Notes under the pieces: model-generated | Seen by the model: only the letters and a program-made list of their open reading frames with translations | Database searches by the model: none | What the model was told of the DNA's origin: nothing | Part shown: in pieces, positions 1-64,000 of the stretch | Position numbering within the stretch: position 1 is the first letter of the stretch | How the letters are laid out: every line of letters starts with the position of its first letter | NCBI RefSeq assembly: GCF_029210495.1 | Contig: NZ_JARGDK010000001.1 | Coordinates: forward strand, 1 to 64,000 | DNA: 64,000 nt | Direction of reading: 5' to 3' | From: Pseudothioclava nitratireducens | GTDB taxonomy: Bacteria; Pseudomonadota; Alphaproteobacteria; Rhodobacterales; Rhodobacteraceae | Position numbers and translations under genes: made by a program

Positions 1-319
1 CTCAGCATAACCACGAAAGCCGCCTGATCATGACCTCAGGCCATCTGGGAAATTACACCACCTTGACGGACGCTACCATAAGGAACCCGGGTCGGAGGAG
101 AGGTTAAGTCGATTTCTCCGGACGACGTCAACCGGGCCAGAGCGCCGGAAAACGGGTCAGAAAACCCCTTTGCCGAATATCCACCAAGGCATTGAAACAA
201 AAAGAAACCACCGAAGGCAGAACCCTCGATGGTCACTTTATGCTTTCCGGAATGGACAAAAACCTACCGGAATGGACATTTTATGCGGCGCACATCAATC
301 ACATCGGCGCAGCTCTGTC
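1..319. other. Gene-free segment, possible mobile-element remnant
   Basis: No convincing gene is seen. The only structure I find is a pair of direct repeats CCGGAATGGACA at 247-258 and 268-279, each close to a TTTATGC motif. Spaced repeats of this kind occur at insertion-sequence ends, but no transposase fragment can be read beside them, so this is only a suggestion. Confidence 0.25.
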
Positions 320-2584
320 TCAGCCGCATTTCGAATGGCCGCAATCGGCGCAGGTCATGCAACCTTCGACCTTACGCATCGCGTAGGAGCCACAAGACGG
401 GCAGGCCGCGCCGCGCGGGGCTTCGCCGACGACCATGGCTTCAGCCTTGGGATCGGATTTGAGGCCCATCCCCTCACCCTCGATAAAGCCGATCGAGATC
501 ATGTGGCGCTCGATGACGCCGCCAATCGCCGCGAGGATCGACGGGATATACTGCCCCTGCATCCAAGCGCCGCCGCGCGGGTCGAACACGGCCTTCAGCT
601 CTTCGACGACGAAACTCACATCGCCCCCACGCCGGAACACCGCCGAGATCATCCGCGTGAGCGCCACCGTCCAGGCGAAATGCTCCATGTTCTTGGAGTT
701 GATGAAGACCTCGAACGGGCGGCGATGACCGCCTTGGACGATATCGTTGACGGTTATGTAGATGGCGTGCTCCGACCCCGGCCATTTGATCTTGTAGGTC
801 GAGCCCTCAAGCTCATTCGGGCGGTCGAGCGGCTCCGTCAGGTAGACGACATCCGCGCCCTGATCGGCCTCGGGGGCCTTCTCGCTATCGGAGGCCACCG
901 AGAGGACCGAGCCCGTGACATCGTTCGGACGGTAGGTGGTGCAGCCTTTGCAGCCAGTCTCGAACGCCTCCATGTAGACGTCCTTGAAGGCGTCGAAAGA
1001 AATATCCACCGGGCAGTTGATCGTCTTGGAAATGCTCGAGTCGATCCATTTCTGCGCCGCCGCCTGCATACGGACGTGATCCATCGGCGCAAGCGTCTGG
1101 GCGTTGACGAAATAGTCGGGCAGCGCCTTGTCGCCGAACTTGTCGCGCCACATCTGCACCGCGTAATCGACGACCTCTTCCTCGGTGCGCGAGCCGTCTT
1201 TCTGCAACACCTTGCGGGTGTAAGCATAGGCGAAGACCGGCTCGATCCCCGAGCTGACATTGCCCGCATAAAGCGAGATCGTCCCGGTCGGCGCGATCGA
1301 GGTCAGCAGCGCGTTGCGGATGCCATGGGTGCGGATCGCGTCGCGCACGTCATCATCCATCTGCATCATATTGCCCGACGCCAGATATTTCTCGGCGTCG
1401 AACAGCGGGAAGGCGCCCTTCTCCTTCGCAAGATCGACCGAGGCCAGATAGGAGGCCCGCGCGATCAGCTTCATCCATGCCTCGGTCTGCGCCGCCGCCT
1501 CTTCCGAACCATAACGCAGACCCAGCATCAACAGCGCATCGGCCAGCCCGGTCACACCCAGCCCGATGCGGCGCTTGTTCTGCGCCTCTTCGCGTTGTTG
1601 AGGCAGCGGGAAGCGCGAGGCATCCACCACATTGTCCATCATCCGGATCGCCGTGCGCACAAGCTCATCAAGCGCCGCCGGGTCCAGTTCGGCATTGGCC
1701 TCGAACGGGTTGGTGACCAGCCGCGCAAGGTTCACCGAGCCCAGAAGGCAGGCCCCATAGGGCGGCAGCGGCTGCTCGCCGCAGGGGTTGGTGGCCGAAA
1801 TGCTCTCACAATAGCCGAGGTTGTTCATCTTGTTGATGCGGTCGATGAAGATCACGCCCGGCTCGGCGAAATCATAGGTCGCACGCATGATCTTGTTCCA
1901 CAGATCGCGCGCCTCGATGGTGTGATAGACACGCCCGTCGAACTTGAGATCCCACGATCCGCCAGCCTTGACGGCCTCCATGAAGTCGTCGGTCACCAGC
2001 ACCGAGAGGTTGAACATGCGCAGCCGCGCGGAGTCCTGCTTGGCGGTGATGAACTGCTCGATATCGGGGTGGTCGCAGCGCATCGTCGCCATCATCGCGC
2101 CGCGGCGCGAGCCTGCCGACATGATCGTGCGGCACATCGCATCCCAGACATCCATGAACGAGAGCGGCCCCGACGCATCCGCCGCGACACCCTTCACCTC
2201 GGCCCCGCGCGGGCGGATCGTCGAGAAATCATAGCCGATGCCGCCGCCTTGCTGCATCGTCAGCGCGGCTTCCTTGAGCATGTCGAAGATGCCCGACATC
2301 GAATCGGGGATCGTGCCCATGACGAAGCAGTTGAACAGCGTCACCGCCCGCCCCGTGCCCGCGCCCGCCGTGATCCGACCCGCCGGCAGATATTTGAAAT
2401 CTTCGAGCGCCGCGTAGAATTTCTCTTCCCACAGAGCGGGTTCCGCCTCGACCTCGGCCAGCGCGCGGGCGATCCGGCGCCAGCTATCCTCGACCGAAAG
2501 GTCGATCGGCGTCCCATCGGCCTCTTTGAGACGATATTTCATGTCCCAGATCTGTTCGGCGATGGGGGCGGCAAAACGGGTCAT
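320..2584 (-). CDS. nrdJ: Adenosylcobalamin-dependent (class II) ribonucleotide reductase
   Basis: Reduces ribonucleotides to deoxyribonucleotides using a radical made from adenosylcobalamin, so it works with or without oxygen. The 754-residue product has the reductase core: the FNCF cysteine near residue 86, the GGGIGYDFS segment near 113-121, and the catalytic N-P-C-G-E motif at 266-270 followed by the partner-cysteine segment GACLLGSVNL. The C-terminus ends in a cysteine-rich tail (CPSCG, CMTCADCG), which in the family shuttles electrons to the active site. The open frame extends upstream to 2935, but the ATG at 2584 begins the family-like N-terminus. An oxygen-independent reductase suits an organism that also denitrifies. 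Divergent from the DUF1489 gene. Confidence 0.95.
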   Translation of the reverse strand: MTRFAAPIAEQIWDMKYRLKEADGTPIDLSVEDSWRRIARALAEVEAEPALWEEKFYAALEDFKYLPAGRITAGAGTGRAVTLFNCFVMGTIPDSMSGIFDMLKEAALTMQQGGGIGYDFSTIRPRGAEVKGVAADASGPLSFMDVWDAMCRTIMSAGSRRGAMMATMRCDHPDIEQFITAKQDSARLRMFNLSVLVTDDFMEAVKAGGSWDLKFDGRVYHTIEARDLWNKIMRATYDFAEPGVIFIDRINKMNNLGYCESISATNPCGEQPLPPYGACLLGSVNLARLVTNPFEANAELDPAALDELVRTAIRMMDNVVDASRFPLPQQREEAQNKRRIGLGVTGLADALLMLGLRYGSEEAAAQTEAWMKLIARASYLASVDLAKEKGAFPLFDAEKYLASGNMMQMDDDVRDAIRTHGIRNALLTSIAPTGTISLYAGNVSSGIEPVFAYAYTRKVLQKDGSRTEEEVVDYAVQMWRDKFGDKALPDYFVNAQTLAPMDHVRMQAAAQKWIDSSISKTINCPVDISFDAFKDVYMEAFETGCKGCTTYRPNDVTGSVLSVASDSEKAPEADQGADVVYLTEPLDRPNELEGSTYKIKWPGSEHAIYITVNDIVQGGHRRPFEVFINSKNMEHFAWTVALTRMISAVFRRGGDVSFVVEELKAVFDPRGGAWMQGQYIPSILAAIGGVIERHMISIGFIEGEGMGLKSDPKAEAMVVGEAPRGAACPSCGSYAMRKVEGCMTCADCGHSKCG

Positions 2585-2648
2585 CCGGTCGTCCTCTGAG
2601 GCTGTGGTCGGGTCTGGAAAAGGGGGCACACGATACGCCGGGGTAAAG

Positions 2649-2675
2649 AAACCGTCAACGCACCGCGGACGGTTT
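2649..2675 (-). promoter_or_regulatory. Hairpin in the nrdJ leader
   Basis: Eight-base arms AAACCGTC (2649-2656) and GACGGTTT (2668-2675) can pair. Read toward nrdJ, the hairpin is followed by a short T-rich run, as in an attenuator. No cobalamin-riboswitch B12 box is recognisable in the 156-base leader, so control by B12 is not supported. Confidence 0.3.
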
Positions 2676-2697
2676 TCCACATTGGTTGAAGCCCGGC

Positions 2698-2711
2698 TAT
2701 ACCCCAGTATA
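2698..2711. promoter_or_regulatory. Palindrome between nrdJ and the DUF1489 gene
   Basis: TATAC-CCCA-GTATA is a perfect inverted repeat between two divergent genes. It could be an operator (for example for an NrdR-type repressor) or simply overlap a promoter -10 element. It does not closely match the NrdR consensus I know. Confidence 0.25.
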
Positions 2712-2740
2712 AGGTAGGTAGATAGGCGGGAACCTACGAC

Positions 2741-3163
2741 ATGTCCGAAAAACTGAACATGATCAAACTCTGCGTCGGCGCCGAGAAGGTCGAGGACCTG
2801 ATCCTCTGGCAGGCAGCACGCTACGGCGACGGGCCGGCCTGCCACGTCACTCGCATGTGGCCCAAGCGCAGCGCCGAAATTCTGGGCGGCGGCAGCCTCT
2901 ATTGGGTCTTCAAGGGGCTGGTGCTCGCACGGCAAGAAATCACCGGCTTCGAAGAGCGGCTTGGGGCGGATGGCATCCAGCGCTGCGCGATCATTCTCGA
3001 CCGCGAGGTGGTCCGCACCGAGGCCCTGCCCCGCCGCCCGTTTCAGGGCTGGCGCTATTTCAAACCCGAGGACGCACCGCGCGACCTGCCCCGGACGCGC
3101 AGCCGCGAGGAAAGCCTGCCGCGCGACCTGCTCAGCGCGCTTTCCGAACTTGGCTTGCGGTAG
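2741..3163 (+). CDS. DUF1489 family protein
   Basis: A 140-residue soluble protein with no signal peptide or membrane segment. The sequence, including the N-terminal LNMIKLCVGAEKVEDL and the WPKRSAEILGGGSLYWV segment, is typical of the DUF1489 family, which is largely restricted to Alphaproteobacteria and has no known function. It stands alone, divergent from nrdJ, and is followed by a GC-rich hairpin and a REP-like palindrome that separate it from the convergent sseB-like gene. The family assignment is firm; no role can be inferred. Confidence 0.85.
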   Translation: MSEKLNMIKLCVGAEKVEDLILWQAARYGDGPACHVTRMWPKRSAEILGGGSLYWVFKGLVLARQEITGFEERLGADGIQRCAIILDREVVRTEALPRRPFQGWRYFKPEDAPRDLPRTRSREESLPRDLLSALSELGLR

Positions 3164-3300
3164 CGGGGGGCGCTGCCCCCTCTTTGCCTGACGGCAAATT
3201 CACCCCCGGGATATTTCATGCGATTGGAGGCGGAAGCGTTTCGTCCTTCCAATCGCGTCAAATATCCTCGGGGGTCCGGGGGCAGACAGCCCCCGGCTTC
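3164..3300. repeat. REP-like palindromic element
   Basis: Three inverted repeats sit between two convergent genes. The first is GGGGGGC-GCT-GCCCCC at about 3165-3180. The second is a long imperfect palindrome with arms at 3201-3230 and 3245-3276 that share the core GATATTT...GCGATTGGA. The third is CCGGGGGC-AGACA-GCCCCCGG at about 3277-3297. CCCCCGAGGATATTT-type sequences are, from memory, a common intergenic repeat in Rhodobacteraceae. The element probably also terminates transcription from both sides. Confidence 0.6.
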
Positions 3301-3304
3301 GGCC

Positions 3305-4102
3305 TTATCGCAGGATCGGCGGCTTGGTCGGGTCCATGCCGGGCATGGTGGGCTTGAGCTCCTGGACCTCTTCGATCTCGGGTTCGGGCAGGTGCAGGAC
3401 CAGCGCTTTTTCGAGAAGCACCTCGGCGGCGGCACTATCGGCCTCGAGGAAGGTCACATCCAACTCGCCCGCGTCAAGCCCAGAGAAAGCGAGCGCTTCG
3501 CTCATCGCCTTGGCAATCCCGGGGCGGGCAGGCTCGGGCGCGCCGAGGAAGGCAAGGACGTGGCCGCGATGGCCGTCCTCATAGGTCACACCGCCCAGAA
3601 GCGCGTGGGTCGCAAGACCTGCAAGCTGGGCGAACTTGGCCTCGAATGCGGGCAACAGCAGGCCGAGGATTGCGGGCGGAAGTGGCGGGGCCTCGAAGCT
3701 GGCGGGACGCGCATCGGTGCGCGCGGGGGTGTGGGTCAGCGTCTCGGTGAGCCAGTCCAGCGCCTCGGGCGGCAAGAGCATGGCCGACTCCGCCACGCCG
3801 AGATTGATGCCAAGACCGATCCCCTCGCCCATGAGGTGCTGGGCGATCACGCGTCCCGGCAATGCGGCATAGGGCGCAGGCTCACCTGTGAACTCGGCCA
3901 GCCGTTCCTCAAGATCGAAGACCAGAACGAAGTCCCCCTCCTCGGTCGAAAAGACCTGCGGGCGGATATCCTCGTTCACCGGCTCCTCCTCGAGCAGCAG
4001 GAACAGCTCGGCATCGGCGAGCCGGTCATAGACCGCCAGCCGCGCAGTCTCGTTTTCGGGGTCAGCCGACATGGCGGCATGGGCACGATCATAGGGCGTC
4101 AT
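3305..4102 (-). CDS. SseB-domain protein
   Basis: The 265-residue product has the N-terminal SseB-like domain: an acidic start, then the ...RLADAELFLLLEEEP and VFDLEERLAEFTGEPAPYAAL segments typical of the family. The C-terminal half is Leu/Ala/Glu-rich and could be a second SseB-type domain. No signal peptide is seen. The biochemical role in alphaproteobacteria is unknown; in enteric bacteria the name comes from an unrelated secretion context, so no secretion role should be assumed. The ATG at 4102 was chosen because it overlaps the stop of the upstream uracil-DNA glycosylase gene (ATGA), making a two-gene operon. Confidence 0.8.
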   Translation of the reverse strand: MTPYDRAHAAMSADPENETARLAVYDRLADAELFLLLEEEPVNEDIRPQVFSTEEGDFVLVFDLEERLAEFTGEPAPYAALPGRVIAQHLMGEGIGLGINLGVAESAMLLPPEALDWLTETLTHTPARTDARPASFEAPPLPPAILGLLLPAFEAKFAQLAGLATHALLGGVTYEDGHRGHVLAFLGAPEPARPGIAKAMSEALAFSGLDAGELDVTFLEADSAAAEVLLEKALVLHLPEPEIEEVQELKPTMPGMDPTKPPILR

Positions 4103-4680
4103 AGAACCTCCTTCACCCGCGCGCGCAGGACCGGCAGCAGGTCGGCCTCGAACCACGGGTTGCGTTTGAGCCATCCCGTATTGCGCCAGGACGGATGGGG
4201 CAAGGGAAAGACGCCCGGCGCGTGCATTTGCCACTCGCGCACCGTGTCGGTGACGCTGCGCGCGCCCAGATGCCAGCGCTGCGCGGCACCGCCGACAAGA
4301 AGCGTGAGATCGACAGGCCCGAGGTGATCGAGCACCCGTTGCCGCCAGGTCTGCGCGCAGATTGCGGGCGGCGGCAGGTCGGAGCCCTTCGCGTCGTAGC
4401 CCGGAAAGCAAAACGCCATTGGCAGGATCGCGATCCGGTCCCGGTCGTAGAAGGTTTCGGCGTCAACCCCCATCCAGTCGCGCAGCCGGTCCCCCGACGG
4501 GTCGGTGAAGGGGCGCCCGGAGGCATGGACCCGCGCGCCCGGTGCTTGTCCTACGATCAGCAGCCGCGCACCGGGCCGCACCCAGACCACCGGGCGGGGC
4601 GCATGGGCCGTGGCCGTGGCGGCAAAGCGTTCAGCGCAAAGGCGACAGGCGCTAATATCTTCGAAAAGCGCCGCAGTCAT
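4099..4680 (-). CDS. Uracil-DNA glycosylase family protein
   Basis: Likely removes uracil from DNA or belongs to a closely related base-excision family. The 193-residue product has the glycosylase loop LLIVGQAPGARVHASGRPF, the DPSGDRLRDWMG segment, and the LPHPSW motif near the C-terminus that carries the conserved His. An N-terminal CRLC pair at about 12-15 is reminiscent of iron-sulfur-containing family 4/5 enzymes, but the complete four-cysteine set is not clear. The reading frame runs upstream to 4830; the ATG at 4680 gives the normal family start. Overlaps the following sseB-like gene by four bases. Confidence 0.85.
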   Translation of the reverse strand: MTAALFEDISACRLCAERFAATATAHAPRPVVWVRPGARLLIVGQAPGARVHASGRPFTDPSGDRLRDWMGVDAETFYDRDRIAILPMAFCFPGYDAKGSDLPPPAICAQTWRQRVLDHLGPVDLTLLVGGAAQRWHLGARSVTDTVREWQMHAPGVFPLPHPSWRNTGWLKRNPWFEADLLPVLRARVKEVL

Positions 4681-4844
4681 AGCGGCTCGCCGTTTCGTGT
4701 AGCGAAACAACGCCATGGGGATTGTGTCGATTGGAGCATGCGGGACATAATATTGCCCTATTGACCACGTAGACCATGCCTTAAACAAATAGCGCCATAT
4801 TCGCAAAGGCGCCCGAGGCAACGGCAGCACAGGCCACGACAGCG

Positions 4845-5498
4845 ATGCTCGAATTCGAGAATGTCAGCAAGTCCTTCTGGACCGGCAAGCAGCGCAAGGT
4901 GATCCTTGACCGCGCCTCATTCCGCGTGGAACTGGGCAATAGCCTCGGCATTCTCGCCCCGAACGGCACCGGCAAAACGACGATCATCAACATGATGGCC
5001 GGGCTGGAGAAACCCGACGAGGGCGAGATCCGCAAGACCTGCCGGGTGTCCTTCCCGCTTGGCTTCATGGGGGGCGTGGTCAACAAGCACACCGCCCGCG
5101 AAAACGCGCGCTTTATCGCGCGGCTTTATGGGCTCGACCCCGATTATGTCGAGGCGTTCTGCCGCTGGCTCTGCGGGATCGAGGAATATTTCGACATGCC
5201 CGTCGGCACTTACAGCCAGGGCATGCGCGCGCGCTTCACCTTTTCCTTGATGCTGGCGCTTGAATTCGACATCTACCTCATCGACGAGGGGATGCCCTCG
5301 ACAACGGATGTAGAGTTCAACCGCAAGGCCGGCTCCATCCTGCGCGAGCGCCTGCAAAGCGCGACCGTGATCGTTGTCTCGCATCAGGCCGAGACGCTGG
5401 AGAAATTCTGCCGCTCGGCGGCTGTGCTGCGCGATGGTCAGCTTTACATGTTCGATACCCTGGAAGAAGCGAAGCGGATGTATGATTACCATGCCTAA
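4845..5498 (+). CDS. kpsT: Capsule polysaccharide ABC exporter, ATP-binding subunit (KpsT/CtrD type)
   Basis: ATPase of the ABC-2 transporter that moves lipid-linked capsular polysaccharide across the inner membrane. The 217-residue protein carries the Walker A segment GILAPNGTGKTT near residue 36, the ABC signature region as YSQGMRARF, and a Walker B segment FDIYLIDEGMPS in which Glu-Gly replaces the usual Glu-Pro, as seen in KpsT proteins. It overlaps the start of kpsE, so the two are translationally coupled. The KpsM permease gene is not in the window, which shows that the capsule genes here are only part of the system. Confidence 0.9.
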   Translation: MLEFENVSKSFWTGKQRKVILDRASFRVELGNSLGILAPNGTGKTTIINMMAGLEKPDEGEIRKTCRVSFPLGFMGGVVNKHTARENARFIARLYGLDPDYVEAFCRWLCGIEEYFDMPVGTYSQGMRARFTFSLMLALEFDIYLIDEGMPSTTDVEFNRKAGSILRERLQSATVIVVSHQAETLEKFCRSAAVLRDGQLYMFDTLEEAKRMYDYHA

Positions 5499-7182
5499 GG
5501 CCACGAAATACCGCATCCGCCGCAACAGCCCGGTCCTGTCCGGCCCCTCCAACGCCGCCCGCACGGTGGAGGCAGAGGCCGGGGCAGCGCCCGAAGCCAA
5601 TGACGGCACGCAGTATTTCGAGCGTCACGACGATGGGTTCGGGGATCAGACCTTTCCGACCGCCGCCGCAGCACAGGACGACGGGTCGGTTCTTGGCCCC
5701 GGCGACAAGACGACCGAAGAACAGATCGCCGAGATTCGCGCCGAGGGGCTGACCGGTCGCCAGCTGCGGCTCGCGCGGCGGATGGCACAGAAATACGGGC
5801 TAGAGGTGACCTCGGATTTCGAGGCTGTCGTGATGCTGCGCCGAAAGGGGATCGACCCGTTCGACCGCTCGAACATCCTGTCGATGGTCAAGGATGGTGG
5901 CGCGAGTGACGATGCGCAGACCTCCAAGGCACTGGCCCGGATCGACGGGCCCGGCGCCGATGCGCGCGTCCAGCTTCCGCAGACGATCAAACCCGGACAG
6001 GTGCCCTCGACCGATGTCATGGGCGAGGATCACCGCGCCCGCGAGATCATCCGCATTCAGCGCGACATCGCCCGGCGCCGGCGCCGCAAGCTGGCACTGC
6101 TTTTCGCGCGCTTGTCCTTCTTCGTCTTCCTGCCGACGCTGATTGCGGGCTGGTATTTCTTTGTGATCGCCACGCCGCTTTACGCAACCAAGACGGAATT
6201 CGTCATCCAGAAGGCCGATGGCGCGGGCAGTTCCGGGCTGGGCGGGCTGTTTTCGGGGACGCAGCTTGCGACCTCGCAGGATTCGATCACCGTGCAATCC
6301 TATCTGCAATCGCGTGATGCGATGCTGCGGCTCGATGCCGATCAGGGCTTCAAGGCACATTTCTCCCGCCCCGAGATCGACCCGCTCAAGCGTCTCGCCA
6401 CCGATGCGACCAACGAAGAGGCCTACAAGCTTTACCGCCGCAATGTGAAAATCGGCTACGACCCGTCCGAGGGCATCGTGAAGATGGAAGTGATCGCAGC
6501 CGATCCCGAGACCTCCAAGCAATTCTCGGAATCGCTGATCTCCTATGCCGAGGAGCAGGTCGACAACCTCACCCAACGGCTGCGCGGCGACCAGATGCAG
6601 GGCGCGCTTGAAAGCTATGCCGATGCCGAGCAGAAGGTCTTTATCGCCCAGGCCAAAGTCTTGGAGTTGCAAGAGAAGGTCGGCATTCTCGACCCGATCT
6701 CGGAAACCAATGTCGTGATGGGACAGATCTCGGGATTCGAGACGCAGCTTCAGCAGAAGAAGCTCGAACTGGGGCAATTGCGCGACAACCCGCGCCCGAA
6801 CGCGGCCCGCGTCGCAGGGGTGGAGGGCGACATCGCCCGGCTTGAGCGGCTCATTGGCGAGCTGCGCTCGACGCTCACGCAGAAAGAACTCGGCAGCGGG
6901 GAGTCTCTGGCCTCGGTCACAGGTCAGCTTCGCATCGCCGAGGCAGAGCTTCAGACCCGGCAGATGTTGCTCTCGGGGGCCGCGCAATTGATGGAAACCG
7001 CGCGGATCGAGGCGAACAAACAAGTGCGTTACCTCGAGATGGGCGTGCGTCCGGTGGCTCCGGACGAACCCACCTACCCGCGCGCCTTCGAGAATACGCT
7101 GTTGGCATTCCTGATCTTCTCGGGCATCTATCTGATGCTGTCCCTGACCGCCTCAATCCTGCGCGAGCAGGTCTCGAGCTAA
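5491..7182 (+). CDS. kpsE: Capsule polysaccharide export inner-membrane protein (KpsE/CtrB type)
   Basis: Polysaccharide co-polymerase that links the inner-membrane ABC exporter to the outer-membrane channel. From the ATG at 5491 (an alternative ATG lies at 5482) the product has about 563 residues. It has a long charged cytoplasmic N-terminal region, a first membrane helix around 205-225 (FVFLPTLIAGWYFFVIATP), a large periplasmic region rich in predicted coiled coil, and a second membrane helix at the C-terminus (LLAFLIFSGIYLMLSL). The N-terminal extension of roughly 200 residues before the first helix is much longer than in classical KpsE. Start overlaps the end of kpsT. Confidence 0.88.
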   Translation: MPKATKYRIRRNSPVLSGPSNAARTVEAEAGAAPEANDGTQYFERHDDGFGDQTFPTAAAAQDDGSVLGPGDKTTEEQIAEIRAEGLTGRQLRLARRMAQKYGLEVTSDFEAVVMLRRKGIDPFDRSNILSMVKDGGASDDAQTSKALARIDGPGADARVQLPQTIKPGQVPSTDVMGEDHRAREIIRIQRDIARRRRRKLALLFARLSFFVFLPTLIAGWYFFVIATPLYATKTEFVIQKADGAGSSGLGGLFSGTQLATSQDSITVQSYLQSRDAMLRLDADQGFKAHFSRPEIDPLKRLATDATNEEAYKLYRRNVKIGYDPSEGIVKMEVIAADPETSKQFSESLISYAEEQVDNLTQRLRGDQMQGALESYADAEQKVFIAQAKVLELQEKVGILDPISETNVVMGQISGFETQLQQKKLELGQLRDNPRPNAARVAGVEGDIARLERLIGELRSTLTQKELGSGESLASVTGQLRIAEAELQTRQMLLSGAAQLMETARIEANKQVRYLEMGVRPVAPDEPTYPRAFENTLLAFLIFSGIYLMLSLTASILREQVSS

Positions 7183-7205
7183 GGCCAAAGCTGCTGGAGA
7201 ACCCG

Positions 7206-8039
7206 ATGAAAGACGTGCAAATCGGCGGGCTGACCGTCAGCAATGATCGCCCGCTCACCGTGATCGCGGGGCCGTGCCAGCTCGAAACGCTCGATCATGC
7301 GCTGATGATCGCCGAGACGATGGCGCGGGCCTGTGAGCAGGCCGGGGCACAGTTCATCTTCAAGGCCAGCTACGACAAGGCCAACCGCACCTCGCTCAAG
7401 GGCAAGCGCGGCGTCGGCATCGCGGCGGGGCTCGACATCCTCGCCACGGTGCGCGATCGGATCGGCTGCCCGGTCCTGACTGACGTCCACGACATCGAAC
7501 AGACCCGCCGCGCGGGCGCTGTCGTGGATGTGTTGCAGATCCCGGCGTTCCTCTGCCGTCAGACCGATCTGCTGCTGGCCGCCGGCGAAACCGGCAAGGT
7601 CGTAAACGTCAAGAAGGGTCAGTTCCTTGCGCCGTGGGACATGCCCAACGTCGCGGACAAGGTTGCCTCGACCGGCAATGACAAGATCATGCTGACCGAG
7701 CGCGGCACCTCGTTCGGCTATAACACGCTGGTCGCCGATATGCGCGGCCTGCCCGAGATGATGAAAACCGGCTACCCGGTGATCATGGATGCCACCCACT
7801 CCGTGCAGCAGCCCGGTGGACAGGGTGGCTCGTCGGGCGGGCAGCGCGAATTCGCGCCGGTGATGGCGCGCTGCGCGGTAGCGATCGGCATCGCGGGTGT
7901 GTTCATCGAAACCCATGAGGCGCCCGACACAGCGCCTTCGGACGGGCCGAACATGATCCCGCTGGCGCAGATGCCGAAGCTGATCGAAACGCTGATGCAG
8001 TTCGACCGCCTGGCCAAGGACGATCCGATCCGACTGTAA
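7206..8039 (+). CDS. kdsA: 3-deoxy-8-phosphooctulonate synthase
   Basis: Condenses phosphoenolpyruvate with arabinose 5-phosphate to give Kdo-8-phosphate, a precursor for lipopolysaccharide and for capsule lipid anchors. The 277-residue length is normal. The motif VIAGPCQLE carries the metal-binding Cys, and KKGQFLAPWDM matches the metal-dependent class (Aquifex type) rather than the E. coli metal-independent class, which has Asn in place of this Cys. Placed 23 bases after kpsE, it is probably co-transcribed with the capsule genes. Confidence 0.95.
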   Translation: MKDVQIGGLTVSNDRPLTVIAGPCQLETLDHALMIAETMARACEQAGAQFIFKASYDKANRTSLKGKRGVGIAAGLDILATVRDRIGCPVLTDVHDIEQTRRAGAVVDVLQIPAFLCRQTDLLLAAGETGKVVNVKKGQFLAPWDMPNVADKVASTGNDKIMLTERGTSFGYNTLVADMRGLPEMMKTGYPVIMDATHSVQQPGGQGGSSGGQREFAPVMARCAVAIGIAGVFIETHEAPDTAPSDGPNMIPLAQMPKLIETLMQFDRLAKDDPIRL

Positions 8040-8127
8040 ACCACTGGGCGCTTGCGGCACGGCCCGATTTGCGCAACCCTCTCTCCCATTACGACCGAAT
8101 GAATTTCAACGGGTATTGGAGAGACGG

Positions 8128-9696
8128 ATGTTTCGGCTGGTCACGGTTTTCATGCTCGCCCTCTGGCTCGCCCCGCTGCCCGCGCGGTCAGAGTTCCCCG
8201 AAGCGGCATTCGACGCTCAGCGCGACGCCGTGCGCGCCGCCGAAGACGCCGAAGATTTCGCACAACTCGAAGCCATCTTTTCAGAGGCGCACAAAGCCGC
8301 TCTGGCAGAGCATGACTTCCGGCAGCTCCGCTCGACCTATGCGACGTTCTATGTGAGCGTGAATGCGGAGCGCCGCGCCCTTGCCGAGCGCTGGCTGGCG
8401 GCCTATCCGGACTCGCCCTATGCCGCGACGGCGCTTGGCTGGCAGCTTTGGAAACTCGCCTGGGAGTATCGTGGCGACGGCTATGGCCGCTATATTTCCG
8501 CCGAGTCTTGGGACCATTTTCACCGCACCACCGAGCGCACGCAGGCGATTGCCGGAGCCGCCTTCGCGCGTACAAAGGACTTCCTGCCGCTCACGGACCT
8601 GATGCTGCAATTGCGCCGGGTCCACGCGAACGACCTGCCCGTTGCCCCGCTGGTGGCCAGCGCACTCAAGATCGCGCCCGGACGTCATGTGCTTTTGCTT
8701 GGGCTCTCGGCGCTGCATCCGAACTGGGGCGGCAGCCTCGCAGAAATCAGCGCTCTTTGCGCCGGGCAGGCGCCGAGCATTCCCGACTACAGCGAAGAGC
8801 TTTGCTTCATCGACGCGACCTTCCATCTGGGACTGAGCGGGATCTGGCGCGAAACCGCGCTTTCGCGGCTGGAACAGCATGACGAGCCTTTCCTCGATTA
8901 CGCCCGTCTCGACGCCTATGTGAACGAATGGCGCGACCGGCCCGAAGCCGCGCAAGAAGCGATGCGCATCGCCCGCGATCAGGTTGGCGGCGTGATCTCT
9001 CCGAGCGGGTTTGAGGACCGGATCAACCGGATCGGCACGATGTTTCACAAGCCCGCATTTTACCAGGAGATGCGTGAGGCCCTGATCGCGCGCGCCGAGG
9101 CCCGGCGCCAATACAGCCCGCAGGATGGCGATCTGCTCTATTGGCTGGCGGAAACGACCATCTACAAACTCAACGAAGAGGTGCCGGGCGCCGATCCGAA
9201 GGTGGCCTTCGCGCTCTGGCAGGAGATGATGCCTCTTCGACGCTATCAGGGCGCGTTCTGGCGGCTCGGAACCACTGTTGACGAAAAACTGAACGGCGCA
9301 TGGGACCTGAACCGGCGCGCACCTTTCTTCGAAAACGCAATCGCCTACAGCAACCACGCGCCCAACTACGTGATCGAGTATCTCATGTATCTGGATATGG
9401 TGCATGAAATCGCGGTGAACCCCATCATGCGCCCCCCGCCGGGCTTCGACAAGACCACGATGGCAGAGGCCAGCTCTTGCCTGATGGTGCGGGTGATCCG
9501 GATTTATGACGCGGTATGCGCGATGGACCCGAACTCGGATGGGTGCCACTATACGGGGCAGGCCGAACTCGCACGCGACAATGCGCGGGCGCTGCTGACG
9601 GGCGAAGCCTGCCCGCAGGAACGCGAGGCCCCGGTGCAAGAGCTTGCCTTCGCCCCGCGCGAAGTTTCGATCATCGTCTCGCCCGCCGCCGAATGA
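8128..9696 (+). CDS. Exported protein of unknown function
   Basis: I do not recognise this 522-residue protein. The ATG at 8128 is preceded by a TTGGAGAGA ribosome-binding sequence and begins a clear signal peptide (FRLVTVFMLALWLAPLPARS). The mature part is helical, with repeated Ala/Leu/Glu/Trp patterns such as RALAERWLAAYPDSPYAATALGWQ that resemble TPR-like solenoids, and scattered Cys residues that could form disulfides. It sits 88 bases after kdsA in the same direction and convergent with the HI0933-type gene. A periplasmic scaffold or protein-processing role is possible but not shown. Confidence 0.75.
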   Translation: MFRLVTVFMLALWLAPLPARSEFPEAAFDAQRDAVRAAEDAEDFAQLEAIFSEAHKAALAEHDFRQLRSTYATFYVSVNAERRALAERWLAAYPDSPYAATALGWQLWKLAWEYRGDGYGRYISAESWDHFHRTTERTQAIAGAAFARTKDFLPLTDLMLQLRRVHANDLPVAPLVASALKIAPGRHVLLLGLSALHPNWGGSLAEISALCAGQAPSIPDYSEELCFIDATFHLGLSGIWRETALSRLEQHDEPFLDYARLDAYVNEWRDRPEAAQEAMRIARDQVGGVISPSGFEDRINRIGTMFHKPAFYQEMREALIARAEARRQYSPQDGDLLYWLAETTIYKLNEEVPGADPKVAFALWQEMMPLRRYQGAFWRLGTTVDEKLNGAWDLNRRAPFFENAIAYSNHAPNYVIEYLMYLDMVHEIAVNPIMRPPPGFDKTTMAEASSCLMVRVIRIYDAVCAMDPNSDGCHYTGQAELARDNARALLTGEACPQEREAPVQELAFAPREVSIIVSPAAE

Positions 9697-9712
9697 GCGC
9701 AGGGCGGGCGGG

Positions 9713-10903
9713 TCAGGCCACCTGCCCCGCGGTCCAGCCTGACGACCACGCCCACTGAAAGTTGTAGCCGCCGAGCCAGCCTGTCACGTCCACGACCTCG
9801 CCGATGATGTAAAGACCGGGCACCGACCGCGCCTCCATCGTGCGCGCGTCGATATCCTCGGTAGAGACCCCGCCCAGCGTGACCTCGGCGGTGCGGTAAC
9901 CCTCCGATCCGACCGGTCGCACCTGCCATGCGTGGATTTGCGCGCCAAGCACCGCCAGCGCCTTGTTGCCGTGATCGGCCAGCCGCCCCGACAGCCCCGC
10001 CTCGCCCACCAGAAACGCCGCAAGCTTGTCGGGCATCAGCCGCGCCAGAGCGTTGTGGATGGCGATCTTGCCGCCCTCCTGCCGCATCTGCGCAAGCTCG
10101 GCCGCGATGTCGCGCCCCGGCGCCAGATCGACACGCAGCGTATCGCCCTCGCGCCAATAGCTGGAGATTTGCAGGATGGCAGGACCGGAGAGACCGCGAT
10201 GGGTGAACAGCAGCGCCTCGTCGAAGCTCGTTTTGCCATGGCTCACCCGCGCGGCCATCGCGATGCCGGACAGGTTTGTCGTCTTGGCAAGATCCTGTTC
10301 GGCGAAGGTGAGCGGCACCAGCGCGGGGCGCGTTTCGGTCACGCGCAGGCCAAAGCTCTCGGCGATACGATAGCCGATACCGCTCGCCCCCATCTTGGGG
10401 ATCGACTTGCCCCCGGTCGCCACGATCACCGATTCCGCGCCGATCGGCCCCTCGGAGGTCTCAACGACGAAACCGTCGCCCTCACGCCGCACGGCCTCGA
10501 CGCTGACCCCAAGACGCAGCGCGCCCCCGCCCGCGCGCAGGTCGTCGCACAGCATGTCGATGATCTGCACGGCCTTCCCGTCACAGAAGAGTTGACCGAG
10601 ATGCTTTTCGTGCCACGCGATCCCCGCGCGATCCACGCGCGCGATGAAATCGGCGGGCGTAAAGCGCGACAGGGCCGAGAGTGCAAAGCGCGGATTGGCC
10701 GAGAGGAACCGCGCCGAGGCGTTCTGCCGGGTCAGGTCGCGATTCGTGAAATTGCACCGCCCGCCGCCCGAAATGCGGATTTTCTCGCCCGGCGCGCGCG
10801 CGTGATCGAGCACCAGAACGCGACGGCCGCGCCGCGCGGCCTCGGCGCCGGCGAACAAGCCTGCCGCACCGGCCCCTAGAATGACGATATCGGTTTTTTC
10901 CAT
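9713..10903 (-). CDS. HI0933/YhiN-type FAD-dependent oxidoreductase
   Basis: A 396-residue flavoprotein of the BaiN/HI0933 family. It shows the N-terminal dinucleotide-binding motif VILGAGAAGLFAGAEAA, the family hallmark ISGGGRCNFTN near residue 48, the VIVATGG motif in the middle, and a C-terminal FAD-contact segment GLYIIGEVVDVTGWLGGYN. The substrate in this organism is unknown; related gut enzymes act in bile-acid metabolism, but that should not be transferred here. The open frame continues upstream across the tRNA-Gln gene, so the ATG at 10903 is the credible start. Confidence 0.9.
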   Translation of the reverse strand: MEKTDIVILGAGAAGLFAGAEAARRGRRVLVLDHARAPGEKIRISGGGRCNFTNRDLTRQNASARFLSANPRFALSALSRFTPADFIARVDRAGIAWHEKHLGQLFCDGKAVQIIDMLCDDLRAGGGALRLGVSVEAVRREGDGFVVETSEGPIGAESVIVATGGKSIPKMGASGIGYRIAESFGLRVTETRPALVPLTFAEQDLAKTTNLSGIAMAARVSHGKTSFDEALLFTHRGLSGPAILQISSYWREGDTLRVDLAPGRDIAAELAQMRQEGGKIAIHNALARLMPDKLAAFLVGEAGLSGRLADHGNKALAVLGAQIHAWQVRPVGSEGYRTAEVTLGGVSTEDIDARTMEARSVPGLYIIGEVVDVTGWLGGYNFQWAWSSGWTAGQVA

Positions 10904-11001
10904 GCGTTCCGCCTTAGCCGCCGCCCGTGACGCCCGCAATCGAATTTGCACGATTTTCCTCTTGCAGCGCCCCGCCGCCTTAGCTAAACACCGCCCCACG
11001 T

Positions 11002-11076
11002 TGGGGCGTAGCCAAGTGGTAAGGCACCGGTTTTTGGTACCGCGCACCGTAGGTTCGAATCCTACCGCCCCAGCCA
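11002..11076 (+). tRNA. tRNA-Gln (anticodon TTG)
   Basis: A 72-base tRNA body (11002-11073) plus encoded CCA. Acceptor arms TGGGGCG and CGCCCCA pair, the T arm is GTAGG-TTCGAAT-CCTAC, and the anticodon loop TTTTGGT reads TTG. The first base pair of the anticodon stem (27:43) appears as C:C, a mismatch, with the other four pairs intact. Confidence 0.93.
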
Positions 11077-11175
11077 CTTTCCTCTGGAAATCCAAGACCA
11101 AAGGCCGCTTGAACAGCGTTTCTCGTGTCATGGTCTTCGACCTGTCTTTTCACGGGACGGTCCGAAAGGACGCAC

Positions 11176-11196
11176 GCCCCGGCAGTGAACCGGGGC
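11176..11196 (-). terminator. GC hairpin downstream of the anti-sigma gene
   Basis: Arms GCCCCGG (11176-11182) and CCGGGGC (11190-11196) lie after the anti-sigma stop codon. There is no clear T run, so termination is uncertain. Confidence 0.35.
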
Positions 11197-11215
11197 GCGC
11201 AGGATTTCGTCACTT

Positions 11216-11905
11216 TCAGATTTTCTGAACCGCGGCGACCGCGAGCACGTCGCCCGTCGCCGAACCGGTCGGCGAGCCGCCCGGTGGTTCGTCGGAAATT
11301 GCGAGCGTGCCCGTCGCCACCAGCCCGGCATAATCGCCCGGCACAAGGATGCGGGCCTCTGCCTCATCGGGCAACACGCCCAGCGACACGGCGGTCGGCG
11401 AGCCTTCTGGGAACAGCCACAGCTCGAGCGAGCGGCCCGGCCTTGCAGCCCCGGCACTGCGGGAAATGAGCAGGGTGCTGTCCTCGGGCACATAGGCGGC
11501 GGTCATCACGATACCGTCGCTCTCGGCGACCAGCTCTGCAAGGTAGCTCGGCGGGCGTTCACCCGGCCCCGTCAACAGACCAAAGGCCATGAACACGGTC
11601 AGCAGCAGGAGCACGGCAAAACCCGCGCCAAAACCAAAGAGCCAGCGCGGCAGCGCCTTGCGGTCCCCGCCCTCGGGCGCGATCCGCTTCAGAAGCGCAG
11701 CCCGCAGCGCCGCAGGCGGCGCGACTTCGGGCAGGTCCACAGCAAGGTCCGCCAACCGGATTTCCCAGTCATGGACCAGTCGGCGCAATGTCAGATCCTG
11801 CGACAAGCGCCGCTCGAACGCCGCACGCGCCTCCGGATCGAGAAGATGCAGGACATACTCGCCCGCGAGCAGGTCGTCCTCCTGTCTGCCATCGGACTCG
11901 GTCAT
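11216..11905 (-). CDS. Anti-sigma factor, RskA type
   Basis: A 229-residue membrane-anchored protein likely to hold the adjacent ECF sigma factor inactive. The N-terminal cytoplasmic part (DDLLAGEYVLHLLDPEARAAFE) is the usual anti-sigma zinc-finger-like region, but without the HxxxCxxC zinc motif. A single membrane helix lies around residues 88-112 (FGFGAGFAVLLLLTVFMAFG). The periplasmic part matches the RskA C-terminal domain (SLELWLFPEG, SLGVLPDE). The ATG at 11905 overlaps the sigma stop codon (ATGA), the normal arrangement for such pairs. The signal that it senses is unknown. Confidence 0.85.
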   Translation of the reverse strand: MTESDGRQEDDLLAGEYVLHLLDPEARAAFERRLSQDLTLRRLVHDWEIRLADLAVDLPEVAPPAALRAALLKRIAPEGGDRKALPRWLFGFGAGFAVLLLLTVFMAFGLLTGPGERPPSYLAELVAESDGIVMTAAYVPEDSTLLISRSAGAARPGRSLELWLFPEGSPTAVSLGVLPDEAEARILVPGDYAGLVATGTLAISDEPPGGSPTGSATGDVLAVAAVQKI

Positions 11906-12444
11906 CGCGTCAGGCACTCCTTGAGCTTCATCAGGCTGCGCCGCAGCCAGGTTCGCATCGTGTTGAGCGGCACCGCATGGCGCGCGGCCAGCTCGGCATA
12001 GGTCTCGCCGTCGAGATAGGCGCGCCGCACCGCATCCGCGCGCGGGGCCTCCAGCTCATCGAGGCATTGGTCGATCCGCGCGGTCTCGGAGCGCGCGATT
12101 ACCTGCGCCTCGGGATCGGGCCGGCTATCGGCGACCACCTCTGCGGCATCAAGCGCCTGAACCGGCACCTTGCGGCGGCGCAAACGATCCACGCAAAGAT
12201 TGCGCGCGACCGTCACCAGCCACGAGATCGGGCTATGCCCGGTCACCGCGTAGCTGTCAGCCTTGTGCCACACCCTCAGATATACCTCCTGCAAGGCGTC
12301 CTCTGCCTCGGCGCGGTTTCCCAGCACCCGCAGGCAAACGCCAAAAATCTTGGCGCTCGTCGCATCATAGAGCGCGGCGAATGCCCCTCTGTCGCGCAAA
12401 GCGATCCGCGCGATCATGGTCTCGATATCTGCCGGTGTGGTCAT
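11902..12444 (-). CDS. ECF RNA polymerase sigma factor, SigK/RpoE-like
   Basis: A 180-residue group IV sigma factor with region 2 (AFAALYDATSAKIFGVCLRV and the DALQEVYLRVW motif) and region 4 (YLDGETYAELAARHAVPLNTMRTWLRRSLMKL). It directs RNA polymerase to a small stress regulon when released by the anti-sigma factor encoded just downstream. The frame begins at 12495, but the ATG at 12444 gives the family-like N-terminus. The RskA-type partner places it with the SigK-like ECF groups. No target promoter was identified in the window. Confidence 0.9.
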   Translation of the reverse strand: MTTPADIETMIARIALRDRGAFAALYDATSAKIFGVCLRVLGNRAEAEDALQEVYLRVWHKADSYAVTGHSPISWLVTVARNLCVDRLRRRKVPVQALDAAEVVADSRPDPEAQVIARSETARIDQCLDELEAPRADAVRRAYLDGETYAELAARHAVPLNTMRTWLRRSLMKLKECLTR

Positions 12445-12574
12445 CGTGTGAAGCGTCCTCCATTGACGCCAGCCTCTAGATCGCCGTGCAGACATGACAA
12501 AGGCAAAGTGAAGCGCCTATCGTCATGCCCAAGACACGCAAAAACCCGCAAAAGAGTTTCACAGGTCGCAAGAC

Positions 12575-13102
12575 TCAGATCGCGCGCACCAGCTTCGGCG
12601 TCACGGCGATTGCGTCGATCCAGTCGTAAAGCGCGGCGCGCGTCGGCGCAAGCCGGACGCCAAGCCCGTCGGAAAAAGCGTCGAAAGCCGCTTCATTGAG
12701 ACCGTTCAGCCCCACGAGAACCGGGATGTCCGCCGCCAGCGCTTCGGCAATGACTTCACGAAAGCCACGGCCCTCGGCTTCGTGTTTGCCGAATTTATTG
12801 ACGATCAGCAGATCGGCCCCTTGCACAAGACGCTGCTGCGTCTGGCGCACGGCGGTCTCAAGCACATGCGGGTTGAGCCGGCACCCCCGCGAGGCCCGGC
12901 CGAGCGACTGCGAGATGCGCAGCACCGGCCCGGCGGGCAGCACCATCACATCCATATCGCAGTGATGCGTTCCCTCGAGCGGCGTGTTGGTCTGGACAGT
13001 GCCACACAAGCGCAACCCGCGCGCCATGGCCCGGTCCGCCAGATCGGCCAGAAGCCGGTTCGTGGCACCGGGTTCGGGGGCGTGGACGGCGGCAAGTTTC
13101 AT
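12575..13102 (-). CDS. DUF2478 family protein
   Basis: A 175-residue protein of the DUF2478 family. It has the family N-terminus (LAAVHAPEPGATNRLLADLA), the DMDVMVLPAGPVLRISQSLG segment and the LLIVNKFGKHEAEGRGF segment, which resembles a nucleoside-triphosphatase-like core. Family members often sit beside molybdate transport or molybdoenzyme genes. Here it follows the nap operon, whose product NapA is a molybdoenzyme, so a molybdenum-cofactor link is plausible but only inferred. It lies beyond a terminator-like hairpin after napC. Confidence 0.8.
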   Translation of the reverse strand: MKLAAVHAPEPGATNRLLADLADRAMARGLRLCGTVQTNTPLEGTHHCDMDVMVLPAGPVLRISQSLGRASRGCRLNPHVLETAVRQTQQRLVQGADLLIVNKFGKHEAEGRGFREVIAEALAADIPVLVGLNGLNEAAFDAFSDGLGVRLAPTRAALYDWIDAIAVTPKLVRAI

Positions 13103-13117
13103 CGGGAATTCCCTTGA

Positions 13118-13146
13118 AAAATGGGCGCGAGGGTATCCCCGCGCCC
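13118..13146 (-). terminator. Terminator after napC
   Basis: On the minus strand, arms GGGCGCG and CGCGCCC (13123-13129 and 13140-13146) form a strong hairpin with a second inner pairing. It is followed by a run of five T residues, as expected for rho-independent termination of the nap operon. Confidence 0.75.
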
Positions 13147-13158
13147 GGTTCGTTTCGC

Positions 13159-13869
13159 TCAGTTGGCCGCGGGACCGTCGAGATAGCGGCTCACCGCGAC
13201 CGCGTCGCCCTTGGGCTTGGGCGGTTCGATGTCACCGTCTTCGATCAGCTGATCGACGACTTCCTTGTAGCGCTCCAGATAGCCCGCCGGCAGGTCATGG
13301 GCGATACCCTGATGGCAGTCGATACAGGTCTTGCCCTCGTCGATCGCCTGCTGGTGGTTCGCCGCCGCGCGGTTCTCCTGCATGGTGAAATCCATGAACT
13401 CGAAATTGTGGCAGTTGCGGCATTCCTGACTGTCAGTCTTTTTCATGCGCTCCCATTCATGCGCGGCCAGCTCGATACGCATGTCCTCGAACTTCTCGGG
13501 GGTCCAGATCGACTTGGTCACGAAGTGGCCGTAGAGCTCTTTGGAGGCCTTGATCTTGCGCACGATCTTAGGGCCCCAATCCTTCGGCACATGGCAATCC
13601 GGGCAGGTCGCGCGCACGCCCGAGCCGTTGTTCTGGTGCACCGAGCCCTGATACTCGGCATAGACATTCTCTTCCATCTCGTGACAGGAGATGCAGAATT
13701 TCTCGTTATTGGTCATCTCGAGCGCGGTATGGAAGCCGCCCCAGAAGACGATCCCGGCGACGAAGCCGACGATCAGCAGAAAGCCCAGCGAGAAGACGCC
13801 CGAGGGCGAGGAAACGAAGCGCCAGATCCGGCGCAGCAGGCCAGGGCGGGGGGTGTTTGTGTCAGACAT
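13159..13869 (-). CDS. napC: NapC tetraheme quinol dehydrogenase
   Basis: Membrane-anchored tetraheme cytochrome that takes electrons from quinol and passes them to NapB-NapA. The 236-residue product has an N-terminal membrane anchor ([20 protein letters not shown]) followed by four heme motifs: CISCH, CPDCH, CRNCH and CIDCH. It is the last gene of napFDAGHBC and is followed by a terminator. Having both NapC and NapGH gives two possible electron routes from the quinone pool. Its N-terminal half closely resembles that of the fused cytochrome at 27519-29336. Confidence 0.95.
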   Translation of the reverse strand: MSDTNTPRPGLLRRIWRFVSSPSGVFSLGFLLIVGFVAGIVFWGGFHTALEMTNNEKFCISCHEMEENVYAEYQGSVHQNNGSGVRATCPDCHVPKDWGPKIVRKIKASKELYGHFVTKSIWTPEKFEDMRIELAAHEWERMKKTDSQECRNCHNFEFMDFTMQENRAAANHQQAIDEGKTCIDCHQGIAHDLPAGYLERYKEVVDQLIEDGDIEPPKPKGDAVAVSRYLDGPAAN

Positions 13870-13893
13870 CGGTTCGATCCTTCATCGCGTCAC

Positions 13894-14331
13894 TTACTGG
13901 CCAAACGGCTTGAAGGTGTTTTCGACCAGCTCGGGCGCGTTGACTTGCGGCACGTGGCATTGATTGCAGAACCAGCGCCGGGCCGAGACGGTCTCGCTTT
14001 GCAGCCCATCGCGGTCGACATAGTGCGTCATCGAGAGTGTGGGCGCCCCGCGCCCGGCCGAGTTCGACCATTCATGACACGCAAGGCACTCATTGGCCTT
14101 CACGTCGATCTGGTATTTCTCGATCGTGTGCGGGATCAGCGGCGGCTGCTGACGATAGGCGCGCTCGAAGCGCTGCTCTTCCTGATGGAAGACAGGCTCG
14201 ACCGGCACCGCATCGGTGACATCGGCCCCGCGCAGCGACTGCACGGAACCGGCCGATTGCGCAAGCGCAGCACCGGCGGCGAAAGCAAAGGCCGTGGCGG
14301 CCAGAACACTGAGAAGAGCGGGCTGTTTCAT
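13894..14331 (-). CDS. napB: Periplasmic nitrate reductase electron-transfer subunit NapB
   Basis: Small periplasmic diheme cytochrome c that delivers electrons to NapA. The 145-residue product starts with a signal peptide (ending near GAALAQS), then has two heme motifs, CLACH and CNQCH, and the conserved PPLIPHTIEKYQI segment. The ATG at 14331 was chosen because it begins the signal peptide; the frame itself extends further into napH. Located between napH and napC. Confidence 0.95.
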   Translation of the reverse strand: MKQPALLSVLAATAFAFAAGAALAQSAGSVQSLRGADVTDAVPVEPVFHQEEQRFERAYRQQPPLIPHTIEKYQIDVKANECLACHEWSNSAGRGAPTLSMTHYVDRDGLQSETVSARRWFCNQCHVPQVNAPELVENTFKPFGQ

Positions 14332-14351
14332 GGCGTGGTCTCCGTATGAAC

Positions 14352-15272
14352 TCAGGCGGCGCGCGCGTCGCGGGCCGGGGATTGGGTGGCGGCATCGTCC
14401 CGGCCCGGCGCGGGGCTCTGGTCGAAACGATGGGTGAAGCGGAACACATCGACGGAACAGACATCGATGCAGCGCCCGCAATTGGTGCAGTCGGGCGACA
14501 GAATGAGCGGGGTCTCATCGCCCTTGCCGCGCAGCGCGGGCGTGATGACATGCATTTCGGGGCAGACGGCAAAGCAATCCATGCAGTCGTCGCAGGCGGC
14601 GCGGTTGCGTGCGCTTACGCGTAGGATCGACTTGGTGCCGAGCAGGTCGTAGAAAGCGCCCACAGGGCACAGATGCCCGCACCAGCCGCGCCGCGACACG
14701 AACAGGTCGAACAGGAAGACGGCGATCACGAAGCTCCAGGCAAAGCCGATCCCGAAGATGAGACCGCGATGCAGCATGGTGATCGGATTGACGAACTCCC
14801 ACGCGATCGTGCCGGTCAGCGCCGAGACGATCAGCACCATGCCCAGCACCCAGTAGCGGGTGTTCTTCTTCGGCTGCCAGCCTTTTTGCAGGCCAAGCTT
14901 TTCATGCAGCCAATGCGCGCCATCGGTCACCGGGTTGATCGGGCAGACCCAAGAGCAATAGACCCGCCCGCCGATCAGTGCATAGGCAACACCGACGATC
15001 AGCGCGCCGATGATGGCGGTCATCTCGGGCCAGTGCCGGGCCACGATTCCCTGCAACAGGACCAGCGGGTCGGTCAGCGGCAGCACGTCGAGCGTCAGCG
15101 ACCCGGCCAGATTGCCCTTTACAATCCACAGGCCGAACCACGGCCCGATCAGAAACAGCAACAGGAAAATCGCCTGCGAAATCCGGCGCAGCAGCAGGTA
15201 TTTATGCGCGCCGATCCAGCCTTTCTTTTCGATGGCTTCCTGTCCGATCGGCAGTTTGGTCTTGGCGCTCAT
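14352..15272 (-). CDS. napH: Quinol dehydrogenase membrane component NapH
   Basis: Polytopic membrane iron-sulfur protein that works with NapG to oxidise quinol for nitrate reduction. The 306-residue product has four main membrane helices, the two CxxxCP motifs CSWVCPI and CGHLCPVG of the NapH/NosR family, and a C-terminal ferredoxin-like region with [12 protein letters not shown] and [12 protein letters not shown], expected to bind two 4Fe-4S clusters. Its stop is close to napB, and its start overlaps napG. Confidence 0.93.
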
Positions 15273-16093
15273 TGGCCCGTCCCTCCGCTCGGCAATCTGA
15301 ATGTCGGCTCAAAGCCGCCCGGCGTTGCAAGGTTGTCCGTGCCCGGCCCCGGTAAGCGGTCGGGCAAGTCGATCAGCCCGTCCACCAGCGGCGCGCCGTT
15401 CTCGTCCATCTGTTCCCAGCCGAGCCGGTAATGCTCGCCCAGTTTGCCCCGTGCGAGCCGCACCGGCAGCACCTTGATCGCCGCTTCGGGCAGCACGCAG
15501 GATTTCTCGCATTTGCCGCAGCCGGTGCAGAACTCCGCATGGACCACCGGCATGAACATCGCGTGGTGGCCAGAGCGCTCGTTATGCTGACGTTCCAGCG
15601 TGATTGCCTCGTCGATGACGGGGCAGACGCGGTAACACACATCGCAGCGCAGCCCGAGCGCGTTAAGACAGTTTTCCTCGTCCACAAGGACGGCGATGCC
15701 CATTTTGGCCTCGTCGATCTCGGTCAGGCCGGGATCGAGTGCGCCGGTCGGGCAGGCTTTGACGCAAGGAATGTCGTCGCACATCTCGCAAGGGATGTCG
15801 CGCGCGGTGAAAAACGGTGTGCCGGTGGCCGCGCCATCCACGCCGAGTTCCGCAAGGACCAACGTGTCATAGGGGCAGTCACGTACGCACAGCCCGCAGC
15901 GGATGCAGGCCGCGAGGAAATCCTCCTCGGGCAAGGCACCCGGCGGGCGCAGGGCCTCGGCCGGCAGCGCACGCGCATCGCGGGCATAAACCGCCAGAAG
16001 CGAGCCCGCCACCGCGCACCCGGCAGCGGCGCGCGCAGCATCCATCAGGAAGCGGCGGCGATCGACGACCTTGGGTTTCTTGGTGGCGGACAT
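15269..16093 (-). CDS. napG: Ferredoxin-type protein NapG
   Basis: Periplasmic four-cluster ferredoxin that pairs with NapH. The 274-residue product has a twin-arginine export signal ([19 protein letters not shown]) and cysteine clusters [35 protein letters not shown] and [11 protein letters not shown]. Overlaps the napH start by four bases and follows napA. The napG-napH order between napA and napB is the same as in the enteric napFDAGHBC operon. Confidence 0.93.
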
Positions 16094-16131
16094 CTTCTGC
16101 TCCTGGGTCTTTCAGGGATCGGGAGGGGCCG

Positions 16132-18621
16132 TCAGGCCCGCTCCACCTTGCAAGCGCATTTCTTGTAGTCGGTCTCTTTCGAGATCGGGCAGGTCGCATC
16201 CAGCGTGAGCTGGTTGGTCAGTTGCCCCTCATCGAACCACGGCATGAACACGAGGCCCCGCGGCGGCTTGTTGCGCCCGCGCGTTTCGACCCGCGACTGG
16301 ATCGAGCCGCGCCGGGTCGAGATGCGGATCTCCTGCCCGCGCTTGAGGCCGCGCTCCTTGGCATCCTCGGGGTGCATGAAGACCACCGCCGAAGGGAAGG
16401 CCCGGTGCAGTTCCGGCACGCGCCGCGTCATCGAGCCAGAGTGCCAGTGTTCGAGCACCCGGCCCGTCGCCAGCCACAGATCGAATTCCGCATCGGGGCT
16501 TTCGGCGGCGGGTTCATAAGGGGCAAAGATGATCGCGGCCTTGCCGTCGGGCTTGCCGTAGAACTTCACGCCCTCCCCTTCCTTCACATAGGGGTCATAG
16601 CCTTCACGGAAGCGATAGAGCGTTTCCTTGCCATCCACGACCGGCCAGCGCAGGCCGCGCGCCTGATGGTAGGTGTCGAAATCGGCGAGGTCATGGGCAT
16701 GGCCGCGACCGAAATCGGCATATTCCTCGAAGAGGCCCTTCTGGACATAGTAGCCGAAATGCTCGCTCTCGTGGTTGTTGAAGCCCGCGGCCACTTGCGA
16801 GACCGGGTATTTGTTCACCTTGCCGTTTTCATAGAGCACTTCGTAAAGCGTCTTGCCGCGCAGCTCGGGCTTGAGCGCCAGAAGCTCCTCGGGCCAGACT
16901 TCTTCGGTCTTGAAGCGTTTGGCGAATTCCATCACCTGCCAGACGTCCGACTTGGCCTCGCCCGGCGCGCTTACCTGCTCGCGCCAGAACTGGGTGCGGC
17001 GCTCGGCATTGCCATAGGCGCCCTCTTTCTCGACCCACATTGCGGTCGGCAGGATCAGGTCGGCGGCCAGCGCGGTCACGGTCGGATAGGGGTCCGACAC
17101 GGTGATGAAGTTCTCGGGGTTGCGATAGCCCGGATAGCCCTCTTCGTTCATGTTGGGCGCGGCCTGCATGTTGTTCGTGCACTGCACCCAATAGGCGTTG
17201 AGGACCCCATCCTTGAGCATCCGGTGTTGCAGCACCGCGTGGAAGCCCGGCTTGTCGGGGATCGTGCCCGCCGGGATCCCCCATGCGGTTTCACAGATCT
17301 CGCGGTGTTTCTCGTTCATCACGACCATGTCTGCGGGGAGACGGTGGGCGAATGTGCCAACCTCGCGCGCCGTGCCGCAGGCCGAAGGCTGCCCGGTCAG
17401 CGAGAAGGGCGAGTTGCCCGGCTCGGAGATTTTGCCGACCAGAAGGTGGACGTTATACATCAGCGAGTTCACCCACGATCCGCGGGTATGCTGGTTGAAG
17501 CCCATCGTCCAGAGCGACATGACCTTGCGGTTCGGGTCGGCATATTGCTTGGCCAGCCAGATCAGCTTGTCTTCCGGGACACCCGAAAGTTTCGACACTT
17601 TTTCAAGCGTGTATTCGCTGACCGCCGCCTTGTATTCCTCGAAGGTCATCGGTTCGAGCTTGCCTGCGTCGGGGTTTGCGGCGGCTTGTTGCAGCGCGTG
17701 CTCGGGGCGCAGGCCATAGCCGATATCGGTCGGCGTGCGGGTGAAGTTGACGTTCTTGTTCACGAAGTCCCAGTTCACCGCATCGTTCTCGATGATGTAG
17801 TTTGCGATGAAGTTGAGGATCGCGAGGTCGGTCTGCGGCACGAAGATCATGCCGTTATCGGCCAGCTCGAAAGAGCGGTGCTCGAAGGTCGAGAGCACAT
17901 GCACCTCGGCGCCCGGCTTGGTCAGGCGGGTGTCGGTCAGGCGCGACCACAGGATCGGGTGCATCTCGGCCATATTCGAGCCCCAAAGCACGAACGTATC
18001 GGCGTGTTCGAGGTCATCATAGCAGCCCATCGGCTCGTCGATGCCGAAGGTGCGGATGAAGCCAGCCACGGCCGAGGCCATGCAGTGGCGCGCGTTCGGG
18101 TCGATATTGTTCGACCGGAAGCCCGCCTTCATCAGCTTGGAAGCGGCATAGCCTTCCCAGATCGTCCATTGGCCCGAGCCGAACATGCCGACCGAGGTCG
18201 GGCCCTTCTTGGCCAGTGCCTCTTTCCATTTCTGGGCCATCACATCGAAAGCCTCATCCCAGCTCACCGGGGTGAATTCACCTTCCTTGTCATAGACGCC
18301 GTTCGTCTTGCGCAGCAGCGGCGTTTGCAGGCGGTCCTGTCCATACATGATCTTGGACAGGAAATAGCCCTTGATGCAGTTCAGGCCGCGGTTCACCGGC
18401 GCCTCGGGGTCGCCTTGAGTTGCGACGACGCGGCCATCCTTGACGCCGACGAGAACCGAGCAACCGGTCCCGCAGAAACGGCAGGCGGCCTTGTCCCAGC
18501 GGATATCCGCGCTGGGGGTTGCGGCGGCGGCGCCCTCGGGCAGCGAAATTCCCGCAGCCGATGCGGTCGCAGCAGCGGCGGTGGCCTTCAGGAAAGAACG
18601 GCGAGTGGTATCGAGCGTCAT
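16132..18621 (-). CDS. napA: Periplasmic nitrate reductase catalytic subunit NapA
   Basis: Reduces nitrate to nitrite in the periplasm using a bis-molybdopterin-guanine-dinucleotide molybdenum centre and one 4Fe-4S cluster. The 829-residue product has a twin-arginine signal (RRSFLKA), cluster cysteines at about 47, 50, 54 and 82, the conserved Lys two residues after the last Cys, and the molybdenum-ligand Cys at about 180 in [12 protein letters not shown]. The C-terminus ends in the usual ACKVERA. First structural gene after napF and napD; NapD is its dedicated signal-peptide chaperone. Confidence 0.98.
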
Positions 18622-18636
18622 GGGTCAGTCTCCCGG

Positions 18637-18897
18637 TCAGGAAAGGGTCTGGGGCGCTTCGTCGTCGAGCGCCTCGAAATGGTGGTAGGTCAGCGTCACG
18701 GCGAGCACGCCGGGGATCTGGTGCAGATCCATGATCTGGTCCGAAGCCCGCTTGGCCGGGGTGTCCTCGACGGTCACCACGATCCGCGCATCCTTGTGCG
18801 CGTGGACTTCGCCGCCTTCGGTGGCATTGATCTGGTTAATGACGGCCTCGGTGAAATCCGGATGTGTCCGGACAAGGCAGCCGCAAATATTCAGCAT
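18637..18897 (-). CDS. napD: NapD chaperone
   Basis: An 86-residue cytoplasmic protein of the NapD family, which binds the NapA twin-arginine signal peptide until the cofactor is inserted. The N-terminal NICGCLVRTHPDF and the central VVTVEDTPAKRASDQIMDLHQIPGVLAVTLTY pattern (shown in part) match the ferredoxin-like fold of the family. It lies between napF, which it overlaps by seven bases, and napA. Confidence 0.92.
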   Translation of the reverse strand: MLNICGCLVRTHPDFTEAVINQINATEGGEVHAHKDARIVVTVEDTPAKRASDQIMDLHQIPGVLAVTLTYHHFEALDDEAPQTLS

Positions 18898-19520
18898 GGG
18901 CGGGTCTCCATCGGCTCGGATGCAGGAAGGGAATCGGGGGTAGGCGCCGCACGGACAAGGCCGATCGCCTCATTCGGGCAGGCGCTGATACAGGCGCCGC
19001 AGCCAGTGCAGTCAGCCTCGGTGAAAAGCGGGGCAGCGCAGCCGCCCGTGCGCAGCTCGAAACGGATCGCCCGCGGCTCGCAGGGGTCCTCGCAAGCGCG
19101 GCAGGCAATGCCGTTCAGCGACAGGCAGGCGGCAGGGCGCAGGGCGGCACGCCAGGGCCAGGGTTGATCGGGGATCAGCGCACCGGTTTCGCACGCTTCG
19201 GTGCAGGCCCCACAAAAGGTGCATTCGCCCTCGCGCAGATCCACCACCGGCAAGCCGTCGCGGTCGCGCAGGATGATGCCCTCTTCACAGGCGCGCGCGC
19301 AGTCGCCGCAGCTTGTGCAGGCGTCGCCAAAGGCAAGCCCTTCGAGCGCGCCGGGCGGACGCGGAACCACAGGCGCATTCACCCGGCCACGCAACAATGC
19401 ACGCCGCGCGGGTGAACCGGTGCCTGTGGGGGAGTGGCTGCTGCCGGAGGACACGGAAACCGAGTCACCATCCCGCCCATGTCTGCCAGTGAAGGCATGT
19501 TTTGAGAGGATGGAGCGCAT
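18891..19520 (-). CDS. napF: Ferredoxin-type protein NapF
   Basis: Cytoplasmic iron-sulfur protein of the nap operon, thought in other bacteria to help mature NapA. The 209-residue product has four cysteine clusters: CTSCGDCARACE, CTFCGACTEACE, CRACEDPC and CTGCGACISACP. The RRALLRGR segment is the usual NapF N-terminus; about 35 residues lie before it, so a downstream start is possible. First gene of the nap operon, with an NNR-like box 66 bases upstream. NapE and NapK, common in Rhodobacterales nap operons, are absent. Confidence 0.88.
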   Translation of the reverse strand: MRSILSKHAFTGRHGRDGDSVSVSSGSSHSPTGTGSPARRALLRGRVNAPVVPRPPGALEGLAFGDACTSCGDCARACEEGIILRDRDGLPVVDLREGECTFCGACTEACETGALIPDQPWPWRAALRPAACLSLNGIACRACEDPCEPRAIRFELRTGGCAAPLFTEADCTGCGACISACPNEAIGLVRAAPTPDSLPASEPMETRPC

Positions 19521-19585
19521 GGCGATGCCCTATCTTTAGGCTAGCTTTGTGCGCTTAGGATTATCAACAGCCTGTGATCGTCGCC

Positions 19586-19599
19586 TTGATATATGTCAT
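19586..19599. promoter_or_regulatory. Degenerate FNR/NNR-like box before napF
   Basis: TTGAT-ATAT-GTCAT lies 66 bases upstream of the napF ATG. The left half-site is perfect for FNR; the right half differs at two positions. It is the weakest of the eight boxes in the island, which would fit a different oxygen/NO response for nitrate reductase. Confidence 0.5.
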
Positions 19600-19625
19600 A
19601 TGAAACACGGATTGCCCCTGCCCGC

Positions 19626-19928
19626 TCACCAGCCTTCGGCCTCGTCGATCAGGTGGCGCACCCAGCGCCCTGCGGCCCATGTCGCTGGCACGCCAAGCAG
19701 GACTGAAATCCAGACGGCTGTCACCGGCGGGATCGCCGGCCAGCCAAGCCGCTGCCACATCAGCGACAGCATGAACAGGTTGATCGCCACCGCCGCCGCC
19801 GAGAACGGATAGAGCAGCACACCAAGCTTCCAGACCGGCCAGCGCGCCGCGAAGCGGGCCTCGTCCTCGGGGCTGCGGACCGGCTCAGTGGCTGGTGCCG
19901 CTTTCGAAGGTGATCTTGTTCCAGACAT
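19626..19928 (-). CDS. Small two-helix membrane protein at the end of the nir operon
   Basis: A 100-residue protein whose start lies inside the end of nirN (43-base overlap in another frame). After a charged N-terminus it has two membrane helices, around 35-55 (LLYPFSAAAVAINLFMLSLMW) and 63-85 (AVWISVLLGVPATWAAGRW, shown approximately). The family is not named to me. Its position as the last gene of the heme d1/nirS region suggests a role in assembly or electron delivery for nitrite reductase, but nothing in the sequence proves it. Confidence 0.7.
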   Translation of the reverse strand: MSGTRSPSKAAPATEPVRSPEDEARFAARWPVWKLGVLLYPFSAAAVAINLFMLSLMWQRLGWPAIPPVTAVWISVLLGVPATWAAGRWVRHLIDEAEGW

Positions 19929-21540
19929 TGTATTTCCCCGAGGGCTTGCGCATCGGCAGCCGCTTGATTTCCTCGAGCGTGGCCGCGTCATAGACGATGA
20001 CCGCGCCGTCATCTTCCCAGATCGAAACCAGCGCTTTCGAGCCGTCCTTGGTGAATTCGACATGCGCCACCGTCTTGCCCGGCGCCGGATCGAGCGTCTT
20101 GACGATTTCGAGGCTTTGCTTGTCGATCACATGCATCTTGTCCTTGTTCGGCCCGAAGAACACATCCGCCCAAGCATAGGGCGTGTTCGCATGGCTGCGC
20201 ATGAAGAAGCCCGGCCCCTCGGTGCCGATCTGCTTGACCGTCTTCCAGCTCTCCATGTCGATCACAGAGATCACATTGCCCTTGAGATGCGGCGTCGCCA
20301 TCACCGTGGTCCCGTTCCACGGCCAGGTGATCCCCGAGCCCAGATGCGGCATGCCGGGCAGATCGAGGCTCGCGATTTCCTGACCGATCACCATGTCGAG
20401 CACGACCCCATGCGCCCCGTCACGCGACGCACCGATCAGATGCTCGTAGTCGAGATCGAAGAAGAAATCGTCCATGATGTCAGAGACGGTGATCTTGCGC
20501 AGCGGGAAGGGATCGGCGGATTTCACCGGCGGCTCCATCCGGTAATCATGCGCAAAGCCCATCTGCGGCGGGTTGGCGCCGTAGAACACTTCCCAGACCT
20601 GCGGCACATCCTTGAGCGCAAGCACGAAGCTCTCGCGCGGGGGGGCCTGATAGACGGCGGAAACGCGCGACGGTGTGCCATCGGGCCCCTTCACGTCGAT
20701 CACCTTCTGAACGCTCAGGTCTTCGGTCGACAGGATCGTGAGTGTCTGCGGCAGGTAATTCGCCACAGCCAGCCATTTGCCATCGCCCGACATGGCGATG
20801 TTGCGGCTGTTCAGCCCGGCGCGCACCTGCCCCACCACCTGCAAGGACCAGATATCGTATTTCTGGACCCAGCCATCGCGGCTCATCACAAAGACATAAC
20901 GCCCATCGGGCGAGAATTTCGGACCGCCATGCACCGCGAAGGGGGTCGCAAACCGGTCGAGCACGTCAAACGTATCGCCATCAAGCACCGAGACATGGTG
21001 ATCGCCGGTTTCCACCACCAGCGTGATATTCATCGGGTCCGAGGACCAGACCGGCGCCTCGGCGGGCGTATAGTCGGGGGACAAATCACGCGTGGCCATC
21101 GCATCCTCGACTGACCAGCGCGGCGTCTCGGCCAGCGGCTCCTCGAGGTAGGACGCGATCGCAGCAATCTCGTCGGCGCTCAGCACCTCATCGAACGCGG
21201 GCATCTGCGTGGCGGCACGCCCCTGCCCGATCACGGCCTGAAGCGCAGGCCCGTACATCCGCCCCAATGTCTCGGGGATCAGCGCAGGACCGGTGCCGCC
21301 CAGCCGCGACTCAGCGTGACATTCGGCGCAATGCTCTGAAAAAAGCGCGCGCGCATCCGGCTCGGCCCATGCCGCCCCGCCCATGCCCAGCGAGAGGGCC
21401 AGCGAGAGCGTCAGGATGCCCGCGACCGGGGCATATCGGGTTTGATGAAATCTATTGTCAGTCTGCGACAAATATCCCCCGCGGAGCGTCCCGCGGGCGG
21501 GGCCGGGAAAGCGGTCAGAAGAAACGGTGCGCAGGGTCAT
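19885..21540 (-). CDS. nirN: NirN, dihydro-heme d1 dehydrogenase
   Basis: Periplasmic cytochrome that oxidises the last heme d1 precursor to heme d1. The product (551 residues from the ATG at 21540) has an export signal (ending near GGAAWAE), a class I heme c domain with CAECH at about 71-75, and an eight-bladed d1-binding propeller with segments such as [17 protein letters not shown] and [17 protein letters not shown]. It is related to NirS but is a separate family. The ATG overlaps the end of nirJ; the N-terminal region before the signal peptide is long, so a later TTG start is possible. Confidence 0.92.
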
Positions 21541-22726
21541 GGCTCTTGCCTCTGAAGGGGGTGGTCGTCACGGCGCGATCATCCGACTCGACACCGATTT
21601 CTTTGGCCGTCAGGTAGCAGGCCGGATCTTCGGCCCAGGGGTCGCCCGTAACCTGAAGCGCGCGAATACGCGTGTTGCCGCCGCAAACCGCCTTGTAGGC
21701 GCAGGCGCCGCAGCGCCCCTTGAGCGGACGGGGCCGCGTGCGCAGCGTGGCCAGCATCGGATCGGCGCCGGTCCAAAGCTCGGAAAACGGTGTCTGCTTG
21801 ATCGAGCCGACCGTGTAATCCGACCAGTAGGTGTCAGGATGCACGCGGCCTTGCGTGTCAATATTGGCCACACCAAGTCCCGAGCTGTTCCCGCCCCAGG
21901 CCTCGAGATGGGCCCGGACATGATCGCCCTTGTCGGGGAAGTTCTTTTCGACCCAACGCAGGAAATAGACCGCGTCGGCATCGTTGTTGCCGGTGACGAT
22001 TTCAAGCGGCTGATCCTCGGCCACGGCGACCCAAGCCCGGTCGATCAACTCGTCCATCGCGGCTTTGGTGCGGGCGTGTTCGGTATCTTCCCCCCGGTGT
22101 TTGTCGCCGCGCCCGGCATAGACCAAATGCGAGAGATAGAACTTGTCCACGCCTTCCCGGTCGCACAGGTCCATCATCGCGGGAAGCTGTTCGGCATTGT
22201 CCTCGGTGATGGTGAAGCGCAGGCCCACCTTGACCTTCCGCGCGAGCAACTGCCGCACGCCTTCGAGGGCGGCCTCGAACGCGCCGTCGAGGCCCCGGAA
22301 CCAGTCATTCGTGGCCCCGATCCCGTCGAGCGAAATCCCGACATAATCAAAGCCCAGATCCGCGAGGCGGTCGGCATTGCCGGCATTGATCAGCGTCCCG
22401 TTCGTCGACAGGGACAGGTGGCGGAAGTTCAGCGCCTTGGCGCGCTCGGCCAGTTCGAAGAAGTCGAACCGCGAGAGCGGCTCGCCACCCGACAGGATCA
22501 GCGCCGGGATGCCAAACCCCTTGAGGTCGTCGAGCACACCCATCGCCTGCTCGTGGCTCAGCTCGCCCGGAAAGGACACATCCGCAGAGGTCGTGTAGCA
22601 GTGTCGGCAGCGCAGGTTGCAGCGCCGCGTCAGGTTCCAGATCACGACCGGCTTGACCGGCCCGCGGCGCTCTCGCACCGGGGTCGGCGCGACCAGTTCA
22701 CGCATGTATTGTGTCAGGCGGAACAT
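21515..22726 (-). CDS. nirJ: NirJ, radical SAM heme d1 synthesis enzyme
   Basis: Radical S-adenosylmethionine enzyme that replaces two propionates of didecarboxysiroheme with oxo groups during heme d1 synthesis. The 403-residue product has the cluster motif CNLRCRHC at residues 36-43, the SGGEPL motif, and a C-terminal cysteine-rich region ([15 protein letters not shown]) expected to bind a second 4Fe-4S cluster. Three bases separate it from nirH, and it overlaps nirN. Confidence 0.96.
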
Positions 22727-22729
22727 GGC

Positions 22730-23212
22730 TCAGCCCTCCCCTCTGAGGCGCAGCCCGGTCTTCTTCAGGATGCGGGTGGAATAGAGAATGTCCTGCGCGC
22801 GGCAGGCCGGGCCAAGCAGCGCGGCGATCTCGGCGCGTTTGGTCTCGACCTCGGCGCGGTCATGGCCGTGCACCATTGCGAACAGGTTATAAGGCCAGCC
22901 CTCGGCGCGCGGGCGCAGGTAGCAATGCGACACGAAATCCAGCGCACCGACCTTGGCGCCCAATTCGCTGGCGCGGTCATCGACGACATCCCAGACCGAC
23001 ATCCCATTCGCCACCATGCCAAGCGCATAGTGATTAGGTGCAAGCGCCACGCGGCGGATCACACCGCGCGCCTGCATCGACTGCATCCGGTCGATCACCT
23101 CCGCCTCGTCGATGCCAAGCTGGCGCGCGATCTCGGCATAGGGTTCGGGCGTGAGCGGCAACCCGGCCTGGGTTGCGCCGATCAGCCGTTTGTCGATTGC
23201 GTCGATGCTCAT
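22730..23212 (-). CDS. nirH: NirH, siroheme decarboxylase subunit
   Basis: One of the Lrp/AsnC-like subunits that decarboxylate siroheme to didecarboxysiroheme for heme d1. The 160-residue product has an N-terminal winged-helix (AsnC) region and a C-terminal substrate domain with YALGMVANGMSVWDV. Although Lrp-like in fold, these proteins are enzymes in this pathway. Overlaps nirG by four bases (ATGA). Confidence 0.9.
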   Translation of the reverse strand: MSIDAIDKRLIGATQAGLPLTPEPYAEIARQLGIDEAEVIDRMQSMQARGVIRRVALAPNHYALGMVANGMSVWDVVDDRASELGAKVGALDFVSHCYLRPRAEGWPYNLFAMVHGHDRAEVETKRAEIAALLGPACRAQDILYSTRILKKTGLRLRGEG

Positions 23213-23682
23213 GCCGCGACCCTGAAGCCGATGAAAAACTCTTCGAGTTTGGGGAAACGAAGCACGCGAAGCCCCGTTTCCCCCTCGATCTCATCCGCCA
23301 CGCGATCAATGCCTTCCGGAGCTACATCGGCCAGCACGAACCACATGTTCAGGCGGTGATTGCGTTCATAATTATGCGCCACCTCGTCGTGATCATTGAC
23401 CAAAGTCATGACCTCTTCAAAACGTTCGGCCGGAACCTCCATCGCGCAAAGACAAAACGCCCCGCCCATCGCCGCCGCGTCGAAAAACGGCCCGAACCGG
23501 GTGATCGCGCCAATCTCGCGCAGGCGCAGGATGCGCGCGATCAGCGCCTCTCCGGCAAGGCCGAGCTCGGCACCGGCAGTGTCGAACGGGTGTGGGGCTA
23601 TCGGAAACCCCTCTTGCAGCGCATTCAGGATCGCCCGGTCCGTGGCGTCGAGCGCATCGTCGGGGAGCGGCTTGCGTCTCAT
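23209..23682 (-). CDS. nirG: NirG, siroheme decarboxylase subunit
   Basis: Second Lrp/AsnC-like subunit of the siroheme decarboxylase set. From the ATG at 23682, which overlaps the stop of nirDL, the product has 157 residues, with the N-terminal DATDRAILNALQEGFPI and the RFGPFFDAAAMGG substrate-domain segment. The longer frame upstream is discarded because it would run into nirDL. Assignment to G rather than H is by order and similarity to known clusters. Confidence 0.88.
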   Translation of the reverse strand: MRRKPLPDDALDATDRAILNALQEGFPIAPHPFDTAGAELGLAGEALIARILRLREIGAITRFGPFFDAAAMGGAFCLCAMEVPAERFEEVMTLVNDHDEVAHNYERNHRLNMWFVLADVAPEGIDRVADEIEGETGLRVLRFPKLEEFFIGFRVAA

Positions 23683-24668
23683 GCCGCGACCTCGCGCGGG
23701 CGATCGACCATGGCGCCCGTCTGTTTGAAACAGCGCACCGAGAACAGCACCTGATAGCGCGCGCCTTCGAGTTCGGGCATCGCCGCCGCATCGGCCAGAA
23801 TGCCCTGCGCCTCGGAGCGGCTTTTCGCGTGGATCATGCAAAACAGCGGGTGATCCCATTTGCCGGGGCGCCGGACACGCTCATAGCACAGCGTCACGCC
23901 CGGATGGCGCACCAGCGCACGCCCCGCCGCTTCGATCCGGTCATCGGGCAGATCCCACGTCACCATCGCATTCGAGCGCCAGCCCAGCGCGCGGTGGCGC
24001 ACGATCACGCCCATCCGGGTGATGATCCGCGCCTCGGTCAGCACGCGCAGCCGTTCAAGCACCTCGTCCTCGCTCATACCCAGACGTTCGCCAAGGCGTG
24101 CATAGGGCCGTTCCTGCAAGGGCAAACCATTGGTGAGCGCCTGCGTCAGCGCGCGATCCTTGGGGCCGATCACGCTCAGGTCCGCCGCTTCCTCGAGAGA
24201 CAGCGCATGGCGCGGTCCTTCGAGACGGAAGCCGAGGTCGATATTGAAGGCACGTTTGAGTGGCAGGCTCAGCACTTCGAGACCGGTGCGCTCCTCGATC
24301 CGCGCCAGGCATTGCGCCAGATCGGCCGCATCGGGCGCAGTCGCCACGAACCACAGGTTCCAGTCGTGCTCGCGCAGATAGGAATGGTTGACGCCGCGCT
24401 CGGCCCCGACGATCTGGGCCACCTCCTCGACGCGCCAGTCGGGCACCGAAAGAGCGGCCAGCGTCGATTTGCCCAGCGTGTTCGGCCGACAGGTCGCCCC
24501 CACGCGCGCCATCGTCCCCGTGGTTTGCAGATGCTTGAGATGGCTCAGCAGGTCTTCAACGGTGGTCCCGAGCGTTTCGGCGATGTGCTTGAACGGCCTT
24601 GGCACCAGCGGAAAATCTCGCTGCCAGTCATCAAGAATGCGGGTTTCCAGAGCCGTCAGAACAGTCAT
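23679..24668 (-). CDS. nirDL: NirDL fusion, siroheme decarboxylase
   Basis: A 329-residue fusion of the NirD and NirL siroheme decarboxylase subunits. Two Lrp/AsnC-like modules are visible: the first with NTLGKSTLAALSVPDWRVEE and NHSYLREHDWNLWFV, the second starting near residue 165 with DRALTQALTNGLPLQERPYA and ending with WDHPLFCMIHAKSRSEA. Fused NirDL occurs in several denitrifiers. It converts siroheme to 12,18-didecarboxysiroheme together with NirG and NirH. Two bases after nirF. Confidence 0.93.
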   Translation of the reverse strand: MTVLTALETRILDDWQRDFPLVPRPFKHIAETLGTTVEDLLSHLKHLQTTGTMARVGATCRPNTLGKSTLAALSVPDWRVEEVAQIVGAERGVNHSYLREHDWNLWFVATAPDAADLAQCLARIEERTGLEVLSLPLKRAFNIDLGFRLEGPRHALSLEEAADLSVIGPKDRALTQALTNGLPLQERPYARLGERLGMSEDEVLERLRVLTEARIITRMGVIVRHRALGWRSNAMVTWDLPDDRIEAAGRALVRHPGVTLCYERVRRPGKWDHPLFCMIHAKSRSEAQGILADAAAMPELEGARYQVLFSVRCFKQTGAMVDRPREVAA

Positions 24669-24670
24669 CG

Positions 24671-25819
24671 TTACAATCCCAATCTATGCGCGCGCGCCGT
24701 GAAAAAAATTCCAGAAGGGCTTTGGACCTCGATCTCGCCAATCGGCTCGAGCGTGGTCGTGTCGTAGATCACCACCTTGTTCTCGTCGCGCACCGAAACC
24801 CAGGCTTCGGTCCCGCGCGAGGTGAATTCCATGTGCAGCACCGCCGGCCCCGGCACCATCTCGCCGATGACTTCGTGGGTCATCGTGTCGATGACCTGAA
24901 TGGTGTCGTTCTCGGGATGGGCGAAATTGACCCAGACATGACGGCCACCGGGACGCGCCATGGCGAAAACGGGTTGGCTGTGAACCGCCGTACGCCCGGT
25001 TTCTTCAAGTGTGCGGGCGTCAACCCAAAGCACTTCGTGATGGTGGACGGCGGGCAGCACGATCTGATCGCCCGCCTTCGCCCAGCCTTCGAGATGGGGC
25101 ATCTTGTAGACCGGCATTTCCTCCTGCCCGCGGCCGTAATGCGGCAGGATGCGTTTCACCTCGGGCACCTCGGCCCAGAGGTCGATCGCGCTCAGCCCGT
25201 CCTCGCCGAACAGCCCGGCGATATAGGTGCGCCCGTCATCGGTCACCAGCGCGTCATAGGGGTTTGCGCCAATGTCGGACAGCGTGGTCACCACCGGCTC
25301 CGCCCCGGAGAAATCGACGATCTTGGTCTCGTTGGTATCCCAGACCGAGAACACGAATTTCCGTCCCGCCGCATCCTCGAGACCCAGCGCCTTGCCGTCC
25401 GCCTCGATATGCGCAAGCTCCTCGAGCGTGTCCGCATCGAAGATCTTGACCCCGCCCGGCTCGTAATTGGCGACGGCAATCAGCTTGCCGTCATCCGAGA
25501 TCGCCCCGCCGATGGAATTGCCCGACTGGATCACCCGGCCCACGACCTGTTGCGTCAGGATGTCGATCTTGCTCAGCCCGCCATCGCGGCCAAAGAGATA
25601 GGCAAAACGCTCATCGGGCGAGAAAACGAGGCTCGCATGGCTCAGATCGCCCAGACCCTCGACCCGCCCGATCGCGGCGCGTTCCGACTGATCGACGATC
25701 AGCACCGAGCCGGTCGCACGCTCCACGATCACGCCCAGATCGCCCGTAGCGCGCAACTCCTGCGCGAGTGCCGGAGCGGCCAGAACAGAGCACATCAAAA
25801 GCGCGGCAAGACGGGTCAT
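24671..25819 (-). CDS. nirF: NirF, heme d1 biosynthesis protein
   Basis: A 382-residue periplasmic propeller protein required for heme d1 synthesis, related to the d1 domain of NirS but without a heme c motif. The product starts with a signal peptide (LAALLMCSVLAAPALAQ), followed by repeats such as SPDERFAYLFGRDGGLSKID. The frame extends upstream to 26023, but the ATG at 25819 overlaps the nirC stop and begins the signal peptide. A lipoprotein Cys as in Pseudomonas NirF is not evident. Confidence 0.92.
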   Translation of the reverse strand: MTRLAALLMCSVLAAPALAQELRATGDLGVIVERATGSVLIVDQSERAAIGRVEGLGDLSHASLVFSPDERFAYLFGRDGGLSKIDILTQQVVGRVIQSGNSIGGAISDDGKLIAVANYEPGGVKIFDADTLEELAHIEADGKALGLEDAAGRKFVFSVWDTNETKIVDFSGAEPVVTTLSDIGANPYDALVTDDGRTYIAGLFGEDGLSAIDLWAEVPEVKRILPHYGRGQEEMPVYKMPHLEGWAKAGDQIVLPAVHHHEVLWVDARTLEETGRTAVHSQPVFAMARPGGRHVWVNFAHPENDTIQVIDTMTHEVIGEMVPGPAVLHMEFTSRGTEAWVSVRDENKVVIYDTTTLEPIGEIEVQSPSGIFFTARAHRLGL

Positions 25820-26139
25820 TGAACGGTGTCCTTCAGAAGATAATCGGCGATCCAATAGGCTTCGGCCTCGCTCATCAGCGGGCGCCAGGGCGGCATCGCA
25901 GTGCCGGGCAGACCGTCGAGGATGATCTCGACCAGACCGTCGCGGTCGCGCCCTTCCATCGCCTCGGGGGTGAGCGGGCTGCCCAGACCACCCTTGCGCG
26001 TCAGCCCGTGGCACGAGCCGCAATCCTGATAAAGCAGATGGCGCAGCTCATCGGCCTTTTCCGGCGAGATCGTTTCCGCCGCCCCCGGCAGCGCCAGAAG
26101 CGCCGCGATCAGCGCTGTCATGGCAAGCCGTTCAGGCAT
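25816..26139 (-). CDS. nirC: NirC c-type cytochrome
   Basis: A 107-residue periplasmic monoheme cytochrome with a signal peptide and CGSCH at residues 40-44. In denitrifiers NirC donates electrons during nitrite reduction or in heme d1 assembly. Overlaps both nirE (eight bases) and nirF (four bases), so it is firmly part of this operon. Confidence 0.92.
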   Translation of the reverse strand: MPERLAMTALIAALLALPGAAETISPEKADELRHLLYQDCGSCHGLTRKGGLGSPLTPEAMEGRDRDGLVEIILDGLPGTAMPPWRPLMSEAEAYWIADYLLKDTVQ

Positions 26140-26926
26140 GGCAGCCCTCCTTGGCGCGCAAGTCGCGCGCCTGTGCGATCAGCCGAAACGAGTCGCGCCG
26201 TCCCGCCAGTCCCGCGACCTTGCCAATCAGGAAAATCACCGGGCTTTCCAGCCCGTGCTCGGCCATATCGGCCTCGATCTGGTCGAGCTGAGAGTCGAGC
26301 CGGCGTTCCTGCGCCGAGGTAGCCGAGGCGACCGCCATCACCGGGGTATGACCCGGCAGGCCATGCGCCATGAGTTTTTGCGCGATCAGCCGGATCGTCG
26401 CCTTGCCCATGTAGAACACCAGCGTCGTCTCGGGATCGGCCAGCCCCGCCCAGTCGAGATCGAGCATTTCATCGGCCTTGCAATGGCCCGTGATATAGCG
26501 GACCGAGCGCGCCAGCCCGCGATGGGTCAGCGGCACACCGGTCGAAGCCGAGGCGCCCTGCGCGGCCGTGATTCCCGGCACAACGTCGAACGGCACCCCT
26601 GCCTCGGCCAGCCGGGCGGTCTCTTCGCAGCCCCGCCCGAAGATGAACGGATCGCCCCCCTTCAGGCGGATCACATCCCGCCCTTCGAGTGCGAAACGCA
26701 CAAGGATTTCGTTGATTTCATCCTGCGGCACCGGGTGGTGATGCGTGCGCTTGCCCACATTCACGCGCTCGGCGGAGTCCGGGATCATGGCGAGAATCTC
26801 GGGCGCGACGAGGCGATCATAGACCACGACCTGCGCCGTTTCGATCAGCCGCGCGGCCTTGAGCGTGAGAAGCTCGGGGTCGCCGGGACCAGCCCCGACA
26901 AGCGTAACCGTTCCAACGCGCGCCAT
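26132..26926 (-). CDS. nirE: NirE, uroporphyrinogen III methyltransferase
   Basis: Methylates uroporphyrinogen III to precorrin-2, feeding heme d1 synthesis during denitrification. The 264-residue product has the glycine-rich SAM-binding start TLVGAGPGDPELLTLKA, RLKGGDPFIFGRG, and the GITAAQGASASTGVPLTHR segment. The ATG at 26926 has a good AAAAGGAG ribosome-binding site. First gene of the nirECF-DL-GHJN operon, preceded at 61 bases by a perfect NNR box inside a hairpin. Confidence 0.95.
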   Translation of the reverse strand: MARVGTVTLVGAGPGDPELLTLKAARLIETAQVVVYDRLVAPEILAMIPDSAERVNVGKRTHHHPVPQDEINEILVRFALEGRDVIRLKGGDPFIFGRGCEETARLAEAGVPFDVVPGITAAQGASASTGVPLTHRGLARSVRYITGHCKADEMLDLDWAGLADPETTLVFYMGKATIRLIAQKLMAHGLPGHTPVMAVASATSAQERRLDSQLDQIEADMAEHGLESPVIFLIGKVAGLAGRRDSFRLIAQARDLRAKEGCHA

Positions 26927-26974
26927 CCCGAACTCCTTTTCAACCGGTTCACCTTTCAAGAATGCCAAAAGCGA

Positions 26975-27012
26975 GGGCCGAAGCCCTTGACGGAAGTCAA
27001 AAGCTTCGGCCC
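26975..27012 (-). promoter_or_regulatory. Hairpin enclosing an NNR box before nirE
   Basis: Perfect 10-base inverted repeats GGGCCGAAGC (26975-26984) and GCTTCGGCCC (27003-27012) flank a perfect FNR/NNR box TTGAC-GGAA-GTCAA at 26987-27000, which is itself a palindrome. The whole element can fold into one long hairpin just downstream of the cupredoxin gene, with a TTTT run following on the minus strand, so it may terminate transcription and also carry the nirE operator. Confidence 0.75.
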
Positions 27013-27041
27013 TTGGCACGATCGAGCGTGATCTCCGGGCG

Positions 27042-27455
27042 TTACGGCCGCACAATGACCTTGCCGATCATGTCGCGGCTCTCCCAATGGGGGCCACACA
27101 AGTAGCCATACTCGCCCGGCACATCGAAGGTCTGCTCGGCGGTTTCCTCGGGAAAGAGGCGCTCACTCTCGGGCTGGCCCGCATCGCGGAACCATGTCGA
27201 ATGCGAGGTCCGTTTGTCCACGTTCACCCAGCGCACGGTCGTGCCCACCGGCACATCGAGCGTCACGGGGCAGAACGTGTATTTGTACATGAGCGCAACC
27301 GCCACGCCCTCCTCCTCCGAAGACGGGTGGCCGTAGATCTCGACATAGCGGTCTTCGGCCTCGGCACAGATCGCGGCGATCTTCTCGGGGTCGGTTTCCG
27401 CCAGTGCAGGGGCCGCGATCAGCAGGGCGGCCACCGTCAGACACAGGTCTTTCAT
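27042..27455 (-). CDS. Exported cupredoxin-like blue copper protein
   Basis: A 137-residue periplasmic protein with a signal peptide (LCLTVAALLIAAPALAE) and a cupredoxin fold. The type 1 copper ligands are all present: His85 in RTSHSTW, then Cys120, His123 and Met129 in YLCGPHWESRDM. It is not standard pseudoazurin or azurin; about 60 residues precede the first beta-strands of the copper domain. Located between nirE and the fused NapC-like cytochrome, it is probably an electron carrier to NirS or NosZ (inference). Confidence 0.85.
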   Translation of the reverse strand: MKDLCLTVAALLIAAPALAETDPEKIAAICAEAEDRYVEIYGHPSSEEEGVAVALMYKYTFCPVTLDVPVGTTVRWVNVDKRTSHSTWFRDAGQPESERLFPEETAEQTFDVPGEYGYLCGPHWESRDMIGKVIVRP

Positions 27456-27482
27456 TGCAGCTCTCCTTTGCGAGAATCCGAA

Positions 27483-27506
27483 GGGCGGCCCGTGTCCGGG
27501 CCGCCC
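27483..27506 (-). terminator. GC hairpin between the fused cytochrome and cupredoxin genes
   Basis: Perfect 10-base arms GGGCGGCCCG and CGGGCCGCCC with a TGTC loop. No T run follows, so partial termination or protection of the upstream mRNA is more likely than a strong stop. Confidence 0.55.
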
Positions 27507-27518
27507 CTCAGTCTGTCA

Positions 27519-29336
27519 TCATTGCGCGGTCGCGTTCAACTCCACGCTCGGATCGTCAAGCGCAAGCCGCCAATCCATCGACACATGGTGGAACCGGGCC
27601 GAGGTAAAGTCATCGTGGATCGCGAAACCGACCGTGTAGACCTTGCCCGGCTCGATCTTCACGTCACCCGGTGCCCCGGTATCGAGCGGGCGCTTGATGA
27701 CCGCGGTCCAGGTCGTGCCATCAAGCGTGACCGAGCTCTCGATCGCGGCGCCCGAATTCGAGACACGGTGATCGAGGATATGGCCATTATCGCCGCCGGT
27801 CGGGTTGGCGCGCAGCACATCCATGAAGCTGCCACCCTCGAGAAGCGCGGTGATCTCGCCGTCATCCTTGAGCTTGTCCCAACCGCCCAGTGGCTTGTCG
27901 TTCCGGCCCTTGAGTTCGATCTCGGTCCGGCTCTCGGCGATATATTTGGTGACATAGCCTTCGTTGATGCCAAGCCGAGCCGTCAGATCGCCCGCTGCCC
28001 CCAGAGCGGCCTCATCGGGCGCGTCCGGCATGTAGCGGTTGTCATTGTGACAGGTCGCCCAGCACCCGGCCTGCTCGACATATTCGATGCCGGTTCCGGC
28101 GATCATCATGGCGATCTTGACCTCGTTTTCGGGGTCCATCTTGCCACCATCGACGAAGGGCACGGGGTTATGCGGGCCCGCTTGCCATTGCACGCGCAGA
28201 TACAGGTTCTCGCCATCATGCGTCGCCTGAACCGTGGTGTCGATCGAACCGCGCTTGCCCGGGATCGGGGTCGGCTCGGCCTTCTCGCCGGTCACGATCT
28301 TCTGGCCCATCGCGGCCAGTTCCTTGGCGTGACAGGTCGAGCACTTATCCCCACCTTTGGTGAAGGGGCGCGCACCGCCATGGGTCTTGCCGTTCTGCAC
28401 CCATTCGAAGCTGGCCTGGCCCGGATAGAAGAGGGTCACGCCGACGGGCGACAAGGCCGCCCAGTCGATATCGCCCCCGACCGATCCGCCTGCCCCGGCC
28501 GCAGCCGCTGGCGTCGGCACGGGCGCATCGCCATTGGCAGCCGCCATCTTGGCCTGCTCCTCGGCACGGGCTTTCTCGACCGCAGAGGCGATCTGCGCCG
28601 CGACAGCCTGTTGCTGCGCTTTGGCCGCATCGGCGGCGGCAGCTTCGGCGGCAGCCTCCTCGGCGTTGATCTTTTCAAGCGAGGCCAGATATTCCGGCGG
28701 GATGTCGCGGGCGAATTTCGGGTTCGGCGCCTCGAGTTCCGCGAGATATTCTTCGTCGGCCCGATCCCGCAGATCCTTGTGCGCAATCCCTTTGTGGCAG
28801 TCGATACAGGTCTGTCCCGTCTCGATCGCGTTCAAGTGCTGCTGGCGCGCGCGGGGGCGCTGTTTCTCGGGCAGCATGGATTCGAAATCGTGGCAGTTAC
28901 GGCACTCGCGCGAGTCGGTCTTTTTCATCCGCTCCCATTCGTGCATCGCCAGTTCCAGCCGCTTGGCGTCGAATTTCTCGGGGGTCGAGATCGTTCCGGT
29001 CATCTTGCCCCAGACTTCCTTCGAGGCCTGAATCTTGCGGATGATCTTGTGGGTCCAGTCCTTCGGCACGTGACAGTCCGAGCAGACCGCGCCCACGCCC
29101 GAGCGGTTCACATCGTGGATGGTGCCCTTGTATTCGGCGTAAACGTTATCCTCCATCTCGTGACACGAGATACAGAAGGTCATCGTGTTCGTGGCCTCCA
29201 TGGCGGTGTTGAACCCGCCCCAGAAGACGATCCCCGCAACGAAGGCGGCGGCGGCGCCCGCAACGGGCACGCCGAAATAGACATAGCGGCGCCAAAGGCT
29301 GCCGGTTTTTGGGTTTTCTTCGCGCTCTTGCGACAT
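27519..29336 (-). CDS. NapC/NirT-like multiheme cytochrome fused to a heme-binding domain
   Basis: A 605-residue protein. Residues 1-190 are NapC/NirT-like: a membrane anchor near 22-42 and four heme motifs, CISCH (55-59), CSDCH (85-89), CRNCH (145-149) and CIDCH (177-181). An Ala/Glu/Gln-rich helical linker (about 225-285) leads to a C-terminal domain (about 290-605) with a fifth heme motif CSTCH (332-336), a C-x3-CH motif (CWATCH), and the fold pattern of the ethylbenzene-dehydrogenase/DMSO-reductase heme-binding family. The ATG at 29336 has an AGGAG site; the upstream TTG is not used. Probably oxidises quinol for NirS (inference). Confidence 0.85.
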
Positions 29337-29416
29337 CTGTTCGCGGCTCCTGCGGGGCAAGCGTCCGCCCCTGTGCCGGAGCCGGAGGCCGCCTGCCTGA
29401 TCGTTGGAAATAGGTC

Positions 29417-29442
29417 GGGCGGGCCGAGAAACCGGCCCGCCC
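29417..29442 (-). terminator. GC hairpin after nirS
   Basis: Perfect 10-base arms GGGCGGGCCG (29417-29426) and CGGCCCGCCC (29433-29442) with loop AGAAAC, 14 bases after the nirS stop. With no strong T run, it probably reduces rather than blocks read-through and may protect the nirS mRNA 3' end. Confidence 0.6.
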
Positions 29443-29455
29443 TGCCCGCGTCACA

Positions 29456-31135
29456 TCAGGTGACGTGGTTCGTGCGGTTGTAGACGTTGAACTTGCCGGT
29501 CGGGGCGTAGAGGCCGTCGATCCGTGCTTTTTCTTCAAGCGTCTCTGCGTCGTAGATCACCATGGCGCCGTTCGGCTCTTTGGAGTCCTTCATGTTCCAC
29601 TTGGACACCCACACTTCGGTGCCGTCCTTGTTGAACTCGAAGTGCACAGCCGCGCTGCCTTCTTCGTCGGTGACCTGGATCGTCTTGGCGATCTCGCCGG
29701 TGGCCTTGTCGATGACCTGGATCGACTGCTGCACTTCCGGATCCGGGTGTTTGGTCTGGTCAGCCCAGACGTATTTCGAATTCGGGTGGGTGCGGATGAA
29801 CAGGCCGGGGCCGTCCGTTTCCACGGTGTAGCAGACTTTCCATGCCTGATCGGCATGCGCTTCGGGATCGTTACCCCAAACCGTCACGGTGCCTTCGCCG
29901 AGGTGCGTGGTACCCGCGACCGGGCCGCAATTCGGGTCATCCCAGTTCGCGCCCGGACCCGGGTGCGGCAGGGCGCCGACATCGATGATCGATTCCAGCT
30001 TGCGCTCTTTGGTGTCCACGACGACCATCTGGTTCGACGCGTTCGCCGCAATCTGGAAGTAACGACCGGTGGTATCGAAGAACCCGTCATGCAGGAACTT
30101 GGACGAGTTGATCGCCTCGATCCGCAGGTTGTCGAGATCCGAGTAGTCCACCTGCCACATCTGGCCCAGCTCCTTCACGGCGACCAGGAAGGTCGGCTCG
30201 TTCGGGGTGGTGTAGATCGCGGCCACGCGGGCCTCTTCGACATAGTTGCCGTCAACGTTCACGCCGCGGGTCGACACGACTTTCAGCGGCTCCATGGTTT
30301 CGGCATCTGCGATCACGAAGTGCGGCGGCCAGTAGCCCCCACCGATCACGTATTTGCCATCGCCGGACACGGCCACGTCACGGGCGTCATGCGCGATGTC
30401 GACTTCGGCGACCAGCATCTTGTCCGGGGTCTGCCAGAGGTCGATCTTGGTCATCTTGCCGTCGCGGCCCATGGTGTACCAGAAGCGGCCCGGGTTCTCC
30501 ATGTGCTCCACGTTGTGGTGCTCGGAGGCCTTGATCACGTGCACGGCATAGCCGGTCGGGATGTGGGTCACGACTTCTTTGGTGTCGCCGTCGATGATCG
30601 CAACCTTGCCGACGTCACGCTCGATGACGACGAAGAAGTTCTCCCAGTTGCGGCCATGCAGCGGCTCGGTTGGATAATCGGCCGGCTCCACATAGACCTT
30701 GCGCGAGGATTTCATCTGCTCGAGCGACCATTCCGGCGGCTTCGGCGGGTCCATCTGGATATAGGTGGCCATATCCTTGATTTCCTGCTCGGTCATGATG
30801 TCCGAGAAGTTGTTCATCCCGCCTTCGGTGCCGAAGGAGATGATTTTCTCAAGGCGTTCCTGGCCAAGCGTCAGGGTGCCGCCTTCGGTGACGGTGCCGT
30901 CCGCTGCGGTCTTCTTCCATTTCGGCTCGAGGTTTTTCCCGGTTGCCCCTTTACGAAGGACACCGTGGCAGCCTGCGCATTGCTGGAAGTAGATTTCCTT
31001 GGAATGCTCAAACGCTTCGTCGCTCAGCGTGGGCGCTTCTTGCGCAAAGGCAGGCAGCGCAACGCCGGTCAGGAACACAGCAAGCCCGGCACCCAGGGCG
31101 AGTGCGGGCCGTTTGGTTTTCTTCTCAAGTGACAT
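29456..31135 (-). CDS. nirS: Cytochrome cd1 nitrite reductase
   Basis: Reduces nitrite to nitric oxide in the periplasm using heme c and heme d1. The 559-residue product has a signal peptide (ending ALPAFAQ), a heme c domain with CAGCH at 53-57, and the d1 propeller with WSLEQMKSSRKVYVEPADYP, RGVNVDGNYVEEARVAAIY and the C-terminal GKFNVYNRTNHVT. The ATG at 31135 has an AGGAG site. First gene of its transcript, with a perfect NNR box 62 bases upstream. Divergent from nnrS. Confidence 0.98.
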   Translation of the reverse strand: MSLEKKTKRPALALGAGLAVFLTGVALPAFAQEAPTLSDEAFEHSKEIYFQQCAGCHGVLRKGATGKNLEPKWKKTAADGTVTEGGTLTLGQERLEKIISFGTEGGMNNFSDIMTEQEIKDMATYIQMDPPKPPEWSLEQMKSSRKVYVEPADYPTEPLHGRNWENFFVVIERDVGKVAIIDGDTKEVVTHIPTGYAVHVIKASEHHNVEHMENPGRFWYTMGRDGKMTKIDLWQTPDKMLVAEVDIAHDARDVAVSGDGKYVIGGGYWPPHFVIADAETMEPLKVVSTRGVNVDGNYVEEARVAAIYTTPNEPTFLVAVKELGQMWQVDYSDLDNLRIEAINSSKFLHDGFFDTTGRYFQIAANASNQMVVVDTKERKLESIIDVGALPHPGPGANWDDPNCGPVAGTTHLGEGTVTVWGNDPEAHADQAWKVCYTVETDGPGLFIRTHPNSKYVWADQTKHPDPEVQQSIQVIDKATGEIAKTIQVTDEEGSAAVHFEFNKDGTEVWVSKWNMKDSKEPNGAMVIYDAETLEEKARIDGLYAPTGKFNVYNRTNHVT

Positions 31136-31197
31136 GATCACTCTCCTATGGGGCAATGAGGCATGAGTGAACCTGCCAAGAGGGCGGCTTGCGAGCA

Positions 31198-31211
31198 TTG
31201 ACCAAAGTCAA
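31198..31211. promoter_or_regulatory. NNR/FNR box before nirS
   Basis: TTGAC-CAAA-GTCAA is a perfect inverted repeat 62 bases upstream of the nirS ATG. It matches the site for NNR/Dnr-type regulators and is the strongest candidate for NO-dependent control of nirS. Confidence 0.85.
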
Positions 31212-31329
31212 GACTTTGTGATCGTTCCAAATCGAAGCTGAAAATGTCGGCCAAATATTTGTTTCATATATATATTTCCGGATGCGACACTTGCGACCAT
31301 GCGCGCGATGCGATCCCGCGAAGCGAAGC

Positions 31330-31343
31330 TTGACTTTCGTTAA
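31330..31343. promoter_or_regulatory. NNR/FNR box before nnrS
   Basis: TTGAC-TTTC-GTTAA lies 79 bases upstream of the nnrS ATG. The 16-base sequence starting here is identical to the one before norC, including the following GG. Confidence 0.75.
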
Positions 31344-31422
31344 GGTCGGCTGGAGCGGATCGGGCAATCTGGCAAAAATCTGAATGTTTCAACGGGCGCA
31401 GAGGCGTCAGGAAAGGGAAGCG

Positions 31423-32664
31423 ATGACCGTGCTCGAACGCCTGTTCTCGGAAGGGTTTCGCATCTTCTTTCTGGCCAGCGCCACGTTGGCAGTGCTCGCC
31501 ATCGGCGTCTGGGAGGCCGTGCTCTTGCGCGACGCGCTCGGGCTTTCCCTGCCCACCCTGGCGAGCGCAGCGGGCGAGACCGAGTGGCACGCCCATGAGA
31601 TGATCTTCGGATTCGCAGGTGCCGCGCTTGGCGGCTTCTTCCTGACGGCGGTCCCGAACTGGACGGGGGCGCGGGCCGCACGGCATCTCTTTATAGGGAC
31701 CGTGTTCGGACTGTGGCTGATCGGTCGTCTGGCGGTGTGGTTCTCGGCACTGCTGCCCGCGCCCGTGGTGGCCATCGCGGCGCTGGCGTTCCTGCCGGTT
31801 CTGGGGGCCAAGATCGCCGCGCAGCTCGTCAAGCGGCCCAAGCCGCAGAACGTCATGTTCCTTGGTATTCTTGCGCTGCTCTGGATCGCGGAGCTCCTGG
31901 TGCAGGCCGACTGGATGGGTCTGGACTGGGGCGATGCGTGGCTCGGGTTGCGCGGCGGGCTTCTGGCGATCTGCGCGCTGATCGCGGTGCTGGGCGGGCG
32001 GATCACCCCGGCCTTCACCCGGAACGCGATGACCCGGATGGGGATCGAGACCGGCCTGCCCGACAGCCGTAAACCCCTTGAGCTGCTGGGGATCGCCTCT
32101 GCCATGAGCCTTCCATTGGCAGTGATGCTTGGCCTGCCCGCGAGCGCCGTGGGCGCGCTGGCCTGTGTGAGCGGGCTGGCGACCCTGGCACGTCTGGCGC
32201 TCTGGCGTGGGCTGTGGACCCGGCCCTTCCCGATTCTGTGGACGATGCATCTGTCCTATGGGGCGCTTGGCCTTGGCTATCTTGCCTACGGCGCGGCACA
32301 ACTCGGGCTCGGCAACGAGATCTCCGCGCTGCACATCCTCGGGATTGGCGCGGTGGGCGGGATGGTGCTATCGGTGATGAGTCGCGCCAGCCTCGGCCAC
32401 ACCGGGCGCCCCCTGATCGCGCCACGCCCCGTTGCGCTGGCCTATGCGCTGGTGCCGGTGGCTGCGGTGCTGCGCTGGAGCGACACGCTCTGGCCCGAAG
32501 CGCATCTGGCGCTGTCGATTGCCGCTGGCCTGGTCTGGCTGGTGGCCTTCGGGCTGGCACTGAGCGCGCTGTTCCCGATTCTGAGCGCCCCGCGCCTGCC
32601 CCGGCCCGACATCGCTGTGCAGCCGGACCTGCCGCGCCGCAACCAGCGCGCCGCGGCCGAGTGA
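31423..32664 (+). CDS. nnrS: NnrS family membrane protein
   Basis: A 413-residue polytopic membrane protein of the NnrS family, with about 12 membrane helices and His-rich positions (AHEMIFGFAGA, MHLSYGALGLGYL, HILGIGAVGGM) expected to bind heme and copper. NnrS proteins are associated with denitrification and protect against nitric oxide stress. The ATG at 31423 follows a GGAAAGGGAAG ribosome-binding site; a further upstream start is less likely. Divergent from nirS and under its own NNR box. Confidence 0.92.
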   Translation: MTVLERLFSEGFRIFFLASATLAVLAIGVWEAVLLRDALGLSLPTLASAAGETEWHAHEMIFGFAGAALGGFFLTAVPNWTGARAARHLFIGTVFGLWLIGRLAVWFSALLPAPVVAIAALAFLPVLGAKIAAQLVKRPKPQNVMFLGILALLWIAELLVQADWMGLDWGDAWLGLRGGLLAICALIAVLGGRITPAFTRNAMTRMGIETGLPDSRKPLELLGIASAMSLPLAVMLGLPASAVGALACVSGLATLARLALWRGLWTRPFPILWTMHLSYGALGLGYLAYGAAQLGLGNEISALHILGIGAVGGMVLSVMSRASLGHTGRPLIAPRPVALAYALVPVAAVLRWSDTLWPEAHLALSIAAGLVWLVAFGLALSALFPILSAPRLPRPDIAVQPDLPRRNQRAAAE

Positions 32665-32721
32665 CGCCCCGGCGTCGAATTCCGACAAAAATCGCCAGAA
32701 ATCCTCCGACCGCCTCCGCGA

Positions 32722-32735
32722 TTGACTTTCGTTAA
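32722..32735. promoter_or_regulatory. NNR/FNR box before norC
   Basis: TTGAC-TTTC-GTTAA lies 64 bases upstream of norC, the expected distance for class II activation. Identical over 16 bases to the nnrS site. Confidence 0.8.
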
Positions 32736-32799
32736 GGCGAGTCGCCCCCCGTCACGGTTCTGTGAACCTACCATCAACCGCTCCGAAAAGGAGAGCGCA

Positions 32800-33255
32800 A
32801 TGCGCGAAGTCATGACCAAGAGCATGGCCCGAAATATTTTTTATGGCGGGTCACTGTTCTTCATCATCATCTTTGTGGGCCTGTCTGCCCACAGCCACCT
32901 GCATATCGTCAACAACGCGACAAATGCCGAGACGCTGACCGACTCGGTCCGCGCGGGCAAACGCGTCTGGGAAGAGAAAGCCTGCATCAACTGCCACACG
33001 ATCATGGGGGAAGGCGCCTACTTCGCGCCCGAACTGATGAACGTCATGAGCCGCTGGGGCATCGAACAGGGCGACCATGAAGGCGCCAAGGACACGCTTC
33101 AGGCGTGGATGGACGCGATGCCCACGGGCATCGAAGGTCGTCGCCAGATGCCGGCCTTCCACCTCTCGGACGAAGAATATCAGAACCTCGCCGACTTCCT
33201 GCTCTGGGTCGACTCGATCGACGCGCAGGACTGGCCGCCGAATGACGCCGGCTAA
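32800..33255 (+). CDS. norC: Nitric oxide reductase small subunit NorC
   Basis: Membrane-anchored monoheme cytochrome c that passes electrons to NorB for reduction of NO to N2O. The 151-residue product has one N-terminal membrane helix (NIFYGGSLFFIIIFVGLSA) and CINCH at 62-66. The ATG at 32800 has a strong AAAAGGAG site. First gene of norCBQDEF. Confidence 0.97.
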   Translation: MREVMTKSMARNIFYGGSLFFIIIFVGLSAHSHLHIVNNATNAETLTDSVRAGKRVWEEKACINCHTIMGEGAYFAPELMNVMSRWGIEQGDHEGAKDTLQAWMDAMPTGIEGRRQMPAFHLSDEEYQNLADFLLWVDSIDAQDWPPNDAG

Positions 33256-33276
33256 GCGCGGGAAGGAGACACGGAT

Positions 33277-34635
33277 ATGAAATACCAATCCCAGAAAGTC
33301 GCCCTTATCTACATGCTGACAGCGCTCGCGCTGTTTGCCGTGCAGGTGACCATGGGGCTCGTGATCGGCTGGATCTATGTCGATCCCAACTTCCTCTCGG
33401 AGCTTCTGCCGTTCAACATCGCGCGGATGCTGCATACCAACTCGCTCGTGGTCTGGCTGATCACCGGCTTCTTCGGCGCGGCCTACTTCCTCGTCCCGGA
33501 AGAGGCGGAGCGCGAACTTCACTCGGTCAAGCTGGCCTATATCCAGCTCGCGATCCTCGTGCTTGGCACGGCGGGCGTGGTCGTGACCTATCTCTTCAAC
33601 CTGTTTGAAGGGAACTTCCTGCTCGGCAAGGAGGGGCGCGAGTTCCTCGAACAGCCGCTCTGGGTCAAGGCAGGCATCGTCGTTGCGGCGCTGATCTTCC
33701 TGTTCAACATCACGATGACGGTGCTCAAGGGCCGCAAGACGGCAATCACGAACATCCTGCTGCTCGGCCTCTGGGGTCTGGCGCTGCTGTTCCTGTTCGC
33801 CTTCTACAACCCGGGCAACCTCGCACTCGACAAGCAATACTGGTGGTATGTCGTCCACCTCTGGGTTGAAGGCGTGTGGGAGCTCATCATGGCTTCGATC
33901 CTCGCCTACCTGATGCTGAAACTGACCGGCGTCGACCGCGAGATCGTCGAGAAATGGCTCTATGTGATCGTCGCGGCTGCCCTGTTCTCGGGCATCCTCG
34001 GGACCGGCCACCACTACTACTGGATCGGTACGCCCGGTTACTGGCAGTGGATCGGCTCGATCTTCTCGTCGCTCGAAGTGATCCCGTTCTTCGCGATGAT
34101 GGCCTTTGCCTTCGTCATGGTCTGGAAAGGCCGCCGCGATCACCCGAACAAGGCCGCGCTGCTGTGGTCGCTCGGCTGTGCCACGCTGGCCTTCTTCGGC
34201 GCGGGCGTCTGGGGCTTCCTGCACACGCTGCACGGTGTGAACTACTACACCCACGGCACGCAGATCACCGCCGCACACGGGCACCTCGCCTTCTTCGGGG
34301 CCTATGTGGCGCTGAACCTCGCGATCATGTCCTACGCGATGCCGATCCTGAAGGGCCGCGATCCCTACAACCAGGTGCTCAACATGGCCTCGTTCTGGCT
34401 GATGTCGGGCGGCATGGTGTTCATGACCTTCACGCTGACCTTCGCGGGCACGGTGCAAACCCACCTGCAACGCGTGATGGGCGAGTACTTCATGGACGTG
34501 CAGGAACAGCTCTGGGTCTTCTACGTCATGCGCTTCGGCTCTGGCGTGGCGGTGGTGCTGGGTTGCCTGCTCTTCATCTACGCGCTGCTCGCACCGCGTA
34601 AGGAGATCATCGCCCAAGGCGTTGCCGCGGAATAA
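33277..34635 (+). CDS. norB: Nitric oxide reductase large subunit NorB
   Basis: Catalytic subunit of cytochrome c-dependent NO reductase, with heme b and a heme b3/non-heme iron centre. The 452-residue product has 12 membrane helices and the expected His ligands in LHTNSLVVWL, VHLWVEGVWE, GTGHHYYWIG and AAHGHLAFFGAY. It lacks the long N-terminal extension of quinol-dependent qNor, in agreement with the separate norC. 21 bases after norC. Confidence 0.98.
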   Translation: MKYQSQKVALIYMLTALALFAVQVTMGLVIGWIYVDPNFLSELLPFNIARMLHTNSLVVWLITGFFGAAYFLVPEEAERELHSVKLAYIQLAILVLGTAGVVVTYLFNLFEGNFLLGKEGREFLEQPLWVKAGIVVAALIFLFNITMTVLKGRKTAITNILLLGLWGLALLFLFAFYNPGNLALDKQYWWYVVHLWVEGVWELIMASILAYLMLKLTGVDREIVEKWLYVIVAAALFSGILGTGHHYYWIGTPGYWQWIGSIFSSLEVIPFFAMMAFAFVMVWKGRRDHPNKAALLWSLGCATLAFFGAGVWGFLHTLHGVNYYTHGTQITAAHGHLAFFGAYVALNLAIMSYAMPILKGRDPYNQVLNMASFWLMSGGMVFMTFTLTFAGTVQTHLQRVMGEYFMDVQEQLWVFYVMRFGSGVAVVLGCLLFIYALLAPRKEIIAQGVAAE

Positions 34636-34660
34636 CGCAACCTGACCAACACAGGACATC

Positions 34661-35476
34661 ATGGAAATGAACGCGCAAAACACGAAACTGGAGGGGGCGG
34701 CGAAAGCCCCCTTCTACCTCCCCCAAGGCGACGAGTGCGACATCTTCGCAGCCGCCTATCAGAATTCCCTGCCCGTGCTCCTGAAGGGGCCGACGGGCTG
34801 CGGCAAGACCCGCTTCGTGGCGCATATGGCCGCGACGCTCGGGCGCCCGCTCTACACGGTCGCCTGCCATGACGACCTCTCGGCGGCAGACCTGATCGGG
34901 CGCTACCTGCTCAAGGGCGGCGAGACCGTCTGGGTCGACGGCCCACTGACGCGGGCGGTGCGCGAGGGCGCAATCTGCTATCTCGACGAGGTGGTCGAGG
35001 CCCGCAAGGACGTGACCGTCGTGCTGCACCCGCTGACCGACGACCGGCGCATTCTGCCGATCGACCGCACCGGCGAAGAACTCGAGGCGGCACCGGGCTT
35101 CATGCTCGTCGCCTCCTACAACCCGGGCTATCAGAATATCCTCAAGACGCTCAAACCCTCCACCCGGCAGCGGTTCGTCTCGATGGAATTCGACTTCCCC
35201 GCCCCCGAACACGAAATTCCCGTCGTGGCCCGCGAATCCGGGCTCGATGAGGAACGTGTGAAACCGCTGGTGCGTCTGGCCAACAAGCTGCGCGCACTCA
35301 AGGGGCAGGATCTTGAGGAAGGGGTCTCAACCCGCCTCGTGGTTTACGCGGCCACACTGATCGCACAGGGCATGTCCCACGACCGCGCGATCACCGCCGC
35401 GATGATCGAACCGCTCAGCGATGATGCGGATGTGAAACGCGGGCTCCGCGATCTTGTAACGGCCATTTTCGGGTGA
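34661..35476 (+). CDS. norQ: NorQ, MoxR-type AAA ATPase
   Basis: ATPase of the CbbQ/NirQ/NorQ family that acts with NorD to activate NO reductase, probably by inserting the non-heme iron. The 271-residue product has Walker A GPTGCGKT, a Walker B/sensor region with CYLDEVVEARKDVTVVLHPL, and the ASYNPGYQ segment. Overlaps the norD start. Confidence 0.95.
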   Translation: MEMNAQNTKLEGAAKAPFYLPQGDECDIFAAAYQNSLPVLLKGPTGCGKTRFVAHMAATLGRPLYTVACHDDLSAADLIGRYLLKGGETVWVDGPLTRAVREGAICYLDEVVEARKDVTVVLHPLTDDRRILPIDRTGEELEAAPGFMLVASYNPGYQNILKTLKPSTRQRFVSMEFDFPAPEHEIPVVARESGLDEERVKPLVRLANKLRALKGQDLEEGVSTRLVVYAATLIAQGMSHDRAITAAMIEPLSDDADVKRGLRDLVTAIFG

Positions 35477-37428
35477 GGCAGGCCGTGTCCAGGATCGACT
35501 TCGAGCCATGGGAACCCGAAGAAAGTGTCGGGAAACTGTGGCACGCAATTGCCAGCCGTTTTGACGCCCCAGAGGCGTATGACGGAGCCCGTGTCGGCCT
35601 CTCCGAGGTCGGCGGACGGCTGGCAGTCCTATTCCGCGCCCTTGGGGGCGCATCCTCGGTCGAAATGAAACCCGTCGCAGAAGAGGTCAGCCGTCACCGG
35701 CTGTCCTTCCTGCGTCGGCTCGGCACCGAGGCAGAGGCGATCCCCCGCGCCTCGTTCGACGGCGCGGCCCTGCGCCTTCCGGCAAGCCTCGCGCTGTTCC
35801 CCGCGCGCGAGGCCAATGCCGCCGCCTATATCTGGATCGCGGCGATCGCCGCACATGCCCCCGAGACGCAGGAGCGTCCCGAGGACGCGTTGCAGGCCGA
35901 TCTGCAACAGCTGGCCGCCGCAAACCGGATGGTCCGCGATACGCTGGCCGATGCGCCCGGTTTCCGCGCGCTTTATGCCGATCTGTGCGCGGCGACACTG
36001 GCGACCCGCCCCACCCCGTCCCTGCCCGCGACCGAGGCCGCGCTCGAAGCGCTGATCCGCGCAGAATTGGGCGACCCCGCCCCCCTGCCCGACGAGGCCC
36101 GCGCCATGCGTGAGATGCTGATCTCGGGGGATATTTCCGCCGCCCGCGCCCCGCGCGGTTATCAACCCTTCCGCCCGGTCGCGCTCTGGCCCGATTTGCG
36201 CGTGGCCGGGAGTTCCGCCCATACCGAGGTCGAGACCCGCGCCACTGAAGGCACGCCCGAAGAGGGCGAAGGCAACACCATGCACCGCGCCAAGCGGCGC
36301 AAGGCCGATCAGATCGAGCGCAAGGACAGCTTCATCCTGCACAAGTTCGAAGCGATCCTAAGCTGGGCCGAGTTCATCAACCTCAACCGCCGTGTCGAGG
36401 ATGACGACCCAGACAGTGCCAAGAAAGCCGCTGACGATCAGGATGAGATCGGGTTGGGCCAGATCTCCAAGGCGCCCGCCACGCGGCTCAAGCTGCATCT
36501 TGACCTTGCCCCCGAGGATGTCGACCGCGAGGCCGTTGCGGGCAAGTTCACCTATCCCGAATGGGATGTGCGCACCGGCGCCTACATGCCCGCGCATTGC
36601 TGCGTTCTGGCCTCCGATGTCGAGCCGGGCGACGGCATTCCCGATTTCCGTGCCGACCCGCGCGCCACCCGCCGCATCCGCGCCGTCAAACGTCAGTTCG
36701 AGGCGCTGAGGCCGGGTCGGGTTTCGACCACCGGGCATCTCGATGGCGACGAGCTGGACATGGAGGCGACCGTGCGCGCCGCCTGCGATCTGCGCGCCAC
36801 CGGCGAGGGCCGCGAACGTATCTGGCGCCAGACCCGCCCGCTCAAACGCGATCTGGCGGTGTCGATCCTGCTCGATGTCTCGCGCTCGACGGAAAGCGCG
36901 GTCTCGGGTCGCGCGGTGATCGAGGTCGAGCACGAAGCACTGGCCGCGCTCGCATGGGGGCTGGATGCCTGCGGCGATGATTTCGCCATCAACGCCTTCT
37001 CTTCCCTCAAACGAAACCGCGTCTACTTCATGAACTGCAAACGGTTCGGCGAGCCGATGGGGCCGAGCGTGGAGTCGCGCATCGCAGAGCTGCGCCCCGG
37101 CTTCTACACCCGGCTTGGCGCCGCGATCCGCCATGCCTCGGCCGATCTGGCCGAGCAGACGCGCAAGCGGCGGCTGCTGCTGGTCATCACCGACGGCAAG
37201 CCCAACGATCTCGACCATTACGAGGGCCGCCACGGCATCGAGGACTCGCGCATGGCGGTACTCGAGGCCCGCCGCGCGGGACATGCGGTCTTTGGCATCA
37301 CCATCGACCGCGAGGGCAAGGCGTGGTTCCCGCGCATCTTCGGGCGGGGAGGCTTTGCGCTGATCCCGCATCCCGATCACCTCACTGCGGCCTTGCCCGA
37401 GATCTACCGGCAACTGGTGGGGGCATGA
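35473..37428 (+). CDS. norD: NorD, von Willebrand factor A-domain protein
   Basis: Partner of NorQ in NO reductase maturation. The 651-residue product starts with GTG at 35473, overlapping the norQ stop; a second GTG at 35485 is in frame. The C-terminal third is a VWA domain with an intact metal site: DVSRSTES (DxSxS), a Thr region near FYTRLGAAIRHAS, and LLLVITDGKPNDLDHYEG. The N-terminal part is specific to NorD. Confidence 0.95.
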   Translation: MRQAVSRIDFEPWEPEESVGKLWHAIASRFDAPEAYDGARVGLSEVGGRLAVLFRALGGASSVEMKPVAEEVSRHRLSFLRRLGTEAEAIPRASFDGAALRLPASLALFPAREANAAAYIWIAAIAAHAPETQERPEDALQADLQQLAAANRMVRDTLADAPGFRALYADLCAATLATRPTPSLPATEAALEALIRAELGDPAPLPDEARAMREMLISGDISAARAPRGYQPFRPVALWPDLRVAGSSAHTEVETRATEGTPEEGEGNTMHRAKRRKADQIERKDSFILHKFEAILSWAEFINLNRRVEDDDPDSAKKAADDQDEIGLGQISKAPATRLKLHLDLAPEDVDREAVAGKFTYPEWDVRTGAYMPAHCCVLASDVEPGDGIPDFRADPRATRRIRAVKRQFEALRPGRVSTTGHLDGDELDMEATVRAACDLRATGEGRERIWRQTRPLKRDLAVSILLDVSRSTESAVSGRAVIEVEHEALAALAWGLDACGDDFAINAFSSLKRNRVYFMNCKRFGEPMGPSVESRIAELRPGFYTRLGAAIRHASADLAEQTRKRRLLLVITDGKPNDLDHYEGRHGIEDSRMAVLEARRAGHAVFGITIDREGKAWFPRIFGRGGFALIPHPDHLTAALPEIYRQLVGA

Positions 37429-38003
37429 GCGAGCATCTCCCCGAACTGATCGCCCCCGAACCGCCGAGCGTGCTCGACGAGTTGCCGGGTGATCTGATGA
37501 TGTGGGTGTTGATCGTTTCCGAGCTTCTGGTCTTTGGAGCGGGGCTTGCGGCGTTCCTCGGCGCGCGCATCTTCGACCCCGAGGGCTTTGCCGCGGCACA
37601 GGACGCGCTGCACCGCACCGGCGCGGGGATCAACACGCTGGTGCTGGTCACTTCGGGCTTTTTCGCGGCGCTTGGCGTGCGCATGGCCGAGGCCGGGCGC
37701 AAGGCGGCGACGCGCGGCTGGCTGGCAGCGGCCTCGGCGCTTGGCGTGGTGTTCCTGATCGTGAAATTCGTCGAATACGCCGACAAGGCCCGCCATGGGA
37801 TCGGCATCGAAACGCATCCGTTTTATACGTTCTACTACCTTCTGACCGGCTTTCACGCGGCCCATGTGGTCGCCGGGATCGTCATCCTCGGGCTGGTCTC
37901 GATCCGCTGCGTGCCGCGCACGGTCGAAGTCGGCGCGGCCTTCTGGCATATGGTCGATCTGGTCTGGGTGCTGCTGTTCCCCGTCATCTATTTGCTGAGG
38001 TGA
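37425..38003 (+). CDS. norE: NorE, cytochrome oxidase subunit III-like protein
   Basis: A 192-residue membrane protein of the cytochrome c oxidase subunit III family, with five membrane helices. It is not a subunit of the purified NO reductase but is encoded with it and improves activity in other denitrifiers. The ATG at 37425 overlaps the norD stop; the longer upstream frame is not used. Confidence 0.93.
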   Translation: MSEHLPELIAPEPPSVLDELPGDLMMWVLIVSELLVFGAGLAAFLGARIFDPEGFAAAQDALHRTGAGINTLVLVTSGFFAALGVRMAEAGRKAATRGWLAAASALGVVFLIVKFVEYADKARHGIGIETHPFYTFYYLLTGFHAAHVVAGIVILGLVSIRCVPRTVEVGAAFWHMVDLVWVLLFPVIYLLR

Positions 38004-38007
38004 ACCA

Positions 38008-38289
38008 ATGACCGCAGCTCTCCGCGACCCGCTGATCTCTGCATGGCTCTGGCTGCTCGCCCTGTCGGGCGCATCCACGCTGCTGGCGGCGGCTGTGTCG
38101 CAAGGCTGGCTGACGGGGCTGGGCGTCACACTTGGCGGGGCAGCAATCCTCGCGCTGGCATGGGCCAAGGCACGGGTCATCCTCGCACGTTATCTGGGCC
38201 TTGCCGAAGCCCCATTCTGGCATCGCGGCTTTTCGATCACGCTGGCGATCTATGCGCTGCTGTTGCTTGGGCTTTACCTGATCGGCTAG
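38008..38289 (+). CDS. norF: NorF, small membrane protein
   Basis: A 93-residue membrane protein of the prokaryotic cytochrome oxidase subunit IV-like family with about three helices. Last gene of norCBQDEF, four bases after norE. Together with NorE it affects NO reductase activity in Paracoccus; its precise role is unknown. Convergent with the regulator gene, only four bases apart. Confidence 0.88.
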   Translation: MTAALRDPLISAWLWLLALSGASTLLAAAVSQGWLTGLGVTLGGAAILALAWAKARVILARYLGLAEAPFWHRGFSITLAIYALLLLGLYLIG

Positions 38290-38293
38290 GGGC

Positions 38294-38998
38294 TCAGCCC
38301 TTCGACCACGCCATTGCCGGGTCTTCCTCGGCATAGTTGCGCAGCGATTGCACATCCTCGATCACAGCGTGGTTCTGTTTCACGCGCACGCCCTGATCGC
38401 GCAGCTTGGCGAAGGCGCGGCTGAGGCTCTCGGGTTTCATCCCCAACCGCCCCGCGATCAGCACCTTGTCATAGGGCAGCGTGACATCGATCGAACCTTC
38501 GGCCTCCTCGGGCACATGCTCAAGCAGGAACTCTGCCACCCGTTGCGCCCCGGTCTGCGCCTTGAGCTGTTCGATCTGCGCCACCAGCCGGTGCAAGTGC
38601 GCGAAGGTCGCGGACAGAAGCGAGAGCGCGAATTCCGGCTTGTCGCGCAGCAGGCGCAGGATGGTATCGGTCTCGATCCGGATCAGACGGCAGTCGGTCG
38701 CACATTCCGCCGAGACCGGATAGGCATCGTGGGTAAACGCCACCGCCTCACCGAAACTGTGGCCGCGGGTAAAGACCCCCACCACCGCCTCGGCCCCGTT
38801 CGGCGCGATCCGGTAAAGCTTGATCCAGCCCTCGACCACGATATAGACGGCCGCCGCGCGCTCGCCCTGAAGAAACACGGTCGCACCGCGCTCCATCTCG
38901 CGCACGCGGGCATGTTCGAGAATGGCCTTGGCGGCATCGTCGGGCAACCCGGCCAACAGCAGGGATTTGCGAGCAACGTGATAATGATCCGCGGGCAT
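38294..38998 (-). CDS. dnr: Crp/Fnr-type regulator, Dnr/NNR-like
   Basis: A 234-residue activator likely to control the whole island. It has an N-terminal cyclic-nucleotide-type sensor domain (RGATVFLQGERAAAVYIVVE, GHSFGEAVAF), a long dimer helix, and a winged helix with recognition segment GMKPESLSRAFAKL. The E-SR recognition residues are those of FNR, which bind TTGAT/C half-sites. The N-terminal cysteine cluster of FNR is missing, so it should not carry a 4Fe-4S cluster and probably senses NO through heme like Dnr/NNR. The ATG at 38998 follows a GGAAGAGG site. Confidence 0.88.
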   Translation of the reverse strand: MPADHYHVARKSLLLAGLPDDAAKAILEHARVREMERGATVFLQGERAAAVYIVVEGWIKLYRIAPNGAEAVVGVFTRGHSFGEAVAFTHDAYPVSAECATDCRLIRIETDTILRLLRDKPEFALSLLSATFAHLHRLVAQIEQLKAQTGAQRVAEFLLEHVPEEAEGSIDVTLPYDKVLIAGRLGMKPESLSRAFAKLRDQGVRVKQNHAVIEDVQSLRNYAEEDPAMAWSKG

Positions 38999-39107
38999 CG
39001 GCACCTCTTCCGGACGGTCAGATCCTTTGTTGGAATTTTGACCAGTCAGCCAACAGTTCTAGTGCTTTCCGCCCCAGATGCAATCACCGACGCCGCGGCA
39101 TATTCGA

Positions 39108-39121
39108 TTGAGTTAAGTCAA
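39108..39121. promoter_or_regulatory. NNR/FNR box between the regulator and ubiE
   Basis: TTGAG-TTAA-GTCAA lies 57 bases upstream of ubiE and 109 bases upstream of the regulator. Its distance fits activation of ubiE-menA; autoregulation of the regulator is also possible. Confidence 0.75.
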
Positions 39122-39178
39122 GGCTGTCAAAACGATGCCCGTGCTAGCGAAAATCGGGGAGCAACCGGAGAAGATGCG

Positions 39179-39931
39179 ATGACGCGTGCGAATAACCTTG
39201 ATGCGATGCGCACCAGTTTCGGCACCGAACAGGTGACGATGGAAGAGCGCCGCAAGCTGGTCACCGAGCTGTTCGACCGGATCGCGCCGCGCTATGACCT
39301 GATGAACGACCTGATGAGCTTTGGCCTGCACCGGCTGTGGAAAGCCAAGATGGTGCGGCGCACGATGGCGGTTCTGGTCGGGCATGACGGGCCGCTGGTC
39401 GATCTTGCCGGCGGCACCGGAGATATCGCGCTGGCGGTCAAGGCCGCCGATCCCGCGCGACCGGTCATCGTTGCCGACGCCTCGGCGGGGATGCTTGCGC
39501 AGGCGCAGGCGCGGGGCGGAGACCGGCTGAGCTATATGCACAGCCCCGCCGAAGACCTGCCTTTCGAGAATGGGTCGGCGGCGGGCATCACACTTGCTTT
39601 CGGATTGCGCAACATGACCGATCCGGGCTGCGCGCTCCACGAGGCGGCGCGGGTGCTTGCCCCCGGCGCGGCGCTGGTGCTTCTGGAATTCTCCGACCCG
39701 GACCGCTGGTTCGCGCCCCTTTACGCGATCCATGCGCGCTATGTGATCCCTGCGCTTGGCACATTGGTCGCCCGCGATACCCGTGCTTACCGCTATCTGG
39801 TCGAGTCGATCGAGAAATTCCCCAACCGGGAAGATATTGCCCGCGAGCTTGAAGCGGCAGGTCTGCGCGTCACCGAGGAGCGCAGCTTCATGTTCGGCAT
39901 CGCGCGGCTCCATGTGGCGGTGAAGCCATGA
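39179..39931 (+). CDS. ubiE: UbiE/MenG-type quinone methyltransferase
   Basis: SAM-dependent methyltransferase that methylates the ring of demethylmenaquinone and/or a ubiquinone precursor. The 250-residue product has the family marks FDRIAPRYDLMNDLMSFGLH, DLAGGTGDIALAV (SAM site), SPAEDLPFENGSA and FGLRNMTD. The ATG at 39179 is in frame and follows CCGGAGAAG. Its stop overlaps the menA start, and an NNR box lies 57 bases upstream. The direct partnership with menA suggests that it acts as MenG. Whether a second, housekeeping ubiE exists elsewhere in the genome cannot be seen. Confidence 0.93.
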   Translation: MTRANNLDAMRTSFGTEQVTMEERRKLVTELFDRIAPRYDLMNDLMSFGLHRLWKAKMVRRTMAVLVGHDGPLVDLAGGTGDIALAVKAADPARPVIVADASAGMLAQAQARGGDRLSYMHSPAEDLPFENGSAAGITLAFGLRNMTDPGCALHEAARVLAPGAALVLLEFSDPDRWFAPLYAIHARYVIPALGTLVARDTRAYRYLVESIEKFPNREDIARELEAAGLRVTEERSFMFGIARLHVAVKP

Positions 39932-40836
39932 CACAGGCGGCGGCGCACTCTGCCAATGCCGCGGCGCGGGAGCGCCTGTCGCGGCTGCCGCGCCCTGCCC
40001 TGTGGGCGATCGCGGCGCGGCTCAAGACGGTCAGCCTGTCGCTGACGCCGGTTCTGGCGGGCACATGGTGGGCGGCGCAGGCGGGTCTCTGGCGCGCCGA
40101 TGTCGCGCTCGTGGCGATGATCTCGGCCAGCGCGATCCAGATCGGCACGAATTTGTGGAACGATGCCGCCGATGCCGAACGTGGCGTGGACCGGGCCGAT
40201 CGGCTCGGCCCGCCGCGACTGACCTCACTGGGGCTGCTCGGGGCGGGCGAAGTGCGGCGTGCTGCGCTTGCCGCGTTCGGGGTGGCCGCGCTGGCGGGGC
40301 TATATCTGAGCGCAATCGGCGGCTGGCCGATCATCGGGATCGGGTTGGTTTCACTCGCGCTTGGCTATCTCTATTCGATGGGACCACGCCCGATGTCGGG
40401 CCAGCCTTTTGGCGAAGTGCTTGTGATCGCCTTCTTCGGATTGGTCGCGGTGTCGGGCACGGCATGGCTGCAAGGGGCGGCACCCCTGTCACCGGCGCTT
40501 TTGGCGCTTGGGCTGATGATCGGGCTTCCGGCGGCCGCGGTGCTCATGCTCAACAATCATCGTGACCGGGTGCAGGATGCGCGGGCGGGCCGGCGCACGC
40601 TGGCCATCGTCATCGGAGAGACCGGCGCGCGCGTTTTCTATTTCGCGGCACTTCTGGCGGCGCTTGGCCTGGCCGGGATGATCGCACCCAGCCCTTGGCT
40701 GACCGGCCCCGCCATCCTCGCACTTTGGCTCGGCCACGCGATGTGGCACTGGCCGGTCTCGGCGCGGCTCAATGCGCTTCTGGGGCAGACGGCGCTCTAC
40801 CAGTTTCTGCTCTTGCTGGCCGTCACCTTGGGCTGA
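39928..40836 (+). CDS. menA: MenA-type DHNA polyprenyltransferase
   Basis: Membrane prenyltransferase of the UbiA superfamily, MenA subgroup, which attaches a polyprenyl chain to 1,4-dihydroxy-2-naphthoate in menaquinone synthesis. The 302-residue product has about eight membrane helices. The first Asp motif reads NLWNDAADAERGVDRADRLG followed by PPR, and the second reads NNHRDRVQDARAGRRTL; both match MenA rather than UbiA. Translationally coupled to ubiE. No genes for DHNA synthesis are in the window, and Rhodobacterales usually have ubiquinone only, so its substrate here needs confirmation. Confidence 0.85.
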   Translation: MTQAAAHSANAAARERLSRLPRPALWAIAARLKTVSLSLTPVLAGTWWAAQAGLWRADVALVAMISASAIQIGTNLWNDAADAERGVDRADRLGPPRLTSLGLLGAGEVRRAALAAFGVAALAGLYLSAIGGWPIIGIGLVSLALGYLYSMGPRPMSGQPFGEVLVIAFFGLVAVSGTAWLQGAAPLSPALLALGLMIGLPAAAVLMLNNHRDRVQDARAGRRTLAIVIGETGARVFYFAALLAALGLAGMIAPSPWLTGPAILALWLGHAMWHWPVSARLNALLGQTALYQFLLLLAVTLG

Positions 40837-40848
40837 GGCAAAAACGAA

Positions 40849-40870
40849 GGCCGCCGGTTGCCCGGCGGCC
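40849..40870. terminator. Bidirectional terminator between menA and pcuC
   Basis: Perfect arms GGCCGCCGG (40849-40857) and CCGGCGGCC (40862-40870) between convergent genes. On the minus strand it is followed by TTCGTTTTT, supporting termination of pcuC. Confidence 0.75.
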
Positions 40871-40898
40871 CGTTATGCGCGCTGAACCGAAGGGACGG

Positions 40899-41354
40899 TC
40901 AGTTCATCGCGCCCGCGCCTTTGACCGGCAGGGAGAGCTCCACTTCTCCGGCCTGCTCAAAGACAAGCGTTACATCGACATTGGTGCCTTCCTGCATCGG
41001 CTCGACGAGATCGATGAACATCAGATGCAGACTGCCCGGTTTGAGGACGGCCTCACCCCCGGCGGGGATGTCGATGGCTTCGACCTGACGCATCCGCATC
41101 ATGCCGTTCTCGTTGATATGGGTGTGCAACTCGGGCGTGTTGCAGGCGGAGGACCGGAACGCCACAAGCCGGTCCGCCGGACCCTTCGAGCGGATCGTCA
41201 TGAAACCGGCGCCCGCCCCCGCCACCATGGGCGAGGCGCGGGTAAACCCACCGCTGATCTCCAACGTGTCGGTCACAGCCTCCTGCGCCGCCGCGGGCAG
41301 GGTCATAAGAACAGTCATCGCGATGGCACCGAAAAACGCGGAACGCCGTTTCAT
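40899..41354 (-). CDS. pcuC: Periplasmic copper chaperone PCu(A)C
   Basis: A 151-residue periplasmic chaperone that delivers Cu(I), in other bacteria to the CuA centre of cytochrome oxidase. It has a signal peptide and the family copper site: His77/His79, a Met-rich stretch at 85-88, and the HxM motif at His110-Met112. Divergent from nosZ, with a shared NNR box, so the likely target here is the CuA centre of NosZ (inference). The ATG at 41354 begins the signal peptide. Confidence 0.9.
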   Translation of the reverse strand: MKRRSAFFGAIAMTVLMTLPAAAQEAVTDTLEISGGFTRASPMVAGAGAGFMTIRSKGPADRLVAFRSSACNTPELHTHINENGMMRMRQVEAIDIPAGGEAVLKPGSLHLMFIDLVEPMQEGTNVDVTLVFEQAGEVELSLPVKGAGAMN

Positions 41355-41420
41355 CTGTTTGTCTCCAGGCAGAACTCTATTCACTGTTTTCTCTTTTCAG
41401 CGATTTGGCACATCTCAGCC

Positions 41421-41434
41421 TTAACAATAGTCAA
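41421..41434. promoter_or_regulatory. NNR/FNR box between pcuC and nosZ
   Basis: TTAAC-AATA-GTCAA lies 66 bases upstream of pcuC and 107 bases upstream of nosZ. It could serve both divergent genes; the pcuC spacing is the more typical one. Confidence 0.65.
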
Positions 41435-41541
41435 GGCGACTCCCCTCGCGCTCATGTGAAGAAAATGGCGGCACAGTTCACGAACCGTCTGTGCCATCGG
41501 GAAACGCGTTTACGCATACGGTTCGAAAGCGAGGGCACAAA

Positions 41542-43833
41542 ATGGTTAAGTCCATTCACAAGCGCCTGTTGGCGACGACGGGAATCGTCGCTATGGGCAT
41601 CGCGATGAGCGCATCGGCCGAGACGCTGGATGAAGTCATGGCGCGTCGCGGCCTGTCCCAACAGGACCTGGTCGCCGCAGCGAAAACCTACACGCCGACG
41701 GGCGGTCGTGACGAATTCATCGTCTTCTCCTCGGGCGGGCAGTCGGGCCAGATCATGGTCTACGGCGTCCCCTCGATGCGGATTCTGAAATATGTCTCCG
41801 TCTTCACCCCCGAGCCGTGGCAAGGCTATGGCTTCGACGAAGAATCGAAAGCGATTCTCGAACAGGGCAAGGTCGACGGGCGCGAGTTGCACTGGGGGGA
41901 TACCCACCACCCGGCCATCACCGAAACCAACGGTGATCTGGACGGCGAATACCTGTTCATCAACGATAAATCCGCGCCGCGCGTGGGCGTGATCTCGCTG
42001 CATGACTTCGAGACGCAGCAGATCGTCGTGAACCCGATCCTGCAATCCGAACACGGCGGCACCTTTGTCACGCCGAACTCGGAATATGTGATCGAGGCAG
42101 CGCAATATCCGGGCGTTCTGGGCCGTGGCTATGCGCCGCTGTCGCAGTTCAACGAGAAATTCCGCGGGGCCGTCACCTACTGGAAGTTCAACCGCGAAAA
42201 AGGCCGCATCGAGCCCGAGAACTCCTTCTCGATCGAACTGCCGCCCTACAGCCAGGACTTGTCGGACGCGGGTAAACTCGTGTCGGATGGCTGGTCGTTC
42301 ACCAACTCCTTCTGTGCCGAGCGTTACGTTGGCGGGATCGAGTCGGGCCGTCCGCCCTTCGAGGCCGGCTGCTCGCAAAACGACACCGACTATCTGCACA
42401 TCATCAACTGGAAAAAGGCCGAAGAGGTCTACAAGGCCGGCAAGGTCACCATGATCAATGACCACCCGGTCATCTCCATGGAAACCGCGATTGCCGAAGG
42501 TCTCGTGCATCTCGTGGCCGAGCCGAAATCGCCGCACGGCGTCGACGTGTCGCCCGATGGCAAATTCATCGTGGTCGGCGGCAAGCTCGACACCCAGGCT
42601 TCGGTTTACTCGTTCGAGAAAATCCAGAAGGCGATCGAAGAGAAGAAATTCTCGGGCGAAGATCCCTACGGCATTCCGGTCATCGCGATGGAAGACGCGC
42701 TGCACACGCAAGTGCCGCTCGGCCTCGGTCCGCTGCACAACCAGTTCGACAGCAAACCCTGCGTTGTCTACACCTCGCTCTACGTGGACAGCCAAGTGGC
42801 GAAATGGGACTATTGCGAAGGCAAGGTGCTCGACAAGGTTTCGATCCACTACAATATCGGCCACCTCGTGGCGATGGAGGGCGAATCCGTCAACCCGGCA
42901 GGTAAATACCTGATCTCGCTCAACAAGCTGGCAATCGACCGGTTCAACCCGGTGGGTCCGCTGCACCCGCAGAACCACCAGCTGATCGATATCTCTGGCG
43001 ACAAGATGGAGCTTCTCTACGACATGCCGGTGCCGCTGGGCGAACCCCACTACGCCACCGCCATCTCGGCCGAGAAACTCAAGCCGCTGGTCCGTTACAA
43101 ATACGGCACCAACTCGCGCACCGGTGAACGCCACGAAGGCGCGGTGCGTCCGGGCCAGGAGCGCATCGAGCGCGACGGCACCAACGTCAAGGTCTACATG
43201 ACCGCGATCCGGTCGCACTTCACCCCGGAAATCGTGGAAGTGAACGAAGGCGATACCGTCGAGTTCATCATCACCAACTCCGAGCGTGCGCAGGACGAAA
43301 CCCACGGCTTCTCGATTTCGACCTATGACGTGAACCTCTCGCTGGAACCCGGCAAGACGGCGACCGCCAAGATCGTGGCCGACAAGCCCGGCGCCTTCTC
43401 GTTCTACTGCACCGAGTTCTGCTCGGCGCTGCACCTCGAGATGACCGGCTACCTCATGGTCAAGCCGAAAGGCTATGTCGATGAGGCCTCGGGCGAAGTG
43501 GCCGAGGGCCAAGCCTACAGCAAGGAAGATTACGACAAGCAGACCGCGAACAACGTGGCCACGCAAGAAGTGATCGACTCTGTGGTCGTCTACATCACCG
43601 AGCGCAACTATGCGGACTTCCCGGAAGTCGTGGCGCTGGTTGAGGACGCGACCGACCAGCTCAACTTCGCCGCCGAAGCCAAGGCCAAGGCCGAGGAAGC
43701 TGCGGGCAAGGAAGACTGGCAGAACGCGACGCTCTGGGCCGGCCAGTGGTGGCAGTATCAGGTGAAAGCCGCCGATATCGGCCTGCGCGCCAAGACCTTC
43801 CTCGACGAGCATGGCGCTGTGAAAGCGCAATGA
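41542..43833 (+). CDS. nosZ: Nitrous oxide reductase, clade II (atypical) type
   Basis: Reduces N2O to N2 with a tetranuclear CuZ centre and a binuclear CuA centre. The 763-residue product begins with a Sec-type signal (VKSIHKRLLATTGIVAMGIA, then SASAE) and lacks the twin-arginine motif of clade I NosZ. The CuZ segment reads GDTHHPAITETNGDLDG (His122, His123), the form I associate with clade II; clade I has DCHHP. The CuA motif CTEFCSALHLEM starts at residue 623. About 130 residues follow it, with no heme motif. First gene of the nos operon. Confidence 0.96.
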   Translation: MVKSIHKRLLATTGIVAMGIAMSASAETLDEVMARRGLSQQDLVAAAKTYTPTGGRDEFIVFSSGGQSGQIMVYGVPSMRILKYVSVFTPEPWQGYGFDEESKAILEQGKVDGRELHWGDTHHPAITETNGDLDGEYLFINDKSAPRVGVISLHDFETQQIVVNPILQSEHGGTFVTPNSEYVIEAAQYPGVLGRGYAPLSQFNEKFRGAVTYWKFNREKGRIEPENSFSIELPPYSQDLSDAGKLVSDGWSFTNSFCAERYVGGIESGRPPFEAGCSQNDTDYLHIINWKKAEEVYKAGKVTMINDHPVISMETAIAEGLVHLVAEPKSPHGVDVSPDGKFIVVGGKLDTQASVYSFEKIQKAIEEKKFSGEDPYGIPVIAMEDALHTQVPLGLGPLHNQFDSKPCVVYTSLYVDSQVAKWDYCEGKVLDKVSIHYNIGHLVAMEGESVNPAGKYLISLNKLAIDRFNPVGPLHPQNHQLIDISGDKMELLYDMPVPLGEPHYATAISAEKLKPLVRYKYGTNSRTGERHEGAVRPGQERIERDGTNVKVYMTAIRSHFTPEIVEVNEGDTVEFIITNSERAQDETHGFSISTYDVNLSLEPGKTATAKIVADKPGAFSFYCTEFCSALHLEMTGYLMVKPKGYVDEASGEVAEGQAYSKEDYDKQTANNVATQEVIDSVVVYITERNYADFPEVVALVEDATDQLNFAAEAKAKAEEAAGKEDWQNATLWAGQWWQYQVKAADIGLRAKTFLDEHGAVKAQ

Positions 43834-43840
43834 TGATGCA

Positions 43841-43868
43841 AGGGGCGGCGGCCAGCGTCGCCGCCCCT
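43841..43868 (+). terminator. GC hairpin after nosZ
   Basis: Perfect 10-base arms AGGGGCGGCG (43841-43850) and CGCCGCCCCT (43859-43868), eight bases after the nosZ stop. No T run follows; probably partial termination or protection of nosZ mRNA within the operon. Confidence 0.6.
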
Positions 43869-43910
43869 CCCCATCCGCAACACATGCAAACATTCGCAAG
43901 GAAACGCCTT

Positions 43911-44561
43911 ATGCGCCCGATCCTCCAAAGCCTGTTCGCCGCCGCTCTGGCGCTGACCGCGCTCCCCGCGATGGCCGATGACATCGCTGACGGCAAAAAG
44001 ATCTACATGACCAAATCCTGCATGGCCTGCCACGGCATGAAGGGCGCAAAGCCCGTGCTGAGCTATCCGATGCTTGCAGGCCAGAACGAGAAATACCTGC
44101 TGACCCAGATGAAAGACATCAAGGCCGGCAAGCGGGTCGGCACGATCGACCCGGCCAACAATGCCCCTTATGTGCAGGGCATGATCGACGTGATGCATCT
44201 CGTCGATGAGAGCGAGTTGAAGAAGGTTGCGAAATACCTCGCCTCGCTGCCGCCCGGCAAACCCAAACCCGTCGATCCGCCGCATGATCCGGCGCTGATC
44301 GCGGCTGGTGAAGAAGCCTACAAAAGCCTTGGCTGCAAATCCTGCCACGGCAACGAAGGCTCCAAGCCAACCACCAAGACCTATCCCTATCTCGCCGGGC
44401 TGAACGCGGAATATCTCGCCCGGGCAATGACCGAGATGCGCGAGAAGGTGCGCGTCAACGGCCAGTCTAAACTGATGTTCGGGACGATCAAGAAAGCCTC
44501 GGACGAAGACATCACCGCGATCGCCGCATGGCTGTCGCAAATCGACCGCTCCGCTGAGTGA
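43911..44561 (+). CDS. Diheme cytochrome c of the nos operon
   Basis: A 216-residue periplasmic diheme cytochrome resembling cytochrome c4, with a signal peptide (SLFAAALALTALPAMA), CMACH at 37-41 and CKSCH at 142-146. Clade II nos operons commonly encode such cytochromes to carry electrons to NosZ. The ATG at 43911 follows AAGGAAA. Located between nosZ and a second, unrelated diheme cytochrome. Confidence 0.9.
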   Translation: MRPILQSLFAAALALTALPAMADDIADGKKIYMTKSCMACHGMKGAKPVLSYPMLAGQNEKYLLTQMKDIKAGKRVGTIDPANNAPYVQGMIDVMHLVDESELKKVAKYLASLPPGKPKPVDPPHDPALIAAGEEAYKSLGCKSCHGNEGSKPTTKTYPYLAGLNAEYLARAMTEMREKVRVNGQSKLMFGTIKKASDEDITAIAAWLSQIDRSAE

Positions 44562-44577
44562 CGAAAGGAATTCATTC

Positions 44578-45291
44578 ATGAAAACCCATCTTCTTTCCGC
44601 CGCCCTCATCGCACTGGCCCTGCCGGCCTTTGCACAGGAAGGCACTGTCGACACCTCGTCCTGGAACCAGGGCGGGGGCGAGCAGGACGAAGCGCTCCAC
44701 CTGACCCCGGACCATGAGAACGGGATCGAGGTCTATGAGGTCTGCTCGGCCTGTCACCAACTGAACGGCTGGGGTCTCGATGACGGCACCTTCCCGCAGA
44801 TCGCGGGGCAGCATTACACTGTCATCATCAAGCAGCTTGCCGACATCCGCGCGCTGAACCGCGACAACCCGACGATGTATCCGTTCGCGCTGCCCTCGGA
44901 AATCGGCGGCTCGCAGTCGATCGCGGACGTGGCCGAGTATATCTCCAACCTGCCGATGAACCCGAATAACGGCGTCGGCGCGGGCGATGACCTCGAGCAC
45001 GGCGCGCAGCTTTATAAAGACAACTGCGTGCGCTGCCACGGCGAAAACGGCGAAGGTGACAACGACAAGTTCTATCCGCGCATCCACGGCCAGCACTACA
45101 ACTACCTCGTGCGCCAGTATCAGTGGATCAAGGAAGGCAAACGCCGCAACGCGAACCCGGACATGGTCCAGCAGATTCAGACCTTTACCGAGCGCGATAC
45201 GCTCGCGGTGCTCGACTACGTGTCGCGGCTGAAACCGCCGGCGGAAATGGTCGCTGACCCCGATTGGGTCAACCCCGACTACGACTGGTAA
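44578..45291 (+). CDS. Second diheme cytochrome c of the nos operon
   Basis: A 237-residue periplasmic cytochrome with a signal peptide, CSACH at 56-60 and CVRCH at 150-154, each in a class I type domain. The repeated pattern FPQIAGQHYTVIIKQLADIR / YPRIHGQHYNYLVRQYQWIK shows that it is an internal duplication. 16 bases after the first diheme cytochrome. Likely electron donor to NosZ or link from NosGH (inference). Confidence 0.9.
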   Translation: MKTHLLSAALIALALPAFAQEGTVDTSSWNQGGGEQDEALHLTPDHENGIEVYEVCSACHQLNGWGLDDGTFPQIAGQHYTVIIKQLADIRALNRDNPTMYPFALPSEIGGSQSIADVAEYISNLPMNPNNGVGAGDDLEHGAQLYKDNCVRCHGENGEGDNDKFYPRIHGQHYNYLVRQYQWIKEGKRRNANPDMVQQIQTFTERDTLAVLDYVSRLKPPAEMVADPDWVNPDYDW

Positions 45292-45302
45292 GACGACAAG
45301 AC

Positions 45303-45328
45303 CGGGCGGGGTCATCGCATCCCGCCCG
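45303..45328 (+). terminator. GC hairpin before the nosB-like gene
   Basis: Perfect eight-base arms CGGGCGGG (45303-45310) and CCCGCCCG (45321-45328) between the second diheme cytochrome and the nosB-like gene. No T run. Confidence 0.5.
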
Positions 45329-45356
45329 ACTGAACATAAGCCAAAGGACCTCACCC

Positions 45357-46538
45357 ATGGCCAAGGCCGCTTCTGACAAGCGCGGGATCGTTTTCCGCGT
45401 CCTGACCTTCATATCCGTCTGCCTGATCGCCGCATCCTTCTTCAGCCCCGGCTGGTGGGTGTCGCTGACCGCGCCCAACTACCCCGAGGCAACCTTCCCG
45501 CAGGGGATCAAGATCCTGTTCCACATGGACTCGGTGCGCAATGGCTGCACGATCCGCACCAGCGAAGAGGTCGAAGAGAACGAGGCGCTCGATTGCGTCC
45601 ACGAGATGGACACGATCAACCACTATGTCGGCATGTATCCGATCGCTTCGGGCGGACCGGTCGAGAAAGCCTTCTCGCCATTCCTGTTCGCCATGATGGG
45701 GGTGATGCTTCTGGCCTTTGCCGCCCCTGGGCGCAGCGCCCGGATCGGCGTTTCGGTTCTGGGCTATGGCGCGATCGCGGTCTGGATGTGGATGGCGATC
45801 TACGGGCAGAACGGGATCTCCAAGCACACGACCGGCTATCTTGAGGGGCTTGTGGTCTCGCTTGGGCAGGACAGTTCCGAGACGGTGGACGACTCGAACC
45901 TCTCTCCCATCGTCAAGATGTTGCGTGACAGCCTCGCCGAGAGTGAGAAAGAAGAACAGGTCACGGTGGCCGCAACCGGCGACAAACAGGCGCTGATCGA
46001 CAACCTGCGCGCCAATTTCAACATCGACCAGAACAAGCTGCCCGCCGCCGAGCAGGAAGAGTGGACCGGCTCGGTAATGCAGGTCTTCAAATGGCACTAT
46101 GCGAAATCGCTGGCGCGCTGGTTCAACGAACCCGAACGCAATGATCCCTTGGTGGCGACGATGTCCTCGGTCGCGCAGATCCTGTTCGTCGTGATCCTCG
46201 CCTTCATGGCGCTGATGATCTTTGCCGCCTTCTCGGCACGCTCGGTCTTTTACTGGCTGCTGGTGCTGGTGCCGATGGCACTGCCGGTCGGGTTCCTCGC
46301 GGAATATGCCGGTTGGCTGTGGTGGTATGGGCACTCGCTCAACGAGATGGGCGCGTTCACACTCAAACCGTTCATGCCGACGGTGTTCGGGGACGGCAAG
46401 GTGGCGCAGTTCACCACGCATTCCTACCCGTCCATCGGCTTTGGCCTGATGATCGCCTCCTCGGCGCTCCTGCTGCTCGCCGCGCTGATCCGCTTCAAGC
46501 AGATCCGCCTCGCGGGTGATGACGCCGCACGCATGTGA
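45357..46538 (+). CDS. nosB: NosB-like membrane protein
   Basis: A 393-residue polytopic membrane protein with an N-terminal helix (VFRVLTFISVCLIAASFF), a periplasmic loop with two Cys residues (Cys62 in NGCTIR and a second in ALDCVHEMD), and further helices after about residue 95 and in the C-terminal third. Its position directly before nosD and its membrane pattern match NosB, a protein of unknown function found only in clade II nos operons. The ATG at 45357 follows an AAAGGA site. The name rests on context and general resemblance. Confidence 0.75.
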   Translation: MAKAASDKRGIVFRVLTFISVCLIAASFFSPGWWVSLTAPNYPEATFPQGIKILFHMDSVRNGCTIRTSEEVEENEALDCVHEMDTINHYVGMYPIASGGPVEKAFSPFLFAMMGVMLLAFAAPGRSARIGVSVLGYGAIAVWMWMAIYGQNGISKHTTGYLEGLVVSLGQDSSETVDDSNLSPIVKMLRDSLAESEKEEQVTVAATGDKQALIDNLRANFNIDQNKLPAAEQEEWTGSVMQVFKWHYAKSLARWFNEPERNDPLVATMSSVAQILFVVILAFMALMIFAAFSARSVFYWLLVLVPMALPVGFLAEYAGWLWWYGHSLNEMGAFTLKPFMPTVFGDGKVAQFTTHSYPSIGFGLMIASSALLLLAALIRFKQIRLAGDDAARM

Positions 46539-46546
46539 GAGCCGCC

Positions 46547-47839
46547 ATGATCCGCCGTGCCGCCCTTGTGATTGCCGCCTGCGCCGCCCTGCTTCCGGGG
46601 CTGGCGCAAGCGGGCGCGCTTCAGGACATGATCGACGCCGCCCCCGATGGCGCCGAGATCGTGCTGCCTGCGGGTGTCCATGAAGGGCCCATCGTCATCA
46701 CCCATCCGGTGGTGATCGACGGACAGGGCGCGGCGGTGATCGACGGCGGCGGCACGGGCACCGTGGTCACAATCGAGACCAATGGGGTCACACTCAAGAA
46801 CCTGACGATCCGCAACTCGGGTCGTCTGCACAACAAGGTGGATGCCGGGCTGCGCATCCATGGCAGCTTCAACGTCATCCGCGACGTGCGCATCGAGAAT
46901 TCGCTGTTCGGCATGGACCTGACGCAGGCCTCGAACAACGTGCTGCGGCGCAACTATATCAGCTCCAAGGACATGCCGCTGGAAATGCGCGGCGACTCGG
47001 TGCGGATCTGGTATTCGAACGACAATATTTTCGAACAGAACCATATCGAGCATTCGCGCGATTTCGTGATCTGGTATTCCGAGGGCAACAAGATCCGTGA
47101 CAACCGTATCCAGCACGGGCGCTATGGCATCCATTTCATGTATGCCCACGAGAATTTCGTCGAGGATAACGAGATCTCGGACTGCGTGGTCGGCATTTTC
47201 CTGATGTATGCCAACGATATCCGGGTGACCGGCAACCAGATCCTGCGCGCCTGGGGCGCGAGCGGCATGGGGGTTGGCTTCAAGGAAACTTCGGGCGCCG
47301 TGGTCGAGGATAATAAAATCCTCGGGAACGCCATCGGCATCTATCTCGATCCCTCGCCCTGGGACCCGGACAAGACGAACGAATTTCACCGCAACCACAT
47401 CGCCTATAACGGCGTGGGGGTCGAGTTCCACACCGACTGGGTGGGCAATAACTTCTCGCAGAACAACTTCCGCTCGAACTTCACCCAGGTTTCGGTGCGT
47501 GGGCGTGGCACGGCGCTGCGCGAGGGCTGGCACGGCAATCACTGGGACGACTTCGCGGGTTTTGACCGCGATGGCGACGGCATCGGCGACAGCCCCTATG
47601 AGGTCTATAACTATGCCGACCGGCTCTGGATGGACCTGCCGCCGGCACAGTTCTTCCGGGGCGGCATCGCGCTCTCGGCGCTCGATTTCGTCGAGCGTCT
47701 GGCGCCCTTCACCGAGCCCCGCCTGCTCGTGCGCGAGGCCGCCCCGGTGGTCGAGCCGATCGAGCACGCCGCCGCTGTGGCCCCCACCGCCACGCAATCC
47801 GACAGACCCAAAACCGCACTGGAGATGCTGACGCAATGA
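46547..47839 (+). CDS. nosD: NosD copper-centre assembly protein
   Basis: Periplasmic beta-helix protein needed to build the CuZ centre of NosZ, working with the NosFY ABC transporter. The 430-residue product has a signal peptide (ending LLPGLAQAG), right-handed beta-helix repeats (N-x-I-x-x-N patterns), and the NosD segments YGIHFMYAHENFVEDN and GIFLMYANDIRVTGN. The ATG at 46547 begins the signal peptide; a GTG at 46535 is an alternative. Confidence 0.95.
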   Translation: MIRRAALVIAACAALLPGLAQAGALQDMIDAAPDGAEIVLPAGVHEGPIVITHPVVIDGQGAAVIDGGGTGTVVTIETNGVTLKNLTIRNSGRLHNKVDAGLRIHGSFNVIRDVRIENSLFGMDLTQASNNVLRRNYISSKDMPLEMRGDSVRIWYSNDNIFEQNHIEHSRDFVIWYSEGNKIRDNRIQHGRYGIHFMYAHENFVEDNEISDCVVGIFLMYANDIRVTGNQILRAWGASGMGVGFKETSGAVVEDNKILGNAIGIYLDPSPWDPDKTNEFHRNHIAYNGVGVEFHTDWVGNNFSQNNFRSNFTQVSVRGRGTALREGWHGNHWDDFAGFDRDGDGIGDSPYEVYNYADRLWMDLPPAQFFRGGIALSALDFVERLAPFTEPRLLVREAAPVVEPIEHAAAVAPTATQSDRPKTALEMLTQ

Positions 47840-48624
47840 CCCAGTCCGACACCCCAAAACCGGCCCCCGTGCCCGCCCCCAAGAAGCAGCGCCTGACCCG
47901 GCGCGAGCTGGAGCGACGGCGCATCCTGCTGCGCTCTGTGGGCGCGGGCGCCGCCGCCATCGCCGCCGGGCTGATCGGCTGGTATCCGGTGCGCGAGCGC
48001 ATCTTCGACCGGCTCCGCCCACCCGGCGCACTGGACGAGGACGCCTTCCTCGCCGCCTGCATCAAATGCGGGCAATGCGTGCAGGTCTGCCCGGTTGAGG
48101 CGATCAAGCTGGCCGATGGCGACGAGGGCTACGGCCTCGGCGTGCCCTATATCGACGCGCGCGCGCAGGCCTGCGATTTTTCCTGCGACGCGGTGCAATG
48201 CGTGCTGGCCTGTCCTACGGGCGCGCTCAGCCATGAGATCGCGCATAAGGAAGAGGTCACGATGGGCTTTGCCCGGCTTGCCCGGCCCGATAGCTGTCTG
48301 GCGGTCAAGGGTGAGGGCTTTACCGGCCTTGCGCGCGGTTACGACTTCGAGGGCCTGCTGCGTTACGAGGAAATCGACCGCTGGGAGCCGCAACCCGTCG
48401 CCTCCTATTCCTACGATCTGGAGCTGTGCGACCTGTGCATGCGCGAATGCCCGATCGAAGGGGCGATCACGCTGGAACCGATCTCGGCCGATGCGGATGA
48501 CCCGCGCCGGATGCCGACGATCCATAAATCCTGCGTCGGCTGCGGCACCTGCGAGATGATGTGCCCGACCGAACCCGCCTCGATCGTGATCGACACCGAA
48601 CTCAAGCTGGGGGACATCGCATGA
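47836..48624 (+). CDS. nosG: NosG ferredoxin-type protein
   Basis: NapG-like four-cluster ferredoxin encoded in clade II nos operons. The 262-residue product has a twin-arginine-like N-terminus (RRRILLRSVGAGAAAIAAG) and clusters CIKCGQCVQVCP, CDFSCDAVQCVLACP, CDLCMRECP and CVGCGTCEMMCP. With NosH it is expected to transfer electrons from the quinol pool toward NosZ, replacing NosR. Overlaps nosD and nosH by four bases each. Confidence 0.9.
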   Translation: MTQSDTPKPAPVPAPKKQRLTRRELERRRILLRSVGAGAAAIAAGLIGWYPVRERIFDRLRPPGALDEDAFLAACIKCGQCVQVCPVEAIKLADGDEGYGLGVPYIDARAQACDFSCDAVQCVLACPTGALSHEIAHKEEVTMGFARLARPDSCLAVKGEGFTGLARGYDFEGLLRYEEIDRWEPQPVASYSYDLELCDLCMRECPIEGAITLEPISADADDPRRMPTIHKSCVGCGTCEMMCPTEPASIVIDTELKLGDIA

Positions 48625-49598
48625 AATGGTATCTCCACAAGCTGGCGATGATGTTCGGGGCCGCCCCGCGCAAGGCCTCTCCTGCCGAGGAGACAGAGGC
48701 CGCGCGGGAGATGAAGAAGTTCAAAAAGACCCCCGAGCAGGCGCAAAAGCGCAAGGACATCATCGAGCATGAGCACCAGTATCCGGTGATCAGTCACAAA
48801 TGGCGCAACCTGCGCTGGCTCTCGATTATCGTGATCAACGCGATGTTCATCGTGTCCTTCGCGTGGGACGTGCAGCTTGTCGAAGGCTCGATGTCCGCCT
48901 CGCGGTTCCTTGGCTTCCACATGGCCGATCCGAATGCCGCGATTCAGGTCACGCTGGCCTTCAAGGAGCTGATGCTGAACCTCGTGATCGGTACGGTGAC
49001 GGTGATCTTGCTATGGTGGCTGGTCGGCGGGCGGGCATTTTGTTCCTGGGCCTGCCCCTATCACCTGCTGGCCGAATGGGCCGAGGCGATCCACCTGTTC
49101 CTCGCCCGCAAGGGCTGGGTCAAGGATCACCCGTTCCATCGCGGGATGCGCGTGGTGCTCTGGGTCGTGTTCATGGTGCTGGCCTTCGTCACCGGCTACA
49201 CGGTGTTCGAGTATATCAACCCTGTGGGCATCGTCAGCCGCGCGCTGATCTATGGCCCCACCGTCGCGGTGATCTGGGTGATCTTCCTGCTCGGGATCGA
49301 GATCTTCTTCTCGCGCCGGTTCTGGTGCCGCTATGTCTGCCCGATCGGGCTCACCTATGGGGTGACTTCGGCAGCGGCGCCCTTGCAGATCAAATACGAC
49401 CTCGACAAATGCGTCCACGAGGGCGAGTGCCGCGCGGTCTGCCTTGTGCCGCATGTTCTGGAAATCACCAAGATGGGCTATGCTTCGGACACGACCGAGT
49501 ATATCGGCCCCGATTGCACACGCTGCGGCCTGTGCGTCGATGCCTGCCCGCAAAAGGCGCTGAGCTTCACGGTTCGCGGCCTCGATAAGATCGTCTGA
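48621..49598 (+). CDS. nosH: NosH membrane iron-sulfur protein
   Basis: NapH-like quinol dehydrogenase partner of NosG. The 325-residue product has a long charged N-terminus, four membrane helices, two CxxxCP motifs (CSWACPYH, CRYVCPIG) and two C-terminal clusters (CVHEGECRAVC and CTRCGLCVDACP); the first cluster has unusual cysteine spacing. The ATG overlaps the nosG stop. It is distinct from the island's own NapH at 14352-15272. Confidence 0.9.
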   Translation: MKWYLHKLAMMFGAAPRKASPAEETEAAREMKKFKKTPEQAQKRKDIIEHEHQYPVISHKWRNLRWLSIIVINAMFIVSFAWDVQLVEGSMSASRFLGFHMADPNAAIQVTLAFKELMLNLVIGTVTVILLWWLVGGRAFCSWACPYHLLAEWAEAIHLFLARKGWVKDHPFHRGMRVVLWVVFMVLAFVTGYTVFEYINPVGIVSRALIYGPTVAVIWVIFLLGIEIFFSRRFWCRYVCPIGLTYGVTSAAAPLQIKYDLDKCVHEGECRAVCLVPHVLEITKMGYASDTTEYIGPDCTRCGLCVDACPQKALSFTVRGLDKIV

Positions 49599-49606
49599 GG
49601 AGTGCC

Positions 49607-50470
49607 ATGATTACCATCGACCGCCTCACCAAACGCTTCGACCGCCGCGCGGTTCTCGACGAGTTGACGCTCTCGATTGATGCGGGCGACCGGATTGCAT
49701 TGATCGGCTCGAACGGCGCGGGCAAGACCACACTGTTTCGCTGCCTGCTGGGCCATTACGGCCATCAGGGCACGATCAGTTTTGACGGCAGCGCGGGCCG
49801 CCGACGCGAGGCGTCTGCGCTCGCGCGGGTGGCCTTCGTGCCGCAACTGCCGCCGCCGCTGCGGATGCCTGTGGGCGAGTTGCTGGCCTTCGCCGAGCGT
49901 GGCGCGGGCGCGGATGCGGCGCTCATGCGCGAGATCGCGGGGCGGATGGGGATCGACCTCGACGAGGTGAAATCGCGTCCCTTCTATCGGCTATCCGGCG
50001 GGCAGAAGCAGAAAATCCTCGTGACCGTCGCACTTGGTCGCGCGGTCGACCTGATGATCTTCGACGAACCGGCGGCCAATCTCGACCCGGCCGCGCGCGC
50101 GGTCTTTATCGACCTGCTGGCCGAGCGCAAGGAGGCCTCGATGCTGATCGCCTCGCACCGGCTTGAAGAGGTCGCGCCACTGGTGAACCGGGTGATCGAA
50201 CTGGACCGGGGCCGCGTGGTGCTCGATGACGAGGTGGTGGACCGGCTGCGCGCGGGCGAGTTCCGCATGGCGACCATCACACTTGCTCAGCCGCATGAGC
50301 CGTTCGCCGCGGCTCTGGCCGGATGGGGCTTTGCCACCGATCCTGCGGGGCTGCGTTTCACCGGCCCCGTCCCCGCCGCCGAGACCTTCCGCTTCCTCGG
50401 CCTTCTCGCCCGCTACGGCAGCCTGATCGACAGTCTCGCGCTCGATCAGGACGTTATGGAAAGGGTCTGA
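49607..50470 (+). CDS. nosF: NosF ABC transporter ATPase
   Basis: ATPase of the NosFY transporter that, with NosD, supplies sulfur for the CuZ centre. The 287-residue product has Walker A GSNGAGKTT, the signature LSGGQKQK, and Walker B LMIFDEPAANLDP. Located between nosH and nosL. Confidence 0.95.
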   Translation: MITIDRLTKRFDRRAVLDELTLSIDAGDRIALIGSNGAGKTTLFRCLLGHYGHQGTISFDGSAGRRREASALARVAFVPQLPPPLRMPVGELLAFAERGAGADAALMREIAGRMGIDLDEVKSRPFYRLSGGQKQKILVTVALGRAVDLMIFDEPAANLDPAARAVFIDLLAERKEASMLIASHRLEEVAPLVNRVIELDRGRVVLDDEVVDRLRAGEFRMATITLAQPHEPFAAALAGWGFATDPAGLRFTGPVPAAETFRFLGLLARYGSLIDSLALDQDVMERV

Positions 50471-50473
50471 CCC

Positions 50474-50959
50474 ATGTGCCGCAACTGCTCTCCGCTCAGC
50501 CGCCGCCAAATACTCGCCCTGCTCGCCGCCGCCCCGCTGGTCGGCGCGTGCAAACCGCAGACCGAGGGTCCCGAAGACATCCGCTGGGGCCGGGAGACCT
50601 GCGAGATTTGCGGGATGATCATCTCCGAGCCGCATTACGCCGCCGAAGTGCGCGGCGGACCCGAGAAAAAACTGGTGAAATTCGACGATATCGGGGACGC
50701 GGTGCATTGGCTCGAATTGCAGGATTGGCGCGCACAGCCGGGCACAGAATTCTGGGTGATGAACAGCGAGAACGGCACCGAATGGCTTGACGCAAGGCAA
50801 GCGGCCTATCGCACCGGCGTCATCAGCCCGATGGATTACGGCTTTGCCGCCGTGAAGTACCCGGCCTCGGATACGGTGGATTACGCGGCCATGTATCAGG
50901 CCTGCCTTGATCGCGGGCTGACGTCGCGCTGCTTGCCGGAAGCCCATCTGGAGGGATAA
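50474..50959 (+). CDS. nosL: NosL copper chaperone lipoprotein
   Basis: Outer-membrane-directed lipoprotein that delivers Cu(I) to NosZ. The 161-residue product has a lipobox LVGAC (Cys26) preceded by an RR-containing n-region, the NosL motif CEICGMIISEPHYAAEV and the KLVKFDDIGDAVHW segment. Overlaps the nosY start by one base. Confidence 0.95.
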   Translation: MCRNCSPLSRRQILALLAAAPLVGACKPQTEGPEDIRWGRETCEICGMIISEPHYAAEVRGGPEKKLVKFDDIGDAVHWLELQDWRAQPGTEFWVMNSENGTEWLDARQAAYRTGVISPMDYGFAAVKYPASDTVDYAAMYQACLDRGLTSRCLPEAHLEG

Positions 50960-51870
50960 TGATGAACGCCATGAGCACCGATCCTCTCTCCGCCCCGACG
51001 ACGCCCGGCCTGCGCCTGCCCGCCCGGCCCGAGGCCCCGCCCCGCACCGGGCTTGGCCTCTCGATGCGGCTGGAATTCGCGGAATCGCTGCGCTCGCGCT
51101 GGTTCCATTTCTATTCTGTCGTGGTGGTGGGGCTGATGCTCTTGCTGATCACCACCGGGATTTCCGAAAGCCGCGTGCTTGGCTTCACCGGGCTGTCGCG
51201 GCTTCTGGTGACCTACATCCAGATCATGATGGCGGTGCTGCCGCTGTTCATCGTGGTGACCACCGCGCGCTCGATGGTGGGTGACCGCGAGGCGGGCAAT
51301 CTCGAATATATGCTCGCCTTCCCGGTCTCGCTGCGAGTCTGGTACTGGGGCCGGTTCCTTGCGCGTCTGGGGCTTGTGCTGGCGCCGATCGCGCTCTCGC
51401 TTGCGCTGGCGGCGGGGTATGGGATGGTCCGCGGCCACAGCGTCCCCTGGACCCATATCGCGCTTTATTCCGGGCTGACCGCAGCGCTCACGGCCTGTTT
51501 CCTCGGCATCGGCTTTCTGATCTCGGCGCTCTCGCGGTCCACCGAGGTGGCGCTCGGCGCATCGCTTCTGGTCTGGCTTGCGCTTGTCGCGCTGCTCGAT
51601 CTGCTGCTGCTTTCGGTTCTGATCCAGGGGCAGTTCATCCCGGAATTCGTGATCGGGATTGCGCTGGCCAACCCGCTGCAAAGCTTCCGCACGGCTTCGA
51701 TGATCCTGTTCGACCCGCAGCTGATCCTGCTTGGCCCGGCCTCTTACGTGATCCTCGACCACTTTGGAGTCACGGGCTATGTGGTCTGGGCAATGATCTA
51801 CCCGACCGTTCTGGGGCTGGTTTTTGCCGCGCTTGGCTACTGGCGGTTCTCGCGCGGCGATCTGGTGTAA
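50959..51870 (+). CDS. nosY: NosY ABC transporter permease
   Basis: Membrane subunit of the NosFY transporter. The 303-residue product has six membrane helices and the NosY/ABC-2 pattern ARSMVGDREAGNLEYMLAFP. The ATG at 50959 overlaps the nosL stop; a second ATG at 50962 is also possible. Last gene of the nos operon, followed by a terminator. Confidence 0.94.
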   Translation: MMNAMSTDPLSAPTTPGLRLPARPEAPPRTGLGLSMRLEFAESLRSRWFHFYSVVVVGLMLLLITTGISESRVLGFTGLSRLLVTYIQIMMAVLPLFIVVTTARSMVGDREAGNLEYMLAFPVSLRVWYWGRFLARLGLVLAPIALSLALAAGYGMVRGHSVPWTHIALYSGLTAALTACFLGIGFLISALSRSTEVALGASLLVWLALVALLDLLLLSVLIQGQFIPEFVIGIALANPLQSFRTASMILFDPQLILLGPASYVILDHFGVTGYVVWAMIYPTVLGLVFAALGYWRFSRGDLV

Positions 51871-51875
51871 CGCAA

Positions 51876-51905
51876 AAGGCCCGGACGCGTGTCCGGGCCT
51901 TCGTT
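51876..51905. terminator. Bidirectional terminator between nosY and tlpA
   Basis: Perfect 11-base arms AAGGCCCGGAC and GTCCGGGCCTT with a GCGT loop, followed by CGTTTT on the plus strand and preceded by AAAA. It ends nosY and the convergent tlpA. Confidence 0.85.
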
Positions 51906-51923
51906 TTGGTGCGAGGGCGCGGC

Positions 51924-52466
51924 TCAGAGCATCGCGCGCAGCCAGTCGACCGTCTTATCATCGTCCCAGCGAGCCTCTCCCGCGACGACGAAGCGCATCC
52001 GCCCCTCGGCGTCGAGGATCGCCGTGCTGGGCAGGTTCTCGAGATCGAGCACAGCCTTGAGGTTCTCGCCCTCACCGATCAGCACCGGCAGGTTGTCGAT
52101 CCCGGTCTCGGTGTAGAAGCGGCGCACGCCCGAAGCCCCGCGCCAGTCGAAGGCAAGCGGCATCACATCCACCGCATGCCCCTCCAGCAGCTCCGCCAGA
52201 CGTGCCAGCGACGGCATCTCGCGGCGGCATGGCACGCACCACGGTCCCCAGAGGTTGAGCACGACGATCCGTCCCGCATGATCTGCGAGACTGACAGGCG
52301 CACCCGTCCCATCTTCGATCTGCAACGGCTTGGCATCGGGCAGACCCGGCACCGGACGGGCCAGCGAAACCGCGGAGGGCGCGAAATTCTCAGCCAGAAG
52401 CGGTCGGGGCAAGACGGCAAAAGCGCCCATCCCGCCCAGAACCGCACGTCGCGTGGGGCGCGTCAT
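51924..52466 (-). CDS. TlpA-like thioredoxin-fold protein
   Basis: A 180-residue exported thioredoxin-fold protein with a twin-arginine-like start (RRAVLGGMGAFAVLP), the redox motif WCVPC (Cys77, Cys80), and LPSTAILDAEG with the cis-Pro. TlpA proteins reduce Sco and CuA apo-centres before copper insertion. Overlaps the sco stop by four bases. In this context its target is probably the CuA centre of NosZ (inference). Confidence 0.88.
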   Translation of the reverse strand: MTRPTRRAVLGGMGAFAVLPRPLLAENFAPSAVSLARPVPGLPDAKPLQIEDGTGAPVSLADHAGRIVVLNLWGPWCVPCRREMPSLARLAELLEGHAVDVMPLAFDWRGASGVRRFYTETGIDNLPVLIGEGENLKAVLDLENLPSTAILDAEGRMRFVVAGEARWDDDKTVDWLRAML

Positions 52467-53071
52467 TGGCCGATCACCTCATCCATGATCGCGGCGATAT
52501 CCGTGGCCATCGCCTCGGCGGTGGTGCCATGTGGATAGCGTTTGATCAGCATCCCGTCGGGGCCAAGAAACGCGATCGAAGCCGTGTGGTCGATCGAATA
52601 ACGATCGGGCTGCGCGGGGTCGGGGATGTGGATTTCGTAGCGGGCGTTGAACGCCTTCACCATATGATCGGTATAGGCCTTGGGTCCGCGCAGCGCGATG
52701 ATCCGCTCATGGAAGAAACCGGTATAGTCGCGCAGCAGTTTGGCGGTGTCGCGCTCGGGGTCCACGGTGACGAAGATCGGCGCGATCCCGTCGGCCTTGT
52801 CGCCCAACAGGTCGAGCGCATCCGCCATCGTCGCAAGCGAGGTCGGGCACACATCCGGGCAGCCGGTATAGCCAAAGTAGATCAGCGCAAAGCGGCCCTG
52901 AAAATCCTCGTTGGTCTGCACATTGCCATAGACATCTTCCATCATGAAGCGGCGCTGCATCGGCGTATCCGTGCCGGCCTCCGGTTCGAGATCGGCATGT
53001 TGCGCCATGAGCGGTCCGACCGTGAGCGCGGTCAGCGCGGCGGCGATCAGCATCGTTCTGCGGGTGAGCAT
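52463..53071 (-). CDS. SCO1/SenC family copper chaperone
   Basis: A 202-residue exported SCO protein with the copper-binding CPDVCP motif (Cys71, Cys75) and a conserved His in DHTASIAFLGPDG. SCO proteins load copper into CuA centres. First gene of the sco-tlpA pair, preceded by an NNR box at 58 bases, and thus part of the denitrification regulon. Confidence 0.92.
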   Translation of the reverse strand: MLTRRTMLIAAALTALTVGPLMAQHADLEPEAGTDTPMQRRFMMEDVYGNVQTNEDFQGRFALIYFGYTGCPDVCPTSLATMADALDLLGDKADGIAPIFVTVDPERDTAKLLRDYTGFFHERIIALRGPKAYTDHMVKAFNARYEIHIPDPAQPDRYSIDHTASIAFLGPDGMLIKRYPHGTTAEAMATDIAAIMDEVIGQ

Positions 53072-53129
53072 TCTGAACGGTCCTTTTTCAAATCCTGAGG
53101 CAATCTAGGCGGCGAATCCACGATCTGCC

Positions 53130-53143
53130 TTGACTTTGGTCAG
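53130..53143. promoter_or_regulatory. NNR/FNR box between sco and the symporter gene
   Basis: TTGAC-TTTG-GTCAG lies 58 bases from the sco ATG and 55 bases from the divergent symporter-family ATG, nearly symmetric, so either or both genes could be activated. Confidence 0.7.
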
Positions 53144-53198
53144 AGAGACCGCGCCGCAGCCCGGCCCATTCTTCCGGCACCAAACCGGAGAACCGCGC

Positions 53199-54065
53199 AT
53201 GTCCAGCCTGATTCAGATTTTTCTGCCCGCCGCGATGATGGTGCTGATGCTCGCGCTGGGGCTACGGCTGCGGCCCTCGGAGCTGGGGCGCGCCTTTCGC
53301 AACCTCCGCGCCTATGGCACCGGGCTTGCCGTGCAGCTGATCGGGCTGCCGCTGCTGGCCTTCGGGATCGCGAAAGCGCTCGATCTCTCCGCGCCGCTGA
53401 CGCTCGGGCTGATGCTTGTCGCGGCCAGTCCGGGGGGCGTGACCTCGAATTACGTGGCGCTGCTGGCGCGCGGGTCCGTGGGGCTTTCCGTAGCGATGAC
53501 GTTGACCACATCGCTGATCGCACCGCTTTCACTGCCGCTTGTGCTGGTGACGGCGGGCGTGGCTGCACCGGACCCCGCGCAGCTTTGGAAAATCTCGATG
53601 GGGATGACCACCGTCGCTCTCGTTCCGCTGCTGATCGGGATCGCGCTGTGCTGGCTTTGGCCGCTTGGGGCGGAGCGCGCGCGGCGGCTTCTTGATCCAC
53701 TGGCCAAGGCGCTGTTCGCGCTGATGGTGCTTGCGACCTTCGCACAGAACTGGGGGGCGATGCGCGAGGCCTTTGCCGAGGCCGGTCTTGCGGTGACGCT
53801 GCTGGCCATCGGCGCGCCGCTGCTGGCGCTTGGAGCCGGGCGCGGCGCAGGCCTGAGCCTGCCGCAGATCCGCACCGTGATGACCGAGGCGTCTTTGCAG
53901 AACGTGGCGATCACGATCTTCGTGGCGACACAATTGCTTGGCATGCCGGCATTGGCCATTCCGGGCCTGATCTATGCGGTGCTGATGAATGTCGTGGCGC
54001 TCGCCCTGATCGGACAGGCCCAGCTCGGCGGGTTTGGCCCCTCTGCGCAGACCCATCGGGGCTAG
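53199..54065 (+). CDS. Bile acid:sodium symporter family transporter
   Basis: A 288-residue membrane protein with eight to ten helices and the BASS family pattern (GLMLVAASPGGVTSNYVALLARG near 83-105, shown in part). Members transport organic anions, not necessarily bile acids; the substrate here is unknown. The ATG at 53199 follows CCGGAGAA. Shares its promoter region and NNR box with sco. Confidence 0.88.
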   Translation: MSSLIQIFLPAAMMVLMLALGLRLRPSELGRAFRNLRAYGTGLAVQLIGLPLLAFGIAKALDLSAPLTLGLMLVAASPGGVTSNYVALLARGSVGLSVAMTLTTSLIAPLSLPLVLVTAGVAAPDPAQLWKISMGMTTVALVPLLIGIALCWLWPLGAERARRLLDPLAKALFALMVLATFAQNWGAMREAFAEAGLAVTLLAIGAPLLALGAGRGAGLSLPQIRTVMTEASLQNVAITIFVATQLLGMPALAIPGLIYAVLMNVVALALIGQAQLGGFGPSAQTHRG

Positions 54066-54176
54066 GGCGCGCATCCTGCCCCTGTTCAACACGCCCGTCC
54101 TGCATTAGAAAGCTGCGACCCCGGTCCGGCGCAGCCGCGCCCCCGGCCCTTTGCGAACAGCCAGACGGATACCGAC

Positions 54177-56012
54177 ATGCCCCATTACCGTTCCCGCAAA
54201 TCCACCCATGGCCGCAACATGGCGGGCGCCCGCGGCCTGTGGCGCGCAACCGGCATGACCGACAGCGATTTCGGCAAGCCGATCATCGCGGTTGTGAACT
54301 CGTTCACGCAATTCGTACCCGGCCACGTCCACCTCAAGGATCTTGGCCAGATGGTCGCGCGCGAGATCGAGAAGGCGGGCGGCGTCGCCAAGGAGTTCAA
54401 CACGATCGCGATCGACGACGGCATCGCGATGGGCCATGATGGCATGCTCTACTCGCTGCCCTCGCGCGAAATCATCGCGGACTCGGTCGAATACATGGTC
54501 AATGGCCACTGCGCGGATGCGATGGTCTGCATCTCGAACTGCGACAAGATCACGCCCGGCATGATGATGGCGGCGATGCGGCTCAACATCCCGGTGATCT
54601 TCGTCTCGGGCGGGCCGATGGAAGCGGGTAAGGACGGCGCCGAGATCGTTGGCCACGACCTCGATCTGGTCGATGCGATGGTCGCCGCCGCCGATGACAA
54701 ATACACCGACGAGGAAGTCCTCGCGATCGAGAAGTCGGCCTGCCCGACCTGCGGGTCGTGCTCGGGCATGTTCACCGCCAACTCGATGAACTGTCTGGCC
54801 GAGGCGCTTGGCCTCGCGCTGCCGGGCAATGGCTCGATGCTGGCTACGCATGCAGACCGCAAGGCGCTATTCCTCGAAGCGGGCCGCAAGATCGTCGAGA
54901 TCACCAAGGCGCATTACGAGGGCAACCAGCCGGGCCTGCTGCCGCGTGAGATTGCCACCTATCAAGCCTTTGAAAACGCGATGAGCCTCGACATCGCCAT
55001 GGGCGGCTCGACCAACACGGTGCTGCACCTGCTGGCCATCGCCCATGAGGGCAAGGTCGATTTCACCATGGCCGATATGGACCGCCTGTCGCGCAAGGTG
55101 CCCTGCCTCTCGAAGGTCGCGCCCGCCAAGCAGGACGTGCATATGGAAGACGTGCATCGCGCGGGCGGCATCATGGCGATCCTCGGGGAATTGCACCGTG
55201 GCGGGCTCTTGCATGGCGATGTGCGCACTGTTCATTCCGACACGCTGGCCGAGGCCATCGCCAAATGGGACGTGATGACCGCGAACGACCCCAAGGTCGA
55301 GGAGTTCTATCGCGCAGCGCCGGGTGGTGTGCGCACCACGCAGGCCTTCTCGACCGAAAACCGCTACAAGGAGCTGGACCGCGACCGCGCAAAGGGTGTG
55401 ATCCGCTCGGTCGAACATGCCTTCTCGAAGGACGGCGGGCTGGCGGTGCTTTACGGCAATATCGCGCTCGACGGCTGCATCGTGAAAACCGCCGGCGTGG
55501 ACGAGTCGATCCTGAAATTCTCGGGCCCGGCGAAGGTGTTTGAATCGCAAGACGACGCGGTCTCGGGCATCCTGACCGGCAAGGTCACCGAGGGCGAAGT
55601 GGTGGTGATCCGCTACGAAGGCCCGCGTGGCGGACCGGGCATGCAGGAAATGCTCTACCCGACCTCGTATCTGAAATCGAAGGGCCTTGGCGCAAAATGC
55701 GCGCTGCTCACCGACGGGCGTTTCTCGGGCGGCACCTCGGGCCTCTCGATCGGGCACGTCTCGCCCGAAGCTGAGGAAGGCGGGCTGATCGGGCTCGTGG
55801 AAACCGGCGACCTGATTGAGATCGACATCCCGAACCGCACGATCAACCTCGCCGTGACCGAGGACGTCCTGGAGGCGCGCCGCGCCGCCAAGGGGCCTCT
55901 GCCCTGGGCACCCGCCAAGCCGCGCCCGCGCGCCGTTTCGACCGCGCTCAAGGCCTATGCGATGCTGGCCTCCTCGGCGGCCAAGGGCGGGGTCCGTATC
56001 CTGCCGGAGTGA
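54177..56012 (+). CDS. ilvD: Dihydroxy-acid dehydratase
   Basis: Iron-sulfur dehydratase that forms the 2-oxo acids of valine and isoleucine synthesis. The 611-residue length is normal for the E. coli-type enzyme. It has [10 protein letters not shown] and [20 protein letters not shown] with cluster cysteines, and the C-terminal [20 protein letters not shown]. Stands alone and ends at a strong terminator. Confidence 0.97.
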
Positions 56013-56031
56013 TCGCAGATCACGGAATTGC

Positions 56032-56061
56032 AAAGGCCGCGTCCCCGGGCGCGGCCTTTTG
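56032..56061. terminator. Bidirectional terminator between ilvD and the VOC gene
   Basis: Hairpin with arms AAAGGCCGCG and CGCGGCCTTTT around CCCC/GGG, with T residues on the plus strand and A residues before it. It ends both convergent genes. Confidence 0.85.
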
Positions 56062-56063
56062 CG

Positions 56064-56459
56064 TTAAAGATAGCGCCCGCCGCGTTCGAGCACTTCGATC
56101 TGGTAGCCGTCGGGGTCGGCGATGAAGAAGAACCGGGCGATCACGTCGCCAGCCGGAGCGAAATCCACGATCTTGCGCGGAGCCAGACCCGCCGCCTCTA
56201 ACCGCGCATGCTCCGCCGCCACATCCGCGACTGAAACCGCCAGATGCCCGTAGCCGTCGCCTTGGTTATAGGGCTCCGTCCGGCCTTTGTTGACGGTCAG
56301 TTCCAGCTCGAACGCACTCTCAGGATTGGACAGGTAGATCAGTGTGAATTCGGGGAAATCCAGCCGTTCCGCCACACTTAACCCAAAGGCCGCCTCGTAG
56401 AAGGCGAGCGAGCGCGCCTCGTCCAGAACGCGGATCATGGAATGGATCATCTTGGCCAT
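56064..56459 (-). CDS. VOC-family protein, lactoylglutathione lyase-like
   Basis: A 131-residue protein of the vicinal-oxygen-chelate superfamily resembling glyoxalase I (IHSMIRVLDEARSLAFYEAAF near the start, YGHLAVSVADV in the middle, ADPDGYQIEVLERG at the end). The metal-binding His and Glu positions appear present. Its activity on methylglyoxal-glutathione adduct is likely but not certain. The ATG at 56459 has an AGGAGAG site; the upstream frame crosses the tRNA gene. Confidence 0.88.
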   Translation of the reverse strand: MAKMIHSMIRVLDEARSLAFYEAAFGLSVAERLDFPEFTLIYLSNPESAFELELTVNKGRTEPYNQGDGYGHLAVSVADVAAEHARLEAAGLAPRKIVDFAPAGDVIARFFFIADPDGYQIEVLERGGRYL

Positions 56460-56529
56460 AATGCTCTCCTGTTTGGCACAGGCTAAGCGCGCGCCGGAAG
56501 CGCTGCAAGCGACCATGAATGGAGGGAGA

Positions 56530-56606
56530 TGGTACCGCCTCCCCGGCTTGAACGGGGGACCTCTGGATCCACAATCCAGCGCTCTAACCAACTGAGCTAA
56601 GGCGGC
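56530..56606 (-). tRNA. tRNA-His (anticodon GTG)
   Basis: Cloverleaf of 74 bases plus CCA on the minus strand. Anticodon loop TTGTGGA gives GTG, with stem CTGGA/TCCAG. The gene lacks the extra G at -1 and has A as discriminator, the known alphaproteobacterial tRNA-His form. Confidence 0.95.
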
Positions 56607-56761
56607 ACTGCGCGCGGATTTAGCCCTCCGGGGCGCGGATTGCAAGAGCGGTTTTCACCCTTCGCGCCCGGAAAATGCGCGCGAGAGCGCTGTGCTCTTG
56701 TGCGGGCGCGGCCAAAAGGCTACGCCCGAAACAGTCAACGGCCCGCGCATAGGAGGCGATC

Positions 56762-56959
56762 ATGGGGATCAACAAAGAGAGCGACATCGCGGCGAATCTG
56801 CAAATCGGCCCGACCTCGCAGGGCATGGTGCGGATCTATGTGGAAGGGGATGGGATCGAGCTGCCGCTCGACTTCGACCCGGAAGAGGCCGAAGAGATCG
56901 CCGAAGAGTTGATGGCCGCCGCCGAGACCGCACGCATGATGGCCAAGAAGGGCCGCTAA
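56762..56959 (+). CDS. Small acidic protein, DUF6324-like
   Basis: A 65-residue acidic cytoplasmic protein with no signal peptide, membrane helix or cofactor motif. It has a short beta-rich part (GMVRIYVEGDGIELPLDF) and a C-terminal helix (PEEAEEIAEELMAAAETARM). It resembles small conserved Rhodobacterales proteins that I believe are named DUF6324; this is from memory. A good AGGAGG site precedes the ATG. Function unknown. Confidence 0.7.
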   Translation: MGINKESDIAANLQIGPTSQGMVRIYVEGDGIELPLDFDPEEAEEIAEELMAAAETARMMAKKGR

Positions 56960-56965
56960 GCGCGT

Positions 56966-57418
56966 CTAGTCCTCGGGCAGGATCGGCAGGCGCGGATCGT
57001 TCGCAACCTGAAGCCGATGCGCCGCGCGACGCGCGAAATCAAGCGTGAGCGCCTTGCGCCGCGCGGGGGCGAGTTTGCTGAGCGGCGCCTCGCGCAGCAT
57101 CTCTGCCCCGAAGCCATCCGCGATGAACAACCCCGTTTCCGGCGGCAAAAGATCAGTTGGAAACTCTGCATCGACCGCCCAGAAATAGCGGTCGCACCAG
57201 TCGAGATAACCCTGCCATTTCCGGTCTGACTGAAAATCCGCACGGCAGGATTTGCACTCGACGATCCAGATCTCGCCCTTGGGTCCCAACGCCATGAGAT
57301 CTGCGCGCAGCCGCGGTCGCAGCGGCATCTCGGCGACGCTCGCCATACCATAGCCCCGCAGCGCACGGGCCACGCCGCGCGCGAGGATTTGTCCGGGTTG
57401 AAGGTCACTCAGGCTCAT
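56966..57418 (-). CDS. mmcB: MmcB family DNA repair protein
   Basis: A 150-residue protein of the MmcB family (formerly DUF2726-like nuclease fold), which in Caulobacter gives resistance to mitomycin C. The PD-(D/E)xK-type nuclease pattern is visible as RADLMALGPKGEIWIVECKS. A LexA-type box 12 bases upstream shows SOS control. Confidence 0.88.
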   Translation of the reverse strand: MSLSDLQPGQILARGVARALRGYGMASVAEMPLRPRLRADLMALGPKGEIWIVECKSCRADFQSDRKWQGYLDWCDRYFWAVDAEFPTDLLPPETGLFIADGFGAEMLREAPLSKLAPARRKALTLDFARRAAHRLQVANDPRLPILPED

Positions 57419-57429
57419 GCCGACAGCAT

Positions 57430-57444
57430 GAACAAAAAATGAAC
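57430..57444. promoter_or_regulatory. LexA (SOS) box before mmcB
   Basis: GAAC-N7-GAAC, read on the minus strand as GTTC-N7-GTTC, is the alphaproteobacterial LexA operator. It lies 12 bases upstream of the mmcB ATG, so repression probably blocks the promoter or start site directly. Confidence 0.85.
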
Positions 57445-57459
57445 AAATGTCGAGAGGGC

Positions 57460-57879
57460 TCAGGTAATCAGGACGTAGGCGAGCAAGATGCCATGCGCGA
57501 CCAGCACGAAGGCCACCGCCAGAGAGCCAAGATCCTTAGCGTGTTTCGCGGTGGACGAGCGCTCTGGCGAGATGCGGTCGGTGAGTTCCTCGATGGCCGT
57601 GTTGATCGCCTCGAAAGCGAAGCCGACAAGGCAAAGCAGCAGGAAGGCGATGATCTCAAACGGGCGCGCGCCCGCCCCGATATAGACCGGCAGCAAGAGT
57701 GCCGCCGCCAGAACCTGATGACGGAACGCGGTTTCTTGCCAGAGCCGCGCGGCCCCGTCGATCGAGTAGCGCGCGGCGGCCAGCACATGCGCGGGACCGC
57801 TCACGGGCGCGGGCGGAACTGCGCCTTCGGGCAGCGGCCCGCCCTGCGCGCTACGCGGACCTTCGGAGGGTTCGGTCAT
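57460..57879 (-). CDS. dgkA: Diacylglycerol kinase, DgkA type
   Basis: Small integral-membrane kinase that recycles diacylglycerol. The 139-residue product has an N-terminal extension of about 35 residues, three membrane helices, and the family motif FEAINTAIEELTDR with catalytic Glu. It follows the phosphoethanolamine transferase gene, whose reaction releases diacylglycerol when phosphatidylethanolamine is the donor, so the pair makes metabolic sense. Confidence 0.92.
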   Translation of the reverse strand: MTEPSEGPRSAQGGPLPEGAVPPAPVSGPAHVLAAARYSIDGAARLWQETAFRHQVLAAALLLPVYIGAGARPFEIIAFLLLCLVGFAFEAINTAIEELTDRISPERSSTAKHAKDLGSLAVAFVLVAHGILLAYVLIT

Positions 57880-57901
57880 CGAATGTCCTTTGCCTTCCCG
57901 C

Positions 57902-59554
57902 TCAGCCGATGGGCCCCTTGCAGGCGGCCACAAGATCATGGGCCGGGTCATGGGCGGCAGTGCGGATATCCATCATCCCGAGGATCGTATGGAACATGTA
58001 ATCCTGGCTCAAGGGCTGATCGGATTGCGCGGCGACGCAGGCGCTATCGAGCCCCATCGCATCGCGGTAGCCTTCGGAAAGCCAGATCTCCATCGGCACC
58101 TTGTATTGCACCTCGGGGGCAAGGAAACGCGGCGCGCCATGAAGGAAGAGGCCGCCCTCGCCCAAGCTCTCGCCATGATCTGACAGGAACAGCAACGCAG
58201 GCGCCACACGGTCCTGCGCAGCCTCAAGCTCGGCCATGGCCTGCGCCAGCACGTGATCGGTGAAGAGCAGCGTGTTGTCATAGGCGTTGGCGATTTCCTC
58301 TTCGGTGCAGGTGTTGAAATCCGCGCTCCGGCAGTCCGGGGTGAAGCGGCGGAAGTCGTCGGTGTAGCGCATGAAATAGGCGGGGCCGTGGCTGCCGATC
58401 ATGTGGAAGACCAGCACGGTGTCTTCGGTGATGGACGCGAGTTTCTCCCGCAGGATCGGCAGGAAGACCTCGTCGGTGCACTCGCCAGCCGCGCAGGCGA
58501 CGGGGTCGGCATCGGCACGGATGCGGCTGGACCCAGTTCGCGCGCCAATCCCTTGATCGCCGGTATTGTTGTCGATCCACTCGATCTTGACGCCGGCATG
58601 CGAGAGCACATCGAGCAGGTTCTCGCGGGAGCGGAAGCGGGTGGTGGAGAAGTCGCTCTCGGTAAGGTCGGAGAACATGCAGGGCAGCGAGACGGCGGTC
58701 GCGGTGCCGCAGCTTTCGACATTCGAGAAGTTGATGGCGCCCGCCGCAATCGTCTCGGGCGAGGTGTTACGCGCGTAGCCGTTGGCCCCCCAGTTCTGGG
58801 CGCGGGCGGTCTCACCGGCAAAGATCACGGTGACCACGGGCTTGCGCGCCGCGGCGAGCAGCGGGCCTTTTTGCGCATCGAGGCCAAGGGGTTCGACCTC
58901 GGTCTGCGCCGAGGCCAGCATCATCTTGCCATAGCGGTAGGCGCCCACGATCGGGGTGAGCGGCTGGTAGGCGTTCACGATATCCTTGCGCTCGCGCAGA
59001 AGCGAAGAAAAGGCTTTGAAATCAGTGATCAAGAGGCCCGGCACAAAGGCGAAGGACAGCAGGACACTCAGCGCCCAGATCACCAGATCGCGGCGCAGGG
59101 ACAGCGGCTTGATCCGCACGAGAAGGATCGCCAGCGCGGGCAACACGCCCCAGACCAGCATGTGCAGCGCATAGGGCAAGGTCACGAGATGACGCGCCTC
59201 GGTCACGGTCGTCTGCATGACGTTCTGGATCATGTCGCGGTTGATCGTCGCGCCGAGTTCGTCCTGATACCAGCTCGCCGCCGCGCCGATCAGGATCATC
59301 GTGATCAGCACCGGCTTTTGCAGCCAGCGCGGACCCAGCAGCGTGGCCACGAAAAGGGTCAGCGCCCAGAACGCCCCCGCGAGGATCACCATCTGCACCG
59401 GATGCCCGTCAAGCGCGCCCGAGAGCCGCCCCCACCAGGTGTTGTTGAACGCCGCGAGCATGAACAGCGTCGCGCCAACATTCAGAAATAACGGGGAAAT
59501 TTCGGGACGCGTGACTTTGGGAATATAGGTCTCGCTGCTCGGCATATCGGTCAT
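57902..59554 (-). CDS. Phosphoethanolamine transferase, EptA-like
   Basis: Membrane enzyme that adds phosphoethanolamine to lipid A or another surface sugar. The 550-residue product has five N-terminal membrane helices and a periplasmic alkaline-phosphatase-fold domain with the nucleophile Thr in NVESCGTATAVSLPCMFS, metal-site segments VFAGETARAQNWG (read VTVIFAGE...), LLFLSDHGESLGEGGLFLHG, and paired Cys residues. An MTDMP start gives two possible ATGs. Encoded with dgkA. Confidence 0.92.
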   Translation of the reverse strand: MTDMPSSETYIPKVTRPEISPLFLNVGATLFMLAAFNNTWWGRLSGALDGHPVQMVILAGAFWALTLFVATLLGPRWLQKPVLITMILIGAAASWYQDELGATINRDMIQNVMQTTVTEARHLVTLPYALHMLVWGVLPALAILLVRIKPLSLRRDLVIWALSVLLSFAFVPGLLITDFKAFSSLLRERKDIVNAYQPLTPIVGAYRYGKMMLASAQTEVEPLGLDAQKGPLLAAARKPVVTVIFAGETARAQNWGANGYARNTSPETIAAGAINFSNVESCGTATAVSLPCMFSDLTESDFSTTRFRSRENLLDVLSHAGVKIEWIDNNTGDQGIGARTGSSRIRADADPVACAAGECTDEVFLPILREKLASITEDTVLVFHMIGSHGPAYFMRYTDDFRRFTPDCRSADFNTCTEEEIANAYDNTLLFTDHVLAQAMAELEAAQDRVAPALLFLSDHGESLGEGGLFLHGAPRFLAPEVQYKVPMEIWLSEGYRDAMGLDSACVAAQSDQPLSQDYMFHTILGMMDIRTAAHDPAHDLVAACKGPIG

Positions 59555-59763
59555 GTCTCGCCTCTTTGGAGCGTTTGGACCGAGATGGCAGGGTGCGGGC
59601 GGGCGGGCTATGGTTTCTGGGGTGGAGTGGGGCGATCTGCAACCCGAGTTTGAGGCCCAAAATCAGCGGGAAACGGCGGATTTGCGACCTTGCACGAAGG
59701 CCCCCCTTGTCGGCGCGCCCGCGCCCGCCTATCTGTGAACGCGGCGGTTACTGCTCTTCGCGT

Positions 59764-59925
59764 GCGAGGCCCTTTTCCAGTGGCCGATAAGCATTTCCGA
59801 GGGGGCTGGCTCTGTCGAGACCCTGGTCTCGTTACCTGGCACCCACCTGATTTAGTCAGGCTCTCGGGAAATTCACGCCTCCACGGTTGCTGTGGTTTCC
59901 GCCACCTTTTCCCCAAAATCCTCGC
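59764..59925 (+). ncRNA. Candidate structured RNA, 6S RNA-like
   Basis: The sequence can fold as one long branched hairpin. Closing stems are GCGAGG/CCTCGC (59764-59769 with 59920-59925) and GTGGC/GCCAC (59780-59784 with 59901-59905). A large central bubble follows, with a small hairpin CCAC/GTGG on its 3' side. Above it is a stem TTTCCGAG/CTCGGGAAA (59794-59801 with 59863-59871) and a top with two arms, CGAGAC-CCTG-GTCTCG and CCTGA-TTTAG-TCAGG. Size and central bubble resemble 6S RNA. G-U pairs favour the plus strand. Identity is unproven. Confidence 0.45.
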
Positions 59926-59936
59926 CAGATGCGCAG

Positions 59937-59955
59937 CCGCTTTGCAGGCGGTTTT
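59937..59955 (+). terminator. Weak terminator after the candidate RNA
   Basis: Short hairpin CCGC-TTTGCAG-GCGG followed by TTTT, 11 bases after the end of the candidate RNA. Only four base pairs, so support is modest. Confidence 0.35.
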
Positions 59956-60053
59956 GGGGTCGGTTTGCAAAGCTGGCTTTCGTCTGGTTTTGCGCCAGCT
60001 TTGCGCCAGATTATTGTCCGGCCAGAGCCGCGCAGCAAAGCGCCCCAAACGAC

Positions 60054-60081
60054 AAAGCCCCCCGCGCGGCGGAGGGCCTTT
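60054..60081. terminator. Imperfect hairpin after the two-helix membrane protein gene
   Basis: AAAGCCCCCC and GGAGGGCCTTT can pair imperfectly around a GCGCG loop region. It lies just downstream of the gene ending at 60102 and has T/A tails on both strands. Confidence 0.45.
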
Positions 60082-60101
60082 AGCTCAGTTGTCAGATCGG
60101 A

Positions 60102-60440
60102 TCAGCGGCGGCGATGCACGCGGCGCGCGGGTTCGTCGGCGGGGACCGGGATCGCAACCATCTGTGCCGCATCGACCGAGGGGATCGCGTCGCGCTTGCC
60201 ACCGCCCGAGCCATCCTCGGGTTCGGCCATGCGCATGATGGCGATGCCGAATTGAACGCCCGCGAAAACGATCGTGTTGAACACGACCAGAAGCGCAATG
60301 GCGATATAGCCTATATCGGAGGTCGAGATCAGGTGCCAGAGGTTCGCCACGTTGAACCACAAGAGCAACCCGACAAAGGTCAGGGCCAGCCCGAAGCCGA
60401 TGAAGATGTTCTTGATATACAGGCGCACGAGTTCAGGCAT
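60102..60440 (-). CDS. Two-helix membrane protein of unknown function
   Basis: A 112-residue protein with two membrane helices, about 12-32 (NIFIGFGLALTFVGLLLWF) and 44-66 (IGYIAIALLVVFNTIVFAG), and a charged C-terminal tail rich in Gly, Lys and Arg. I do not recognise a family; the length and topology are loosely like LapA/DUF1049 proteins, but the motifs are missing. Alone between the candidate RNA region and nusB. Confidence 0.7.
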   Translation of the reverse strand: MPELVRLYIKNIFIGFGLALTFVGLLLWFNVANLWHLISTSDIGYIAIALLVVFNTIVFAGVQFGIAIMRMAEPEDGSGGGKRDAIPSVDAAQMVAIPVPADEPARRVHRRR

Positions 60441-60552
60441 GACGACTCCCCTTCATGTCACATTTATTAATGTAACGCAGATTCGTGTTAATCCAACGTG
60501 CAATCTCGCCGCAGGTGCGAAGGCGCGCGGGAAACCGCGCGCGGGCGATGGA
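60441..60552. promoter_or_regulatory. Promoter/terminator region between nusB and the membrane protein gene
   Basis: Contains the AT-rich palindrome ACATT-TATT-AATGT at about 60460-60473, upstream of the two-helix protein gene and possibly part of its promoter or an operator, and the hairpin GCGCGCGG-GAAA-CCGCGCGC at 60523-60542, which follows nusB and may terminate it. Confidence 0.5.
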
Positions 60553-61062
60553 TCAGAACGCCTCCGGGCGGAAATGGCGCGCCATGTGATCGAGCACGGC
60601 GTTCACGAATTTCGGCTCCTTGCCTTCGGGGAAGAAGGCGCGGGCGACATCAACGAATTCGTTGATGACAACCTTGGGGGGCGTCGCCGGGGTCACCAGC
60701 TCGGCGCCCGCCGCGCGAAAGAGCGCGCGCAGCACCGGGTCGATACGGTCGATGGGCCAGGCCTCGACGAGCGCGCGGTCGGTGGCTTGGTCGATCTTGG
60801 CCTGCCAGGTCACGGCATCGTCCACCAGACGGCGGAAGAGATTGCTGTCGCCCTCGGCCATCTCGTCGCCCTCGTAGATGGCGCCGAAGCGGTGGGTTTC
60901 GAATTCGCGCACCACACGATCCGCGCCCTGCCCCGAGGCTTCCATCTGGAAGAGCGCCTGCACGGCATAGAGGCGCGCCGCAGATTTCATCTGGCGCTTC
61001 TCTTCCTGGGTGAGCTTGCGCGGCTTCTCAGCCGGGGTCTCGGGCGTGGTATCTTCGGTCAT
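60553..61062 (-). CDS. nusB: Transcription antitermination factor NusB
   Basis: RNA-binding factor for antitermination on rRNA operons. The 169-residue product has a charged N-terminal extension and then the helical NusB core: SAARLYAVQALFQMEASG, ALFRAAGAELV and VINEFVDVARAFFPEGKEPK. Overlaps ribH by four bases in the widespread rib-nusB arrangement. Confidence 0.95.
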   Translation of the reverse strand: MTEDTTPETPAEKPRKLTQEEKRQMKSAARLYAVQALFQMEASGQGADRVVREFETHRFGAIYEGDEMAEGDSNLFRRLVDDAVTWQAKIDQATDRALVEAWPIDRIDPVLRALFRAAGAELVTPATPPKVVINEFVDVARAFFPEGKEPKFVNAVLDHMARHFRPEAF

Positions 61063-61610
61063 GCGCGGGTCGGTCCTTCGGTATCGCCGGCGATGCGGAA
61101 CGACTCACCTTGCGGTTTGAAGCCGATCCCCGTCTTCCGGGCGGCCCATTTGCGCGACAATGCGATCAGATGCAAGGCCGCAGCAGCCGCCCCGCCGCCT
61201 TTGTTCATGCGGGCGGGATCGGCGCGGACCTCGGCCTGCTCGCGGGTCTCGACGGTGAGGATGCCATTGCCGACGCAGACGCCTTGCAGGCCGAGCATGG
61301 TCAGCCCGCGCGAGCTGTCGTTGCAGACGGTGTCGTAATGGGTGGTCTCTCCGCGGATCACGCAGCCCAGCGCCACGAAGCCGTCGTAATCGGCCATGCG
61401 CGCGGCCATGCCGACGGCGGTCGGGATTTCCAGCGCGCCGGGCACTTCGATCAGATCGACGGTGGCGCCTGCGGCCTCGCCGGTGGCGCGGGCGCCCGCG
61501 ATCAGGTCATCGGCGATGTCGCGGTAGTAGGGGGCGACCACGATCAGCAGGCGCACCGGCTTGTCGAACCCGGGCAGCGGCAGTTCGTAATGGGTTTCGG
61601 TTCCGGCCAT
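61059..61610 (-). CDS. ribH: 6,7-dimethyl-8-ribityllumazine synthase
   Basis: Penultimate enzyme of riboflavin synthesis. The 183-residue product has the family segments VPGALEIPTAVGMAAR, FVALGCVIRGETTHYDTVCN and NGILTVETREQAEVRAD. Located between the ribB/ribA-like gene and nusB. Confidence 0.95.
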   Translation of the reverse strand: MAGTETHYELPLPGFDKPVRLLIVVAPYYRDIADDLIAGARATGEAAGATVDLIEVPGALEIPTAVGMAARMADYDGFVALGCVIRGETTHYDTVCNDSSRGLTMLGLQGVCVGNGILTVETREQAEVRADPARMNKGGGAAAAALHLIALSRKWAARKTGIGFKPQGESFRIAGDTEGPTRA

Positions 61611-61613
61611 GTC

Positions 61614-62756
61614 TCAGCTCTCCATGATGGGGCGGGTGCCGACGATTTCGAGATCGTAGGCCTCGAGGCCGACATAGCGCGTTTGCGGCTTGTCGGTCAG
61701 CAGGATCATTTTGTGCACGCCCAGCGTCGAGAGGATCTGCGAGCCAAGGCCGATCTGCTTGATCGTGCGGGGGCCTTTTTCCTCTTCGCGCAGGAGTTTG
61801 GCGGAGGGGTCGCGGAACAGGCACACCGCGCCGCGCCCTTCGGCGGCGACGATCTCCATCGCGCGGGCGAGCTCGCCTGCGGGCGCGGGGCCGATGCCGA
61901 GCACGTCTTCGAGAAGGCTCAGCGAATGGGTGCGCACGAGGACCGGTTCGGGCGTGGTTATGTCGCCCTTGATGAGCGCGATATGGTCGATGCCTTCGGC
62001 GAGGTCGGTGAAGACGCGCATCTGCCAGTCGCCGCCAAAGGCGGAGTGGACCGGCATCGAGACGCTCTCGCGCACGAGGTTGTCGTGGCGGCGGCGGTAG
62101 GCGATCAGGTCGGAGATGGTGCCGATCTTGAGCCCGTGTTTCTGGCCGAATTCGATCAGGTCGGGGAGACGGGCCATGGTGCCGTCATCCTTCATGATCT
62201 CGCAGATGACGCCAGCGGGGGTGAGACCCGCGAGACGGGCGATGTCGACGGCGGCCTCGGTATGGCCCGCGCGTTCGAGCACGCCGCCGGGGCGGGCGCG
62301 CAGCGGGAAGACGTGACCCGGCGAGGCGATGTCCTGCGCGCCGCTCTCGGGGTCGATGGCGACGGCGATGGTGCGGGCGCGGTCGGGCGCGGAGATGCCG
62401 GTCGAGATGCCCTCGCGCGCCTCGATCGAGACGGTGAAGGCGGTTTCGTGGCGCATGGCGTTGAAGCTGGCCATTTGCGGCAGGCCGAGCGCCTCGACGC
62501 GCTCCTCGGTAAGCGGCAGGCAGATCAGCCCGCGCCCGTGGGTCGCCATGAAGTTCACGGCCTCGGCGGTGCATTTGGAGGCGGGGATATAAAGGTCGCC
62601 CTCGTTCTCGCGGTCCTCGTGATCGACGAGGATCACCATGCGGCCCGCGCGGGCCTCGGCGATGATCTCTTCGGTCGGGCTGATCGCGCTGCGGTAGCTT
62701 TCCTCGACCGCGCCGGGGACGTCATGGGTGCCGGATTTGTCGACGCGGGTCGTCAT
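61614..62756 (-). CDS. ribB: RibB with degenerate RibA-like C-terminal domain
   Basis: 3,4-dihydroxy-2-butanone-4-phosphate synthase. The N-terminal domain of the 380-residue product has the active-site segments VDHEDRENEGDLYIPAS, ATHGRGLICLPL and SPGHVFPLRARPGGVLERAG. The C-terminal domain follows the GTP cyclohydrolase II fold (KGDITTPEPVLVRTHS, GLGSQILSTLGV), but the zinc-binding cysteines of active RibA are absent, so it is probably not a cyclohydrolase. A separate RibA would then be needed elsewhere. The ATG at 62756 overlaps the ribE stop. Confidence 0.92.
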   Translation of the reverse strand: MTTRVDKSGTHDVPGAVEESYRSAISPTEEIIAEARAGRMVILVDHEDRENEGDLYIPASKCTAEAVNFMATHGRGLICLPLTEERVEALGLPQMASFNAMRHETAFTVSIEAREGISTGISAPDRARTIAVAIDPESGAQDIASPGHVFPLRARPGGVLERAGHTEAAVDIARLAGLTPAGVICEIMKDDGTMARLPDLIEFGQKHGLKIGTISDLIAYRRRHDNLVRESVSMPVHSAFGGDWQMRVFTDLAEGIDHIALIKGDITTPEPVLVRTHSLSLLEDVLGIGPAPAGELARAMEIVAAEGRGAVCLFRDPSAKLLREEEKGPRTIKQIGLGSQILSTLGVHKMILLTDKPQTRYVGLEAYDLEIVGTRPIMES

Positions 62757-63352
62757 GCGTTCCACTCCTGAAGCCGGGCGACGTAGCGCGCCAGCGTGTC
62801 GATTTCGAGATTGATCCGGTCGCCGATTTTCTCCGCGCCCCAGATCGTCACCGCCTTTGTATGCGGGATGATGTTCACGCCGAATTCGGTGCCCGACACC
62901 TCGTTGACGGTCAGCGACGTGCCGTTGAGCGCGACCGAGCCCTTGGGCGCGATGAATTTCGCCAGCGCGTCCGGGGCGCGGAAGGTGAAGCGGGTGCTGT
63001 CGCCCTCGTCCGAAAGGCCAACGATCTCGGCCACGCCATCGACATGGCCCGAGACGATATGGCCACCGAGTTCGTCGCCGACCTTGAGCGCGCGTTCGAG
63101 GTTGAGCTTCGAGCCGATGGCCCAGTCGCCGATATTGGTCTTGGCGACGCTCTCGGCGGAGATCTGCACGTCGAACCAGTCGCGGGGCGTGCGGCCCTTG
63201 GCGATGACGGTGAGGCAGACCCCGTTGCAGGCGATCGACGCGCCGATCTCGACGCGGTCCATGTCATAGCCGCAGCCGATCCGCGCGCGCAGGTCGCCCT
63301 GCTGGTCCAGCGCCTCGACCGTGCCGATATCGGTGATGATCCCGGTGAACAT
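62753..63352 (-). CDS. ribE: Riboflavin synthase alpha subunit
   Basis: Dismutates two lumazines to riboflavin. The 199-residue product starts MFTGIITDIG and has two lumazine-binding repeats, the first with ASIACNGVCLTV and HIVSGHVDGVA, the second with SVALNGTSLTVNEV and NIIPHT. The ATG at 63352 has a GAGGGG site; a second ATG six bases upstream is possible. First gene of ribE-ribB-ribH-nusB. No FMN riboswitch was recognised upstream. Confidence 0.95.
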   Translation of the reverse strand: MFTGIITDIGTVEALDQQGDLRARIGCGYDMDRVEIGASIACNGVCLTVIAKGRTPRDWFDVQISAESVAKTNIGDWAIGSKLNLERALKVGDELGGHIVSGHVDGVAEIVGLSDEGDSTRFTFRAPDALAKFIAPKGSVALNGTSLTVNEVSGTEFGVNIIPHTKAVTIWGAEKIGDRINLEIDTLARYVARLQEWNA

Positions 63353-63566
63353 AGCCATCCCCTCGATTGCTGCCCTTGCCTAGCCCGCGCGACCGGTCCG
63401 CGCAAGGCCCGCAAGCGGCGAGACGACGTGCAGTCACGCACAGCCGCGCGTTCAGACTGTCTTCACCCTTTTGCCGCACTATCGCCCCGGATCACGGCTT
63501 GAATGCAGAAATCGCGTGACAGGACCCCGACGGATGCGCAAACAACGGAGAAACCGTGAGACCAGT

Positions 63567-64000
63567 ATGAACCGTTTTGCCGATCGACGATTTCTGATGT
63601 TGCAGGGGCCGCACGGGCCATTCTTCAACCAGCTCGGGCGCATGCTGCGCGCGGCGGGCTGCACTGTCTGGCGGGTGGGATTCAACAAGGGCGACGAGGT
63701 GTTCTGGACGCATCGGCCCTCTTTCATCCGCTTCGACCGCCCGCATGAAGACTGGGCCGGGACGGCGCGCGATCTGATCGTGGGGCGCGGGATCACCGAT
63801 CTGGTGCTTTACGGCGACACCCGCCCGATCCATGCCGAAGCGATAGAAATCGCGCGGGCCGAGGGCGTCACGGTCCATGTCTTTGAAGAGGGGTATCTGC
63901 GCCCCTATTGGGTCAGCTATGAGCGGGGCGGCTCGAACGGGCATTCGCGCCTGATGGAGATGACGGTGACCGAAATGCGCGCGGCGCTGGCGCAGTCGCA
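63567..64000 (+). CDS. kpsS: Capsule polysaccharide biosynthesis protein, KpsS-like (3' part missing)
   Basis: The gene runs off the right edge; 144 codons are visible. The N-terminal sequence (FLMLQGPHGPFFNQLGRMLR, WRVGFNKGDEVFW, FEEGYLRPYWV) matches the KpsS/LipB-type capsule proteins, which add Kdo residues to the lipid anchor of group 2 capsules. Divergent from ribE, with a 214-base intergenic region. It complements kpsT, kpsE and kdsA at the other end of the window. Confidence 0.88.
   Translation, partial: MNRFADRRFLMLQGPHGPFFNQLGRMLRAAGCTVWRVGFNKGDEVFWTHRPSFIRFDRPHEDWAGTARDLIVGRGITDLVLYGDTRPIHAEAIEIARAEGVTVHVFEEGYLRPYWVSYERGGSNGHSRLMEMTVTEMRAALAQS

Follow-up and report, generated by a model that had tools for sequence, protein, structure and literature searches.

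A ubiE-menA pair and a linked SBF-family transporter gene suggest quinone-precursor salvage for nitrous oxide respiration in Pseudothioclava nitratireducens

Why does a bacterium belonging to a ubiquinone-type group carry a menA-type prenyltransferase gene among its denitrification genes? We addressed this question in the first 64,000 nucleotides of contig NZ_JARGDK010000001.1 of P. nitratireducens (the window). A preliminary description of this DNA had placed a menA-ubiE pair between nor and nos, behind an NNR-like box, and had proposed that the island may bring its own low-potential quinone. The relevant features are given below.

32797-38289, + strand: norC, norB, norQ, norD, norE, and norF (norE, PF00510; the rest named by reading; the norF-like ORF has a COX4_pro match below cut-off)
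38294-39004, - strand: regulator of the Crp/Fnr family and a candidate DNR/NNR (matches to the FtrB and FixK models stay below cut-off)
39108-39121, + strand: FNR/NNR-type box TTGAGTTAAGTCAA, perfect TTGA-N6-TCAA, 57 bases before ubiE (motif scan)
39179-39931, + strand: ubiE/menG-type C-methyltransferase, 250 aa (ORF list, TIGR01934 match)
39928-40836, + strand: menA-type 1,4-dihydroxy-2-naphthoate (DHNA) polyprenyltransferase, 302 aa (TIGR00751, motifs, tree)
40899-41384, - strand: PCu(A)C copper chaperone, between menA and nosZ (PF04314)
41545-43833, + strand: nosZ, Sec-dependent (clade II) nitrous-oxide reductase, 762 aa (TIGR04246, 869 bits, cut-off 625)
43890-44561 and 44578-45291, + strand: two c-type cytochrome genes in the nosC1/nosC2 place (order conserved; no NCBIfam model above its cut-off)
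45354-46538, + strand: membrane protein resembling NosB, so called from its position (no family match)
46535-47839, + strand: nosD (TIGR04247, 390 vs cut-off 300)
47836-49598, + strand: nosG and nosH, NapG/NapH-type quinol dehydrogenase subunits (models and conserved order; NosH, TIGR02163, 238, cut-off 213; NosG, NapG-type models below cut-offs, 147 vs 269 and 127 vs 179)
49607-51870, + strand: nosF, nosL, and nosY (named by reading, order, and homology within loci)
53130-53143, + strand: FNR-type box TTGACTTTGGTCAG, one mismatch, 55 bases before the SBF gene (motif scan)
53199-54065, + strand: SBF/BASS-family sodium:organic-anion transporter, 288 aa (PF01758, menA linkage, sodium-site residues)

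The pair is real, and the stop of one ORF and the start of the other overlap as ATGA; its order is ubiE then menA, the reverse of that first described. The NNR-like box was confirmed as a perfect motif at the distance given, as was the location of the pair, with the nor genes and the Crp/Fnr regulator upstream and PCuAC and the Sec-dependent nosZ downstream. Judged by its gene content, the nos cluster is of clade II, having a Sec-type NosZ together with nosB, nosG, and nosH. NosGH is presumed to be the user of a low-potential quinol.

The MenA protein passed the curated TIGR00751 menA model (134.6 bits, cut-off 102.2) and scored below the narrower NF004751 MenA model (209 vs 264). Both Asp motifs of the MenA subgroup, as noted earlier, can be read in the ORF and in the alignment: N78-D79-x2-D82-x3-G86-x-D88-x3-R92-x-G94-P95 and N209-N210-x-R212-D213-x3-D217. 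Identity as a 4-hydroxybenzoate polyprenyltransferase was rejected, as no such model is among its profile matches. In a tree of 41 MenA rows, from which G828 and the unusually long row of G783 were excluded, the window MenA falls in a 29-row group with the MenD-bearing genomes G937 and G851 (moderate inner support), and the remaining eight MenD-bearing rows form a separate group. G922, G925, and G783 probably contributed proteins other than MenA. The UbiE protein matched the TIGR01934 subfamily model (221.6 bits, cut-off 158.4) and was below the equivalog NF001242 (222 vs 351). A methyl-plastoquinone route was rejected (MpqE model, 158 vs cut-off 335). The genome holds another UbiE (G000:C40:235725), which is 41% identical to that of the window.

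A source of DHNA was sought among the Men and futalosine genes, as the preliminary description had suggested. Profile searches of the genome for MqnA/MqnD, MenB, and MenD gave no match above cut-off, and control genomes gave matches; the Men route was represented by MenB and MenD only, with MenC, MenE, MenF, and MenH outside the search. The best MenB-like match (141.7 bits vs 342.7), which adjoins the canonical ubiE on contig C40, was taken as an enoyl-CoA hydratase paralogue, and the MenD-like matches (58 bits vs cut-off 244) were assigned to different thiamine-diphosphate enzymes. The nine menA-bearing genomes of the family gave the same result (MqnA/MqnD, 0/9; MenB above cut-off, 0/9; MenD above cut-off, 0/9). 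By these markers, the genome lacks a complete menaquinone pathway of the Men or futalosine type and has the form of a DHNA-dependent partial pathway, in which menA is kept and the upstream MenD, MenB, and MqnA/MqnD are not found. Since neither known DHNA route was found, the island alone cannot make menaquinone by a known pathway. The observations named beforehand as together counting against a quinone role include a lack of DHNA-synthesis genes and a MenA tree pointing to another function. The first is what the searches returned, and the second is contradicted by the tree, which groups the protein with DHNA-type MenA. The proposal of a low-potential quinone gains from the MenA signature and tree, the link to a NosGH-type nos cluster, the FNR-type boxes, and the nor-, nar-, or Rrf2-type neighbours of menA in some other loci. 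The part of it in which the island supplies its own quinone is weakened because neither known DHNA route was found, and an importer may be the missing piece.

A candidate for such an importer is encoded at the far end of the nos cluster. The SBF protein matched PF01758 (88.4 bits, gathering score 24.3) and was below the cut-offs of the bass (118 vs 326) and PanS (52 vs 400) models. Its residues Q46, S83, N84, S97, T101, E230, and Q234 are invariant in 10 SBF proteins and align to the sodium ligands of ASBT (3zuy, which we take to be the ASBT of Neisseria meningitidis), presumably Q77, S114, N115, S128, T132, E260, and Q264. SBF proteins carry many anions, and their specificity is unreadable from sequence; we regard the protein as a candidate importer of DHNA or a close analogue. 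The preliminary description had overlooked this gene as a partner of menA.

Our preferred reading, which we hold to be reasonably probable, is a salvage module: ubiE-menA and the SBF gene would together turn an acquired precursor into a menaquinone-type quinone for the anaerobic respiration of N-oxides, chiefly the reduction of N2O by the clade II system. At low oxygen and with N-oxides present, an FNR/NNR-type regulator would induce ubiE-menA and the SBF gene, both of which are preceded by boxes. The SBF protein would then take up an excreted aromatic carboxylate along with Na+, a step to which its menA linkage and sodium-site residues point; DHNA or a closely similar compound is the likeliest substrate. 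MenA, as its signature and tree position suggest, would prenylate and decarboxylate the precursor to demethylmenaquinone, and methylation by UbiE would give menaquinone. The resulting low-potential quinol would pass electrons through NosGH and the two c-type cytochromes to NosZ, and ubiquinone would be kept for aerobic life.

The same module could instead act on another substrate, with the SBF protein importing a different hydroxy-aromatic acid and MenA and UbiE converting it to an undescribed low-potential prenylquinone (a benzoquinone or a substituted naphthoquinone). The diversity of SBF substrates and the failure to find the known DHNA routes (MqnA/MqnD, MenB, MenD) in the genome would agree with this, as would the columns (e.g., 32, 38, 77, 145, and 146) at which the module MenAs are unlike most references from MenD-bearing genomes. 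However, 44 positions are invariant in the reference set (10 of the 11 MenD-bearing genomes, G828 being left out), and the window MenA keeps 41 of them, including all those in the Asp motifs, departing only at 35, 138, and 145. Across the 25 module rows, 29 of the 44 are identical throughout, nearly all Asp-motif residues among them; the 15 that vary in at least one row count against the preferred reading. In addition, the nearest MenD-bearing relatives, G851 and G937, share the 29-row group with the SBF-linked MenAs, which is expected if the acceptor is unchanged, and the G851 MenA reads NLYNDAADFERGVD where the window MenA reads NLWNDAADAERGVD. We consider a different substrate unlikely.

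Another possibility is that DHNA comes from a third, unrecognised pathway of the host and that the SBF protein has a different task in the regulon. In its favour, neither known pathway appears to be present, although many genomes retain an intact menA, frequently along with ubiE. The distribution of the SBF gene speaks against it. The gene lies at the far end of the nos cluster in all five family genomes with clade II nosZ, and it adjoins menA or ubiE-menA in seven further genomes from four lineages (G217, G265, G376, G860, G870, G876, and G779) and also on L038, with SBF identities between lineages down to 30-35%. It was found in none of 90 menA-free loci (747 kb), which include 20 clade I nos loci covered by windows of approximately 10 kb on each side of nosZ; the distance from the nosZ start to the SBF gene in our window is slightly more, 11.6 kb, although clade I nos clusters are shorter. 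Neighbourhoods were read with a gene caller that presupposes high GC; for AT-rich loci, in which this caller gave few or no genes, a longest-ORF rule was applied. Many of the neighbour genes were identified by inspection rather than by a family search. MenD above cut-off was found in 0 of 12 genomes with SBF-linked menA vs 11 of 18 other menA genomes (Fisher P = 6e-4, ignoring relatedness; in 12 of the 18, the SBF search covered 1.5 kb flanks only). When only SBF genes directly beside menA are counted, the contrast has a P of 0.02 (Fisher, relatedness ignored). Within one proteobacterial genus outside the class, menA lies beside menF- and menD-type genes in G851, and beside an SBF gene in G870 and G876 (90% and 82% complete, respectively), where MenD was not above cut-off. 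For G860, G870, G876, and G779, PF02621 and MenB were outside the search. Against the preferred reading stand G435 and G561, which have menA with neither a nearby SBF gene nor MenD above cut-off. A third pathway would explain neither the position of the SBF gene, which lies at menA or at the end of nos in 12 genomes and was absent from the other loci, nor the failure to find SBF-linked menA in company with MenD; we judge it improbable.

Also in favour of the preferred reading, among 394 genomes of the family, clade II nosZ is present in five, all of which have menA, and menA is present in four of the 389 others (Fisher P = 1.6e-9, relatedness ignored). The class sample contains menA in 3/385 genomes and a nosZ of the window type in only 1/385 at E 1e-100. 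Relatives with named genome records are Maritimibacter sp. HL-12, Sinirhodobacter sp. WL0062, Sedimentimonas flavescens B57, and Thalassobius vesicularis CC-AMW-E; Maritimibacter sp. HL-12 and S. flavescens are examples that carry the module. In some other loci, menA adjoins nor-, nar-, or Rrf2-type genes. Two genomes count against the preferred reading: the examined stretch around menA-SBF in G217 has no N-oxide gene, and menA in G329 has neither an SBF gene nor N-oxide genes nearby. A plasmid carrier was rejected, since the 35 matches in 72,556 plasmid records are all below 60% identity, the best among the matches listed being 44%.

FNR/NNR-type boxes recur at these loci. The window contains three perfect boxes vs 0.34 expected, and at least three occurred in 2 of 100 shuffles. 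A perfect box precedes ubiE in 9 of 17 ubiE-menA loci vs 0.04 expected from shuffles, at a distance of 56-64 bases in eight loci and 103 bases in L107; the other eight loci, which count against the preferred reading, have no box there, even when one mismatch is allowed. Five of six SBF promoters have a box with at most one mismatch vs a background of 23/312 genes, and G249 has no box at either ubiE or the SBF gene. That ubiE-menA is a passenger, hitch-hiking with a clade II nos cluster acquired horizontally from a menaquinone-using donor and having little function in a ubiquinone host, would suit the patchy spread (9/394 family and 3/385 class-sample genomes) and the tight linkage of menA to nosZ, but it is hard to credit for intact genes with conserved active-site residues and recurrent FNR-type boxes, and given that G376 (beside nor-type genes) and G265 (beside nar-type genes) retain menA and the SBF gene in the absence of clade II nosZ.

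Returning to precursor salvage, we propose more tentatively, with about as much doubt as belief, that the SBF protein is dedicated to the uptake of DHNA or an equivalent naphthoate, that a group of clade II N2O reducers respires N2O on a quinone ring supplied by neighbours in a vitamin-like cross-feeding, and that the SBF-menA pairing replaces DHNA synthesis in several proteobacterial lineages. The presence, inside an N-oxide gene set, of ubiE-menA, which encodes the final two enzymes of vitamin K-type quinone synthesis, and of a possible sodium-driven importer of the precursor suggests that the host may need a compound released by microbes nearby in order to respire N2O. If this is true, a candidate DHNA transporter would be named, and ubiquinone-type alphaproteobacteria could switch to a salvaged low-potential quinone for the respiration of N2O and other N-oxides. 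The strength of a biological N2O sink would then depend on which neighbours leak the quinone precursor. A pure aerobic culture, offering neither precursor nor induction, could also fail to reveal quinones of this kind.

Streptococci are already known to have partial pathways that depend on DHNA; what looks new here are the candidate importer and the connection with N2O respiration. Our literature search, which covered titles and abstract openings with subscription papers largely outside, returned no description of a menA or SBF transporter gene in a nos cluster. Like ASBT and PanS, the window SBF protein belongs to PF01758, and it keeps the residues aligned with the sodium ligands of ASBT; unlike them, it is linked to menA, a linkage that was not found in the literature search. 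Wolinella succinogenes makes its own menaquinone. Its nos cluster shares with that of the window a Sec-dependent NosZ, two cytochromes c, and NosB/D/G/H-like genes, and the window cluster, unlike that of Wolinella, is bracketed by quinone-finishing genes and an SBF gene. Menaquinol has been proposed as the electron source in Wolinella (PMC11102522). Mesorhizobium huakuii is, like our host, an alphaproteobacterium, and it is reported to use ubiquinone aerobically and menaquinone microaerobically, with menaquinone-7 in its bacteroids; the gene described, dmtH, is for a demethylmenaquinone methyltransferase, and no linked menA, importer, or denitrification cluster is described in the available part of that report (PMC3237581). 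Streptococcus agalactiae has a partial menaquinone pathway with menA only, located in a respiratory operon with the other menaquinone genes missing, and forms DMK-10 from exogenous DHNA (PMC6030563). S. agalactiae is a Gram-positive bacterium with aerobic cytochrome bd respiration, whereas the window module, in a host from a ubiquinone-type group, lies in an N-oxide respiration island and includes both a ubiE and a linked gene for a candidate importer.

The ubiE-menA feature is real and conserved. The surrounding genome comprises 3.0 Mb in 44 contigs (completeness estimate 100%), and its closest named relatives at menA are Rhodobacteraceae/Rhodobacterales records. The preliminary description had claimed a UbiE-MenA gene pair between nor and nos, preceded by an NNR-like box 57 bases upstream, and each of these points was confirmed. 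Both genes scored over the cut-offs of curated models and overlap by ATGA. The pair has norCBQDEF-type genes and a Crp/Fnr gene on one side and the nos cluster on the other, and 57 bases separate a perfect TTGA-N6-TCAA box from the start of ubiE. NosZ is of the Sec-dependent type (869 bits vs a cut-off of 625), and nap- and nir-type genes lie farther upstream of the nor genes, so that the window contains a denitrification island. A transporter gene at the far end of the nos cluster, overlooked in the preliminary description, is the partner of the pair:

39179-39931, UbiE-family methyltransferase (TIGR01934, 221.6 bits; cut-off 158)
39928-40836, MenA-family prenyltransferase (TIGR00751 menA, 134.6 bits; cut-off 102)
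53199-54065, SBF/BASS-family transporter, past nosY, a thioredoxin-like gene (by inspection) and a SCO1 gene

Invariant residues and phylogeny indicate that the window protein is a DHNA-type MenA. It keeps 41 of the 44 positions that are invariant among 10 MenAs of MenD-bearing genomes; the exceptions are V instead of L at 35, I instead of L at 138, and L instead of A at 145. Twenty-nine of the 44 are identical across all 25 module MenAs, including Q71, N75, N78, D79, D82, R92, G94, P95, R97, Y149, N209, N210, R212, D213, D217, and T224; D88 is shared by all but one of them, and one row has a gap at G86. In the phylogenetic tree, module MenAs from alphaproteobacteria make up a clade of 22 rows (support 99/99). 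This clade falls within a 29-row group together with the MenD-bearing alphaproteobacterium G937 and the genus of G851 (MenD-bearing), G870, and G876; the exact branching order is moderately supported, and the branch of G937 is long. The other eight MenD-bearing rows are enterobacterial in type by inspection and form a separate group.

The preliminary description had suggested looking for men or futalosine-pathway genes in the genome. Our search covered MqnA/MqnD, MenB, and MenD, and control genomes scored over the cut-off in each case. MqnA/MqnD (PF02621) had no match in this genome or in the eight other menA-bearing family genomes, and neither MenB (TIGR01929) nor MenD (TIGR00173) exceeded the cut-off in any of the nine. 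MenD was likewise below it in all 61 genomes of one search. Therefore, no known route is expected to lead from chorismate to menaquinone in this island.

The pair co-occurs with clade II nosZ. Among the 394 family genomes, menA was found in nine (E 1e-10) and window-type nosZ in five, namely this genome and four others whose copy is 84-95% identical; the remaining nosZ matches, 32-41% identical, were counted as clade I. ubiE-menA adjoins nosZ in all five, vs menA in 4 of the 389 genomes without window-type nosZ (Fisher P = 1.6e-9, uncorrected for relatedness). Among 14 loci found by scanning named genomes, 10 have the order ubiE-menA-nosZ, including those of Sinirhodobacter sp. WL0062, Maritimibacter sp. 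HL-12, Thalassobius vesicularis, and Sedimentimonas flavescens. In loci lacking clade II nosZ, menA adjoins norQDEF and a Crp/Fnr gene (genome G376), narGHJI-type genes named by inspection (G265), or an Rrf2 gene (loci L035, by Pfam, and L032, by inspection), or it precedes a Crp/Fnr-like gene together with SBF and ubiE (locus L038). In two family genomes, no N-oxide gene occurs within the stretches read around the menA-SBF pair of G217 or the menA of G329 (also L036), the latter surrounded by aromatic-metabolism-like genes.

Several neighboring genes were also recorded. A DUF2478 gene stands beside the nap-type cluster (12575-13102, minus strand) and beside menA in the nar-linked G265 locus (L079 10563-11084, minus strand). 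A small membrane-type ORF of the nir cluster (19626-19820, minus strand) resembles by eye the ORF just upstream of the G376 menA (L077 8948-9202, plus strand), which has no Pfam match. Adjoining the cd1 nitrite reductase gene is a fusion of a NapC/NirT tetraheme cytochrome domain with an ethylbenzene-dehydrogenase-type domain (PF03264 + PF09459; 27519-29336, minus strand).

The nos cluster ends with the SBF gene in each of the five sampled family genomes that have clade II nosZ, vs none of 20 clade I nos regions from menA-free relatives (P = 2e-5); these regions (398 kb) contained neither SBF nor menA. SBF had no match at E 1e-5 in 90 loci without menA (747 kb, including the 20 clade I regions), a control that sets apart the four nos-end loci L112-L115. 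An SBF/BASS gene directly adjoins menA in G217, G376, and G265, lies upstream of ubiE-menA in L038, is divergent from menA in G870, G876, and G779 (same phylum, another class), and in the alphaproteobacterium G860 follows ubiE-menA in what appears to be a single operon. Multiheme cytochrome c-like and cytochrome b-like genes (by eye) near this operon (L107 13559-15964) hint that the module is also connected with a different anaerobic respiration. Across 10 aligned SBFs, there is no variation at the residues that match the sodium ligands of ASBT (structure 3zuy), and a working sodium-coupled anion transporter is therefore likely.

The distribution of linked SBF and of MenD suggests a pattern of replacement. 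We scored MenD in 30 menA-bearing genomes (sets of 3 and 27). It exceeded the cut-off in none of the 12 genomes whose SBF gene lies at menA or closes the nos cluster, vs 11 of 18 without linked SBF (P = 6e-4; P = 0.02 if only the seven directly adjacent cases count as linked). The SBF search took in at least 13 kb of flank altogether for the family genomes, G435, G561, G937, G851, and G922, and flanks of 1.5 kb for the remaining 12 of the 18 genomes. One genus offers the sharpest comparison: G851 has menA next to a menF-type gene (TIGR00543, 217 vs 225, just below) and menD (TIGR00173, 359 vs 244), and G870 and G876 (90% and 82% complete), which had no MenD over the cut-off, have it next to SBF. 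Seven genomes had neither (G329, G435, G561, G835, G922, G925, and G783), and among them the futalosine search covered G329; the G922, G925, and G783 proteins may not be true MenAs. Salvage through SBF does not explain menA in G435 or in G561, an alphaproteobacterial genome of 0.9 Mb (32% GC, rated complete). G561 had no MenD match, and the 36 kb of its sequence that was read contained no SBF; it may be another precursor-dependent case, keeping two genes:

L085 8260-9156, menA of G561
L110 2878-3597, ubiE of G561

FNR-type boxes accompany the module in many loci. The window has three perfect boxes vs 0.34 expected; the two further ones (26987-27000 and 31198-31211) lie upstream of a nirE-type gene (by inspection) and the cd1 nitrite reductase gene. 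Perfect boxes precede ubiE in 9 of 17 loci vs 0.04 expected, at 56-64 bases in eight and at 103 bases in L107; the other eight (L073, L074, L078, and L037-L041) lack one even at one mismatch. Five of six SBF genes have a box with at most one mismatch 42-63 bases upstream, vs 0.18 expected by shuffling and 23 of 312 background genes (P = 1e-5). Upstream of menA at loci other than nos clusters, the results are mixed: G376 has a perfect box 271 bases before the small ORF preceding menA and G217 a one-mismatch box at 109 bases, and none occurs within 300 bases in G265, L032, or L035.

The earlier reading, that the island may bring its own low-potential quinone, was half right; the corrected reading adds the SBF transporter. 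The direct results are the gene layout, the DHNA-synthesis genes looked for and not found, residue conservation, linkage, and the boxes. Salvage is the simplest account of the module, and we infer its substrate, direction of transport, quinone product, and use as follows. A naphthoate, most likely DHNA, would be imported, prenylated by MenA, and methylated by UbiE, and the resulting quinone would be used by NosGH. In menA-SBF genomes without linked ubiE, the ordinary UbiE could perform the methylation; E. coli offers a parallel, its ubiE acting on both quinones (PMC3237581).

Parts of this scheme have counterparts in known systems. A Mesorhizobium is reported with MK-7 under low oxygen (PMC3237581), and menaquinol has been proposed as the electron source for clade II N2O respiration in Wolinella (PMC11102522). 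Lactiplantibacillus plantarum imports and converts quinone supplied from outside, through pathways that the authors describe as yet to be identified (PMC10746273). Streptococcus agalactiae, with menA and no other menaquinone genes, makes DMK-10 from supplied DHNA (PMC6030563). The present genome resembles it in keeping menA where MqnA/MqnD, MenB, and MenD were not found, and the module would likewise depend on a precursor. We place the module with the known partial, precursor-dependent menaquinone pathways, to which the transporter is an addition open to testing.
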